Notes under the pieces: model-generated
What the model was told of the DNA's origin: nothing
Databases searched by the model: none
The model's input: only the letters and a program-made list of their open reading frames with translations
Translations under genes and position numbers: made by a program
Origin: Grammothele lineata
Lineage: Eukaryota; Basidiomycota; Agaricomycetes; Polyporales; Polyporaceae
Assembly (NCBI GenBank): GCA_002150815.3
Contig: NDFF03000222.1
Coordinates: 1 to 64,000, forward strand
DNA length: 64,000 bases
Direction of reading: 5' to 3'
Part shown: positions 1 to 64,000 of the stretch, one piece after another
How positions within the stretch are numbered: the stretch's first letter is position 1
Layout: every line of letters starts with the position of its first letter

Positions 1-536
1 GCGAGGTGCTCGAACTCCGCCAAGTATTCTTGGACCGACCGGTTCCCCTGCTTCAGTTCCGACAGTTTGTGGAGCGCGTTCTGGGCCTCGTTCGGGTCTT
101 TGAAGGTTTGGTCGAGGTGTTCCCAGAACTCCTCCAGCGTGACCGTCCACTCCTCGTCTCTGAAGTGCGTCTCAGTGTAGCTGTTGACCCATCCGTCCAC
201 GCCCGGTCCTCGGATGCACGAGAGGACGGCCGAGATCTTTTCGTCATCGTCGGCCATCTGATTTGCCGCCGCGTAGCGCTGCGCCTGGTGCTTGAACGTG
301 CGGTAGGCGGACCGATCTCCCGTGAAGATCTCGGGCTCGCGCTGTCTGATGCGCCCTCCGCGGCCACGTGCCGCCATCGTTTCCATTAGCGTGTTGAACT
401 GGACCTCCGTGAAGCCAATGAGATTCATCGGCGCTTGCTCCGGCGCGGCCGGGGCCTGCTGAGGCGGGAACGCGGGTGCGACCTGCTCGCCCGCCTGCGG
501 CTGATAATCGGGAGGCGGTACCTGATTTTGCTCCAT
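1..536 (-). CDS. gag polyprotein N-terminal part (retrotrans_gag), cut by window edge
   Basis: An open frame runs from an ATG at 536 to the window edge without a stop, giving about 178 residues. The first 36 residues are rich in Pro, Gln and Ala. The rest matches the retrotransposon gag (capsid-like) domain: an acidic stretch, then a Trp-x-x-Phe-Trp-x-x-Leu region, a Phe-Lys-Asp-Pro step, and a C-terminal Ser-Val-Gln-Glu-Tyr-Leu-Ala-Glu-Phe signature near residues 166-174. A second in-frame Met lies at 428, but the upstream one leaves a normal leader. Gag assembles the cytoplasmic virus-like particle and binds element RNA. Reverse-strand and other-frame ORFs here are shadows. Confidence 0.88.
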   Translation of the reverse strand, partial: MEQNQVPPPDYQPQAGEQVAPAFPPQQAPAAPEQAPMNLIGFTEVQFNTLMETMAARGRGGRIRQREPEIFTGDRSAYRTFKHQAQRYAAANQMADDDEKISAVLSCIRGPGVDGWVNSYTETHFRDEEWTVTLEEFWEHLDQTFKDPNEAQNALHKLSELKQGNRSVQEYLAEFEHL

Positions 537-1022
537 CTCCGGGTGTCCGATCCGAGTTCGTGGGATGCGTCGCTTCTTCGAGTTCTCTGGTCAAGGTTCC
601 GCGCAGCCGTAGGCCGTACCCCCGTATCACTGCGCTTCCGCTCGATCTTCGAAATGCTTGAGCCGGACGCGGATCCTCCTGATCTCCGAGGTCACTGCTC
701 CCTCGCGAGACCGTGTACGTAGCGTAGTGTAAGGTTACTAGTAGTGGTAGTACGGGTAGCCTCCAAATCGTGTGCGCAGTTGTGCACCGCCGCCAGGGAC
801 CGGGTTAGGGTCTTTGCAGGTCGGTAAGAAGCAACCGAACCTAGCTCTCGCCAGGAATTACCGAGAAGCCCAGAGAGTTCACAGCACGATCGGCGGCTGT
901 GTATCGAGCGCCCGTCACGGCGGAGCCACGGGAGGTAGCGGGGGAAAAGAAGTCGAAGTCTACAGTATTCGCTTGACCCTGCGATCCGGGTGTGTCCGCT
1001 TATCCCTGCGGTCCGGGAATTG

Positions 1023-1034
1023 AGCTTCGAGTTA
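1023..1034 (-). other. Self-primer binding site of the retrotransposon
   Basis: Directly after the LTR end the minus strand reads T then AACTCGAAGCT (1033-1023). This is the exact reverse complement of AGCTTCGAGTT at 1106-1096, the predicted first 11 bases of the element RNA. In Tf1/sushi elements the RNA 5' end folds back and primes reverse transcription through an 11-base match of this kind, instead of using a tRNA. No tRNA-type TGG start is present at the LTR end. Confidence 0.75.
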
Positions 1035-1562
1035 TGATACAACTATACTCAGATAGACGCCGTGGGCGTGATCTCTAGAGTAGCGAGTAGATACCAACTC
1101 GAAGCTGAGGTTACCCTCAGCTTGAGTGTGGCCTTATATATTCTCTGGTGGGCCTACGCTAGAATATACATCCGTACAGTACTCTTCATCAAGGCGTGGC
1201 CTACGTGCGTATGATCGAGAGAACATACAAGGGAAGGGGTCGGCGTGCTCGTCCATGCACGCCTTGCGATCTATCGAGGAAGGAGCGTACCGCTATCTAA
1301 GTGAGATAAGGATAGATTATCGTATTCGAGTGCTCGTGACTAAGCGTCTTAATCAGGCGCCGAGAATGCTCGTGACAGGTAGGATCGCGGTGTGGATGGC
1401 GACCACGTCGCCGGAAGAATGAGCGAATAACAACGCCGCGTACCACGGCTGGCATGACGAGGGCGGCGCAAGCGAAGTGAGAACAAGGGTACGTCCCAGA
1501 TACCTTTCATGACAGGTATGGCAAGACAAAGTCATGCCGGTTGCTCGTGCTGAATCATGACA
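1035..1562 (-). repeat. 5' LTR of the retrotransposon (outer boundary tentative)
   Basis: On the minus strand the proposed LTR starts with TGTCATGA at 1562 and ends with CA at 1036-1035. A TATA box lies at 1140-1134, and the inferred RNA start is at about 1106, so U3 would be about 456 bp and R plus U5 about 72 bp. The right-hand (3') boundary is well placed because the primer-binding site follows at once. The left-hand boundary is less sure: similar TGTCATGA or TGTCACGA words occur at 1514-1507 and 1377-1370 and could be the true start. The partner LTR is outside the window, so length and identity cannot be checked. Confidence 0.65.
1134..1140 (-). promoter_or_regulatory. TATA box of the LTR promoter
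   Basis: The minus strand reads TATATAA followed by GG. It lies 34 bases upstream of the point where the self-primer sequence begins (1106), the right distance for a TATA-driven start. Confidence 0.7.
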
Positions 1563-1944
1563 CTTGCATTCAAAGCTGACCGACTTGAGGAACGAGTCTC
1601 GGAATCAGGACTGGGCGCTGCGCAAATTTAAGCGCTTTTTGCTGAGTCAGCGATGACACGCGGTGCAGCGGCCAGACCGGTTCGATCCCTCCTTTGGGCA
1701 TCGTGCTTTCATCGTGCTTTTGACGATCGTACTGCGCCGTCGCACTCCTTGTCTGCATAGCAAACACAAGAAGCCACTATAGCGCCGCCATACAGCTCCT
1801 CTTCCAGCTACAAAAATCCTAAGATGTGAGTGTGAATCTTATTGGCAGAGTCTTCGCAGTCGATTACTACAGTGAAACTAGCCAAATATCAAAGCGTCCT
1901 TCAGCGTCCCATGAATGCAACGAGTGTGAAAATTGAAACTACGT
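1563..1944. other. Flank between retrotransposon and gene M1
   Basis: No gene is seen. The stretch at 1677-1697 resembles a tRNA T-arm (GGTTCGATCCC) but cannot form the stem. This stretch includes the 3' flank of M1. Confidence 0.5.
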
Positions 1945-3480
1945 CTAGGAAGAGATAGAGAAATATGGAGGTGGAAGTATGAACGTCTGCGCCCTTGCTC
2001 TACAATCGCCCTCCTCGCTCCTGGAATTCGGCTGCTCATTCAACCCGCGTCCTGCGAGCCTGACACCGCCGTCTTTCTCGTACTGCACTACGACGACGCC
2101 AGCATCTGCTCCTGGGACGGAGTTTCCGGGGCTCTCACTCGAGAACGGCTCGTCGCCCATCTCATGCTGTGCCATGCGGGTGCCGTGAAGAGACCCTCGA
2201 GCAGGGTCTCGTAGATCACGATGGTCGACCTTCTCATCTACCGTCTCCTGAGGAACGGATGGTATGGCAAGGAAAGTCGATAAGGAATCCGATGGATAGG
2301 CATCTTTCTGGGACGGATCCGCGGACGGAGAAAAGAGGGTACGGTCAGGCGTCTGTTGATAGTGATGTGCCCTTCGCTGCATGGACGGCATAGCATCGAA
2401 CGACGACGATTGTACGCTTGGGACTGTGGATATGCGGAGATATTGCGTGGGCAGCCCTACTACGCTGTTGCTGGAGCTATCCTCAGGCATAGGCATCTTT
2501 CCGGGGATGTCGTACTCGGGAAGAGATGGAATATGCGCTAACGTTGCTTACAATTAGCGATGGGATGAATGGCAGCAGAATAGTTCAGAGCTTACGGGTC
2601 GTATGCTGTACCGCGCGTCTACGCCTCACGAAACATACCCCAAGGATCAGGAGAAGAGCTGCAAGCACAGCAGCTCCTACAATCCCAGCGATCAGCTTCC
2701 AGTCAAGCCGATGCGCACTCGGTAGTGACATATCTGTAGCAGTGCTTCCGGAAGCGGTACCACTCGGTGGCGCCAGGGTGAGGCTTTGAGCACCAGTCGA
2801 CATATTGGTACCCGTATGAGTACTCGGGGAGGAAGTAGATGAAAGAGAGGATGTCGATTCCGCGAATGTGCTTGATGACGGCGTAGGAAGAGTAGTGGAA
2901 GAGCTAGTGCTTGTGCTTCTGAGAGACGTTGAAAGAGACGGAGTATGGGGCAATGAGATAGATGTTGCGCTAGTGGTGCTTATTTGCGAGGCAGAACTTG
3001 GGAGTGTGTCTGAGCTTTTTTGAGACGGGGAAGGTGTTGTAGGATTCGGAGTTGACAGGGAAGATGGGGGGATAGTAGTAGACGTTGGTTGGACGCACGA
3101 CTGGATGAGGAAAGTTGCATAGCCTGAGGACACGAAGTCGTCATCAACCTCTAACTCGATGATGGTGCTGGGTGTCCAACGTGAAGGTGGTGTCCATTGA
3201 AATGAGTTGTCCCTTGTTCTGTCGTGTACTTCGTCGCCATCAAGAGTGTCGAAGTACAGGTCGAATGGCGACTCGCCACCGTCCCATGAAATCAGTACTG
3301 GAGAACATGGAGTAACGGTCCCCGAGACTGTCACTGAAAATTCTCGACTATCAACTTGCGAGGCTATCAGGATAACGAACAAGGGTCTGTTCAAAATACT
3401 CCTGTGTCAGAATGGTATCAGTTTGAAGGTCACGAAGATCGAGCAGCTGGGTCAGCGACTCACCATATCTTCTTCAGCAT
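1945..3480 (-). CDS. M1: single-pass membrane protein, WGG/PPY ectodomain, PPPY tail
   Basis: Exons on the minus strand are 3480-3464, 3401-2596 and 2537-1945, giving 471 residues with all junctions GT-AG and in frame. A hydrophobic N-terminus (about residues 7-20) precedes a small extracellular domain with Cys38 and a Trp-Asp-Gly-Gly motif at 45-48. A Ser/Thr/Pro stalk follows to about residue 235, then one membrane helix (about 240-262) and Arg-Arg-Arg-Arg. The cytoplasmic tail carries an Asp-Gly-Gly-Val-Arg-Leu-Ala-Gly motif and ends ILPPPYFSISS. PPxY is a classical WW-domain ligand, for example of Rsp5/Nedd4 ubiquitin ligases, so ubiquitin-controlled trafficking is a reasonable inference. 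The ectodomain could be a Kre9/Knh1-like beta-sandwich, but I cannot name a family with certainty. A TATA-like TATATC lies about 110 bp upstream. Confidence 0.85.
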
Positions 3481-4779
3481 AGCAAATAAAGCGGGGACGA
3501 CTCTCTACAGGTACCAGCAGGGGGACCGGTTGTAGGGCTGGATATCGCAGGCTCAGGATGAGACTGTGTACGTGTACGTGCAAATAGATATAGGCCCCGA
3601 ATGCTCATGGAGACGGAGAACCGTTCCCTTGGCGCTCCCGTTCTGTCTAGACGTCCACCATCTGCAACGTTGTTAGCTAGGTACTGCGTCGAGATTGACA
3701 TCCACAGCTCAAACGAAGGATGGCATATCGTGGGAGCTGGACGTGCTGTTCCCCTGGCCGCAGAGTTACTTTACTGTAACCGACATGAATGCCATCCAGA
3801 GTATCGGCTGAAGCAAACCTAGTCTCCAGTACAGTACAAGAAGCCATGCAATTGAAAGAAGTCACTTGAGCTTCCTCAGATGAAATCGACATCGTTTCAC
3901 TATACCCCGAGGTTGGATTCGGCAGGGGCGAAGAAGAGATTATCTATCAGAAATTTGGGTTGAGAACGATCTATGGTATGATGCGGCTACAAGATGTACT
4001 CGGAATGTCACCTGTGAAGGGTCGAGAAGAGCTTAACGTTTGATCTCTGCTGCAATATTCTCGTAAGGCTCGTTCACTGAACAGAATATTAGTTGTTGCT
4101 GATTCACGGAGCGCCTTCCCCGCACCTGTATACCTCTCTCCATCGGATCAATTGAAAGACACCTTAAAGCTCTAGATACAACGGCGTAGTACTTGCTGCC
4201 CATTGTGCCATAGTGGAATGTTTACCCGCATTTGTGGCAGACGTCCGCCACTTTGTATCTCTGACGACGGGGATGTTAGAAGACTCGGAGGTTCTGGCGG
4301 CCGCTACAGGTGGTGTACGCTGTTTATCATAATAGCACAGCACGGTCTCTGCCGAGCGTCCATCAAGCCGAGGCGGAGAAGTACACACCTCGGAACGAGC
4401 CTCGGAACTCGCATTACAACACATCTAGCCAGTGATACGGGCGTGATCCTCCCTACACCCGATCCGTACATTCAGCGTACACTTAGAGATTCAGGATGCT
4501 AGACGCTTTCAATGTCCAAGTCTCTTTAACGTACCAATATGAAACTGAAGAAGCGCAGAATTGAATTTGCTAGAGTAGAAGTGAAGAGTAAAATGGTACA
4601 ATGTTGAAGCGCCGGACATGCTACTGCACAGCTGCGCTGCACAGTTGTGGCAAAGAAGATATATGGGAAGTGAGTACAAGGTAGAAATGAATGCGAAGTG
4701 TTCCAACAACGATCAGAGTTCACGGAGATGGATGTATCGAAGCGCGAAGGCGATGGACATGCAGACGCGGGCGCGGGCG
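3481..4779. other. Intergenic, M1-M2
   Basis: About 1.3 kb with only short unsupported ORFs. It should hold the M1 promoter and the M2 3' end. No repeat or RNA gene was recognised. Confidence 0.5.
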
Positions 4780-6170
4780 CTACGACGTAGGTCCGGTGAT
4801 GGAGAAGTACGGCGGCGGGAGGGTCGACGTCGATTCGCTGGAGTCCCGCCGCCCACCAGATACGCCAGACTCCGTTTCCTCTACTTCACGAATATTGAGA
4901 CCGCCTTCCAAGCGGACGCCTCCATCTACTTCCTGCCTTCGCAATCCATGCGTCGCAGCCTCCACTCGACTGCGGTCTGTTGCACCACCTGCCCGCGTCA
5001 GCTTCGAGAAAGCCATCCCCTGAGAGGGCGAGCCCGGTGTCTGAGAATTGGAAGCGGCTCGCTCGTAGACGTCGGTTGGGGAAGGATGGAAGGGAGAGAA
5101 AGCGGACGTCGTAGGGGCAATGAGAGACACATTCCGGGAACCAGAGACGGCGCGAGAGGAGGAGACGCTCAGCCGTGCACCAAGCACGCGAGACACGCGG
5201 CCCGAGATAGATTGGGGATGTGGAGACGCCACAGGAGCGCCAGACATTCGCGGGTCTTGTTTGAGGTCGCGGAGCGCACCGACCGGCACGTCTGCGTCCA
5301 CCCCTCGCGGGGGCACCGGTGTTGGCGCTTCGGAGCCATCTGTGCAAAAGTGAAGGTGGGTCGCTGTAAGCCGACATAGAAGCAAATATGTAGGTGAAAT
5401 GCCACGTACAGAGAGGTTGGACGCGTGTGCGGCGACGATATACTCGAACAATGAAGCAGACGACAAGCACAGCCATGACAAGCGCTGCCGTAGCAACGCC
5501 CGCAATTATGCCTGCCAAATGAGCGGACCCTCGCTCCTGTGCCGATGAAGACGCGAAAGAAGAAGGAGAAGACGAAGTAGACAGCGACGCCATGCTGGTA
5601 GTAGATAGAGAGACGGATGTGACCGATGTGGGATAGTCCGAAGGAAGAGGCGGAACCAAAGTCGAGACAGAAGAGTAGGATGAGATGGAGGACACTTGGA
5701 CGTCGAGGCAGGATGTGTCCGTGCTAGCTTGCACTTCGAAACTTGTTCCTGCCCCAGACGTCCCGCCCGTAGCCTCTCCATTCCTCGCATCTGAGAGGAA
5801 TAGCAGAACCTCGGATCCTGCATCAACGGCTGTATCCCAACGGAAAAGGGTGCCAGTGATGTCGGAGAATTGCAAAGGCTGGGTAGTGTTTGGGGGGAAT
5901 AAAGAGAGAAGGTATGGAGGCTGACCGCCGTTCCATGTGAACGTAGTTGTAGCGCATTGTACTGCAACGATGGGTGTGTTTATGCTGAAATCGTCTTGTG
6001 CACTAACCGCGAGAGACAAGGCAGACACGACGAAAGCGAGAGCGATGGAGTTGAAACGAACAAGGGATAGGACTGAGGTAAAGAGACTACTCTTGAATCA
6101 GTAAGCGCGCCCTCCACAGCCGGATAAGTTGAAGCGTACAGAGAGCAACCAACGGTCTTTGCCCGGCCAT
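4780..6170 (-). CDS. M2: single-pass membrane protein, WGG/PPY ectodomain, PPPY tail
   Basis: Exons are 6170-6140, 6072-5410 and 5339-4780, giving 417 residues. The first exon is inferred: no ATG exists in the frame of exon 2, and the ATG at 6170 with a GTACGC donor restores a clear signal peptide (residues 1-35, cleavage near Val-Ser-Ala-Gln). The ectodomain has the INTP motif, Cys50 and Trp-Asn-Gly-Gly-Gln-Pro-Pro-Tyr at 57-64. A Ser/Thr stalk, a membrane helix at about 195-220 and a basic Tyr-Arg-Arg-Arg follow. The tail has Glu-Val-Asp-Gly-Gly-Val-Arg-Leu-Glu-Gly-Gly and ends with TLPPPYFSI plus six residues. Intron phases (1, 1) and positions match those of neighbouring paralogues at the second intron. 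Confidence 0.83.
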
Positions 6171-7100
6171 AACCAAAGAGGACTACCCTTAGGTCCGCAA
6201 ACCGCTCTCCGATCGGTGGCATCCGTTGGTGAACCTCCTGTATCACGTTTATGTCGTTCCCGTGAGCATATCTTGATCGCTGGACTCTGATCAGATCAAT
6301 ATTAGAAGCGTTGTGTTCAAAGGAGACATACACCTCGGTTCAAACGCATAGGAGTACCGCCGCGCAATGACAGCAGAAAAGAAATGAGAAGGTATAAGTG
6401 CGCGACCAGGCGAACGCAGGACCCGCCGATACGTCATGAACTTATGGACGGCCGACTTTGACGCAGACCCAGCGAGCGAGGTCCCACCGCGGCAACACCC
6501 CGGACATTCGCATGAGATGTGTCGCGCGGTGACTGACAGCGCGCTCGGTCAGACCGGAGCTCCCACATTTGGCGGCCTCCGTCGCCACGGGAGTGCAACA
6601 TTGGGTCTTGTTCCCACGCAAGAGAGGTTGCGAGGCCACTCACATTACGACTATGCGCTAGGCACTGACGACAAATTTGCGATTTTGTTGGAGGTCGGGA
6701 GGTGGGCATCTACCATCCAACTGTAAACCCTCTGTAACTCAGGCTTGGGGGTACCACGGCAAGGTGTGCATGAGCGTTGAAGCGTTCGACATTTTTCCGG
6801 CGCAGGGATCTTCCTTTGTAACGACAAATAAACCGCACAGAGTACCGGGACGGAAGGGAAGATGGGAAAGGAGACGACGCCGCCAGCGACCAGGACCGCA
6901 TCGGACGCAGTGCGGACGGCGAGCTCGGTCTTTTCGGCCGTCGTTGCCGGATCACGTGTCGAGTGCCGGCTATCCCGGCCCGTTTCTCGGGCCGGCTCTG
7001 AAGCCCGGGGCAGGCGGCGTGGTGCTCGAAACTGGGCGACACGTATGGTGGCGTTCATGCAATCGGACAGATAGCATTGGTATTGGTATACGTACGAGGA
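6171..7100. other. Intergenic, M2-M3, with a perfect hairpin
   Basis: No gene is seen in 930 bp. A perfect 8-bp stem with a 5-base loop (CCGGCCCG/CGGGCCGG) lies at 6975-6995. Its role is unknown. Confidence 0.5.
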
Positions 7101-8802
7101 CTACCTACTAGAGGATCTGCGCGCGATAGAAGAATACGGTGGTGGTAGCGTGCCAGGAATCATACTCACACGCCAAATCTCACCGCAGGGCTCAGAAATC
7201 CCATTGTCACCCATTAGCCCTCCGTACAGACGTATGCCTGCGTCAACTTCTCGCAATATGGTGATTCCGTCAAGAGCATCAATCGCGTCCAGATTTCCAT
7301 AGAATCTATCTCGCTCCAAGGGTGGATATACCGTAGGGAAGACAGCTCTCGAATGGCCGGCCCTTTCCCAGGTATCAGGGCCAGTCTCCGGAGGCTGCAT
7401 GTCGCTCCGTTCAATCCTGGGTGATCCGTATTCGATAGGGATTATAGAAGGAGGTGGAAGTGCTCCAGTCACAGAAATGTGTGTTGAAGAAGGATTTACT
7501 TCAAGCAAGTTGTCATGGCCGATAGTTGCCTCTGCAAGAGACAATGTTGCGGAGTCTGATTCGCTGCCGAGGCCTGTAGCTTCATTTTCGAGTGCGAAGG
7601 GTAGTAGTTGACTACGGTTTTTCATGTGAAACGGGTGGATCATTGCTGGAGGACTCCAAGAGCTTATAAGACCTCCGCATGCGGTGCTCGAGCAAGGGTC
7701 GAGTTCGGCGAGCAGAGCCATACGCGACACTGCGGCCGTCCTTGCCTCCAGGTGAGCACATATTTCATCGGCATTGGAGGAGACTTTTGAACATCTCCGA
7801 GTCCTGTGATAGTTCCCGACGTCGTCCATCTTGTGAGGACGTAGTGAGGGAGCTGGGATAAATATGCATACATTAGATAGGCAATTAGCTAAAACATGAA
7901 GCGCAAGACGCACAAGCACGAACGTCGCGTTGAATACGAATGCGTCGCCTTCGTATAAATACCACCCATGCCATGATTACCATGAGAGCCAGAATGAGTC
8001 CTGTGGAACACCCGACAACGATGGGCAGGATTGGAGTCTTCCTGTCCGCGGGAGCGTCATTGTGGGAAGATGGCGTTGAATAGACACCTGTGGTCAAAGT
8101 GAGGGTTCGAGACACAAAGGTGTGTGATATGGATGTTTCTGATTTAGAGGAAAATGTAACGAGCCCCGAATCTGTCGAAGTTGAGCGTGACAACATTGGT
8201 GTAGTCGTCAACGACGGTAACTTTGTCTGCGTCAGACCTGAGGTCGATGGCCGCGGGTCGGATGCAGTTGACGTCGAAAATGTGGTCGAGTCAATCTTGC
8301 TACTCAAGGAGACCGGAGAGGAAGGTATACTCGGTGTAGAAACACTGAGAGGTTGGGAATGCGCGGTGCTTTCTATGGACGATGTAGGCTGAATGGATGC
8401 GTGAAGAGTGCCAGGGATCCCTCCATCCGCATTGCTCAGGCAGCTCGTGTCCTGCCCGTCCTGAACTATGGCTGTTATACTGGCCGTGTTGTCTAGAGCA
8501 TCTTCAATCGTGATGTCAACTACGGCATTGATAGAGAAATCAACGTTCCAGAGAAACTGGTGATTATCCAAATCCTTATCCGTTTCGTGCTGCCTGCTTG
8601 AATTACCACCCGAGATGCTTGATGAGGAGAACTTGAGTTGGTAAGGAGGCTCTCCTCCACTCCAAGAAATTTCTACCCTGTTGCATACAGTCACAGGCCC
8701 AACCGGATCTATGGATAAATCTCGACGGCTATACTAGCTAATCAGACCTTGCCATTTTCAGAGTGCATAAACATAGACGAACCTGAACGCATTTATTCTC
8801 AT
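7101..8802 (-). CDS. M3: membrane protein of the WGG/PPY family, PPPY tail
   Basis: Exons are 8802-8783 (tentative), 8728-7914 and 7852-7101, giving 528 residues in frame. The ectodomain has a Cys followed by Ile-Ser-Trp-Ser-Gly-Gly-Glu-Pro-Pro-Tyr, a later Asp-Thr-Ser-Cys-Leu, a long Ser/Thr stalk, one membrane helix, and a basic Arg-Arg-Arg-Arg-Ile-Arg stretch. The tail contains Glu-Val-Asp-Ala-Gly-Ile-Arg-Leu-Tyr-Gly-Gly and ends GTLPPPYSSI plus seven residues. The modelled N-terminus lacks an obvious signal peptide, so the first exon may be wrong or the leader may have decayed. The second intron is phase 1 in the juxtamembrane basic region, as in the sister genes. Confidence 0.75.
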
Positions 8803-9800
8803 ATCTTCACTCGGAGCGACTTGTTGAACAGGAAAACTGGCGAAGATACAGGACCTAAGGTATGTGTAACACCAAAAGCGAGAGATCAAGATATGAGCCA
8901 AAGCCAGTTTGAATGAAAGTCAACGCGTACGAAGAGAGGAAATAGCTTTGTTAAGACTCTTGATGTGGGGAGAGGACGGGGAGGTCTGAGGTAAGTCATC
9001 TATAGGTGGTGGGTCGGCTGATAGCGTCTTAAAACACCGCGTGGACTCTTGGATGTGCGCTCTCCGTAGGCGTCCGCGATGCACTTCCAGGACAACTTGA
9101 CAGCACTAAACGAGACCATGTGGAGGACCGACGAGGGACGTGAGGACTAGGGAGAATTTTGGGTACAAGGTATATCACCACATGATGCGGAAACATCTGC
9201 AAAAGTCTCCGCATGCTCTCCGCCATTCAGACGGAGACCTACAATCTCGTAACGTGTGTCACAATTCTCGACTGAGTGAGATGCAATTCCATATTGTCCA
9301 TAAACGGCATGTCAATTTTCCTACCTTGAGGGCGTAGTGTACGTACGTACATACCATGGTGAAACACTTCGATACTACCCTCAGCGAAGGGAACATCTCA
9401 GGCTTCCTTGGCTGGCCGTGATGTGGACTATCCGCGCCGTAGTGCGTGTACCACAGGAGCAGACGTATGCCCTCGTGAGGCACATGGTATACGTACAGTA
9501 GCAATATGGTAGATCATAAACAGTACAGTGGCATAACGAGGAATCATAGTTCAGCGAGAGGGACTAGCACGCTCCCATTTGGTGGGCTAAGTTCTGCTAC
9601 GTCTCTAAAGCGGGATTGCCAACAAAAATTACAATCCACTGCCCTTTTTAACTCCATTGATTGATCATCTATTACGCGCCTACTCAAGAGTACTAGTCTC
9701 AGCAAACTCAGCAGTCGCCCCCATCCTCGCCTGATGTACGCATCCCGGCTCTTAGCAACTACATCTCGTTTAAGTTACATCCAGTAGGAGTCTCATGAAT
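8803..9800. other. Intergenic, M3-M4
   Basis: About 1 kb without a supported gene. Short ORFs on both strands show no family features. Confidence 0.5.
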
Positions 9801-11468
9801 CTACACTCTTTCCCGTGTCGTCACTATAGAGAAGTAAGGAGGCGGTGGGAGCGTCAATCGCTCCGCCTCTTCAATGTCCGTGGTGACCGCACTATCTGAA
9901 AACCCCTTATCGCCGACCACTCCAACCGATTCTCCGGAAAGTTGAATTCCGGCGTCCAGTTCATACACCGGAGCAGCTACGCTCCGGACGTGGCGGATTT
10001 CTTTCCGCCTCTGTCGAGAGAACGTTGCGCGAAGAGGTTCAGATGAGAGCGCTGGCATGTCCGGCATTCTCCTGATCGCCTCATGCGGAGCTAGCATGAG
10101 GGCGTTTTGGGAACCACATTCGGCACCAAGGCACGTGGATGTCAGTTCAATCGGATGAACGCATGGTAGCTCGTGGGGGATAGCGGCATTTCCAATTGTA
10201 GCGGCGGCTAGGGAGATGGTGTGTCTATCGCCTCCTTGACTTCCGCATCCGTCGTCTGAGAGCGAGTCCGCGTAGGCCAGATTGCCAGCGTAGAAACGTT
10301 CACTGCTCTGTGATAGACGAATTGGCTCTTCATATCTCCATAATGATGACTGTGCGGAGCTCAAACTTTCATGTCCCCGGGGCGCGGAAAGGAGAGCATC
10401 GGTGGAGTGGATCGAGCGATGTACTTCCGGGTAAAGCGGGTTTCCAGCTACGCTCGAAGTCGAAAACAGCGACGTTCTGTGGTTGGCGCTCATTAGCACT
10501 CCGCTTTGATGTATCTTCTTGTGATCTAAGGAGAACACCAGTGTCAATCACTGAGACGAAGCCGTCATGACCTGGAATTATCCTACCGACACTGGTTTCG
10601 ACAGGATATCTTGCGCGAAGGCGTCGCCGTTTAATCCCCCGAAGGACAACGAGTAAAAGGACCACGATAACAACAGCAACAGATATCAAAACGCCAATGA
10701 TGTATGGCAGGACCGTCGGAGACTTCACTGTGGGGGATATCTGCGAAGATGATGGGGATGAGGGCCACGTGCTCGTCGGGTGAGCGTTTAGCGTGCCTGA
10801 AGTTGTGGTGGTGAGAAGTTCGGTATCCGTATCTGTGACTGTGGTGCCAAAGTCGACTGTGGATCGACCACCGGAAAGTGATGTATGTGTCTGGTCACTA
10901 GAGGCTTTGGATGATGATAGTGACTGAGAGACGGAGTGAAGTGGGTCGCCGAGACGGCTCGAGTGTGTCGCGCTCGGTTGTTGAATGCTCGAGGCTAATG
11001 CAGGCGCTGCGTCTGTGGATGCGGAGACCGTCTGTGATGACGTGCTCACGACGGAACTCGTTTGAGTGACAGTCGTAAGGAACGTTGATGGGATTTGGGT
11101 TGGAAACCTCAAGCAGCTTGCGTCGTCCCCTGTCCCCACGGTCACTGTCGCGGACGAGGATGCACCTCCATCTCCCTGTACAATGATCTGGAGGACAGCC
11201 CCGGCTGGAAAGTCAACTATCCAGTCCAACTGTGTCTGCGTCAACCCTTCACGTTTCTCGACTTGTTGGCTGAACGAGTTGGTAGCAGACATTTGTAGAG
11301 TATACGGGGGCTCTCCCCCACTCCAGCTAAGGTGGAGCTGTCCACACTGAACGGCGCTTTCAGGAGAGTCAAGGACGACGTCTCCACGTAAGCTATTAAG
11401 CGATCAGAGCGTGGACGATCTCCTGACAGCTACAGAACGTACTGCAGGTGGATGCCATGAGCGTCCAT
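9801..11468 (-). CDS. M4: membrane protein of the WGG/PPY family, PPPPY tail
   Basis: Exons are 11468-11443 (tentative), 11392-10587 and 10525-9801, giving 518 residues. The ectodomain shows Ala-Val-Gln-Cys, then Leu-Ser-Trp-Ser-Gly-Gly-Glu-Pro-Pro-Tyr, and ends with Asp-Ala-Ser-Cys-Leu. A Ser/Thr stalk leads to a Val/Ile/Leu-rich membrane helix and Lys-Arg-Arg-Arg. The tail carries Tyr-Glu-Leu-Asp-Ala-Gly-Ile-Gln-Leu-Ser-Gly and ends LPPPPYFSI plus seven residues. The second intron is phase 1 and sits after the basic region, as in M2, M3 and M5. The predicted first exon gives no convincing signal peptide, so the start is uncertain. Confidence 0.77.
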
Positions 11469-12883
11469 GAAGTTCCCCGGAGCAGTAGCACGGACTTTGT
11501 GAGTCACAAAATGATACTACAATGTAACGGGATCAGCGTCAAATTTGGAATACGCAGAATGAATTGAGCACAGTGCCGTACATACCAGCATCCGCGATAG
11601 CGTCCTCCACATGCAGCATCACCAATAAGCACGAGGACGTTGAGTGAGTGGAACAACGTTGAGGTTGCGAGACACCCTGCGCGGTGGATAGTGTGAGCGG
11701 GAGGCTGTGAGAGGTGTACGTAGTATCAAGTTGGTGACCATTCCTCAGGGTTAGTCGTACTCCGGAACGCCGTAGTAGACGGGATGCGGAGTCATATGTC
11801 ACCGGTACTGACAATCCGATGTCGATGATCCCTCCTTGTCTTGGAATATCGCTCTACAAGAATATGGCAAGTAGTGAGTGCGGGCTCTGGTAAATACTTA
11901 GAGCCCTCATGATTGTGATTGCGGAAGTCAAACCACTGACGGGCAGAATTGAAAGAACATGGACGCATGATATGCATATGTGGTGGTTGGTTTGATGACG
12001 TGATGCTTAGTAGTCAGCAAACCGTGAAGGTAGAATCGCAACTCACCGAAGACGACACACATCGCTCCGTCCACGAATGTCCATCTCTAGTCCACTGCAT
12101 ACCACCGCTCGTATATGGTTTCCAGCAAAGCAAGTACAACTCTAAACCATTACGCAATGCAAGGGCGCGGCCTCTGGTGGCAGCGAAGCGGTGATCGCCG
12201 CGATTCTCTTCCATGCTCGAACACATACGAAGATACTTCTCACGTCAATGCATCCACACGACTCCCATCCGCGCTTCACGCTCCATGCATCTGGTGGTAA
12301 TGGCGACTCGCGTCAAGGCCTCGAAGGGAAGAACGGCCAGGGCGATCTTCGCCCATTCGATGTTAAGCGGCATCATCTGGGACCTTGTTCATCGATAGGC
12401 TGGACGCATGGCAGACACTGGTGCTCCGAGTGGGACCCATCAACCGTCTCGTGGAAGGTAAAAGGAATGTGCGCAACAAGAATGCAACGTTTACACCTCG
12501 AGGATGCAGGGAGACAGACGATTTTATCGCTCACAGACTTGCCCCAAAGACCCGCAGAGCGTCGGGCTATTGCGCATCTGAAGAACGTGCTCGTAAGAGA
12601 TCCGGAGTAGAACGAGCTGGCGTTCACGACGCACCTGCGGCTCGAGCGCAGGAGCTGTCTCGACAGAAGTCGCTCGTAAAAACGATTGCTCCAGCTACTT
12701 TTCCTGCTGGCTTCTGAGATCCACAGCATAATGAGAGCAGCGCCGGGATTCGCAGACGCGAGAAGTCAATTGAGTAGCGAAAGACCATCCACGCTGGGCA
12801 CAACGCAGATCAGCCCGTCTCTTCCAGCAAGTTCGGCCTTATCGTACACTTTCCCAGACCACGCAAAGTCCTCAGAGTACAGA
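11469..12883. other. Intergenic, M4-M5
   Basis: About 1.4 kb. Several minus-strand ORFs of 60-140 residues exist (for example 11539-11814 and 12373-12729), but none shows a domain, a start with context, or consistent splicing. I cannot support a gene; a decayed one is possible. Confidence 0.4.
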
Positions 12884-14450
12884 TCAACGACGCACAATCG
12901 AGAAATACGGCGGAGGGAGCGTAGACACCGTTCCCTCATCGGAGACCGACCCCTCCCCGGCAGGCCATCCAGATAAGCTGACGCCCGCGTCCAACTCGTA
13001 TCTCCGCCCTCGCGCGTCGTGAAGTGGGGTCGCCTGGGGTGACTCGTGAGCAGGGGTGGGCGAGACGGCGTCGTCAGGACTTCGATGTCGAGCGAACGGG
13101 CGCGTGAGCGCCTGGAGGACCGAGCCTCCGTCCGCGCGAGAGGCGCGACGACGTCTCTTGTTCGATGCTCGCGGGGGTGGACCTGCGCTAGGGTTGGTCG
13201 ACAAGGGCGAGGACGAGGAGGGCGCGAAGCTTGAGCCTGCACTGCGTCCCAGCGTAGCCGACGCGGTGGAGTGGGCGTCGAGTCTAGAGTTACGACTGGA
13301 TGCATACGTGTCGACCTTCGCAGGCGGAACTGCCCCATGCGAAGGGAGAGACGACTCCGGGAACGGCGAGCCCGGAGGCCTCGCGTGCCCGGTGCTCACT
13401 GCGGTTGCAGAGCCCGTCGACGCGTCCGATGGCTGCGACCAGCCGATCAGCAACGTGTGATTGAGACTGAGATCGGTGGTGCCCGCGGTCACAGACGCGA
13501 TGGAGTCCGGTAAGTTCCACACTGGGATCTGCGTCGGCGAGGGGCTTGGGAAGGCTTGCGTAAGATCTGCACAAGGATGGGGAGGGACGATGAGTGAGCG
13601 TTATTGCAGCCGGCTGAAGGAGAAGCTGGCGACTGACCGACATGGCGCGCAGAGTGTGCACGCGATGGACGCCTCCTTCGCCACCAAAGAAAGAGGAGGG
13701 ACGCGAGAACGGCAGCAGCGACGATGGTTCCGATCATCGCTCCTAATATGACCCCCGTTTTCGAAGACGAGTGGGATGCTGGGGATAGCTGGACGGGTGG
13801 TGAATTAGACGCTGTATTTAGAGCGGAGCTTGTGGAAGCAGTTGTCGATCCCTGTGTGGTGGAAACGGAGGCTGACGAAGACGGCGCAGCCAAGCTCGTC
13901 GAACTCGTCGAACTCGTCGTGGCCTGACTGGTCGGCACTATACTCGACGTGGCTGATGACGACGTGGATGAAGTACCCCCGTCCGCCCCAGAAGAGGTCG
14001 AGGCCAAGCACGTCGCGTTCGAACTCGCCCCCACCGTCCCGCCATCCTCCGCCTTCTGCCCAGCGCTGTCCGTCACAACGATCTGCACGTCGGTCCCACC
14101 CGCGACGTTGATGGGCTCCCACAAGTATGTTCCAGTTTCCAAGTCGGGAACAGTCCTGAAGACGCTGGAACCAACGAGGATCTGGAGTTCGTAGGGCGCT
14201 GTGCCCCCGGACCAGAGCACTACGGAGGCGTTGCACTGGATGGGGTCGGGGAGGACGCCGAGGCTGATGCTTGTCGCTCGGGCGTGCGTAATGGTGTGGA
14301 GGAGGGAAAAGAAGGGGAAGATTTGCGTGATGCTGAGGAGCGGAAGCAATGTCCGTATACAGGGTCTGCGTATGAATATGGCGGCACCAATTTATTCGTA
14401 GAAAGATTTCGAAAGTGAAGTGAGACGCACTTCCGAGATGACTCGAACAT
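12884..14450 (-). CDS. M5: single-pass membrane protein, WGG/PPY family, PPPY tail
   Basis: Exons are 14450-14431, 14365-13638 and 13566-12884, giving 476 residues. The first intron (GTGCGT donor, phase 2) joins an ATG to a strong hydrophobic signal sequence. The ectodomain shows Pro-Ile-Gln-Cys, then Leu-Trp-Ser-Gly-Gly-Thr-Ala-Pro-Tyr and a late Asn-Ala-Thr-Cys-Leu. A dense Ser/Thr stalk, a Gly/Ala/Leu membrane helix and Trp-Trp-Arg-Arg-Arg-Arg follow. The tail contains Tyr-Glu-Leu-Asp-Ala-Gly-Val-Ser-Leu-Ser-Gly and ends STLPPPYFSIVRR. This is the best-supported model of the minus-strand membrane series, since every splice phase agrees with M1-M4. Confidence 0.87.
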
Positions 14451-15226
14451 CGATCTCCTAGGGGGGCAAATCCGTCTTTTAGCTCGACATTCTTGTTTTC
14501 GTCTATCCTGCGGGGCTTTCGGCTGCGATGCTGCACGACTCGTTGTCAGGAAGGATCGACAGACACTAGCGCAAACATACGTACGTGGCAGATCATCGCG
14601 TGGCATATCCTTCCAGCAGTGACTGCGAATCTTGCCCTGGAGCTCGCCTGTGGCTATAGGGAGGACCCAGAGAGGAGAGCGTACGTGGGGGTTGAGACGA
14701 GAGACCAAATACCTCAGCCAGACTCCCCCATCTGTCTTCCTTCGCGTATCCACCCTGACTAGACGTCATGCGCTTGCATACATGGCTAGAGTGGGCGAAA
14801 GGGTGACTGTAAGAGCGCAGGATTGACGGCTTCGACCTCTCTCGTGATAGGTTGCGCGACACCGCCTCGCAGAAATTGGCTGCCCAGAACGTCGGCCCGA
14901 CGTCTTGGGCAACGAGATCAACAGCTCTCGGCAAATTGAGGTAACGCTCCCACTGCGGAGTGCGAGAAGTTCTCACTGCGGTGGAATGAGTACTAATCAA
15001 CGTCCCAGAAGAAATGCACGACATACTTGCTCGCTACAAAGGTGCTTGATATGCACTATCGAGAGTGAACTTGAGCCACGAAATGCGCCTAATGGAAAAC
15101 GAATCCGGTCCAAAAACGCTTGCGGCTGACACTGGAGAACGACAATGAAGCAATGGAGCATTCGCGCAATCATACCAAGTACACCAAAGCAACAACTCAA
15201 CGTGCTCCTTATGGCACGGCACGTAC
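14451..15226. other. Intergenic between M5 and the MaoC gene
   Basis: No supported gene. It holds the M5 upstream region and the 3' flank of the hydratase gene. Confidence 0.5.
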
Positions 15227-16800
15227 TCAAAGCTTGCTCTTCTCCGCCTTCTTCACGTACGCGACCCCAGCACCCAAACACACCTATACCAACACCAACT
15301 CCATCAGCCATCCCTCCCCTCTCCACCACATAAACAAAATCGCACACGCACCTTCCCAGTGGCCAAATTCTTCGTAACGAACGCCACCTCCGTCTCCCCT
15401 TCATGTCCAGGGGCCTGCGCCGGCCCGATCTCCCACACGCTCGTCTCCAGAGCGTCCCCAGGCTTGACTGGGGCGGTGAAGCGCACGCCGAAGAGTCGGA
15501 GAGAGGAGGGGTCGCCGCCGCCGACGGCGGAGACGAGGGCGCGGGCGGCGAAGCCGAAGGTGGAGAGGCCGTGGAGGATGACGCCGCCGAAGCCGGCTGC
15601 TTGGCCGATTGCGGGGTCTGCGGGGAGCGAGAATGAGCCCGCGTTGTTGCGTGGGCAGAGAGAAGAAAGGGTGGGACAGTGGAGGATAGGGTAGGAATAG
15701 AGAGAGACGGTGTAAGGGAAGCGGGAGAGACGGTGTGGATGAAATAGGAGAGATGGGACACGCACTGATGTGAAGCTCGTTGTAGTCCCCGCTGAGACGG
15801 TAGATGACTGCCTGCTCCGCGGTCGTCTGATCACGCACGGCCCAGTCGGGCTTGCGGTCCTTGGGGATTGGCTTGCCCTGAGGCGGACCCGCGATGCGCT
15901 TGGAGAAGTTGGAGCCGGTAGCCTTCGCGCCGAGGTTGAAGGACCCGCTCTGCCAAGTTCGCGTTAGAACATACTCGTGAAGAATAGAGCGAGGGACATA
16001 CGTAGAGCCGTGCATATGGGACGTCGTTCCCGTCAACTAGTGTGGACTCCTGCTCGAGGATGATACCAGACTCTGAAATGAGGGGTAGGGTCGATATATG
16101 CGCACGAATAGAGTAGATTGAGACTCAGTACGCACTATTCTCGCTCACACCGACAATCCGCTTCTTGATCTTCCAACCGGGTCCACTCACAGCAGGGAGA
16201 GGCTTGAGAATCTCGATGGACTGGCTACCGTGAATCTGGAGATACAGATGAGGAAGACATACGAGCGGGAAAACAGTGAAGAACGGACTCCACGGTTAGG
16301 GTCAAACTTGGGGAGTCCGGGAGCACGCTTCCCACCGGTCATGAGTTTGCGGAAGTTGACGACATCCTGGTTCGTGCCTAGTGCAATGACAAGACGTTAA
16401 GAAGAGGATGCTGGGACGAAGGCTCATTCTGGCTTACCCTTGAAGGGAAGGACGACCGGATATGTGGGGAAGGGGGACCATGACTTGTCTGTGCACACGT
16501 ATGAGCAACGGGGAACCTTGTACCAGAACGTAGCGTACATACCAAGCTCTACAATCGCACATCGAGGCCAGTGAGCACGCCAATTCGCCAGTACAACATA
16601 AGAGAACTGCTCACCATTGATTATGGCGAAATCGTTCGCCTTTGCACCGATACCCGTGCCGTAGATGAGGATGTCCCGCTGGTTCCAAGAGACCTGGTTC
16701 CGGCGCGTCAGACTGCAGCACCGTCTCTCGAGCCACGAGAACGTACAGGCTGGTCCTCGTCTTGCCAACCGACGGCGGAACCAAGGTCAATCTGGGACAT
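15227..16800 (-). CDS. Peroxisomal MaoC-type (enoyl-CoA hydratase 2-like) enzyme
   Basis: Ten exons on the minus strand: 16800-16747, 16693-16615, 16548-16543, 16488-16438, 16377-16289, 16235-16136, 16072-16002, 15949-15766, 15617-15352 and 15283-15227. They give 318 residues, all joins in frame. The protein resembles the hydratase-2 half of fungal multifunctional beta-oxidation enzymes, which hydrates trans-2-enoyl-CoA to (R)-3-hydroxyacyl-CoA. The hydratase-2 signature appears as Leu-Ser-Gly-Asp-Tyr-Asn-Glu-Leu-His (catalytic Asp205 and His210), with Glu where Pro is usual. A His-Gly-Leu-Ser-Thr-Phe-Gly segment follows. The C-terminus is Ser-Lys-Leu, a canonical PTS1 peroxisome signal. Exon 3 is only 6 nt. 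The gene is divergent from YTM1, 358 bp away. Confidence 0.93.
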
Positions 16801-17158
16801 GGCTAGCGATGTGCAGAGGATGGGGAAGACTGAAGAGAGAGATGCGGGGTAGAAAGGGGCGAGGACGGTACATATTCACGCGACGTGGGGTAGCGACGTG
16901 GGCGGTCCTCGGGAGTCGGCCAAGGACGAACGCCGTGCCCGGTGACGCGCCCCTCGTGATCGTCGACGTGACCGCGCGCGTCGGGACGTGACGCAGATCG
17001 TGACCGTGACAAAATATTCCGCGTCCGCGCGCGGCGCTTGGCCTTCGTCCTCGGACTGGATTGTGTTTTCTGCTCGCTCCTCATTTTCCCGCTGCACTTG
17101 GAGTACAGCTCGTCTACATCTCACAGGGGATACCTAGTTGCACACCGCCTCGCGAACC
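16801..17158. promoter_or_regulatory. Shared divergent promoter region (MaoC gene / YTM1)
   Basis: A 358-bp space separates two divergent start codons, so it must hold both promoters. It is GC-rich on the left and becomes pyrimidine-rich before YTM1. No TATA box was seen. Confidence 0.6.
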
Positions 17159-18725
17159 ATGGCATCAACAAGCTCAGAAATCGCGCATCCGGTCGTTTTC
17201 ACTACGCAGACACCGTACCCTCTCCCTTCTCAAAAGTTCCTCATCCCGGCATCATGGAAGCGCTACCAGCTCTCGCAGCTCGTAAACAAGGCGCTGTCAC
17301 TACCAAAACCCGTGCCGTTTGAGTTCCTTGTACGCGGGGAGATCCTTCGCGGGACGTTAGCAGAATGGTGCGCGGAGAAGGGTGTCGGCGAGGTGAGTTC
17401 TCTGTTCTCCACCGCTCCTGCCCATGTACTCAAGAGATTTTCTCTCCTATGTATTCTAGGAAGAAACGCTGGAGATTGAGTACTTCGAGTCCGTCATGCC
17501 GCCCCAGCGCATGTCGACACTACCCCACGAAGACTGGGTGTCCTCAGTCTCTTGCCAAGTGCCCAAGTACGTCTTCATCAATTCTTCAGCACGGTCTATT
17601 CATTCATTCCCCGCATTATGCAGTTACTTCTTCACTGGGTTGTATGATGGCTCCATCCGCACATTTGACTACTCCCAAAAGCTCTTGCACACCACTACGC
17701 CCCACGCCGCGCCCATCACCTCTATCTGCGTCGTCCCCTCCTCCAACTCAGATCCAGACACGCACCTCGTCGCAAGCGGGTCACACGACCTCACCGCCCG
17801 CCTCACCCGCCTCACGCTTCCCTCCGACCCCTCAGACGCACCAAAATCGCGCACCCTCGCGTCCCTCCACCTCCACACCGCACCCATCTCTTCCATTGCC
17901 ACCAACCCCTCCGGCATCCACCTCCTCACGTCTTCCTGGGACGGTCTCATCGGGCTCTGGGACACCTCCATACCCGACACGGACCAAGTACCCGCAGACG
18001 ACGTCGTGAGCGGGGAGAGGAAAAAACGGCGACGCGTCGCGGACGACGAGGCGCGGCCACGGCGCAAGGCCCCCGTTGGTGTGCTCAAGAGCCATACCGC
18101 ACGCGTCTCGCGGGTAGTATTCGGGCGCGACACGAAGGGCACGAATGCGTACAGTTGTGGGCTTGACTCGACCGTACGCGCGTGGGACGTCGAGAGCGGG
18201 GTGTGCACGGGCACGATCGTGCGTCTCCTTCCCCTCTCCCCACGTCGCTTTTGAATGCTTACTAATGACGCCCGCGCGAAACAGACCGCGTCCTCAAAAC
18301 CCTTCCTCGACCTCACCCTCTCCCAAAACGGCTCCACCGCGCTCGCCGCGTCCTCCGATCGCACGGTGTGCCAGTACGACCTCCGCGCGGCCTCTTCCTC
18401 CGCCGTCACGCCCTCCGTCGCGTCCCTCTCGCACCCCGCAACGCCGTCGTGCATCGCTGTCGCCCCTTCCTCTTCCGCGTCGACTCTACCCTCACCTGGC
18501 GCGTCAGAGCATCAAGTCGTCACCGGGGCATACGACGGTGTTGTCCGCCTATGGGATCTGCGGAGCACGAAGGCGGCTATCGCGGCGTTCCGTGCGTGGG
18601 AGGGCCAGACGAACGCGGGAGGGAGGAAGGTGTTGAGTGTAGATTGGGCAAGGGGACTGGTGGGCGTAGGTGGGGAGGGCGGGGTGGAGGTGTGGAAGGT
18701 TGGGGAAGGGGAGAGGGTGGGATGA
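17159..18725 (+). CDS. YTM1: Ribosome biogenesis WD40 protein Ytm1
   Basis: Exons are 17159-17392, 17460-17566, 17624-18218 and 18285-18725, giving 458 residues, the usual Ytm1 length. The N-terminal NLE-type ubiquitin-like domain (about residues 10-95) includes Ile-Pro-Ala-Ser-Trp-Lys-Arg and ends in Glu-Tyr-Phe-Glu-Ser-Val-Met-Pro-Pro. WD40 repeats follow, with recognisable Gly-His/Asp and Trp-Asp ends (for example Gly-Leu-Trp-Asp-Thr, Val-Arg-Leu-Trp-Asp). An Arg/Lys-rich insert lies mid-protein. Ytm1 works in the nucleolus with Nop7 and Erb1 in 27S pre-rRNA processing. In the known family its NLE domain contacts the Rea1/Mdn1 AAA machine for release. The third intron contains a good branch site (TACTAAT) before the acceptor. 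Confidence 0.95.
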
Positions 18726-19048
18726 GTGGTATGGTGCGTATGCTGTTGCGCTGGAGGCGGGAGCTTTACTCATGCTAGAACGTTCAGGGTGGGGAATGCG
18801 CGATTGTGGAGGTATGAGAAGCTGTATCTCGTGTATCCGAACACATATCGCGGAGCAAAGATCACCATAGTTGCATTGTAGCCCACACCGTAACGCCGAA
18901 CCTCCGAAAGTCGAAGAACTGAGGACTCCACTTTGACCCTCTTCGTTGTGCTCGGCGGCTGCAACAGCATGCGGTACCTGCGAGTCCAAATCCATTGGTC
19001 TCGATATCCGTCTGCTCCGAGCTGTCCTGCAGCGGATCTATTAGGTTA
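18726..19048. other. Tail-to-tail spacer, YTM1 / HET pseudogene
   Basis: 323 bp holding two converging 3' ends. Nothing else was recognised. Confidence 0.5.
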
Positions 19049-21616
19049 CTACAGAATCTCGACTTCCATCGAGTCTACCTCTTCCACCCAACCCGAAGAC
19101 TCGCCCTCCTCCAGTACATACACGAACGACCCGATCCTGCGGTGTTTGTTCATATCGCAGACCTCTGACTGTGCTTTGCTCACCGGCGTGACAACGATTC
19201 CAGCCAACTCTATGTGGTTCCAATGTAGAAGAGCAACCCATACGTCCTGCACTCCTTCGTCGTCTAGGCTGTCAAGTATACAGTCGCCAATGTACTCTTC
19301 CATTTCATCTGCCTTGCTGATAGCTTCTCGGACATCGTGTTCGTCCTGCTGTGGCTCTCGAATCCATATCAAGTGGCCCGGTGTTCTCGTACTCCACGCA
19401 CATCGCACAACCGGGGCGCGAAGGACGACAAACCCTCCTATAACCTCACCGAACGGTGCCTCTTCGTGCTTGAGCGTCACTTCGCATCGCACAACCTCCA
19501 CTGCGTCCTCTCTTTTACCACAACGGGCGTGCACGAGGCCCGCCTCCACCTGCCCATCGACGGCCGCCCACGACCACGACGGCGCGCGGTACGCAACCGG
19601 ACGCGGGCGCTGTTCCCCAGGGTCCACGGACCACAGCAGGTCCTCGATGAGCGTATCGCGCCAGAGCCCAGCGAGGTACTCCGTGCCCCGTGCGCGATAG
19701 AACTCCTCCGCGATTCCGCCAAATGCGACGAGCTTGTCTGAGGGGACTGTGATGGCCCGCCTGGTGTAGTCCCACAGAGCGGCTTCCCACGCCTCGCGGA
19801 CTGCGAACCATTCTTCGGAGCCAGGGACGAGGCTGCTTGAGGACTCTTCGCGTTTGACAGCTGAATGCAAAACGATAGACCGCGAGTGCTCTCTCGTGTG
19901 TAGGAACACGTGGCCCCAGGTGGAGTCTGGGATGGTGAGGATTGGCTGTGAGGCTCGCGCCGAAGGCGTTAGGTGGTGCGTCTCGCCCGGCGAGTGGTGC
20001 GGATTGCCTTGCAAGGTGGGCATCTAGTACCAGATCTGTAAGGTGGAAACGGCGCGTGTGGTCTATCGTTTTGCATTCAGCTGGAAAAACACGTCCGGGC
20101 AGTTGAAGAAGTCGGCTTTGGCGTCCGTGCTCCGCACGGGATGCTCGCTGAAGGAGCCGCCGACGTTCTGGATGGCCGTATGGCAGTGGAACTGGACGGT
20201 ATGGGACGCGAACACCAGGGCGCACTGGGACATGGCGTACTCCTGCATGCACCACCCTCTCCCGCTTATAGGCTCTCTCCCGGGCTCGTGCTGATCTCTC
20301 CAGAGTTCGCGCGGGTCGGAGTTCATCCAGATAGGGGAGACGCATACTTCGCCAACACACATTTCTGCCTCTGAGCGCCTGTTGACGACGTCATCGGAAG
20401 GCGGACAAATGAACGGCACCTCCACATCGCGCGCGAATTGGGGAGAAGGGATGGCGGGCCGTGTTTCCAGGAACCCTGCGCTGACGCGGGCCGCGCTGGC
20501 AGCGACGATAGTCATGTATGCGTCGCGATAGATGTGGCGCATCTGCCCGATTTCATGAAGCTTGTCCTCGATCGAGTCCTGGATGATGCATAGCGTGTCT
20601 ACCCAGAGGTAATGGATGCCGAGGGAATGAGTGGTGTGAATGGCGTCGAGGATAGTCTGAGGGAGGGGAGTAGGATCGATGAGCTTCGTGTAAGCGCTGA
20701 TGTTTGACGAGGTAGTGCTGTGCGGCTGAGCCTCGCCCCAGACATAGCTGAGCGCAACTTAGAAGCCTCTTGAGGTACCTCCTGTTAAGACGAGACGGGG
20801 TCTTCCGGGATCAAGACAGTCGACCACACGAGTGGGCAAGCAAGGGACGGGGTTGGGGGGAGGAACGCAGCCTTTATGGAAATGAATGCATTCGTCGAGC
20901 AGCTCTTTGGCAAGGGAAAGCGTACGAGGAGAGCCCACATTCAGAACACGGGGTCGGAAGGCGATGTCCTCCGAAACTGGATCATCTGACGCGCGTCGTG
21001 AGTTAGAAAGACTTTCGATTCTTGAAGTATGCAGACTCGCCTATGTCGGAGTATAGATATCCACGCAGCGCCCTACGCCCGTTCACAAATATGACGAAGT
21101 GACACTGTGTGACTTCCAGCGAACCTCCCAAGCTCCGATCGAAAGGTCCCTCGAACCCTACAACCACGTTGAGCAGTGTCTCGGCGGTGAACTGGTCCTC
21201 GTCACATGCCGCAGAACGAGTTGACACCATCGACAGCCTCCAGTAGCCCGGGACTGTATATCCTTCCACGTGGAGCTGTACGAATACCCGCCGCTCGACA
21301 ACCTGCCGCCGGCTTGTGTTACTGGTGGGTGTAGGAGGCCGAGGTGAGAGGCGAAAACTGTGTCCCAACATAATTCGCAAATGTATGAAGGTCGCTCATG
21401 AATGCTATAGAGTATGCGAACGGTATCAGCTCGTCTCGTACGCCTCATGTAGAGATATCTCAGTACGTGCCTCTGGTTACATTCCTCCATGTCAGGTGGG
21501 TGCAACCCTCCAGTTGGATGTGTATCTCCATGTTGAATCGAGCTATCCCAGCCCGGGGACGATCCGTTGCTACGAGTCGCTGTGTCCCCTGGTTCTTCTC
21601 CGTGGCACGTTGACAT
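19049..21616 (-). pseudogene. HET-domain (heterokaryon incompatibility) gene 1, disrupted
   Basis: The minus strand encodes a typical basidiomycete HET protein in pieces. An N-terminal region with an Ile-Cys-Glu-Leu-Cys-Trp motif and a Cys-Arg-Trp-Cys-Gln segment lies at 21616-21200. The HET core with Leu-Ser-Tyr-Val-Trp-Gly-Glu, Trp-Val-Asp-Thr-Leu-Cys-Ile and Gly-Arg-Gly-Trp-Cys-Met-Gln-Glu follows. The C-terminal region contains Ser-Trp-Ser-Trp-Ala. Several lesions break it: a frame change near 21220-21190, another near 21030, an in-frame TAA at 20761-20759 exactly where the HET core begins, and a 226-bp insertion at 19858-20083. HET proteins trigger cell death after fusion of incompatible mycelia. 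This copy looks dead unless some breaks are assembly errors. Confidence 0.82.
19858..20083. mobile_element. MITE-like insertion with 24-bp perfect terminal inverted repeats
   Basis: The ends 19858-19881 and 20060-20083 are perfect inverted repeats of 24 bp (starting CAGCTGAATGCAAAACG and ending with its complement). They bound a 226-bp non-coding segment and are flanked on both sides by GA, a possible 2-bp target duplication. Removing the segment and one GA copy joins the two HET reading frames directly, in register with the neighbouring HET paralogue. That register match is strong evidence for an insertion and not an intron. It encodes no transposase, so it would be a non-autonomous element. 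Confidence 0.8.
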
Positions 21617-22827
21617 CTGAGAGCCTTCTCCTATGACCTAGTGAATCAAAGATCCAGATTCCGTATAACGATTGAAGGCAGGTCGAAGAAGGGAGGGTGA
21701 GCGAGGACTCGAGGTCAACGACACTCGACGCTAACTTTGCCAGCGCCGCATGGTGGCCTCTTCTTGTTGGTGGTATTCGGGTCACGCGTGAGTCAAGGAA
21801 AGAAAGTTCATTGAGCCTTCGCATCGACGTCCACAGTGACCTAACTTTCTACCAAGCTGGCGTAACTATAATAGCCGGCTGAGTCGACCCACGCAGAGGC
21901 CCCGGACTATAACGAACGGCGCGTCAATGCGACCTAAACACTGTGAGGGGAAAGGAGGCAATATGAATACAAGGATTTCCACGAACAAATTTCATGTGTA
22001 CTCACCTTGATAGCAATATACAGGAGAGTGTATGAACCATCCGTCAGCGTACCTCAGCGTGGCTGCTCGTTGAGACGATGGCAAGTGCGCAAGTAGAGTG
22101 CCAGAGTCATCAGGCCGCTCAAGCGCCTGCATTTTTCGAAGTCCGCCCATTGATTGAACTTCAAACGGGTCAGTAATCCGTGTTTACTTGTCATTAGCCA
22201 TTCAGGACTCGCTTACTCCACAGCGTCCGACCGCGTCCTCGTGCTTGGCCATCACCTCATCCCGCTCTTCGTTTCTCTCCCCCTATCCTCAATGGACGTG
22301 TCAAGGTATCAAGTCTCCACGTAAACGAGCGACAGCGTGGGGTCTTTGGAGGTAGAGGCAGGAAGAGGGCAGTTACAGCATTCCGCGCACAGTCGGTCCA
22401 CGCGCAAATACTAGGGGAAGGAAGGTATTAAGCTAGTATTGAGCGTGGGTTAGGCGGGGGAGCCGGTGCATGGAGGGTAGGAAGTCATGGAGTTCTAGAC
22501 GTTTGGAGACGGGAACCTATATGGTCAGGGAATGAGGTGCGTATGTTACCCTGCTAGACGAGGGCTATGTGCTGAGTGCAGCTTTGCGTATAGAATAACA
22601 GGTAAATGCACAAGCACGCAAGGCTATGAGAAACCGTACTATCAATATCCGAATGTGTACTTTTGCATCGGTTTATTCACCTCTAGTGTGCGCAAAAGTC
22701 AGCTTCGCCGTCGTCTATCAGTTTCAAGGTCGTTCAACCGTATCGCTTGCATACTTCACGCGAACAGTACCGAATATCATCGAATCTATGAAACCCGAAC
22801 TCGCCGCTAGCAAGGCTACAATCTGCA
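21617..22827. other. Intergenic between the two HET pseudogenes
   Basis: 1.2 kb with short ORFs only. No repeat or RNA gene was recognised. Confidence 0.5.
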
Positions 22828-23872
22828 CTATACCATCTCTAATTTCATCGCTTCTACTTCATCTAACCACTCCAAACTATCCTCCTCCGAAGGAGCGTTC
22901 GTGAAGGATCCCACTCGACGATATCTGGCCATAGCTGCACCTTCCGAGTCCGCTGTCTTCTCCGGTGTGATTAGGATTCCCGCCACCTCCTCTTCATCAT
23001 GGTGGAGAAGAGCGGCCCATATATTCTGTACGTCCTTATCCTCATAGTTGTCGAAAAATCCCATTCCAATACGTCTGAATCCTCCGTCCGTGTTGTTGAT
23101 AGAAGACTGGGTGTCGTGCATCTCTGGCGACGACTGTTGAACCCAAAGCAGGGTGAACGGAGTCTTCGTGCTCCACGTGCACTGCATGACTGGAGCACGG
23201 AGGGCAAGAAGACCACCGACGACCTCTCCGAACGGGGCTTCCGCGTACTTGAGGTCCACTTGGCACCGTACAACCTCCGCCACGCCGCCATTTTCCGCCG
23301 ACTGGACGGGTATAATGCCTGCTTCGACCTGCCCGTCGACAGCCGCCCATGACCAGGACGGCGCGCGGTAGTCCACCGGTCGCGGGCGGCGCCAGTCGGA
23401 GTCCACAGCCCACAACAGTTCCCAAGCAGCGTGTCGCGCCAGAGGCCGGCGAGGTACTCCGTGCCTAGGGCACTCTGGAACTCCTCCGCGATGTCACCAA
23501 AGGCGACGAGTCTGTCCGACGGGACCGTGATGGCAGGCTTCGTATAGTCCCAGATGGCCGCTTCCCATGCCTCGCGGACGTCCACCCATCCCTACGAGCC
23601 GCGGACGAGGCTCTGCGACGCCTCGCGTTGGAAGAAAATGTCGGGGCACCTGAAGAAGGCCGCCTTAGGATTGGTGTCGCGTTCCGGGTGTTCGTTGAAC
23701 GACCCGTCGACGTTCTGGATGGTCGTGTGGTAGTGAAAGTGGAGAGTGTGTGAAGCAAACACGAGCGCGCGCTGAGACGTGGCGTACTCCTGCATACACC
23801 ATCCCCGCGCGTTCACGGGCTCTGTGGTCGGGTCGTACTGATCCCAAGGCTGACCCGGCGCGCCCGATTAAG
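22828..23872 (-). pseudogene. HET-domain gene 2, 5'-truncated and disrupted
   Basis: A close paralogue of HET pseudogene 1. It begins with the Ala-Arg-Gly-Trp-Cys-Met-Gln-Glu segment in mid-domain and lacks the N-terminal zone and the Trp-Gly-Glu core. An in-frame stop precedes it at about 23870. Inside, a TAG at 23594-23592 interrupts the segment before Asp-Val-Arg-Glu-Ala-Trp-Glu-Ala. A one-base frameshift near 23418-23423 splits the Trp-Arg-Asp-Thr-Leu and Trp-Ala-Val-Asp parts. The C-terminal half continues to a normal end aligned with that of copy 1. The two copies probably arose by tandem duplication followed by decay. Confidence 0.82.
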
Positions 23873-24061
23873 GCAAACGTAGCAATGTTACTTCCGCACT
23901 ATCCACCTAGCACCATCATCGATCTCACGCGCAGAGTACTTAGCATCACGGTACTTCATTGAACTCCAACATGATCTTCACTAACTCTGTACATTCGTAC
24001 ATCATCATAACTAGCGCTAAGACGGGCATGCAAGGCTTTCGCAACCCACACAGATACTCGT
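23873..24061. other. Short spacer
   Basis: No gene seen. It lies downstream of the small secreted gene and upstream of the truncated HET copy. Confidence 0.4.
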
Positions 24062-24488
24062 TTAGGTAGTGGGCTGCAAAAGAGGGAACTTCGGTCAGCA
24101 AGCAATGTGCGTACACCCCAACATGATCCGGGGTCGGAACGCGAGGCATTCTCCGCGCCGCAGACACCAAGCAAGTAGCAAGTTCAATTCGACTGGCACT
24201 TACGCAGCACAGGGAGCAGTCTCCACTGCAATTCTGCAATGATAACGTCAGAAAACATGTATAATATTGTGCGAGAACAAAAAGTCGTACTTACATCAGG
24301 GCATCCGCAACCGGGAGGGTCAATGCAGCACTAAGACAAGTAGAACTCAGTAATCGAAGGATCACACGGAAGCCAAGCGTACTCACGTCCTGGCGAGAGA
24401 TCAACTGACCGCGTTTGTTGACGGTCATACCCCCCGGAACGGAGGCGGCGACGAGGGCGACGAGGGAGAGGAGGATGAAAACGCGCAT
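24062..24488 (-). CDS. Small cysteine-rich secreted protein, 59 residues
   Basis: Four exons are read on the minus strand: 24488-24387, 24330-24295, 24233-24204 and 24073-24062. All lie in phase 0 with good GTAAGT or GTGAGT donors. Residues 1-16 form a clear signal peptide. A Lys-Arg site at 25-26 suggests Kex2 processing. The rest of the mature part holds eight Cys in 33 residues in the order CC-x5-C-x-C-x3-C-x3-C-x2-CC, ending Pro-Thr-Thr. The last exon is only 12 nt. I do not recognise a named family; its size and Cys content are those of a small secreted protein (effector, signalling or antimicrobial-like are all possible). No neighbour suggests a function. Confidence 0.75.
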
Positions 24489-26363
24489 ATCGAGCGAAAG
24501 CAGAGTAGATTGTAGTGTTTAGTGGCGAGTAGCAGGGATATCTGGGGTGCTGGAGGCCCTGCGCTTGCTCAAAGCTCGCTTTTATGCCTGACGTGGTACG
24601 GGCAAGCGGCAACATATCATATTAGATCGCATACAGCTCCTGACTCCACGGCGTTCCAAATGCTTTTGTGAGCGTCAGCCGGGAAAAGATGGTTCCACTC
24701 TCTCGCACAGGATCGACTCCTCGGTAGAGATCCGTAGGGCTCGGACTCGCACCTATTCGCTTGTCATGCATCAATGCGCGAGGCGCATACAGTCCGAGAA
24801 CGCCAGCACATCGTCCATAACGGCTCGACTGTCAACGCGCATGCTGTCAGTTGGACGTCACGTTGAAGTGTACACAGAACGGCAAGGAGACCATCTCACC
24901 ATGATTCCGGTGGTACCGTGGCGCCAGCTCGGGTATGTGAGTATGTATGCACGGCGTCTCGTGTTCCACGACAGGAAGCTGTGGTTAAACGATCCTTCCC
25001 AGCTAGCCGACGGGGAGTACTCCCCGATGCTCCACCTTTTGGCGTTCCAGAATTTGTAATGGATTGTCGTCGATGGCACCTGTACTACTCCGCTAGCTCG
25101 GGGACGAGACACGGGCTTGTTAGACGATTTCAAAAAAGACAGCGACGTGACTTTTCGTGGAGTTCGTGTGCACGGAGTATTGGAGCTTGACACCTATTCT
25201 CAACTGCGCAGTGTCTGGGCTAGTGAGTATGGTCACCGCAAAACACGCCCGAAAGCAAGACCGATCTCCACCCACGACTCTCGAGCCTTCGGTTATCACC
25301 CGATGTTCTGCGGATCGCGAGGGGAGAGCCCCAAAGGTGAACAGTCTCATACTGTCCATCAGCACCAGGTGAGGTACCCGTACGGACCCTGCGTGAATGT
25401 CAGGCGATACAGCACTGGATGACGTCCACGTACGTGGATGGATTGTTATGATGTCGGCGCGCTCATGAGTGACGCCTTGTAGTCTGGATAGAAGTGCACG
25501 AAGCGCTACTTTCGGCTGGATTCCGAAGATGGTCGGGGTCGAAAAAGAGCGACGGGGGTATGTCGAGAAACAGTGCCATACGCGGGCCGCCGTAGAAGCC
25601 ACACAGTGCATGCTCAGCTTTGGGTTGTTGGCATCGTGCCGCGGTTTCTCGACCTAATGTAAACTTGGGTATATTAACGACAATGCCGAGCCAGAAGATT
25701 ATGAAACAGGGTTCTTCGCACCTGCGAAATATGGCTCTCAAAGGGATGATCAGCTATAGATGAGATGAAAGTTCCTCGCACGACCGCAAGCGCGTGCACT
25801 TCAATATTTTCAGAGTCCGCTTGGCTCATGCTTACGTAAGTTCTACCGACGCCGGTCGTGACGCGTCGCGTGTAAGTTAAGTGTTGAGCGCGTTTCAATC
25901 ATCGACGACAAGCATGCGCTCATTACACCGCCGGCCTCGCATCTTCGAATGTCCATGCCCTTGCCTCTCATGGTACAACGTACGTCTCGACATCGGCGCT
26001 CGTCTACGATTGGCCGCATTGCCAGAGCCGCCTGGACTCTGGACGTCCCCTTTGCCCGTTGTCCGGAGTCTTGGAGTCTGCGGCGGCATGTGTCTCGGAG
26101 GATTCCTCTGCACACGGTTTCGTCAACTGTGCTTCCTAGAACACGAGCGAGTTCAAAAGCAGCTGCCTCGAGGAAGGGGAACGGCCGAAGAGAAGGGACG
26201 AAGGCGGTCAGCGTGGTCTGCGGCGACCACGTGCAGAACCTGAGAGGTGTCTTGCGTCTCACTTAAGTACCACTCCCGCGTCCTCAGCCTCTTCCCATCC
26301 CCCGTATCTCTCTACTCTGCAACACCATCACCGCCCGCCTCCACGATCATCTTGTTACACCTC
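24489..26363. other. Intergenic upstream of the zinc-finger gene
   Basis: About 1.9 kb without a supported gene. The last 100 bp before 26364 are pyrimidine-rich, as expected for a fungal 5' leader. Overlapping ORFs at 25843-26266 have no recognisable domain. Confidence 0.5.
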
Positions 26364-27304
26364 ATGGAGAACACCTTCTTTGTCCTTCCTGAGCTCGGCT
26401 CGTCGACCGTGAACCCGTGGGCCGACATATTGGAGAGCCTCTCCCCATCCCGGCCCCTTGCTAGCCTTGACTATGCTGAGGTCTCCAGTTCCGCTCTCTA
26501 CTTCGACCTCGATGAAGAGATCAACGCCTTTCTCGATGACTCCGAACTCAATCATCCTGTCGACTGGTCCGACGTCGAGAGCCCCTTCCTCTGTCAAGAC
26601 GTTCATGCGACCACAGCGGACTCGCCTTTCCACGACTACGCGTTCACCTTCCAGTGCAGCATGGTAACACCCGATCTCCACTTCGATCGCGCTCTTCCCT
26701 ACGGCCATGAGCTGCCGCCGTCTCAACCCGAGGTCCATGCTGCGACGGCAGCAGCTCAGGGCCTCGCACCGGATATGGAGGGGTTCGCGAACGTGTTCGC
26801 GTCCCTCTCCATGGTCGCAACGTCGTCTCTTTCACAGGTCGACGCTCCCGCCCCGGCCATGGTCCCCCAGATGGCGAAGCATGGGAAGCATGGGCGCGGC
26901 TCCGTCGGGCAACATGAAAACCGCAAGGATGTTGAGGACGATGTCGGGGAGAAGGAGCGCAGGTCCGCCAAGCGTCGCCGGCAACAAGACACAACATCCC
27001 GGTTCCCCTGCCCTCACTGCGGGAAAAGTGAGTTACTTTCCTTGCCGCGACTTGCGCTTGTATAAAGAATTATGATGTACCTTTTCCAGTGTTTTCGCGC
27101 ACCAACAACGTCACGGCGCATGTGAACACCGTGCACCTCGGCCAGCGCCCTTTTGGGTGCACCCACCGAGGGTGCACGAGGAGGTTTGGACGCAGGCATG
27201 ACGTCACTAGACACATTCAGAGCGAGCATACCAACCTCGGCTCCCCCCGCCGCAAGCTCCGCGCCAACGCCAACGCCTCTAAGGGCAAGGCGAGGAAGAA
27301 CTAA
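26364..27304 (+). CDS. C2H2 zinc-finger transcription factor
   Basis: Exons are 26364-27027 and 27090-27304, giving 292 residues. The intron falls inside the first zinc finger. The first about 150 residues are acidic with Asp/Glu-rich and Phe-rich patches, suggesting an activation region. A basic stretch (Lys-Glu-Arg-Arg-Ser-Ala-Lys-Arg-Arg-Arg, about 196-205) is a likely nuclear signal. Two C2H2 fingers follow: Cys216, Cys219, His232, His237, and Cys245, Cys250, His263, His268, the second with a four-residue Cys-Cys spacing. The C-terminus is basic. It probably binds DNA as a regulator; target genes cannot be inferred. It stands alone between long non-coding stretches, next to the surface-protein cluster. 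Confidence 0.9.
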
Positions 27305-29253
27305 AGCGCTACAAGTAGTCGGCCGGTACGTCCTCCCTCTTACCTTACCACCTCCATCCACTCATGTCCGCATACCATCGCGACGACAACGCCCACTTGG
27401 ACATGCAGATCTCCGGATCGCATGCACAAGCAGTATAGGACTTCTCGAGTCCGGCGCCCTCGTGAAGCAGCCAGTTGATGCGAGCTGATCGCTTGAAAAC
27501 GGCGTCGGATTTCCCTCGAGGGGTCTTATGCAGCTTGTGGACGGGAAAACGCGAGCAGTACGTCTTTGCATGGGAGGGCAACTCCGGGATGGTGCTCGGG
27601 GGACCTCCCAGCAAAGATGTACGCGCTCGAGCGTACGAAGTTTCTTTCTTGCTCTCGTATGATGGTTCCGGTATTGACCTCGTATTCTCTGCTGTATCCT
27701 CTCTTGTCCCCTCATATGCACCGTCTCTTGCTTTTGTGATGTTCCACAGCTAGTCCTCTCGTATGTGCGTTCCGTTGGTCCCTCACACACCACTCCGGAT
27801 CCGTTCGAGTTGTCTGCACTGCCATTTCCCATCACGATGTGCATACGATACATATCCGTCAAAGGCCCTGAGCGCTTTCAAATTGTATATCTCTCTTCGC
27901 GAACTGCATGACTCCAGGTATGATCATTATCGCAACGCATACCATGATCACATCCCGAAGCTCTGCTGGCGGTCCGAGCCTCAGTCCGATGAGCGCTAGT
28001 CCCAGTTCCTGAATTGGTATGGACGTGACGACGTATCAGGCGCCCAAACTCGCCCTCCTCCTCTGGGCGAAACGATTTTGACTGATTCTTTGGCCCCGAC
28101 GCCTTCTTCCTCACTTCGACTAGTTCGTTTCCTGAGCTTTCCTCCGTGTCCTCGCTCTGCCTTGACAGCATGTTCGGGGCTTTCTCGTGTGCGTACCCCT
28201 CCAACACACATCACGATGGAGCTCTACACATCCGCGCGTCAATGGCTCCAACCTCGCATATGAGTTTCCAACACGTTGCTTTCCGAATGGCTGGTCGGGC
28301 AAGGACTCGCTACCTCCCGCGATGCTAACGGGACCGCCGTTGGTATGTTGTCCATGCGAATGGACGCGACGAAGATGCGACGATTGGCAAACGTACGTCG
28401 CTTACGCAGCTGAATCCCCTTCTCTCATCGTCCTTCATCCCCTTTTGGAAGTCGTTGATTTTGAAGCCTCCAGCTATCGACAGGTCCGCGAAGTGCACAG
28501 CTTGTGGTCCGAAAATGATCTCGCGTGCGATCGCCGCTCGCGACCACAGGTCCTGGACGTGACAGCCCTTCATCTCACTTCGGTTGGCGTGGGTTGGGGG
28601 ACTGGCACGTGCAGGCGCTGTTGTTCGATGTCTGATCCTGCCGCGCATATCGTACACACGTTGTCCAATGGGCGCGCTCAAGCAGGGTCGGAGGGGCGAG
28701 TTCATCTCTACTTGAGAGTACCTCGAGCGATCGCTCATCGCGACGACACTTCAAAAACAATACCGGAGGTGGGCGTCAGCGCGGGCGGCGGGCGGGCGAG
28801 CCAAGACGCTAGCCGTTCGCGCCCGGAACCTACAAGACAGGTTTCCCTTGCCAACGCCACGGCGTGTTCAATCTCATCCAGATCTGCGTACGGATGCTAG
28901 TTCCGGCTCCGCGAATCCGTTACCACGTTGTTGCTGCCGACGTGCTTTTGTTTTCCTCCTCTTTTATATACACGTCCATCGAGCGCGAGGTGCGCTTCGA
29001 CCTCCTCGGCTCTACGCCACGCTTTGCGGTACGTCCTTGCCCTCTCCCACCGCCGTTCACAGAGCTCATGTAGCGTGGTGTACGTGTAGATTGCTTCAGG
29101 ATGGTCCTCTCCCTCCCGCGCCGGTGCGGGGCTGGCGAACCTGTGGCCGCTCTCCATTCTCTTGCTGGACGCGTTTTGACGACCCTGGTGGCTTGCGCGT
29201 TATATCCATGGATTCTCTGCTTCCGGAATCAGACGACGACGAATGTATCCATA
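27305..29253. other. Intergenic, zinc-finger gene to M6
   Basis: About 1.9 kb. A plus-strand ORF at 28187-28900 (237 codons) has no domain or family similarity that I recognise and no intron or start support, so I do not call it a gene. Confidence 0.45.
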
Positions 29254-30697
29254 TGTGCTATACTACGGTGAGTACCCAGCGTGGTACATCTTCAATCATG
29301 CTTTGCCGCTCATTCTCCTGTCGTGCGAAGATCACTCTCATTTTCTCTGAATACCCTAATCTCAACTCCTATCGCAATATTATCTATCAAAATTCTGCTT
29401 CTTTCCACCTTCTCGACTCCATCATACGCCCAGACTTTTGCCTTCGACGCACACATCTCCGACGCCCTCCCATGTATAGAAACCGTCATCGCCTGGACCG
29501 GTGGGACGCCTCCCTACCAGCTCCAAGTCTTCCCCGCCGGCACGACACCCGGCGATCCCCCTACAGAAACAATCCAGTCCATCACCTCGACGTTCGCTGA
29601 GTGGCTGCCTGACTTCACGCCCGGCACGAAGGTGTCGCTACGCCTGACCGACAGTCTCGGGCAGTCCGTCATCGCGTTTTCCAAGTTCGGAATCGTGGAC
29701 GGCGGGCAAACAGACGAGTCGTGCTTGAACGGTGGTAACAACAGCTCCACGTCGAGCACAGAGGCTGTGACTACCTCGACGCCTGCATCGACTACGGCGA
29801 CCTCTTCCGGCTCTTCGTCGGACACAGCAGTCTTGGCCTCCAGCCCGTCTGTCTCTATCACTTCTACCACCACCTCCGCTTCTGGTGCGCCGGCACTGGT
29901 CCCCGCGTCATCCACAGCCTCTACGTCGGTGCCCGGCGCTTTAGCAACCTCTTCCGCAACGGCCGTGGCTGGCACCACCCCTCCTCCGCCAACTACGAAA
30001 TCCGCGCTTAATATGGGAGCTATTGTAGGCATTGCCATCGGAGTTGGCGCAGTCGTGATCATTGCGCTCGCTATCCTTGTGTACGTTCTCGTCAAGCGTC
30101 GACGCAGGCGGAATTGGCAGAACCGCAGTCCGATCATCGGTATGTCGTCTCTCTGCAGCCTTCTCCTATTAGCGTCTAAATACCGTGCGGTGACGCTGTG
30201 CAGACCTTGAAAGCTCCCCGACCTTTGAGCGAGCCCCGACGTTCCTCAGGTTTTCAGCCCTCGTCCAAGATCTCGGTGAGAACGCGCGCGATACGCTCAG
30301 GCCGCGCCCATTCGTCGTTCCGCAGACCACCTCCATCGAATCACCCTCTCAGGGAGCCGATAGTCCCCCCTCCTTCTCTAGCCTCCCCAACACTTATCCG
30401 CCGACTCTTTCGGAGAAGCCTGGACTCTCAGTTTCAATACCACCATCGTACGAAGGATCTGCGTCGTCGTCCATAGCTCAGACGGAGGGACCATTGAACG
30501 CGTCACCCACTACTTACTTGGATGCAGGAGCGCCTGGCTCACAGAAGTTGAAAGAGAAGGGGTGGAGGCGGGAAGCAGATTGGGGGCTGCGCGTTACGAG
30601 CGAACAAGTTGAGGTCGCAAACCAGTTTGAAACGGCCGAGGCGGCGAGGAGACAGACGTTGCCGCCGCCATACGCCAGTTGTCATCACGCCGCCTAG
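29254..30697 (+). CDS. M6: single-pass membrane protein, WGG/PPY family, PPPY tail
   Basis: Secure exons are 29331-30139 and 30204-30697. The first coding exon is unresolved: the frame of exon 2 needs a phase-2 donor, and the best GTGAGT (29268) does not supply it from any nearby ATG, so 29254 is only a nominal start. Exon 2 begins with a hydrophobic leader. The ectodomain follows with Cys and Ile-Ala-Trp-Thr-Gly-Gly-Thr-Pro-Pro-Tyr and ends at Asp-Glu-Ser-Cys-Leu. A Ser/Thr stalk, a Gly/Ile/Val membrane helix and Lys-Arg-Arg-Arg-Arg-Arg come next. The tail shows a weak Ala-Asp-Trp-Gly-Leu-Arg-Val version of the conserved motif and ends TLPPPYASCHHAA. The second intron is phase 1 as in M2-M5. 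Confidence 0.75.
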
Positions 30698-32080
30698 AAG
30701 TACATATATGTCCTCACGCCGCTCAGTTCTCCGAAACACGAGCGTAGAGAGATAGCAATACACATACTATAGCGACGTCACGGTGCGCAAAGTCAAGATG
30801 CTGAGGCGGCCGCCGCGAAGGAATCCGTTGTCGCCGAGAGAGCCGAACAACGTGCCACGTGGATGATGACGCCATCGATGCCTTGGACGCCTCACAGCGA
30901 GCCACGCAACGGCGACTCGCCTGTCCTCTCTTCTCCTCGAACACGGCTTTAGTCCATCTACCATCTTCTCCCTGTTCTCAAGACGTCCTACTCAAACATT
31001 GGGATGATGCCGAATGCATGTTCAGAGCCTCGAGCTGGTGAGCATGATAGCCTCAGCTTCGTCGACGGGTTCTGTTCCTGAACTGATCGCATTCTACAGA
31101 TCTCAACTTCCTCTCGGGGCCGCCGCGATAACTTCTGATAAGATGGCCATACATCATGCATAACGTCTTGGACACCCTGGGACCAGTGTGCTGTCGCTCA
31201 GTATCGACGTGAGTCTGCTGCATAGCCAACTCCTACGGCCACGCCGCGGTACTCATGGCGTACGCGTTTCGCACTCAACCAGCGCTACGGAGAGTATTCC
31301 TTCGCGTTTGGAGACAACGTTACGGGGATCGTAGGGATTCTATTCGGTGAGTGATCATCATCATGCTGCCAACACGTCGGCCTTGACGTCGGCAACTCCC
31401 TTCATGCAAAGTAGAGTGCTCCGATAGCCCCGATGGCGCATCCTTCGAACACCTCGGAAATTCGTGTCGGCGACTGTTTTCGGCCTTCAAACGGTTCAAC
31501 AATCTATAGTTTTTGCGAAGATGGGAAGGTAACCTTCCTGTTATGATGGCGATTGTGTGCAGTTGACTCTCCGGTGAGCCCGTGTTGAGCCCGTTGTTAG
31601 ACTGAATGAGTAAATGACCTGATGTGATGGCGTTATAGGCCCCATCACTTCCACTGCGCACCGTACGAATGCAAGGAGCTCGTTCGCCTACTCGTGTATA
31701 CCTACTGAGGGCATCCTTTACCGCCGGCATGAACAGCTTACGTCTCGGAGGATAGACTTAAACATGTCGGCGAAAGCTCCCCTTCGTGAGTATACTCGGG
31801 ACTCTGCATACCCATCGGGCACGAACTCAATCTCTCGGCCGCAAGTGCTGATATCGCTCCGCGTACCTGGTATCACTTCACGCCGCGCGGTGGTTCTCAG
31901 CCCAGATCTATACATGATGTGTGTATAGGTCCCGCGCGGGCCCACGACGGTGGCTGCGGCTTTCTTCCTCCCATATTCTCTCCCTTCCGCTGCCCGTGCA
32001 GGGGAGCGTCTCGCCCCCCTCCACTCCTTTGTACCACCACACTCCTTTGGATGCCTTCGTTGGCCCGTCCAGGTCGCTAT
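30698..32080. other. Intergenic, M6-M7
   Basis: About 1.4 kb with only short ORFs on both strands. No other element was seen. Confidence 0.5.
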
Positions 32081-34571
32081 ATGCGGCCTTTGGACCTCTC
32101 CGGCAGCTCCCGACGGGCCCCACGGTCAAGTCGCAGCCTCGCCGGACCAAATCATATCAGAACCCTGGGCGCACTCTTGTTACGGTACGAGTCGAGTATA
32201 GCGTGGTCACGCGCGGGCACCTCTAACACCACCCCCACTCCAGACTCTGCATCTCGTTCTTCAAGCCCAGGACCGCCCAACGCACATTTCCCCTATCATT
32301 TATCATATTTATCACTGCGTTTCTCTTCACGCCCGCGAGCGCGACGATCTTCATCGACCCCCCGAGCAGCGCCGTGCAATGCTCGACGACGCACTTCTCC
32401 TGGTCGGGCGGCGCGCCCCCGTATACGCTCAGCATCGCAGGAGGGGGCGCGACGGACGTCATCAGCGACATCAATGGGACGGCGGCGGATTGGGGCACGG
32501 ACATGCTGGCGGGGACGGCGGTGACGGTGACGGTGACGGACGCGCACCTGCAGGGGTCGACGAGCTTTACGGTCCAGGAGGGGTCGGATAGCAGCTGCTT
32601 GGAGGGAGGGAGCGGGACGACGGTGGTGGCTGGGACGGGTGCGTCGACTTCGACGGGTGGATTGGAGGCGACGGCGACGAGCATGGACGGCAGTTCTGCG
32701 ACGCAACCAGCGGAGGATGGGAGCACCTCGACTTCGACAGCGTCCGATGCAGACGCGACCGCAACGTCCTCGGACAGCTCAACTTCGGACAGCTCAACGG
32801 CGAATGCTACTTCCACAGATGCGTCGTCCGTATCGTCCGACCCCACTTCTTCACAAACCTCCGCATCTTCGTCATCATCGACTCCAGCATTCGTCCCCAC
32901 CTCATCCTCGACTACGCCTACGGCCACCGCGACGTCAACTGCCTCCGATACTACTTCCTCGTCTTCAACACCCCTGACCTCTAGCACTTCCACCCTCACT
33001 GAGACGGCCACCTCGTCCACGACAAGGCGCATGAGCCGTACAAGGCGCCCCTTCTCCACGTCAACCATCGTCACTTCCGACACAAGCTCCAGTTCGCTGA
33101 CGGACACAGCCACCCTTTCCGCTTCCGCTTCAATCGATATCACTTCAGCATCAACTTCCACGTCCACCACATCCGTATCTATCTCGTCGATCCTCCCTTT
33201 CCTCTTCCTCAACACTACCAGTTCAGCCTCGGGCAGCACGTCCACTGCAGCTTCCACAACATTGTCATCAACCTCCTCGGCCGGTTCGACGATCCCAGTA
33301 GCGAACGCCGCATCCGCGCCCTCCTCCGACTCTACCTCCTCATCTGGCACAGCTCCAACCGTCCCAGCATCTTCGACCAACGGCCGCTCCAGCAGCACCC
33401 TCCCTCTAGCCGGCGCAGCCGGAGCCTCCACCGGTTCCATCTCGGGCGCGCTGCCCACGGGCGTCCCGAACGCGGGGGCGACCCCGCAGAGCGCGCTGAG
33501 CTCCGGGTCGATCGCGGGGATTGTCCTCGCCGCTGTCATCCTCGCCGCGCTCGTGCTCTTCGCGCTGCTTCTGCTCTGTAGGAAGAAGAAGCGCGAGGGG
33601 GGGACGAAGGTTCAGGAGGGGTCATCGGCTCAGGAGGGCAAGGAAGGTGCGTCTTTCCTTCTTGATCCTTGCCTGGGAGGGATGTTCGCCCCCGCATAAC
33701 GCTCACCTACATCTATACAGCAGTAGTTCCTGTCCCGCCAACGCGCACGGACGACGACGACGACCGACGCTCCGTCGCCTCCGCCCAATCGAGCGCAAGC
33801 CAATGGTCGCGCAGCATCATCTCAGACCGGCCCCTCCTCGGGCCCTCGCCCTCCACGCCCCTCTCAGGGCGCATCCTCTCCGCGTTCCGCATGCTCAGCC
33901 CATTCCGCGGTGCCCCCGTGCGCAGCGCACAGCCGGGGACGCGAGCCTACCTTGACCTCGCGTCGTCCTACTACGGCTCGACGACGACGCTCACTCAGCC
34001 CCCCGCTGCCGCGGGCGCAGGCGTGTCGCGCGAGAAGATGACCGGCTCCCCAGACTCGTTCTACTCCGGCCCCCCCCCGTCGGATCCCTTCCGGAGCTCG
34101 TCTAGGGTGCTGCTGCACGGGGCGTTCCTCGACGAGAACGACGACGAGAACGAGGAGCATGCACACGGGACCGGGACCGTCCGCGCGAGCACGATCTCCG
34201 CGCTCGCGGGGGACACCCTGCGTTCCTACGGGCACTCCAGCGCCTCCCCGAGCCTCAGCCCGTCCGGGTCTGGTGCGAGCGCCCCCGAAGCGTTCTACGC
34301 GCGCTCGAGCCTCGCGGCGACCTCCGCGTCGCGGTACTCCTTCAGCGCGTTCGGGGTGCACGGAGACGGGGACGGGGGCGCGCGGGACAGCGCGGGGTAC
34401 GCGAGCACGAAGTACTCGGTCGACGGCGGGGTAAGGCTCGCGGGGGGCAGGCCGGGCTCGGACGAGGCGGACGTGGTGCCGTATGGGTACCCGGATGCGG
34501 AGACGAGGGCGAGGGCGGGGACGAGGACGAGGCCGCCGCCGTATGGGACGACGTTGGAGCGTGAGGGGTGA
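32081..34571 (+). CDS. M7: large membrane protein of the WGG/PPY family with very long Ser/Thr stalk
   Basis: Exons are 32081-32184, 32244-33646 and 33721-34571, giving 785 residues. An in-frame ATG at 32051 is an alternative start. Intron 1 has an ideal branch site (CTCTAAC) and leads into a strong Phe/Ile-rich signal segment. The ectodomain has Ala-Val-Gln-Cys and Phe-Ser-Trp-Ser-Gly-Gly-Ala-Pro-Pro-Tyr, ending Asp-Ser-Ser-Cys-Leu. The Ser/Thr stalk runs for nearly 300 residues, the longest here, and is interrupted once by an Arg-rich patch. One membrane helix and Arg-Lys-Lys-Lys-Arg follow. The tail contains a poly-Asp run, the motif Val-Asp-Gly-Gly-Val-Arg-Leu-Ala-Gly-Gly and ends with RPPPYGTTLEREG. 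GC content is clearly higher than in M1-M5. Confidence 0.83.
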
Positions 34572-35914
34572 GTGCCGTTGTACATGGATGTACGAGGTCA
34601 AGCGCTCGCGCGAGGGGTGGCACGTTCGGTGTCCTTCTCGTGCCCGCCGTCGGCACCGTTCACCTAAAGTTCGACATAACCTATATCTATCATATGCGTC
34701 TATATGTATCTGCAACGCTGCGCGCTCGAACTCGAAGCGTGCCGTCCATCTCCGCCAGTGGAGGCTCACTCTCGCGAATACAGCGGAATCCATCCCCGGT
34801 GACTGTTGACGAGGTCGAGACTCGTCACTCGAGAGTCGAAGGGGGCCTCGGGGTCCGTGGCTGACAGCGACAGGGCCGGCGTCGGCCGGAGAATCTTGAT
34901 AGGGTTTTTACCAAGATTTTTTGCGCGGCTCGGGCGTGGAACGTCTTCCCCCCTGTTCGCCTCCACATGGGCATTGACGTTGACGTCAGGGCAGCTTGGA
35001 ACTCGAACACCCCTCGATCTGCGTGCCCTCTCTGGCCTGGGCTCGCGTGAGTGGGAACTCGAGGGCGCTGTAGCGGCCGTGTGGAAGGAGTCGGAGTACG
35101 GACGCTTTGCTCGGCGTGTCGGACACCGGCGGCAGACGCCGTTGCGACCGAGACCGCAGGTGAGTACTTCAGTGCTCGCGCTCACGCTGTCCGCAAGTGT
35201 ATGTGCGGGAAGCTGATGGCGATCTGGAAGCCTAACAGACAGTTATAGCGACGGGGGTTGCTCCCCTCTAAAAAGCGTAATGAAGCGTAAATGCGCGGCG
35301 TCCCTGCGGTGCCACTGTCCTCCCCCGCGTTCAACAGCGCAGTGGGATCCCAACCCCGAGGGAAATCCGCCCATATGCACCCGCCCCACAGAGCTCGCAG
35401 CGGCTGATGGGCAGAAGGCGGTCGCCCCCGCAACGCGATTCCGTCCACCAAACCTACAGCTTCCTCCTCGCGCCGCGCGGAAATGAGCTGCCATGTATAC
35501 GCCGATTACGGAACGGGGGCGCGCGGATAGCGCGGGCGCGACGTCAGCCCTCCCTTGCCGCGCGTCCTCGCGTCCCCTCTCGGTCTTCAGCCGCTCCCTC
35601 GCCGCGCGCGTCCCAGGGGTGACCGGTGACGAGACCCCCTGTTCAGCGTTCGCGCGAAGTCGCGCGGACAGAGTTTGAGGTGCCTGCGTGCCGGACTCTC
35701 GCGCGCGGAGCCCCTGTCCCGCCCCGTGCGTGGGCGCTTGGATGTGGGGTACTTGAGTCTGCGTGCGCGGGAGGGGTAGCACGAGACCTTCTTGCCCTCT
35801 CCCCTCCTCCGTTCATCCTAGTCCCAGTGCTTGCTCCTGCCTGCGGCTTCCCTTCGCGCTCTTATCCTCACTCACGTTTGCGATACCTGCCCGAACACCC
35901 AACCCGTGCACAAG
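34572..35914. other. GC-rich intergenic, M7-S1
   Basis: 1.3 kb. A small hairpin (AATCTTG/CAAGATT) lies near 34892-34917. Several ORFs up to 179 codons look like products of high GC. No gene is supported. Confidence 0.45.
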
Positions 35915-36895
35915 ATGGTCCCACCACGGAACGCGATTCCCTTTCTCGTCGCGACCTGTGTCTTGCACACACCGTACGTCGATATTCTCCGCTTCTCGGA
36001 TTCGCAGGGCGATGGAAGTGACGGTGGTGGATCGCAACTCCCAGAAAACCCCCTACGCAGTGTAACTTCACGACGCTGGAATGGACAGGCTGCACTCGTA
36101 CGTTATTCCTTCCCTCCTCTCGGGCGCGACGCTGCGGCTGACCTATACGCCCCGGTGCAGCCCCCGTCACTCTCGTACGTCCCGCCTTCCCCCGCGCGCC
36201 GCTAAGATCCTCCCATTAATTAACCCTATCCTGGTGGCGTCGATTCTCCACCACCCACAGAGGTGAGCCCCTATACGTTACGCCATCGCGCCTCGCGCCC
36301 CGCGTCCACGCGCTCACGCCCGCTCCCGTTCCCCTTCCTCCGCGCGAACAGCATACACAGTATCTCCGACCAGAGCCTCGTCGACGCCTTCGAGTTCTCG
36401 CAGGGCACATTCCAGTTCAAGTGGCTCGCGCACGTCCCCGCAGGTGCGTTCCCCCCTCCCCTCCCTCCCTTCTCTCTCTCCGCTCACTGCGAGGCGTGAC
36501 GTCATCCGTGCTGACTCTACCCCTCGGCTTGCGCTCCCCGCGTCCGCATCCGCGTCCACGCTCGCGTCTCTCCGTGCCTGCCGCCGTGTCCGTCTTGCTC
36601 TGCTCTGGTGCTGGTGCTGGAACTGGTGAAACGGCTGCGCAGACACCGCCCTCGCGCTCTCCGTATCCGACGGCGCGGGGGCGTTCGCCCAGGGCGCGTT
36701 CGTCACCGTCGAGGATAGCGGTCGTGAGTCCTTTCCTTCTCTTCTCCCTAGCCTTCCCCTCCGCACCCCACGATAGTTTGCGGTCGGAGGAAAACGGTGG
36801 CTGACTGCCCCTTCACAGGTGACTTCTGTCTCCCCGAACCGTCCTCGTCGCGCACGTCGATGATGCCCACTGGGCAGGCGCGGCGCGGGTGGTGA
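35915..36895 (+). CDS. S1: small secreted single-domain member of the WGG/PPY family
   Basis: Seven exons: 35915-35973, 36045-36097, 36160-36173 (14 nt), 36261-36262 (2 nt), 36352-36443, 36643-36720 and 36819-36895, giving 124 residues. The leader (about 1-18) is only moderately hydrophobic. The domain has Gln-Cys, a Trp-Thr-Gly-Cys in place of Trp-x-Gly-Gly, Pro-Pro-Val-Thr-Leu from the 14-nt exon, a Phe-Lys-Trp strand, and a final Asp-Phe-Cys-Leu. The tail is longer than in sisters. An acceptor 9 nt further on (36361) would also keep frame for exon 5. Exon lengths 53, 14, 2 and 78 equal those of the other S genes. The intron before exon 6 is unusually long (199 nt). GC is high. Confidence 0.75.
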
Positions 36896-39301
36896 GCATT
36901 GAGCGCGCCCCACCCACTCCGCGCACGCTCCCGCCCCTGCCGTGGTTCCGGTTATGGTTACATAGACATGAGGAGGCGCACGCATATATAGAGGGGGTGG
37001 CTGTCCGCCGAAGGAGAAGCAGGCGGAAGTGGAGACGATCGCGGACGCTTAGCACTCAGGGGCTCGGGGCTCGGGGGCTCGATGTGTGGGCGCGCGATCG
37101 GGCGGGCCGCGGCTGGCTGTTTTAGTGTGTTCATGACATGACGCGACATGATTTTTTCTCTGAGCTTTCGCTATCTCTATCTCGATCTCTCTCCTTTGTA
37201 TCGATATACTGTATCGTTCCGCGCGCACCGTACCATACTTTAGCAGATCGGAGCGTTCCGAAGTGTTACTACATTCCTGCTCTTTCATTCATCCATTCAT
37301 CCACGTTCATCGACACACTCGGCCACCCGCAATCGCGCGTCCCGTTCCCTCCGCGTCCCGATCCTCAAAAAATCGCGGGCCTGCCCAGAGCAAGTCACCT
37401 GAACACACATACCCACTCGTATTCCGTTCCTCCAGCGAGCGCGAGGCTAGCATTCCGCGCTCGCGCAGAGCTGCCGAATAGTGGCACACTAGTGCGCTTG
37501 AAGCTGCGTGCGTCCCCTTGACCCGCTCGCTGCCCAACGAAGGCGCGTTCCTCTGCGTCTTGTTGTGGTGCGCGGTGTTCGCTTCGCTGTGAGACTAGCG
37601 TTCAGAGCGAGAAGGAAAAGCCAGCTTAGGGTTGACCGAGTTCAGATTGGTAGGTATCCGCTCGGAAGCAAAAGATGGTGGACGGCCGATCGATGTCCGG
37701 GCGGACGGCCTGGCTCACCAAGAGTAAGTATGGCGCTATGCACTAAACCCGATGACGAGGCGTCCAACTTGAAGCTGAGATGAGAGCGCCGCGGACAGCC
37801 TGTGCACGCGCTGAGCACCTTCAGCGAAGAATTCTTCCCCTTGCGCGGTTCGATCGCCCGGCATTCATGTTGGCGGGACGCTTGGGATCGGGAAACGGAC
37901 CGGAGCCGGGCCGTAGACAGATATGACGTCATGGCAAAACGCGGGGTAAGCTCAGCTCACGCTGGCATTCTCTAAGCCCTGGCAGTTGCGGCCTACACCA
38001 TGGTCCGAGGATGCCGGCTTTGAGATTTCATCTCAACAGCTGTCCAGTCTCTGAGCATATCCTAACAGGTGCGCGGTGAACGCATCTCGGGCACAGCCAC
38101 CTTCTGACCCCGTGCGCTCGCAGACCGCAGCGCATCGTACATAACTCTTCGTGTCCAAGCAGTCTACGTAATAGTATACGTTGCTACATGAGCACTCGTT
38201 GTCCAATCGTACCTTAACGACTATCCAGCCTCCAGCGTTCAAGCAGCCATGCCCAATTCCCTGTCCCGAATGGCGGCCGGCTCGGCGGCGGCGGAAGACT
38301 CCATTCTGTTCGCCGTGGTATCAGTGGCACTCTTCTAATATTGCCACCCCACGCGTTGTGGTCGTAACATCAAAGCTGGCGTCGACACCAATAGTGGATA
38401 CGAGCATGCATCTCAACGCCGCGACTCTCGAGGAAGCTGACGACGCGGAGAGGCCGATCTCAGGCGGAGGCGTGCTACCCAGCCGGGTCATGATTGTGGC
38501 ACACCGAGGGCGGTGCGCTGTCGAGCCGCCGAGGATCATATCGTGCGAGAGCAGAAGCTAGAATCGTGCTGTGGCGCAAGCACAGGCCATGGTGACGCCG
38601 GGGCACGAAGCCCCCGGTTCTGTCTATTGTGTCTTGGACGTTGGCTCTGAAGCGGCGCGATTGGAGATGTTGTATGTGGCTGGTTCGTAGATGGCCTCGT
38701 TAGTTTTGTACAGGGCTATTTGAATGTCTTCACTAATTACTGCTGGTTTTCAGCGACCCGTAAGACTTGGTTTGTATTTGGATACACTCAAACCCCTTAG
38801 TTGCGAAGTACTTTGCTCCCTTCGATATCGTGTATACCGAAGACGGCCCCAGTGACCACTCCTTGTCTCTCTTGGCTGCGACCATCTAAGATGCTTCCAT
38901 CAACTTGAGACATAACTGAATCAGCTTGCCACTGTATCAGCCACTGACTTCTATTGCTATCTTTACAGCTGATGCATCTGGGTACGTCTTTGATGTTAGC
39001 GATATTATGGTAGCCCCGGAGACTATCGATGCTCACGGGTGCAGCTCCTGCCAGTATTTATGCCACTCTTGAAGGCTACGTTAGCCGTGATCTCACATAT
39101 GTACGCTTCCAGGCTACCCCCCCAATCTTCTCACTTTCGTGAACGTCTATCCGAGATCGAAAGGGTTCAAATTACTCAAGCCCGACTCAAGAGGAGTAGT
39201 ACAATATCGTACGGGTACAACCCACTTCGAGCGCATGTCACGAAGGTGACTCTTTCACGCTAGCAAACTGGTGTGGACATCCTAATATTCAGATACCTAG
39301 C
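36896..39301. other. Intergenic, S1-M8
   Basis: 2.4 kb without a supported gene. A hairpin with CCGGGGC/GCCCCCGG arms lies at about 38599-38618. A segment near 38820 on the plus strand could encode Ala-Pro-Phe-Asp-Ile followed by a GTGTAT donor, which may be a relic of an S-type exon. Confidence 0.4.
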
Positions 39302-40310
39302 ATGTTCAAAAAATGGGGAAGAGACTACTACCAGAGCGAAGAAGATGGCACTTCTTTCTCTTGCAGTATTGAAAAAGAATGGGCTCATAATCCCAAATAT
39401 TCCTGTTCTTCTTCCACATTCCATTCATTCACTAGCATCGAACTACCGTCCGAGTCTTCAACATTTATAACACCATCACCACGCGGGCCATCATCCTCTA
39501 TGCCTCAGGCTACTACTACAGCCCCCAGTTCCTTGGCTTCCGGTTCCAGCGCAACTTCTAGCGCACCCCAAAAAAGCAACTCTCGAGTCCCACTCTCTTC
39601 GAGTTCTGATGGTATGTGGTTCTTTCACTATTCAGGCCCGGTAAGCCTAATGTGATGTCAGGAGGAAGCCAAACTCCGGAAAGCAACCTCTCACCCAATA
39701 CTGAGATCCATTCACTAAAATTGCTTATTTCCAATCACAGGTATATTCGAGCTCTGTCACTGTTAGCTATGCTATTTCTCCAACAAATCACGCGACTACA
39801 CGGCCTCCAGGAGACTCTCCTTCGGACAGCGGACCTGGCGTAACACTGAGTGGAGCCCCAACCGCCACAGATTCTCTCCCGACGGAAACCAACTCCCGAA
39901 TCAAAGATGGTATTTCAGCGGGAGCGTTAGCAGGCGTAGTTGTGGGTATTCTTCTAGCTGCGGTTGTCGTATGCGCTGTCGTGTTATGGGCGTACAAGAA
40001 GCACAAGCGAAGAGAGAACGCTGCAGCGATTCATTTCGGTGTGTCCTTTCGCTTACCACCCTCAATCTGTAATCTTAATCTCACCTTCGAAGAACCGCAC
40101 ATGCTGAGCCCCGGAAAATCGAACATGGTCTTTGCACACGACAGCGAGAAGGTGAAGAAATGGGACGATGATCAGGCCTCCGTCTTGTCGAGCATTGCGC
40201 CGACTCTCCCCGCGTATGGGTACACATCGCGTGACCCTCAAATTGTATTCGAGAGCGATGCCGGAAGCACAGTGATGTTGATGACTCCAGAGGATAGAAG
40301 AGAGAGATGA
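39302..40310 (+). CDS. M8: degenerate or atypical membrane paralogue (no WGG, no PPPY)
   Basis: A Ser/Thr-rich stretch (39400-39610) is followed by an intron with GTATGT donor at 39611. A Ser/Thr/Pro region and a Gly/Ala/Val membrane helix come next, then Lys-Lys-His-Lys-Arg-Arg at about 39910-40020. The tail reads on to a stop at 40310. A 57-nt segment inside the tail (GTGTGT to TTCGAAG, 40040-40096) is an optional intron divisible by three. The tail retains Glu-Ser-Asp-Ala-Gly, like the conserved motif, but stops 13 residues later without the PPPY end. I could not find the Cys...Trp-Gly-Gly ectodomain upstream, so the 5' end is unresolved. It may be a truncated gene or pseudogene. Confidence 0.5.
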
Positions 40311-41219
40311 AGGTGCTGTTCTAGCATTTCTTGACCTGTAGCTCGATGAGATGTATGTTGGGAACGATGAGGGGACTAGCGTCGCAGACACATCTCAAGT
40401 TTGGTTCAACTCCTGTGCATGTGGTCGATATAGCATCCTGCGTTGCGCTGCTTTGATATCCTGGTCGGACTACTACTCGTACTTATGCCCTGGCGCATTG
40501 ATTATTACCTGATACTGATTGTATCTACTTTACTCTAGTTCATTGATGGAGACTCGTGAAGTCACGCAGCATCTTCGTTTCTGTCAAGCGTGGACTTTCG
40601 CCACCGCCTCAACGGTGCTTTTGTCTCGACGTACTGACTTACTATTGTCGAGTCCTCTCAAGGCAAGAGGCGCCTCTCCTGCTTCGGACCGGAATCGGAG
40701 CGTAATACGTATGACGTCATGGCTGTTAACGAGAGTACTCGCCGCCCTCCCGCTGAGCAGAACCAAACGGAATCTCGTGGACTGCTCCAGTCTGCTCCGA
40801 GCCCCTTCTTTGATCCCCGATTCAGCTCCTGCGATTATATTAGAGACACTAGACCTCGGACTCGCCTTGCGTCGGTCTTGAGAACTCATCAACACCGCCT
40901 CATCGGCTTTGAAGCTGTGAGTGCTGCTCCCATCCGACTTCCTCCCTTCCCCTTTCTCCCACCTAAGCACTCCATTCCTTGCACCTTGATCCATAACGCC
41001 GTTTTAGCACGAGCCTGTAATCCTCGCTGTTACGCACGCGCTGAACTTGAACTTGGAGGCGCTCGCCGTCTTAGCTCGCGCCAATCTGTACGTACTTGCG
41101 ATCGCAGTCTGTATGACACTTCGACAATAATCGTCACACGCGGCGCTGGCTGTCCACTAGGACGTAAAAGGACATACATAGGATGTTCGTCAAGGTGTGC
41201 CTAGACAGGCCGACGCGCG
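40311..41219. other. Intergenic, M8-S2
   Basis: Nothing recognised apart from the S2 promoter at its right end. Confidence 0.45.
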
Positions 41220-41228
41220 TATATATAA
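41220..41228 (+). promoter_or_regulatory. TATA box of S2
   Basis: TATATATAA lies 120 bp before the S2 ATG. Confidence 0.6.
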
Positions 41229-41339
41229 TGCTCTGCGCAATTGAACTGCGTCCTGCAGCGGTCAATCTCTGATTGACATTGCACCTCCCTTTCGTTACCT
41301 CGACTCATCCAACCTCCCGGCGCATACCGGAATCCAGCT

Positions 41340-42121
41340 ATGCAGACCATGAAGAAGGGTTTGATCCTATCCATAATTTTTATGGCTGCCACTATTGCGC
41401 TTGCGGTTGCTGCTCCCGCGGCGAAGGACCTCAGTATCGATACGCCGTACGTCGCGCGAATCATATCGTGCGTGCGCCGGTAAAGGAATTGCACTCTGAC
41501 ATTACATGTAGTGCAAGCGTCGCACAATGTGTTCCTACCCTGATACAATGGCACGGAGGAGAACGTGAGTATACGCTCTCCATATTTCCTTGTCGTCCAC
41601 ATCTGACATGGTCCTTCCACCAAAGCACGGTTTAACCTGGTACGTCTCTGAGGCTGCGATCTGTTCTACTATGTGTAGAACCCGTGCGCTGACGTACGTA
41701 TTTGCCCTGGGGAACGGGGAACATCATCTGACAGACGTGAGTTGCTTTGTTTCCTCGTTGATCATTTCCTGTTACGACCCACCTGACCCTGCGTCGCACA
41801 TGTGTAGTACTATCGAAGACGGGCAGCCCGGATTCACAGAATTCCTATTACTGACTGACCATCACATTGATTGGGCCACCGACGTCAAGCGTGGTACGTG
41901 CAGGACATTTCTCAGTGTAGATATTACTTGTAGTACCTCCACTGATGCCCAATGCAGGAACGATCCTCCAGATCGTAGTCACCGATGCCACCGGAGCGAG
42001 CGCCTCAACCGCCCCAATTGTAGTAGGCGAAGGTGCGTTTGGGGCCTTCTTGCACCTGAGTACGTTGCTCACTGAGCTCCCTGTACTAGGAAATGATAGC
42101 TGCTCTGTTGAGAACCCTTGA
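41340..42121 (+). CDS. S2: small secreted single-domain member of the WGG/PPY family
   Basis: Exons are 41340-41446, 41512-41564, 41626-41639 (14 nt), 41735-41736 (2 nt), 41808-41893, 41958-42032 and 42090-42121, giving 122 residues. An extra 15-nt in-frame exon at 41679-41693 with good splice sites would raise this to 127. A signal peptide (1-27) is followed by Ser-Ile-Asp-Thr-Pro. The domain then shows Ala-Gln-Cys and Ile-Gln-Trp-His-Gly-Gly-Glu, with Pro-Arg-Phe-Asn-Leu from the 14-nt exon and Ile-Asp-Trp. It closes with Asn-Asp-Ser-Cys and a stop five codons later. There is no stalk or membrane helix, so the protein should be secreted or periplasmic. Two Cys near the domain ends probably pair. 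Confidence 0.8.
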
Positions 42122-43320
42122 GGACTGCGTCAAGCGTTGTATTACCTTCTGGTTTGCTCGAATGGGGCTTGGATTAAAGCGCAGATTGCTCGTGATACTC
42201 ACTATGCAACGACGGGATGATGAGGGCAGCTACATAGTACTTACTGTTTCGATATTGCGTCACGAATTTAGGGTTGAACTAGGGAAGACACTGTAGTGCA
42301 GAGATGCCAAATGTGCGGAGATGGCAACTTGGTCGCGAGGGCGCATATCGCAAGCGCCGATTACGTCATGCTTGTTGACACAGCCTTGGAGGTTCCCGAG
42401 CCGCGCGCTCGGCGCCTCGGTTGGATGCTGACGTCTACGACATCTGGCTCTCGAGTCTCCATGGGCTCCTCGCCGTTCCTGTGGGAGAACGATTTCTAGG
42501 CGGCCTTTACGTCGCGAGACCACGTTTTCCACGGGAGCATTCTGGTGGCACGATACTTACGGCCGTCGGCGAGACTTAAGGAAGACATGCTTTGAGCTTC
42601 GCAGGTCCGCGCGTCCTATTCACTTAACGTTCCTCATACTGAGAAAGCAGGTACACAGGCACCTTCCGTGCGCCTTCACAGATGTTATTGCGCGGAGACG
42701 TCGTCTTGTAAGCTCTGTGGTCGGTCTAGGCCTCACGTTCTGGCCAGACAGGACCTGCCAGCATGATCGCGATTCTGTGGGGTATGTGCGGCTCCGTGTC
42801 TCACTATGGAACTTTGCGTGCTGTGCAATCGCCCTCGGAGATCATAAGATGACTCAGAGGGGCTAATGCGGGTGCGTGAAGTCTCCTGTAAGTCGGTATA
42901 CTCATGGTTTGACAGGAGGTCCGCAGCTACTGCGTTTGGGGACACTCTCACAAGGGGAGAGCGTGCGCGAAACTACGGGTTGCGATCCGAACCGTGATAC
43001 AGAAGGAGTTCTCACTGATGTCCACATGCACATCACTCGTATTTGTGTCCGATGTAGTGTGGTACGTATTCATGATCTTGGTAGAGCCTGTCATGCCGAC
43101 AAGGAGAGTGCTCAGTTTCTGTACGAAAGCCGGACCTTTTCTTGTCAAAGCTATTTTCGTACATAGCATCCTTTCGTGCTGCCGGCAGACACCGCATTGC
43201 ACACCCGTCACGTCCATCTTCCTCCACAGCTACTTCGTACATAGGTAAGCTCCTCGGATGGCCACGATCAGAGTGTGCACAGACAACCGCAACGGTTCTG
43301 CGGCGGAGCGTAACCGTGCC
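42122..43320. other. Intergenic, S2-S3
   Basis: 1.2 kb with short ORFs only. No family exon could be assembled. Confidence 0.45.
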
Positions 43321-43326
43321 TATAAA
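43321..43326 (+). promoter_or_regulatory. TATA box of S3
   Basis: TATAAA lies 95 bp before the S3 ATG. Confidence 0.6.
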
Positions 43327-43415
43327 GTGTCAGAGGCGAACAGAATACCCTGTCTACAGGCATTCCCTGGTGGCCCCATCCACTGTTCTCAGATCAGAGA
43401 TAACTCTTCAACGCC

Positions 43416-44129
43416 ATGCGATTCGCTCACACTCTCTGGGTTTTGCTCTCAGCTTCCGTCCTCGTTCTTGCTCAAGAGCCACTTGTCATCGATACTCCGT
43501 GAGCACTGTGGTCTACCTTTCTGCAGCGCACGTCTAATTCCCCTCGATAGTACCGGGGCGAAGCAATGCACACCGACAGTGATTGACTGGTCTGGTGGCG
43601 AAGGTGAGGGTATTTGCACCCATCGGCGCTCGAATTCCAGCTGACTGCTTCTCCTAGCGCCATTCGACTTGGTAACGTATTCTAGCGCTGCTGTTTAGTT
43701 CCAACGGGTTCTGACACTTTCGACATCGTATACGAACATGGTCACTCATGTGAAGACGTGAGTTCGGAGCTGTGATATCTTAGCTTACTTTGCACGCGTC
43801 AGCTGACGAGTTGCTCGGGCGCAGTATTTTCTCCGGAAATAGCGCCATCGAGCGGTTTGATGATCTCTCGGGGACATCTTTTACGTGGAACACAAACGTT
43901 CCTGCCGGTACGATTGCTAATCCCCTTTACAAAAGAAACGCGCTGTTCATATTCAATGCGTGCTCAGGTTCCTCGATCAGCTTGGAACTCAAGGACAGCA
44001 GCGGTGCCGTCGCTCAGTCAGCACCGTTCCCCGTTGGAGACAGCTGTAAGTAGGCTACATGGATCTATGGCGCGCTTGGCGGCTGACTTTACTGCGTCCA
44101 CTCAAGCGGACAGCGCCTGCTTGCCGTGA
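43416..44129 (+). CDS. S3: small secreted single-domain member of the WGG/PPY family
   Basis: Exons are 43416-43498, 43551-43603, 43658-43671 (14 nt), 43756-43757 (2 nt), 43825-43907, 43968-44045 and 44107-44129, giving 111 residues in frame. A textbook signal peptide (1-19) ends at Leu-Ala-Gln, then Val-Ile-Asp-Thr-Pro. The domain has Lys-Gln-Cys, Ile-Asp-Trp-Ser-Gly-Gly-Glu, Ala-Pro-Phe-Asp-Leu, Ser-Phe-Thr-Trp-Asn, and ends Asp-Ser-Ala-Cys-Leu-Pro. From the residue after the microexon to Trp the spacing is 22 residues, identical to S5 and one short of the intronless M2 domain. That match fixes the register across the 2-nt exon. Confidence 0.85.
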
Positions 44130-44526
44130 TCAACTGGATGTAATTCGTTCAAACTGCGTGTGTAACAGTATTCGTACGTGATATGTTTGTGCGATGCATA
44201 CAGCTATGAAAACCATTGCGTGAGCGAAGTTGATGCCGAGCGTTCTACCGCCGGTCTCGGACCCTTCTCCAAGTGTAACTTTTCCATTCTAACTGCTCAA
44301 CCAACAATCCTGCTGTACTGGCAAATGGTCCTGGATTCCGACGCAGACGCCTCTTGTCGTACCTTGGACAGCTGGAGCACACCATGGTCTCTTTAGACCG
44401 CTCCTGTGGGCGTCGCGCTCATAGTGGCGTCGCTTCAACCGCTCAGATGTAACACATGACCAACCAGAACGGAAGCTAAGAGACCTCAACTGAACGCAGA
44501 CTTTGGCAGATAGACGTTCGTCGCTG
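44130..44526. other. Intergenic, S3-S4
   Basis: About 400 bp. Nothing recognised before the S4 TATA box. Confidence 0.45.
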
Positions 44527-44534
44527 TATATAAG
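44527..44534 (+). promoter_or_regulatory. TATA box of S4
   Basis: TATATAAG lies 68 bp before the S4 ATG. Confidence 0.65.
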
Positions 44535-44594
44535 AGATCGAGAGCGGGTGCACGCTTACTGAGCTCTGGAACGTATCTCAGAACCCACCTGACC

Positions 44595-45303
44595 ATGAAG
44601 TCCATTCTGCCTCTCTCCCTCCTCGCCGCCATGGCTCCGGTCACATATGCGCAGTTGACTATCGATACACCGTGAGTGTACCGGTGATGTACAATGATCC
44701 GTCATGTTGACAATTGCTGGGCTGTGCCGACGACAGTACGAACGCGGTCCAGTGTGTGCCTACCCTGATCACCTGGGAAGGAGGAACCCGTAAGTATCGC
44801 TTGGCGAATGGACAGGCGGGATAAGAAAGCTTATCTCCGCTTCTATACAGCGCCGTTTACTTTGGTAAGGTTCATTCTATGTGCTGATGTCACAACACTC
44901 ATTCCTCGTTGCATGAACGATATATGTTAGATGTAAGTGGACATCTCTTGCTCTCTTGGAGACCGTGAGTGCACAGCTCATACAAGTTCATAGCATCGTC
45001 AACGCATTCAGCTCGCAGAACTTCGGGCCGATCTCCAATTCGTCCTTCGAGTGGGCAACCAACCTACGCGCCGGTGAGTACGTTTTGCGGAGTTCGCCCA
45101 GAAGCTGACTGACCGCCGATATCTTGACAGGATCAACATGCTTCCTTGAGGTTGCTGACCATGCCGGCAACTTTGCGAAGTCTGGCACGTTTTTCATTCA
45201 GAACGGCAGTACGTATACGTTCCCTTACGTCTCATGGATGCAGGAGGTCTGACAGGACGGACTTAATCACATCTCCACAGCGGATATTACCACGTGCTTC
45301 TAG
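44595..45303 (+). CDS. S4: small secreted single-domain member of the WGG/PPY family
   Basis: Exons are 44595-44671, 44737-44789, 44851-44864 (14 nt), 44931-44932 (2 nt), 44994-45073, 45131-45208 and 45281-45303, giving 108 residues. The signal peptide (1-20) is followed by Thr-Ile-Asp-Thr-Pro. The domain reads Val-Gln-Cys, Ile-Thr-Trp-Glu-Gly-Gly-Thr, Pro-Pro-Phe-Thr-Leu, Phe-Glu-Trp, and ends Ile-Thr-Thr-Cys-Phe. The 2-nt exon AT is bounded by TTAG on the left and GTAAGT on the right, the best donor of the series. The gene ends tail-to-tail with the large unknown gene to its right. Confidence 0.85.
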
Positions 45304-45733
45304 CGGACTCATGGCTCCTTACTGGAAGTCGCGAAGCGGGAGGCGCAGAAGCTCATCGTAGAAGTCCCTTGTATGCAGAGATCCTGTAATGCCGCGATTG
45401 ACCAGTCTGAATGTATGAAGTAATGTCAAAGACGACATACCTCAGTAGAACGGCAGTGTTCATAAGCAACCTTCGAGACCATGGGGAAACAGCAGTATTA
45501 TCATCAAAGTAGTGATACACTTGTACACCGTTGAGAAGCCGGGCGACGAGCGCATTGCTGGGGATACATTACAACGTGTTATAGGGGGGCACAAGCCTCT
45601 ACGGGAATTACGAAGAATTAGTAGCTGTAGAAGTACACGAGCCGATGCGATCCGAACATGATGTTACATGGCCTCCACATTAATAATCGAGGCAAACCTG
45701 GCCCACACACCGCAGAGCGCAACGTCGGCGACT
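45304..45733. other. Convergent spacer
   Basis: 430 bp between two converging 3' ends. Nothing recognised. Confidence 0.45.
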
Positions 45734-48700
45734 TCATCGCGTCGACCCTCCTCTAGCAGCACTCGGACCAACGCTCACTGTGCTGCTAACAGTCGTGATC
45801 ACACCCGAGATACCCATCGGCAGGCGCTGCATCGACTGCCCGTGCGCGACGCCCGCATGCTGCGCATCTTCGCTTGCTCTCCGGCCGCCACCCGCGCCCG
45901 CGACCGAGCTCCTCCGAGCCAAGCCGCCTCCCGAGCCAGGCTGAGAGCCATACAACGCCGAGTGCTGGAAGGTCGTGTACCCAGCGGGGACCATGCGCAT
46001 CCCCGGGAGCGGGATGGGGTGCGAGTGCATCTGCGGCATAGACGGGTACGGGCTGCCGAGCTCGCTCTCGAAGGGCGCCGAGCCGTCTGTCTCTGGCTCC
46101 TCGACGTCGTCGACGTCGTCGTAGTCGCCCTCGAGCTCCTCGGCGTCGTTGTCGTACTCTTCCTCGCCTTGGTTATCGTGCAGCTGCGTGGAGAGGGGAG
46201 ATAAGGGGCGCGCGCGCCCACTGGAAGCGGCGCTCCGGATGCTGCTCAAGGACACACGCGAGAGGTGGGGTCGATGCGAGCTCGAGTTTGGTAGTGGTGG
46301 CGGCGGCGAGGGTGACGAGCGTTCAAACAACGCTGGCGGGCGCGAAGACGCGAAGGCAACCGGGTTAGGCGCAGACGCAGGCAGGCTGACCTCAGACGTG
46401 GAGGGAAAGACCGCGTGGATGGATGACTGGCGCGCGGTGTTGCCCATGCCTTGCATGTTGGTGCGCATCGTGCGCCTGAAGAGGGAGTCGACGGAAGAAT
46501 AGGTCGACAGCGTGCGCCCATGGCCGTTCTTACTCTGCGTCTGCTTCGCACCTGCCGGCCCACCCGGGCCGGAGCTGCCGGCAGGCCCGGAGGCCGTGCG
46601 GCGGGAAGGGAGGATGCTGGGACTGGGGACGTCGGAGCCGCTATGCGCGGAGGACGTGTCACCGTCGCCAGGGTCGCTCTCCCTTTGGCGTGCCGACCAT
46701 GTGCCAGGATGAGTGTGCGAACGGTCGTGATCTGAAGCCGACGCGCTCGGGCTGGAGTGGGACCCTCCGAACTGTGACGACCAGCCCGCGCCCCACGGTG
46801 GCGGAGCGGACGCGTCGGGCACCGCGGTCTCGAGGGTCTCGGAGCGTGCGAGTACAGCGCGACGTGCGCGGATCTGTGCGCGTAGTTCCTCTTCTTGGCG
46901 GTGCAGGAGGACGGCGTCGACCCAGCCCTCCCACTCGGCTTCGCTTCGGTCGCTCTCTTCGTCGTTACGGTATGGGTCATCGAGCTCGAACGAGAGATCG
47001 ACGGAGGGCCGAAGTGTGAATGAACGCTCTGGGTCTTTGCCTTTCGGAGTGACGCTGCTGTTCACGGAACTAGCAGGGAACGGGACGGACTGCTTCGCCG
47101 GTGGACGAGGAGTGAGGGCGGAGAACGGAATAGCGTTGGGAGGGCGCTCAATGGGCGAGGGGTCCACGCTACTGTTGCGACGCGCCCACTCGATAGCGAG
47201 CTCGTCATCATCCTCCTCGGCTTCGTCGTCCGCATCATCCTCTTCGTCGCCGAACATAACCAGTTCCATCGCGCGTCCGACCGCACCGAGGCCTGCGCGG
47301 CGAGCGGCACGGATAACAGAGAGCCGCCATGACGGATAGGAGATAGCGGGCGTCTGGTTCGTGCCAGCGAACGTGGGGGGCGGGGGAATGGGGCTGGACG
47401 GTCGAGTATCGCTCGAGGTTGGGAAGGCAGTAGAAGAGTGCGAGGGGGATGATGTTATCGAGATCGAAGTCGTCGATGACGGCGGAGGGAAGGAATAGTC
47501 CGAGGATGGCTCGGGCGGAGGGGTGCCAGGGAATGCAGGTGTAGATGAGCGAGAGCTGAAGATGATCGGGGAGGGGATCGGAGAATATGCCGGTGTTGGG
47601 GAGGGAAGGAATGTCGAATGACATGTTGAGGGAGCGTCTCGATGGAGGACACGCAGGATGTTCGAGCACGCTTGAAGGTGCACGCATTCAGGGGAGGACG
47701 AAGGGACATCGACTGGCAGCACTCACCGGAGCTGTCCAGCATGTCCAGCGCAATCCACACCGCGTCGTCGTCTGGTCGCTCTTTCTCCTTCCCCTTCTCT
47801 CTGCTCGGCCTGAACTCTTCCTCTGACTCCTCCATCCCTGCTTTGCTCCCTCTCCGCGCCAACGCGTCCCAGACGTCCGCAAACCCAGCGCTGCTCCCGG
47901 TTCCTACCAGTGCACTGGCACTAGTCGCTATGCCGATGCTCAGTGTCGTCGAAACGTCTCGCGAGCCTCGCCGCCACCATCCGTTCTGTCCAGACCCTAG
48001 GGAGGGAGACGGCGGGACCTGGGGCTCTGACGAACGGCGCTCGATCGTCGACGATGGAAGTTCGTCCGGGAACGCGTGCTGGCGGCTGCGTGTTCCTTTG
48101 CTGAACTTGAGGGAGATGATGTTCGATAAGGCGGAGGGTGAATTCTGGCGGAGTCGACGTGCGTGTGGCGCCAAGTTGGAGTGGTTTCCATCGCAGATGG
48201 ATTGCAGCTTTAGGATGGGGGCGGAGAACGTGGGATGGTCGTCCTGTTCGATGCGGCGTCAGAATCAGAAGCAGAAACAGCGCATATATGCACCACACCA
48301 GGCCCGTAAGTGACCGTACGTATGGGTAAACCTCAACCGATGCAGAAGTTACATCCAAGTTGCGTCGCTGGCAAGCGCAACGGCTTCACGGAAAGAGAAG
48401 AGCTGAGATGTCATTGAACATGCCTCGGGCACGCTTACTGTCTCGTTCTCCTCTACCACAGCTTCGACGCCCATGCCGGAGATACCATTCTTGATCTCTA
48501 TACCCAAATCGCCGGTCCATTATCATAGCACGCGCGAGTAAGGAGACCCATTCCACGTCTTCCGCTTCGACTCATATATCTTGGAACACCTTCACTCCGA
48601 TGGAAACAGAGGGAAAGAACTCACATGTCGATCCTTGCATAGCGAGAATACGCCTTGATGAATGACCGCCCAACGTTCCTTCCACTCGAGGGTGAGCTTA

Positions 48701-49497
48701 CGTCGGACCTTCTCCCGCCCGCCTGGCACCTTGTCACCTCCAAGACCGTCTCCGTTTCCGCGACGCGACTTTGCGAGGGCTTTGGAAGAATCTATCTTGC
48801 TTCCAACAATGCGGAGGGCCCAAACACGGGCGATAAAATAGGGAGTGATGTATGCGTCGAGGGAGTACCTGCAAAGGCTGGCAAAGGAGACGGACGCGGG
48901 GTGCAGCTCGAGTAGCTCGTTGGGCTGGATGGAATACCACGAGAGCCCAAACCGGTCTTCGAGGATTTGGGTGGTAGAGAACGAGATGAGCACATACATT
49001 TGGGGATCTTCAACGGGTTCAGATGGAGACAATATGCGAGTGAGGGAGTCGGCGGCAGAAGAAGTAGAGGGGCGGGCAGAGTACTTGTACCGGTGCGCCT
49101 CTGTGAACAGATCCGTTATGTTGGTGTCGTCGTCGTCGTCCACGTCGTCAGAGAGGTCTGAGAACGCGGACTCGTCCTCGCTCGAGATGGTAGAAGCCGG
49201 GACCTTGCGGGGCGGCGGGGCGGCAAATGTGATGGGGGACAATGAACGGCGTCGAGCCTTACGAGGAGAGACGAGGATAGCGCGAGGGTCGCGCTCGGCG
49301 GCAGCGGAAGTGTCATGAAACTTTTGCAAAAGAAACCGTTTGAGCTGCTGAACGGGCCAGTTAGGATTGACATGGGTGACGAGCCATTGGTCGCTGCAAA
49401 CTGCCGAGATAGATTAGGAGCCGGAATGGGCGCCAGGACGAGGATAGAACGCACCGAGCCTGCAGGCGATTCTCAGCGACCTGTCGTCGGCGGACAT
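45734..49497 (-). CDS. Large uncharacterised protein with a PH-like N-terminal region and long disordered tail
   Basis: The model has exons 49497-49455, 49400-48625, 48579-48532, 48489-48439, 48367-48320, 48243-47727 and 47670-45734, giving 1139 residues. The three short middle exons were chosen to keep the frame open and are the least certain. The N-terminal part has an ordered region near Trp-Pro-Val-Gln-Gln-Leu-Lys-Arg and a segment Thr-Leu-Glu-Trp-Lys-Glu-Arg-Trp-Ala-Val-Ile-His-Gln-Gly that resembles a PH-domain start. Downstream comes Val-Trp-Ile-Ala-Leu-Asp-Met-Leu-Asp. The last 600 residues are Ser/Pro-rich with acidic runs and look disordered. No catalytic motif was seen. A cytoplasmic lipid-binding or scaffold role is only a guess. 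It separates the plus and minus S arrays. Confidence 0.75.
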
Positions 49498-50533
49498 GGC
49501 GAGCGGCGCACGGCGACGGGGAGGGCGTGGCCGTCGACGGCGACGAGGGAGAGGAGGAGAGAGACGGTGCGCTGCTGATGCTGATCATCGCCTGCGCCCA
49601 AGTCCGCCACTGCAGTCACGATCACGTGTATCACCCCGCCCGCCGCCCGACGCCGGGTCCCGACCCGGTCTATCACTATTCCAAACGAGGAAACTCCGCC
49701 TTGAACAGCGAGGTTCGGTTGCCGGCATGCCCTACGTTCTTTGTTTCCATCCACCTCACAGGTAACGTTCGCAATTCAATTAGTATCGCCCTCAGCCACT
49801 CACCGAATCGTGGTTCATAACGATCTGACATCTCATTTCGGACACTGCCCCGACTTGTCACACGATGGCCCGTGGACCGTCGTGGCAACCACGCTACCGC
49901 AACGAAGTCGCAGCAGGAGTTTCTCCAATGCAGCGTCGGCCCCGTTCTGCACGACCAGTAATGTGCAGAGCATCGCGCTAACGCTTTCTGGCACGATGTT
50001 GGACCCACTATTCAGCCCGCTCTAGGTGAGTCGAGCCACATCTCGTAGAGCTACTGCATTGCTGAATGAATCCGTCTCGGACGTCCCGCATAAATCTGGA
50101 CCACACGATCGCCTCCTCTAGGCTATGCTGCGATCTCGTGATAATCCTTACAGCGCGATTTCTTTATGCAGGTACGCCGTACGCTCAGACTTCGATTACG
50201 GCGTCCACGACACCGCTATGGCGCACCAGATCGATCATTTCCTAAGATTGTAGTAGTTCCCGAGCTGCACTTCTTGAGCTCGCCGCAGGAGCAGCCCGGA
50301 AAGCCAACGAAGCGAACGTTTGCACCCTCTCGAGTTCTTTTCCCACATTCCACATACCCTCTGTCTGGTACGCATGGCCGATGGCGCGGAGACAGTGTAT
50401 TCCTCCATCACCGTCGCTCGGTACATACTTACATCCTGTAGGTGTTGGACTGAATGGCTTCGTCGGAAGACGATGTCTCATTGAAATGAGGTAGAGTACA
50501 TGATACGTTGACGCCCCCTCGAGATCACCTCTC
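49498..50533. other. Intergenic between the large gene and S5
   Basis: 1 kb with unsupported ORFs. It holds the promoter of the large gene on the left. Confidence 0.45.
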
Positions 50534-51232
50534 CTACAGGCAGCTGCTGTCCTCTAAGCGCGAATGCTGTCAGTTCTCTGCGGTCTGCACGCAGCATCTA
50601 GAGCGGACGTACGGCTGTCTTGGATAGTGAACGGAGCCGACTGCGCTACCTTGCCAGCGCTGTCCGTAATCTTCAGTGAGGTCTCCGTCCCTGCACGGAT
50701 GCAACGTCATTAGGATTCAATAATCGAGTCGTCTCTGCATTCTTCGTACCAGCAGGAAAATCGGTGTTCCACTGGAAGCTGTGGCCGTTGAGGTCGGGAA
50801 ACACCAGGCCAGAGGACGGGGTCTCGGCGATTCTGGATAGAGTAGCACACAAAAATCAACCAAACGACACGCCAATTGAAGGAGGTGCATGACGGCTTAC
50901 TCCTTTCAAGTGAAAGCGATTGTAGAAGGATGTTCGTCAGTCTTTATCGAACATATGCAAGACGAAGGAGCCCACCAAGGTGAACGGCGCTGGAACAACA
51001 ATCGAGTCATTGATCAATATACGAGAAGTATTGAAACACTCACCGACGCCACCCTCCCAAGTGACCAAGGTGTTCTGGCACTGGACGGCGGTGGTCCTGA
51101 TCGTGGTTGTAAATGTGCCATCAGTCGTAGAACGTAGGATCATACTCACGGTGTGTTGATGATCAGAGACTGTGCCGACACGAGGGTGGTGGCGATAACT
51201 GCGGCAGCGACGATAGAGAGGGAGAACTGCAT
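50534..51232 (-). CDS. S5: small secreted single-domain member of the WGG/PPY family
   Basis: Exons on minus are 51232-51150, 51096-51044, 50989-50976 (14 nt), 50902-50901 (2 nt), 50832-50750, 50690-50613 and 50553-50534, giving 110 residues. The signal peptide (1-21) is followed by Ile-Ile-Asn-Thr-Pro. The domain shows Val-Gln-Cys, Val-Thr-Trp-Glu-Gly-Gly-Val, Ala-Pro-Phe-Thr-Leu, Ser-Phe-Gln-Trp-Asn-Thr, and ends Asp-Ser-Ser-Cys-Leu. Compared with the uninterrupted M2 domain, the residue built from the 2-nt exon (Glu) aligns with a real Ser, and both copies reach Phe-x-Trp after 22 or 23 residues. That supports the splice model at protein level. Confidence 0.86.
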
Positions 51233-51292
51233 GCTGAGTGAGAACGAGAGAACAATGACTCTGTGGTGGAGGTGGACAGTGTGTAGCTTGGG

Positions 51293-51300
51293 CTTATATA
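51293..51300 (-). promoter_or_regulatory. TATA box of S5
   Basis: The minus strand reads TATATAAG 68 bp before the ATG. Confidence 0.65.
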
Positions 51301-52398
51301 CGGAGAACAGCTCCCATTCCCCCGCGCGCTCTACCCAGTCCACGTTCCTTATACATTGCGTAACTCGTTAACGATACGCAGTGTACCATGAATCTATGGA
51401 GCACGGGTGAGAGCGGGTTATGCGCAGACACTGTACCACCCGTCACATTGGTTCCCGACGTCGGCACGTCCGAGTTAGAATCAAATCGTTCAACCTTCTT
51501 GTATTGGAACGAAAATAAATTTTACGTAGCGTGACTGCGGCATTGCGGCCCTCCCGGGTTCTCTGTTGACTGTGTGCATGTTGCACAGCGCATGGCGGTT
51601 AAAGACATGTCTATGAGATAGTGTTCCGTCAAGATCCAGAATTGACCCTGGTGGAAAGTCTCACAAAGGGAATTAATGCCCGTGTTGTGTACCGCGATAT
51701 CAGGGTGGAAAATGTTGGAATATTGTGCTACTTGAACGGCTATTGGAAAAGTCTCGCTTGGCTGGCAGCGGCATTGGTAAAGACGCATATGGGGCTACTT
51801 CTCGGGCTGAGAGAGCGTTCGCCGGGGTTGAGACGCCCCTTCAGGTATCTCTAGGTGAGTCATCAGCACTCGGACAGACCTTAGCGGACTGGGATCGCCG
51901 AGTCGTTGGCCGAGGCAATGAAAGCCTTCAAGCTCAGCCTCACACGAACGACGTGCGCAGCTGCCAATATGTCCTCGCCGCCGCGAGCTGCGCGCAGGCG
52001 TATGACCGAAGTCATGAAGCGCATACTTACACAGCGCTCGATCGCTTCAAATGGGGCTGTAGCGCGAGCAGAATAAAGACGATAGTGCACAGAAAGGAAT
52101 GCGAGAAGATGGCTAGGCATTACGAGAACGATAGGTTTCACATCGAACTCCACGTGCGACCCGGCGAAGGCAAGGCCACAACGGAATAACTGGTTGTCTT
52201 AATACTTGAGCAACGCTCGCATGCACGCAGGTGGTAGTAAACTCAGCAATAATTCCATCCTTGAACCGTCATTCCCTAAAGAAATCCCTAGAACAATCGA
52301 ACACATCGGAGAGCAAAGCGAGAAAGAACATGAATGTCGTAACAGTCATCGGGGAATCCGCCTTTCATTCTTCAAGAGCACGGAGGTCTTCTCTTCTC
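51301..52398. other. Intergenic, S5-S6
   Basis: 1.1 kb. The minus strand near 51655-51615 reads Asp-Phe-Pro-Pro-Gly-Ser-Ile-Leu-Asp-Leu, similar to the exon 5/6 joint of the family, perhaps a relic. No gene can be assembled. Confidence 0.4.
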
Positions 52399-53140
52399 TC
52401 AGAGGCAGCTGTCGTTACCTAGGACAAAGACGGTCGAATTAGTGACTTATATCAGACGAGACATTTGTTAGAGCGCTCCAAAGACTCGAATGCACGTACC
52501 GCTAGCGAGGACAAGGAAGTCCCCCGTCTTCGCAATAGTCCCCGCGTTGTCTTCAACTTGTGCAAAGACGACGACACCTAAGACCGAGATCAGCGAAGTT
52601 TCGTCCAAACGCTTCAAGGAAACACTTACCTGAAGGGACATTGACAAGCCAAGTGTAGCTCGTGTCAGTCGAGAAGTCGTTCCCGTTAGCGGCGACGATT
52701 GCCGTTCCGGAACCGCTAGACGTGCGCTCGACAGCACTGAAAACGATTGTCGCGTGAGCTTATAACAATCATCAAACGTTACGAAGGAGAAACGCACTTC
52801 TGCCAGACATTTCGGAGAGCAAACATGTCCCGGGTTAGCCTCTAATCGAAGAACTCAATCGCATAGAAGTCCTCACCCAAATGTACGGGCCTGAAAGCAC
52901 GGTAAGTCCACAAGTCAAACAAGTCAATGTAGTAAGACTTACTGTCCCCTCCGGACCACGTAAACGTGGCGTTTTGGCATTGAATCACCTGGGCACTATG
53001 AGATAAATCCTATGAATACAATCCAAAGCAGAGGGAAAAAGGTCTCCTCACGGCGTATTGATGACGAGAGGGTCAGCCGCAACAGCGACGGACGCCGCGC
53101 AGGCGACAGCCAAAAGAGAAAGGACGTTCTTCATGGACAT
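52399..53140 (-). CDS. S6: small secreted single-domain member of the WGG/PPY family
   Basis: Exons on minus are 53140-53052, 52995-52943, 52890-52877 (14 nt), 52799-52798 (2 nt), 52736-52630, 52577-52500 and 52418-52399, giving 120 residues. A second Met at 53134 is an alternative start. The signal peptide (about 1-22) precedes Val-Ile-Asn-Thr-Pro. The domain has Ile-Gln-Cys, Phe-Thr-Trp-Ser-Gly-Gly-Asp, Ser-Pro-Tyr-Ile-Trp, a longer central loop, Tyr-Thr-Trp, and ends Gly-Asn-Asp-Ser-Cys-Leu. For exon 2 the acceptor TAG at 52996 is chosen over CAG 10 bases further on because it gives the family length of 53 nt and the correct phase. Confidence 0.83.
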
Positions 53141-53227
53141 GACTTGAGAGGAGACAAGGAGGCTTTTGAGATACTGCGAAGCGAGAATGGGAGGGCGGTT
53201 GGCTCTGCCGCTAGCATGCGGAGGCGG

Positions 53228-53236
53228 CTTATATAG
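53228..53236 (-). promoter_or_regulatory. TATA box of S6
   Basis: The minus strand reads CTATATAAG about 90 bp before the ATG. Confidence 0.6.
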
Positions 53237-54529
53237 CACCAACATGATCGAAACCATGTGTACTTCACCTGCGGTATCCTGACACGGGGCGTGCTTGAGG
53301 CGGGCGTTCCGGTACGCCAAGCTCTTTAGGATGGATAGAAGCATGATGTAGTATATTCAGGATCTACACAGAGGCGATACGTACCCGTTCGAAACGTTGG
53401 AAGTGTGTACGCGATGAATAAGGATGATGGGAGTGAGGCCAATGCATGTTCTCGACTAGTTCACCGTAGCGTGATATGGCGGCATAGTCTCCAGCCGCTT
53501 AATCGTAATGCAGCAGGTCGAGAGTGTCAGCTCTCTATCTAGAATGAAATGGGAGGTGAAATCAACACTCACCAGGTCTGAATAATAGAGACTACTTACC
53601 AGTGATAACAAAATCAGAACGGCTTGACGCCGATGACGCTGTGGACGCCGCTGCAGAGTCGAGGCTGAGGCAGTGCTGCGAACAGCGCCTTCGAGCAAGC
53701 GAGGTGTTGGGACTTGGTAAGGCATGTTACGGGAGCGGAGAAAGCAGGCCTTGTCGGCTAATCGTCGCCGCTAACAAGAACACAGCTTCGGTCTTCAAAC
53801 TTTCAAGTTCGAGGTTACTACTCGGATATCGCCCTCTGGGTTGGTCAAACTCTCGAGAATTACTGGTGATGGATACCTTCTTTACAAACCGCTCGACGGA
53901 CATAACAATCAATCCATCCTTGGCTGCCCGCCCAGAGGCTCCTATTGATCTGGGATACGTACGAAAACACTGTAAGCACTCACATACATAAGGGTATGTG
54001 CTCTTGTACGACGGCTTTGGTCTTCAACTTGTTCGCAGCCTCGCAGTCTTATCACGTGGGCCCCAAGCCAACTCCTAAAGGCGCAGACAGAGTGGGACGT
54101 GCATCATCAAATATATGGGAGGTCCGGATATTCGTGTAGTTCGAGAGCGTTACTGACAACGAGCAAGGACGGTCGACGTCGACACTGAGAGAGGAGGGAG
54201 TTGAAATTGCTTTGATCCCGGGCCGAGTGGTGAAATGACGTCATCGATACACGTACGCGCGATTACGCTGTACGCTAACGAGCACGTGGAAGAGACGCTC
54301 AAAATTCAAGTCTTCAAGGCGTCATCAACTGACGGCCACCTATATGGCTTGTGAATATCCATGCAGTGTTCAAGTTGCTCTAGGAACAGGTACTTGCTAT
54401 AACTACAACGGTGCCACCGACTCTAGCGACGCATGCAGTGAAGGTCAGTCCCAAGTCAGACCCCTAGGAAAGACTCCTCGCTAATGTAAACATCCACCGG
54501 AGCCGGTGACCCTCCGTCATCCAGTCAGA
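53237..54529. other. Intergenic, S6-S7
   Basis: 1.3 kb. The minus strand near 53665-53605 could encode Cys-Leu followed by an Ala/Ser-rich stretch and a GTAAGT donor, recalling the end of a membrane-type ectodomain. This is too little for a gene call. Confidence 0.4.
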
Positions 54530-55262
54530 TCAAAGACAGCTGCTATCGTCTGCAGAAGTGGAATTAGGCCATTGACACACATAGAACCAATCTCATAGAA
54601 CGTACTGCTAGGCTGCACGGTGAAGTTCGACGACCGCGCCACGGTGCCGACAGAATCTTCGATCTGGATGAACGCGATACTCCCTTCCATCACAGTATCA
54701 GCTGTGCTGAGTAGAGTGCCTTTCAAGTATGCGCATACCTGCAGGAAGGAATACATTCCACGTGAAGCTAGTGGCGTCTAGGGTAACAGGGCCGTCGACA
54801 GGGAAGACGGGCTCGTTCGGGAACCCTACAACTTGAAAGGCACTGGATTGGACAGATTTGTAAGTGGACCATGAACTCGTTGCAGAGAATAGGAGAAACG
54901 TACGTCTTTTGATGATCATACACAAGCATAGATCGTTGCATCAGCTATCTGCTGGACGAGATAATTAACTCGACGAGACGCTCTTACCCAAGTGTACTGG
55001 GGACCTGCGGGCAGAGGCGATCAATAAGAGCCAAACAGACTAAGTACGATGGTATGACTGACCAACGCCTCCAGACCATGTGAAGTTTGCTGGTATGCAC
55101 TGCGCCGTCTGAGGACTAAAAGCAGCCAATACGCGTCAGCACGAATATATGCTAAGAGACAAGCACAGCGTACGGGAGGTTGACGACCAGAGGGTCAACA
55201 GCAATGGCAACAGAGGCCATCAAAGCGGCCGCAAAGAGGGAGAGGACGGTCTTCATGGCCAT
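54530..55262 (-). CDS. S7: small secreted single-domain member of the WGG/PPY family
   Basis: Exons on minus are 55262-55174, 55115-55063, 55004-54988 (17 nt), 54905-54904 (2 nt), 54842-54739, 54683-54606 and 54549-54530, giving 120 residues. Exon 1 has the same 89-nt length as in S6, and the leaders are alike. The domain has Ala-Gln-Cys, Phe-Thr-Trp-Ser-Gly-Gly-Val and Pro-Gln-Tyr-Thr-Trp; the microexon is one codon longer than in sisters. A long central loop, Phe-Thr-Trp-Asn and a final Asn-Asp-Ser-Ser-Cys-Leu follow. The acceptor of exon 6 (GGAAG) is chosen because it gives the fixed 78-nt length; a further upstream CACAG would add six residues. Confidence 0.82.
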
Positions 55263-55342
55263 TGCGCAAGCGTTGGAGAGCCTAGTATGGTAGAGAATGA
55301 GGCAGACGGGGGTGCTGAATCCGAGACCGAAATCCTTCAGAC

Positions 55343-55348
55343 TTTATA
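55343..55348 (-). promoter_or_regulatory. TATA box of S7
   Basis: The minus strand reads TATAAA about 80 bp before the ATG. Confidence 0.6.
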
Positions 55349-56164
55349 CCTGTCCGCGTACAACTCGCTAAGTAGCAACCGAGAACTAACATCTGCGACA
55401 CACCGCGCACTAACTCCCGTCGTGCTACGTACGAGGCGGGCATCATGGCCGGAATCCGGGCTGAGCGGAAGTGATCAGTTCGTAGGGCCGAGCGGTACGT
55501 AGATCAGTGTCGCTCGTAGAGCATGGGACCTCTACGTAGCTGCTTCAGCTGAACACTGTACAGTTGAAGAATTGCGCTTTCAAGCCGTACGCGAGCGTTT
55601 CTGGATCACATCCTTTGAGGGAATTCAGCTACAGTTTAGACCGTACACGCCCAATTCGCAAGGACTCGAGGACGGAGGCGCTCACGCCGATGAAAACGCC
55701 AAGGAAGTGCTGCGAACAGGAAAGCAACAGTAATGCGTTTGAGCTTCAGATCTCATTGTTGTGGCTAGACGCAATTTGCCTTGGCGGAATAAAATGGCCG
55801 TCCGCGCGAACCGCCCTCCGCCTGAGCACGTTGCGGATGCCATGAGCTAGTAGGATGGACACTCATATTTCTGACGCTACTCGCAGTAAAATGAAGCAGA
55901 CCTCTCATTAGTTCTGACCATCTACCACGTCATTCAAAGACAAAGCGAACGAGACGTAGAATAGGTCACGTCGCGGCGCGGACGCGAGAGTAGACCGGCG
56001 ACACGCTGCACCCCTCCGCGCTCGCGCGCGGACCGGAATGCCGATTCCAACGGAGCTACATTCTGACAACTCCCGAGCGTCACCACGACGCCGTCGCGAG
56101 TATTCGGCTTGCTACTATAGTCTATTACACACCGACGCGCATCCCCGCTCTGTATGTACTTAGT
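55349..56164. other. Intergenic, S7 to MFS gene
   Basis: About 800 bp, no gene seen. Confidence 0.45.
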
Positions 56165-58805
56165 CTACAAGGTGTACCGGAAGTCCGGCGCGCGGTCGCC
56201 CAGCCTGCGCAGCTCCTCTGGCGTGTACTTGACGCCCTGCTCGTTCGCCTCCTTGACGGCCGCGTCGCGCCGCGCGTTGATGTGCTTGTAGGAGAAGACG
56301 GTGATGGGGACGACGATGAGCCCGATGCCGACGAACATCATCTCTATGCCGTCTGTGTGTGTGCCGCAAACGTCAGTCATTTCCATTGGAGAAGGGCACA
56401 AAAGGCAGAAGGGAGAGGGGAGGGGGACGTACGTCCGAGAATGTACCGCGGTGCGTCCTGCGTGCGGTATATGTTGCTCGCGATCGCGCCCCCGAAGTTG
56501 CCGATCCCGATCTGGAACGCCATCCCCACCCCGCGCTTGTAGTGCCCCGCGAGGTTGTTCCCGAGCCTATAGCCCCCACGCCCTCACGTCAGCCCACCTT
56601 CACCTGCGCGGACGACTCGCGAAGGCATGGGTGCTAGTGACTTACCAGGCGACGACCCCAGGGAACGCGGCGTACGCGCCCGCGACGACGAGGAAGGTGC
56701 CGAAGTACTTGACGCCGATGCTCACATCCGAGATGTTGATTGCGAAGCCGACGAGGCAGTACAGCAGGCCTGCGAGAACGAACGGGTACCGCTTCTTGAT
56801 GCGGTCGGACCAGATGGCCCATACGAGGAGCTCGAGGGCTGGAAGAGCGGGACGTGCGATATTAGCGCGTGTCTTGAGGACCGAGGGACATGTAGGGGAA
56901 CGTACTGGCGAAGACGTATGGAGGGACGGTGAGCAGTTGTGAGATGGCGGTGTTGAAACCGAAGCTGCGGGCGTGGAGGGATATATTAGTTCGCTGTCCT
57001 GGAGCACGACACGGGGGGCTTCACGTACCCATTGATGATGGAGCTAGAGCGATGGAGATAGTCAGCATTCCAGTACAATCTAATTCCATTATTTGAATAA
57101 CACGTACGGAAGGAACAGCGTGATACCAAACACTGCAAAACCCTCAGTCAGATCTCCCACGCAGGTGAAACCATACGTATTCGCATTGCTTACCCGGCGT
57201 GATCACAGACATGTAGATCAAAATGTGCGCATACACCTGCCAGTCCTTCAACACCTGCCAGATATGCCTCATCTCGAAGTGCTCCTCCTCTCCAACCGAG
57301 GAGTTGTCGTACTCTACCGCCGCGCCAATCCCGTGTCAGCGCACGAACATCACCCCAATACACAGGCGCGAAGACTCACTCTTGCGGTGGACGACCCACG
57401 CGCGCTCCTCGGGCGTGAGGAAGCTCGCGGTGTGCGGGAAGTCGACGAGCACTGCGCGCCGCGTGTAAGTGCGGGGATCAGCCACAGTGCACACGGAGGT
57501 GCGATGTCGATGACGTCATGGCGCTTACGTACCGAAGAACGAGATGAGGCCGACAACGAACGTCAGGATGCCCTCGATGATCTGCATCGCCAACCGTCAG
57601 TACCTCTCGCTCTCGCACTAAAGATGGAGAAGAGGAAGTAGGGAGGGGACGTACGAAGATCCACGACCACCCGAGCAAGCCCGCGGTCCCTGACATGAAC
57701 GAGATGCCGAAGGCTAGCAGGCCGGAGAACGCGCCCGCGAGTGTGGCTCCCCCGAAGAAGAGGCCGACGCGGAATTGGAGCATGTGCCGGGGGTACCAAA
57801 TTGACAGGCTGCACATACACGCGATGAGAAAAAGTGATATGATAGACGAGAAGAAGGAGACGCACTAGTAGACGACACCAGGGAACAGACCGGCCTCAGC
57901 GACCCCGAGGCATATCCGGGCGCCGACGAGTTGGGGATAGCTAGCGGGCAGTCACGGGTTAGCTCTGGAGTGCAAGGGTCAGGGACGACGAGGCAGCTTA
58001 CTTCTTGACGATTCCCATGAGCGTCCTGAAGATGAATGTCAGCGTCGGGGGCGTGGCCCCGGGTGCTGTGAGGCTGCACGAGGGGAACTCACATGACTGT
58101 TCCCCAGGCGAGCTAGAGGGAGACTCGTGAGCGACAACGAGGCGGGAGGACGGGAGGCGAGTACGTACGGTGATTCCGGGGAGCCATCTTGATGGTCTGA
58201 ACTTCTTCAGGACGAGACTGAGGTAGAAGAACGGTGAGCAACGGCAGTCAGAGTTTGTGGATGAAGAAGGCGTACTTGGCGGGGCATTCGCAGAGGCAGT
58301 ACGGCTAATGTTTACGCGATGTGAGAGGAGATACGCGGCGTATGAGCGGCGCTCCGGCACTCACGACAAAGAACATCGTCTTCGAATAGATGTTAGCGCA
58401 TCGATGGGCTGAGTCAAGATGAGGTTCTTACTAAGGCGATATTATATTTGTTTCCGGTCAAGTTCAACTGCGTCGTCAGCCCCTGCAACTTCGCATTTCC
58501 TACATGCACCCTCCTCAGCACCACCCAACCCCCCAAATCCCTACCCACTCACCAATATTCCCTCTATCCAAAAACGAGCACAAATACATAAGCGTCAAGA
58601 TCGGCATGAGCCGCATATCGATCTTGCGCCACAGCGCCCTCTCCTGCTCCGGCGTGAGCTCCGGCGGGGGCGGGAGCGTCTCCTCTCCCCCGTAGTACGC
58701 GAGCTCCGCGCCGACCTTGGCGGGCGTGATGAGGCCCGAGTCCTCGACGGACGCCTTCTCTGCGCTTTGGGTCTCTGCGTGTGTGTCGCTGCCTTTCTCG
58801 GACAT
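56165..58805 (-). CDS. MFS transporter, anion:cation symporter (Dal5-like) family
   Basis: About 18 short exons on the minus strand translate into one open protein of the ACS branch of the major facilitator superfamily. The N-terminus is cytoplasmic, with Arg-Lys-Ile-Asp-Met-Arg-Leu-Met-Pro before helix 1. Asp-Arg-Gly-Asn-Ile-Gly-Asn-Ala follows helix 1, as is typical of allantoate/nicotinate/vitamin permeases. Other landmarks are Trp-Gly-Thr-Val-Met, Gly-Val-Ala-Glu-Ala-Gly-Leu-Phe-Pro-Gly-Val, Phe-Leu-Thr-Pro-Glu-Glu-Arg in the central loop, and Trp-Ser-Asp-Arg-Ile-Lys-Lys-Arg-Tyr between helices 8 and 9. The end is a cytoplasmic charged tail finishing Asp-Phe-Arg-Tyr-Thr-Leu. Very small exons occur (for example 15 nt encoding Ser-Ile-Ile-Asn). 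It likely imports a small organic anion across the plasma membrane; the substrate cannot be told. Confidence 0.92.
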
Positions 58806-60575
58806 CGTGATAGGTAGGGTCGTTGGGATCCGTTAGTCGTCAGGAGATGGGCGGTCGCAGGCTGCCTGGAAGAGGCGGGGCAGAGAGGAAGGGAGAGCCG
58901 TCCGTCGTACACGCGCACGTAACGCGGCTGCCCCCATCCTTATATGCCTCAGTTACTCCCAAGCGTTCAAGGCTCCATACCGGCTCCTACGCGTGCGGCG
59001 TGAAGCGTGCGGCGCGCGGGTGCCCGGACGTCGCGTCGTACACACGCTAATCCGACCCACCCGCCCGGGCGGACGGAGCCCGAGGGCTACGGTGTCGCTA
59101 TCGACGCAGGCGGAGGTGCGTTTGGGCGGGTGTAAAAGTAGAACGGCCAGGTACGTAGAACGCGTTTGGCAGGCGGGGCCGATGCATATCCACGGGGGCT
59201 TCTCATGTGAACGACGGGTGGGGGCTTCCCAGGGGAGACTGGTGGTAGAGGTATCGCGGTTTACTGCACAAATGTCCTGGGGAAAAAGCCGTGTTGAGAA
59301 AAGCGTAGAGAAACCTATTAAGAGCACTTACAGATTGAGAGAAACCGTCGATGGAAGAAGGAAACCTGTAGCAGGGGCGGCACGCCCGGAACAGCGATAA
59401 GAGCTCGGAGACGAGGTGGGAGCTGTGGACGCGTTCTTGGCCGCGAACCCGTGGTTGTTGATGGGTGTGTATGCCGCTGTTTCGGTAAGTTCAGCGGCTG
59501 TTCGTACTTGGGTGCACAGGCCCATCGGCGAAGTCGCTCGCTCGGAGCTGTGAACGATGTTAGAATCTTTGGGTGTTGCCAGGAATAGACGTGAAAGTGG
59601 CGAGAGTGACTCGAGTGGTACTCGGATTCTCATGTAAATACAGAGTCTCCCTTTTTCAGATTGTAGAGGGGCAGGTGTGGAGCAGAAGCAGAGCTCACAT
59701 CGTGTGCGGCGAGATTGGCCATCAGCGGAGGCGTCGGGTGGGCGGGGATTGAATCTGAGCGTCTCCGCCCGGAATGGGGTTCGTTCCGCCACGCCGACGT
59801 GCGTGGGAGCCTGCCTAAAAAGGACAGGCGGCGGGGTTGCGCTCCTATTTCGCTCTCCAATCTGCAAGCGCGTCCGAGCAACTCGGCCACTTCAGTCTCA
59901 ACCGGTCTTGTTCTCGGACTTGTTGGGCCTGCATTCCACCTCCATATCCTACGAATTTCACGACTCCGTCGACGCTCCGCCACCCTCGAACTCGCGTGGC
60001 CACCGAAGCCCAATCGGACGGCTGGGTTGTCGCACTCCCACTGGCCATATCCGAGTCACGTCCCCGACACGCACGGTACCGCACTGTCGCCGCCTTGCGG
60101 GTGATGCGCCGAGGCTGAGCAAGCTCTGCGGTGCGTCATTTCTGTCTGCGTGCTTACCTGCGGCTTCACTTATCAGTCCATCGGTGGCTCCGCCGCGCGT
60201 TCGCAGGCCAGGATCTGAAAACGAGCTACCCAACACTCCGCGCCTCAGCAGCACCCAGCGCCCTCGATCGCGGCATCGCCGCTCATTTCCGCACCGCTCC
60301 TGACACATTCGCCGCCGGCGGCTCCCTCGTCCGCTGCGCTGCAGCGCTGCAACCACCCAGCCGCTGCTCTCTTTCCCTCTCCTTTGTAGCCCCGTGCAGA
60401 GGCCACCCCTGCACGCCAACACGAGGCTCATATATCTTCCTCGCCACCCCCTTATAACGGCCCACGCGCGCGCCTCGCCTCGCCCCGCCCTTTGTTCTCC
60501 CCGTCCACCGCTCAGAAGCACACACGTACGCACGCACGTACGTACGCTCGCCCGCCCACCCGCTGAGAGCCGAAG
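58806..60575. other. Divergent intergenic region, MFS / AAA ATPase
   Basis: 1.8 kb between two divergent genes. ORFs at 59328-60666 on both strands show no domain. A short alternating ACGT/ACGC simple repeat lies at about 60524-60550, just before the ATPase start. Confidence 0.5.
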
Positions 60576-63500
60576 ATGAGAGGGGCAAGGATGCATCGCA
60601 GTCACCGTCTCGGTACGTCCTCTTCTCTTCTCTCAAGTCCTCTGTCCCACGTCCGTAGCCGGCCAAGCCGCTCGCATCTCCCCTTTCATCACACCAGGGT
60701 TGATTAACCTCGGCATGCCAGCTGGGCTCATTCCTCCGGACGGAAGCTCACCTGGCTTTGCCATGCCCGCCCAGGCCGGGGAGACCATCGAGTTCGACCC
60801 CTCCCAGGAAGGCGCCCCCGTCGAAGACGTCGTCCCCTCCGGCCCCCCAGGCAGCGTCTTAGAAATCAAGTACCTCCACGAGATCCATGACGTCTTCAAG
60901 AACCAGTGGACCATCCGCCCCGCCCCGCCCGCCTCCGACGACGCCCAAGCGTCCAAAAACGACGCCCTCAAGTACAACGTCTACGCCTTCTCCGTCATCC
61001 GCAAGTTCAACCACAGCCAGGACGGCAAGACCAACACCTTCAACGTCACCACCCAGCTGCAGATCAACAGCCCCCAGCTGATCCAGGCCGGCCAAGATGT
61101 CATCGGCCACGTGCAGGGCATCTCCTGGACAGCAAAGCCGCTCCGCGTGCGTGCCCTTCTCCCTCCGCGGACCTCTATTGCCGCAAACGCTAAAACGCTA
61201 TCTCGCCCCGCCAGATCGATCCGCAGACGCTCCTCGCTTGGTTCCCGGAGCTCCAGGCGCACGCCGACCAGCTCGCCACTAAGGCCGCGGGCGGGCCCGA
61301 CGACGCCCCCGCCGCCGTCGCGCGCCAGCACCTCGCACACCTCCTCACCTACCTCCGCGACACGTACGGCAGCACGCTCGACACGCTCGCCTCGCTCCTC
61401 GCGCACGACGAGATCACCTTCGACCTGCTCTGGTCGCTCTTCGTGCCCGGCAAGACGACGCTGTACACGCTCTGCCCGATCACGGCCGAGCCGCGCTGCG
61501 TGCGCCTCGTGCAGTCCGAGCTCTGCCAGAAGGCGGACAACCAGGCGCCCGTGAGCGCGGCGTACGACCCCACGGGCCTGCTCGCGTCCAAGAACCAGGA
61601 GCACCAGATGCAGTACTTCTGGCGCCTTGTTGTGGAGTACGTCGAGGTCGACATCGGGACGCCCGCGGACGACCTCGCTTCTGCCGCTGCGGGGGGCTCT
61701 GGGGCAAGGGGGCGCGCCACTGGGGGGGAGGAACAGCAGAAGCCGACGTTCGGGTACGCGGGGCTCGGGCGCGTGCTGGATATACAGCGGTTCAAGGGCA
61801 CGAAGAAGATCTCGACGCTGCTCGCGTTCCCGATCCAGTACTACGCGGGCCCGGGGGGCCCGGAGGGGCTCAAGGCGCGCCTTGTGGAGCGCGGACGGAA
61901 GTGGGCGGGCATCGCGGGGGGTATGCACCACGTCGCGTACCGCGGGCTCGCGTTCAAGTTCAAGGAGGTCAGCCATGTCAAGTACAGCGTGAGTACAGTA
62001 CCGGGCCGTCTTGTGCTGTGTTCTGTGTCTGACGTGCGCATTCTCTGCAGGTCAACTCGCGCATAATGATAGACAGAAGTACGTCCTTCTCTCCCTTCCC
62101 GTTCCGCGCTCGCTTGCTCACCGGCCCGTGCGCGTGCGACAGAAACATTCGCGGACGTGGTGCCCAACTACCCGATGCTCCCGCGGGTGAGCAAGGACCT
62201 CGCCGGGCAGGATATAGATAGACACGCGGCGCGCGCGCGAGGGGTCGCACCGGGCACCGGCGCCGGCACCGGCTCGCGCGCGTTGACGGACGAGGAGCTG
62301 TTGCTGACGAGTCCGATCGTGTATGGGTTCAGTTTTGGGGACAAGCAGTGGTGTGAGTCCCCCCTCTCAGCTCTGCGTTCCTTATTCGCGGCCGCCACTA
62401 ATCTGCGGTCCCCTAGTCGAGTTCATCGTCGAGCGCGTAGAGAACTTCGAGTGGAACGACGAAGCCTTCGAGCAGCTCGTCATCCCCCCAAAACACAAAC
62501 AGGTCCTCCGCACGCTCGTCGAGTCGCACAACGCGGGCGCCGCGCGCGCCTTTGACGACTTCGTCGCCGGCAAGGGCCACGGGCTCGTCATCAACCTCTT
62601 CGGCAACCCCGGCACGGGCAAGAGCCTCACCGCCGAGGCCATGAGTGAATGTGCGTTTATCCTTTGAGTGTAGTGCCGCGCCTGTCGTGGTGCGGGCGCT
62701 GGATTTAGCAAGCTGACCGGAGCCGCGTTCCCCTTTTAGACGTGCGAAGTGAGTGTATACCGGAGCCCGCGCTGCGTGGAGCCGCGTCCCATTGCCTCGG
62801 GCGTTACCCGTTTTGCTGACCTTCGTCTCCCCTCTCCTCTCCCGCCCTTCCTCGCACGCCCTTCCTCGAACGCCCCTGCATATCTGTGGCGTTCGCGCTG
62901 GGGTTAGAACCGCTGTACGTGGTGGGAGCGGCGGACCTGGGCACCCACGCCGAGGCGCTGGACAGCAGCCTGACGAACATCCTCAAGGTGTCCGCGATCT
63001 GGGGCGCGGTCGTGCTCATCGACGAGGCGGACGTGTTCCTCGAGGAGCGCACGCTCGCGCACCTTGAGCGGAACGCGATGGTCGCTGTCTTCCTCAGGCA
63101 GCTAGAGTGCGTCCCGCTCTCCTCCCCTCACTATATGCGCCTTTGCTAATCGCCTGCGGCCTGCGCGCGCATCGCGCGTCACACAGGTACTTCCGCGGGA
63201 TCCTCTTCCTCACCACAAACCGCGTGCGCGTATTCGACGAAGCCTTCCAATCGCGCATCCACGTCTCCCTCCGCTACGCCGACCTCTCGCCCGACGCCAA
63301 GCGCTCGATCTGGCTCGCCTTCCTCCGCCGCGTGAACGGGCCCGACGCGCCCAACGGCGGGCTCTCTGCCGAGGAGCTCCGCATACTGGGCGAGAAGAAG
63401 GTGAACGGGCGGCAGATCAAGAATATCGTCAAGACTGCGGGCGCGCTCGCGCAGGGCCGTCAGGAGAGGCTTGGGTTTGTGCACCTCGAGCAGGTGTTGG

Positions 63501-63617
63501 ACCTCATGGAGCAGTTTGACACCGCGTACGTACCCCCGTCCATCTCTTTCTCGTTCGCGCGTGTTTGGGGAGAGCCTTTGCTGACACTTTCGGTGCAGAC
63601 ATATCATGTATCAGTAG
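60576..63617 (+). CDS. AAA ATPase with DUF7025-type N-terminal region
   Basis: Ten exons: 60576-60612, 60659-61146, 61215-61988, 62051-62078, 62143-62352, 62417-62650, 62740-62748 (9 nt), 62908-63106, 63187-63525 and 63599-63617, giving 778 residues. The first 480 residues match the fungal family of AAA proteins with a DUF7025 domain (for example Phe-Val-Pro-Gly-Lys, Lys-Gly-Thr-Lys-Lys-Ile, Gly-Leu-Ala-Phe-Lys). The ATPase core has Walker A Gly-Asn-Pro-Gly-Thr-Gly-Lys-Ser at about 575-582, Walker B Val-Val-Leu-Ile-Asp-Glu-Ala-Asp at about 627-634, sensor-1 Leu-Thr-Thr-Asn-Arg, and a Ser-Arg-Ile-His arginine-finger region. The 9-nt exon encodes the conserved Tyr-x-Arg link after Walker A. Role unknown; the family is widespread in fungi and presumed to remodel proteins. 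Confidence 0.93.
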
Positions 63618-64000
63618 ACTACGCCGTGACGACGCTTACGACGATCTGTATAGGACCGGATGACTGATGTACTCTAGTAAATGCCTAGGACCGGGAAGTG
63701 TATAGAATTTTGTATTTTCTTTCTTTACTTCTCAGAACCCTGCTCGCATCCGATGTCGAACGGGAGTCCCGAAACAACCTTCGCACCGTCGCTCCTCCGA
63801 ATAGCGCGCAGTCTGGCTCAGCGGTACGTAACCTTTTTGCTCTCGAGTAGCATTTCTGACGTAGAAGACGGACAAGATGACCTCCGCAATCTCGTTAACG
63901 GCGCAGAACTGCCAATCGCCGTATCCAAAACGGAAAGAGGGCTTCTGAGACCTCGCGGTCCACCCGTCACGTGGGCCCCGTACCCGGCAGAAGCACCCGC
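63618..64000. other. Right edge, 3' flank of the ATPase gene
   Basis: No gene seen in the last 383 bases. Confidence 0.5.

Follow-up and report, generated by a model that had tools for sequence, protein, structure and literature searches.

Results

The window analysed here, the whole stretch of 64,000 nucleotides from Grammothele lineata contig NDFF03000222.1, contains seven paralogous genes (S1–S7), each with a two-nucleotide coding segment predicted between two complete introns. The predicted coding spans of S1–S4 lie on the forward strand at 35915..36895 (S1, the most divergent copy, with a stop-free model of seven exons), 41340..42121 (S2), 43416..44129 (S3), and 44595..45303 (S4), and those of S5–S7 on the reverse strand at 50534..51232, 52399..53140, and 54530..55262, respectively. 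The short segments proposed in the earlier note were all found in place, directly preceded by AG in 7/7 genes: AG at 36261..36262 followed by the donor GTGAGC in S1, AC at 41735..41736 (GTGAGT) in S2, AC at 43756..43757 (GTGAGT) in S3, AT at 44931..44932 (GTAAGT) in S4, and, on the reverse strand, GA at 50901..50902 (GTAAGC) in S5, AA at 52798..52799 (GTGCGT) in S6, and AC at 54904..54905 (GTACGT) in S7. The preceding exon, described as 14 nt long throughout, has this length in S1–S6 (36161..36174, 41626..41639, 43658..43671, 44851..44864, 50976..50989, and 52877..52890, the last two on the reverse strand), but its counterpart in S7 is 17 nt long (54988..55004, reverse strand).

Five further genes of the same structure (S8–S12) were retrieved from elsewhere in the genome by protein similarity, with the motif not used as a query; the genome searches return best candidates, so that the family numbers at least 12 genes with a two-nucleotide exon. 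Among them, the exon before the two-nucleotide exon measures 67 nt in S10 and 20 nt in S12; S12 also carries two additional residues, and a later donor of this gene is doubtful. In all 12 genes, the exon is directly preceded by AG and followed by a usable GT donor, and the flanking introns measure 57–95 nt (control median, 59 nt). The exon takes seven different dinucleotide sequences. Being itself AG, the exon of S1 also creates a zero-length AG/GT site (AG AG GT).

The reading frame of S1–S7 demands two additional bases (modulo 3), as the earlier note had stated, and with the two-nucleotide exons all seven coding sequences are free of internal stops; the same requirement holds for 12/12 genes. 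Uninterrupted paralogues provide a measure of length. The residue spacing first noticed in the intronless domain copy M2 (32287..32601, forward strand), whose residue 49 is the counterpart of the residue encoded through the two-nucleotide exon, recurs in 15/15 aligned uninterrupted paralogues, each having one residue and no gap at this site, in an alignment that left out the genes on C209 (three places), C123, C3, and C78; those on C3 and C78, read by eye, are uninterrupted at the site and have an intron further on. Besides M2, uninterrupted copies in the window are found at 29386..29727 on the forward strand and at 3098..3403, 5705..6061, 8437..8730, 11110..11382, and 14005..14289 on the reverse strand. 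A structure model (mean pLDDT 87) places the site residue within the β strand 46–52, and the residues encoded through the two-nucleotide exon are polar in 10/12 genes (chance 0.44 per gene, P = 0.006).

A Pfam scan of eight of the proteins gave no family above cut-off; the Kre9/KNH Ig-like family (PF10342) was reached by S3 at 15.6 bits, below the curated cut-off of 24.6, and no match was reported for the other seven. Fold searches named no functional relative, and a protein database search with S5 gave 69 word candidates, none at an E-value of 0.001, and no relatives from other species. A tree was built from 25 domain copies, without S12 and C49_77. In it, the genes with the two-nucleotide exon do not form one clade and require a minimum of four changes, but only 2/22 inner branches are well supported, so that a single origin may still apply. 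Origin by tandem duplication of one intron was rejected, as the upstream and downstream introns of the same gene are mostly no more alike (scores of 12–17 in 10/12 genes; 27 in S1 and 25 in S8) than introns of different genes (mean 15.3, maximum 28).

Occurrences of AG-N(k)-GT were sought in each of the 12 intervals at a strict donor threshold. The value k = 2 occurs in 12/12 genes, whereas every other k from 0 to 32 occurs in at most one gene, k = 0 being found in S1. For comparison with chance, a strict motif was defined as AG-NN-GT with 45 nt or more on either side and a donor scoring no lower than the 5th percentile of the controls. When the intervals were dinucleotide-shuffled, this motif arose with a probability of 0.004–0.030 per gene, values that are not independent because paralogous introns share ancestry. 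It was found in none of the 69 introns of the gene models. Without the two-nucleotide exon, the introns would be 126–177 nt long, a length reached by 1/45 control introns (median 59 nt). In pairwise intron alignments, the exon keeps its register in 4/4 close pairs tried, at 73–81 percent identity.

The two flanking introns differ in character. The upstream one is longer than the controls (median 79.5 versus 59 nt, P = 1e-5) and has a weaker donor (5.1 versus 7.8, P = 0.007), whereas the donor after the two-nucleotide exon matches the control strength (7.6 versus 7.8), the control donors being slightly favoured in these comparisons by a matrix built from themselves. The branch-point motif, a consensus match and not a mapped branch point, lies with its nearest copy 34–46 nt from the AG in 9/10 scorable upstream introns (S1–S8 and S10; 24 nt in S11), exemplified by S2, whose upstream intron of the longer type (41640..41734, forward strand) contains CTGAC 42 nt from its end. 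In control introns, the motif lies at 12–26 nt in 31/34 cases (median 18; P = 8e-5). No match to the motif was found in the upstream introns of S9 and S12. With the loosest motif (TRAY), a nearer match is present in 3/11 upstream introns (at 10, 15, and 26 nt; P = 0.005). The AG-free zone of the upstream introns does not differ from that of the controls (P = 0.13).

Discussion

The results described above make it highly probable, as far as can be judged from sequence, that the two-nucleotide segment in the 12 paralogues is spliced in as a constitutive exon closing the frame of a putative Ig-like domain; the two flanking introns are predicted to be removed successively, the downstream one likely first. 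The exon would supply two letters of one codon, likely within a β strand. Since two spliceosomes are unlikely to occupy both introns at once, the introns would be removed one after the other. In the first step of the predicted mechanism, the downstream intron would be excised from its ordinary donor, with intron sequence serving as the 5′ flank, and the two bases would thereby be joined to the next long exon. The second step would remove the upstream intron, whose donor is weak and whose branch-point motif stands some 40 nt before the AG; by then, this intron would face a 3′ exon of normal size. The length of the upstream intron, its weak donor, and its far branch-point motif are consistent with such stepwise removal, likely with the downstream intron first, an order that is read from these features. 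Of the two routes named in the earlier note, stepwise removal is thus favoured indirectly by the weak donor and the far motif. Strict recursive splicing would need an AG/GT site, which is present in S1 alone and would break the frame there.

We also considered whether one intron is removed, with a gene-specific shift of the donor or acceptor restoring the frame and AG-NN-GT arising by coincidence. Introns of the GT–AG class were enumerated, with donors taken between 12 nt upstream and 29 nt downstream of the end of the 14-nt exon (throughout the 67-nt exon in S10) and acceptors between 31 nt upstream and 39 nt downstream of the point where the next long exon begins. At least one stop-free model exists in 10/12 genes, and in S5, S7, and S10 one model each keeps the protein length (donors GTCTTG, GTCGAG, and GTCGGC). 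However, no model is common to all genes, and S1 and S11 have none in the enumerated range; S9 has one with the donor GTTTGT that adds seven residues, and S8 two with GTACAC or GTTTCC. In-frame alternative acceptors do exist in some genes, as had been noted, but their cost is more variable than the supposed loss of 7–10 residues: with the normal donor kept, the change is −7 in S2, +4 or −10 in S3, +5 or −9 in S4, −4 in S5, −4 in S6, and −11 in S7, while S1 has no such alternative, and across all genes it ranges from −4 to −11 or from +4 to +6. Shifted donors add further models. Such gene-by-gene repair leaves unexplained both the occurrence of k = 2 in 12/12 genes and intron lengths more than twice the usual, and we regard it as very improbable; a conserved two-nucleotide exon, as the earlier note had held for seven genes, is the sole single rule that fits them all, and it extends to 12. 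An even smaller probability is attached to removal of the long intron in two steps with no bases kept, by zero-length recursive splicing or as a stwintron, which we consider hardly credible. Two intron-sized pieces do stand back to back, stwintrons are described in fungi, and S1 has an AG/GT site, but keeping no bases would leave the frame two short in 12/12 genes, the site at k = 0 is confined to S1 and would break its frame, and both halves are bounded by a donor and an acceptor of their own, with no splice element split.

Two other possibilities accept the exon and differ in how it is handled. It may be alternatively spliced, so that skipping shifts the frame and turns the protein off; a stop indeed follows 4–55 codons past the junction in 11/12 genes when the exon is skipped (in S5, no stop occurs in the span read), and the weak upstream donor would allow regulation. 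The frame-closing state conserved in all 12 genes shows simply that inclusion matters, and we consider regulated skipping unlikely. A somewhat better case, though still a doubtful one, can be made for removal of the upstream intron first, with the donor regenerated directly behind the two bases and the downstream intron leaving second, since that donor is as strong as the controls and would be complete once the first step is done. In animals and plants, however, removal of the intron upstream of an exon before the downstream one is reported to go along with a strong upstream donor and a near branch point (PMC10250204); the upstream introns described here are opposite to such first-removed introns in donor strength, motif position, and length, and therefore count for a downstream-first order.

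The predicted exon is worth comparing with those of known systems. One-nucleotide exons have been reported for plant APC11 (Arabidopsis; PMC4674806) and plant VPS55 (PMC8831610), both placed between two introns and required for the frame; intronless APC11 homologues hold the letter within one exon, and a putative branch point in the Arabidopsis gene is placed far upstream, at 44 nt (PMC4674806). These cases each concern one orthologue group and one nucleotide and were confirmed by RT-PCR sequencing and RNA-seq, APC11 also with reporter constructs, whereas here two nucleotides recur in 12 paralogues of one genome and splicing is predicted. The one-nucleotide exon of the CYP621A P450 genes in Fusarium (PMC12940212) resembles the present case in being fungal and in having been first deduced from a mismatch of phase, a relative without introns, and an intron that was too long, with reads supporting it later, but the same candidate, AGGGT, occurs in all of those genes instead of seven dinucleotides. 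Exons of 2–5 bp are cited for Arabidopsis, Drosophila, and human (PMC12940212), and P450 genes of Phanerochaete chrysosporium, a white-rot fungus, combine very small exons with short introns, the shortest exon being 6 bp (PMC1184071). Stwintrons likewise consist of two back-to-back intron units needing stepwise removal, but there a splice element of one intron is interrupted by the other, whereas here neither intron is disrupted and the two coding letters between them would be retained. For the very short SRRM4-dependent neural microexons, it has been proposed that splicing proceeds downstream-first and that U1 and U2 hinder each other sterically, although these exons are longer (medians 17 and 24 nt) and their inclusion needs SRRM4 (PMC10250204). 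A point against the reading favoured here is that the upstream donors of fly eMIC microexons are strong (PMC8797185), unlike the weak ones of S1–S12.

Ultra-small exons are thus a known kind, because one-nucleotide exons are known in plants and in Fusarium. Fusarium is an ascomycete, unlike the basidiomycete host of S1–S12. No two-nucleotide exon in a basidiomycete or in this family was found among the matches listed from the open-licence PMC literature, and an exon of two nucleotides, free in sequence and present across a whole gene family, seems to be a new variant; if spliced in as predicted, it is likely among the smallest exons known. S1–S12 would probably be mis-modelled by standard gene finders, as might related genes in other fungi, and read mappers may overlook the two-nucleotide exons, a difficulty reported for one-nucleotide exons (PMC8831610).

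Exons of one or two letters probe what the spliceosome requires of an exon. Whereas the one-nucleotide cases cited above are single orthologue groups, the 12 genes of this one genome can serve as natural replicates with seven dinucleotides. The adjacent 14-nt exon provides an internal control and the uninterrupted copies mark the length, so that the order of removal, branch-point spacing, and sequence tolerance could be readable from RNA-seq. The far branch point would leave 36–48 nt (26 nt in S11) to the next donor, at least the 27–38 nt of room available to the neighbouring 14- or 17-nt exon. We tentatively speculate, with more doubt than confidence, that the lower size limit of an exon may be set by the distance from the branch point to the next donor and not by the length of the exon itself, about 26–48 nt being kept by an outward shift of the branch point. 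If this is true, faithful and constitutive splicing of two letters of free sequence would occur throughout an entire gene family.

Results

In the seven paralogous genes S1–S7 of the window, the 2-nt segments that the earlier note had predicted between a 14-nt exon and the long exon after it were all found in the DNA where it had placed them, with AG upstream and a good donor downstream, and the exon models give proteins without internal stops. The common plan is a signal exon, exons of 53, 14 and 2 nt, one of 80–107 nt, one of 78 nt and a last exon, except that S2 has 75 nt for 78 nt and S7 has 17 nt for 14 nt; the 14-nt exon claimed for all seven thus holds in S1–S6 and fails in S7. S1 is the most divergent of these genes, and the length of its final two introns (199 and 98 nt) makes its 3′ end less sure.

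A search of the 41.8-Mb genome (252 contigs; C170 begins with the 64-kb window) with the spliced proteins, followed by reading of the DNA, yielded five further genes: S8 on C112 (locus L077; 2-nt exon GA), S9 on C250 (L078; CA), S10 farther along C170, outside the window (L079, C170:94300-97900; AC), and S11 (L089; CA) and S12 (L094; CT), both on C2. In each of the five, AG-NN-GT stands where expected and the frame requires two added nucleotides; detected through long-exon similarity, the 2-nt motif being unused, they are a fair test of the 2-nt exon. In S10 the 53- and 14-nt exons are fused as a single 67-nt exon (L079 1476-1542), a direct control that supports the 14-nt exon of the other genes. 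S10 has thus either lost one intron or never gained it, and retains both introns flanking the 2-nt exon. The least certain gene is S12, with a third exon of 20 nt, a doubtful later donor and a model of five exons only. The exon after its 2-nt exon seemingly ends before GC, not GT (L094 near 497), and two extra residues stand at the site; S12 may be decaying or using a GC donor. In the same genome, hydrophobins gave 35 matches and DUF6533 at least 150 (150 of 150 candidates scored), both presumably fungal families, chiefly of mushroom-forming fungi, which makes an Agaricomycete the most likely source.

The interval from the 14-nt exon to the next long exon was scanned for AG-N(k)-GT. Hits had to leave 45 nt or more to either side and to have a donor scoring no lower than the 5th percentile of the same genes' 45 control donors. 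In this strict scan k=2 was found in every one of the 12 genes; k=0, k=20 and k=21 each turned up in a single gene, and no other k up to 32 in any of the 12 intervals. With any GT accepted, k=2 was still found in all 12, and the runner-up, k=6 (eight genes), can stem from the second GT within GTNNGT donors. The strict k=2 motif, absent inside all 69 model introns, arose in dinucleotide shuffles with a probability of 0.004–0.030 per gene; the product for S8–S12, 8e-11, is a guide only, because related introns are not independent.

Removal of the whole interval as one intron was weighed by enumerating single-intron GT-AG models close to the exon ends in the 12 genes. Such an intron would measure 126–177 nt, a length matched by just one of 45 control introns (S1, 199 nt). 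Near the exon ends, S1 and S11 have no stop-free model, S9 has just one, from donor GTTTGT, that lengthens the protein by 7 residues, S8 has two (GTACAC, GTTTCC), and the remaining eight genes have 3 to 22 each, with protein changes unlike between genes. One model each in S5 (GTCTTG), S7 (GTCGAG) and S10 (GTCGGC) keeps the protein length, while swapping several residues; no one choice among these models suits all genes. A stwintron or zero-length recursive site, which retains no letters, would leave 12 of 12 frames two short.

The 2-nt exon would supply a residue that the uninterrupted domain also has. Alignment of 27 copies of this domain has no gap in the site column, and all 15 copies uninterrupted there carry one residue, bearing out the residue spacing claimed from the intronless copy M2 (window 32287..32601, + strand); in S12 the aligner placed an extra Q in this column. 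The 2-nt exons comprise seven different dinucleotides (AG, AC, AT, GA, AA, CA, CT) and specify S, T, T, I, E, N, T, E, Q, T, Q and L, polar in 10 of 12 against 0.44 expected (P 0.006). In the M2 domain model (mean pLDDT 87; seven window sequences), the counterpart is residue 49, within strand 46–52, and the fold search found a resemblance to Ig, FN3 and PKD sandwiches, a common arrangement.

Seven uninterrupted copies, in longer open frames, share the window with S1–S7 (3098-3403, 5705-6061, 8437-8730, 11110-11382, 14005-14289, 29386-29727 and 32287-32601). In the copies read, the introns flanking the 2-nt exon are either both present or both absent; no copy has only one. In the copy at 32287, the domain is followed by sequence rich in Ser/Thr and by a probable membrane segment. 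By eye, the predicted protein at window 38900-40310 (Ser/Thr-rich part, likely membrane helix, basic tail) resembles the long copies; it is absent among the matches listed in the genome searches with spliced proteins. A cluster of distant relatives at C209:73900-94800 (L091–L093) has other intron positions and is, by eye, apparently uninterrupted at the site. Adjoining S7, exons of a likely membrane transporter lie on the minus strand (window 56160-57000), presumably akin to MFS permeases.

Compared with control introns of the same genes, the intron upstream of the 2-nt exon is longer (median 79.5 vs 59 nt, P 1e-5) and has a weaker donor (5.1 vs 7.8, P 0.007, the control matrix being scored on its own donors). 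Among the 10 genes with a match, 9 have the nearest YTRAY branch-point motif of this intron 34–46 nt ahead of its 3′ end (24 nt in S11; no match in S9 and S12), against 12–26 nt in 31 of 34 matching controls (P 8e-5), these distances being those of motif matches in non-independent paralogues rather than of mapped branch points. The difference persists with the stricter CTRAY (P 0.0008) and the loosest TRAY (P 0.005; 3 of 11 upstream introns then have a nearer match). When the upstream introns were shuffled letter by letter, a mean of 1.8 out of 12 had the motif 30–50 nt away, and no more than 7 did in any of 2000 shuffles, vs 9 observed. The downstream intron has an ordinary donor (7.6) and a motif at a median of 23 nt, a little more distant than control motifs (P 0.035). 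Branch motif and next donor are 26–48 nt apart when the 2-nt exon lies between them (10 genes), and 27–38 nt apart when it is the 14- or 17-nt exon (8 genes). AG-free zones of upstream and control introns did not differ (P 0.13).

Discussion

According to one study (PMC10250204), exons that lose the upstream intron before the downstream one have strong donors upstream and branch points close by. At the shortest neural microexons, on which U1 and U2 are proposed there to be unable to sit together, the downstream intron is often removed first. The upstream introns described here have features opposite to those of the upstream-first set, which makes it the better guess that the downstream intron would be removed first and the upstream intron after it, an order that, like the spacing, we infer. 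For an Arabidopsis 1-nt exon, PMC4674806 likewise places the putative branch point far upstream, at 44 nt, and favors successive removal of both introns. Fly eMIC microexons (PMC8797185) have long AG exclusion zones and strong upstream donors, unlike the weak ones here.

The protein match of S3 to Kre9/KNH is below the Pfam threshold; together with a likeness, which we assume, to Ser/Thr-rich GPI-anchored fungal proteins, it suggests a putatively secreted or wall-bound family protein. The kind of exon is known, since 1-nt exons are described for plant APC11 (PMC4674806), plant VPS55 (PMC8831610) and Fusarium CYP621A (PMC12940212). We found no report of a comparable 2-nt exon family in the open-licence literature, and a predicted 2-nt exon shared by 12 paralogues within a single genome, in seven dinucleotide versions, adjoining a 14-nt exon and accompanied by a displaced branch-point motif, appears to be new.
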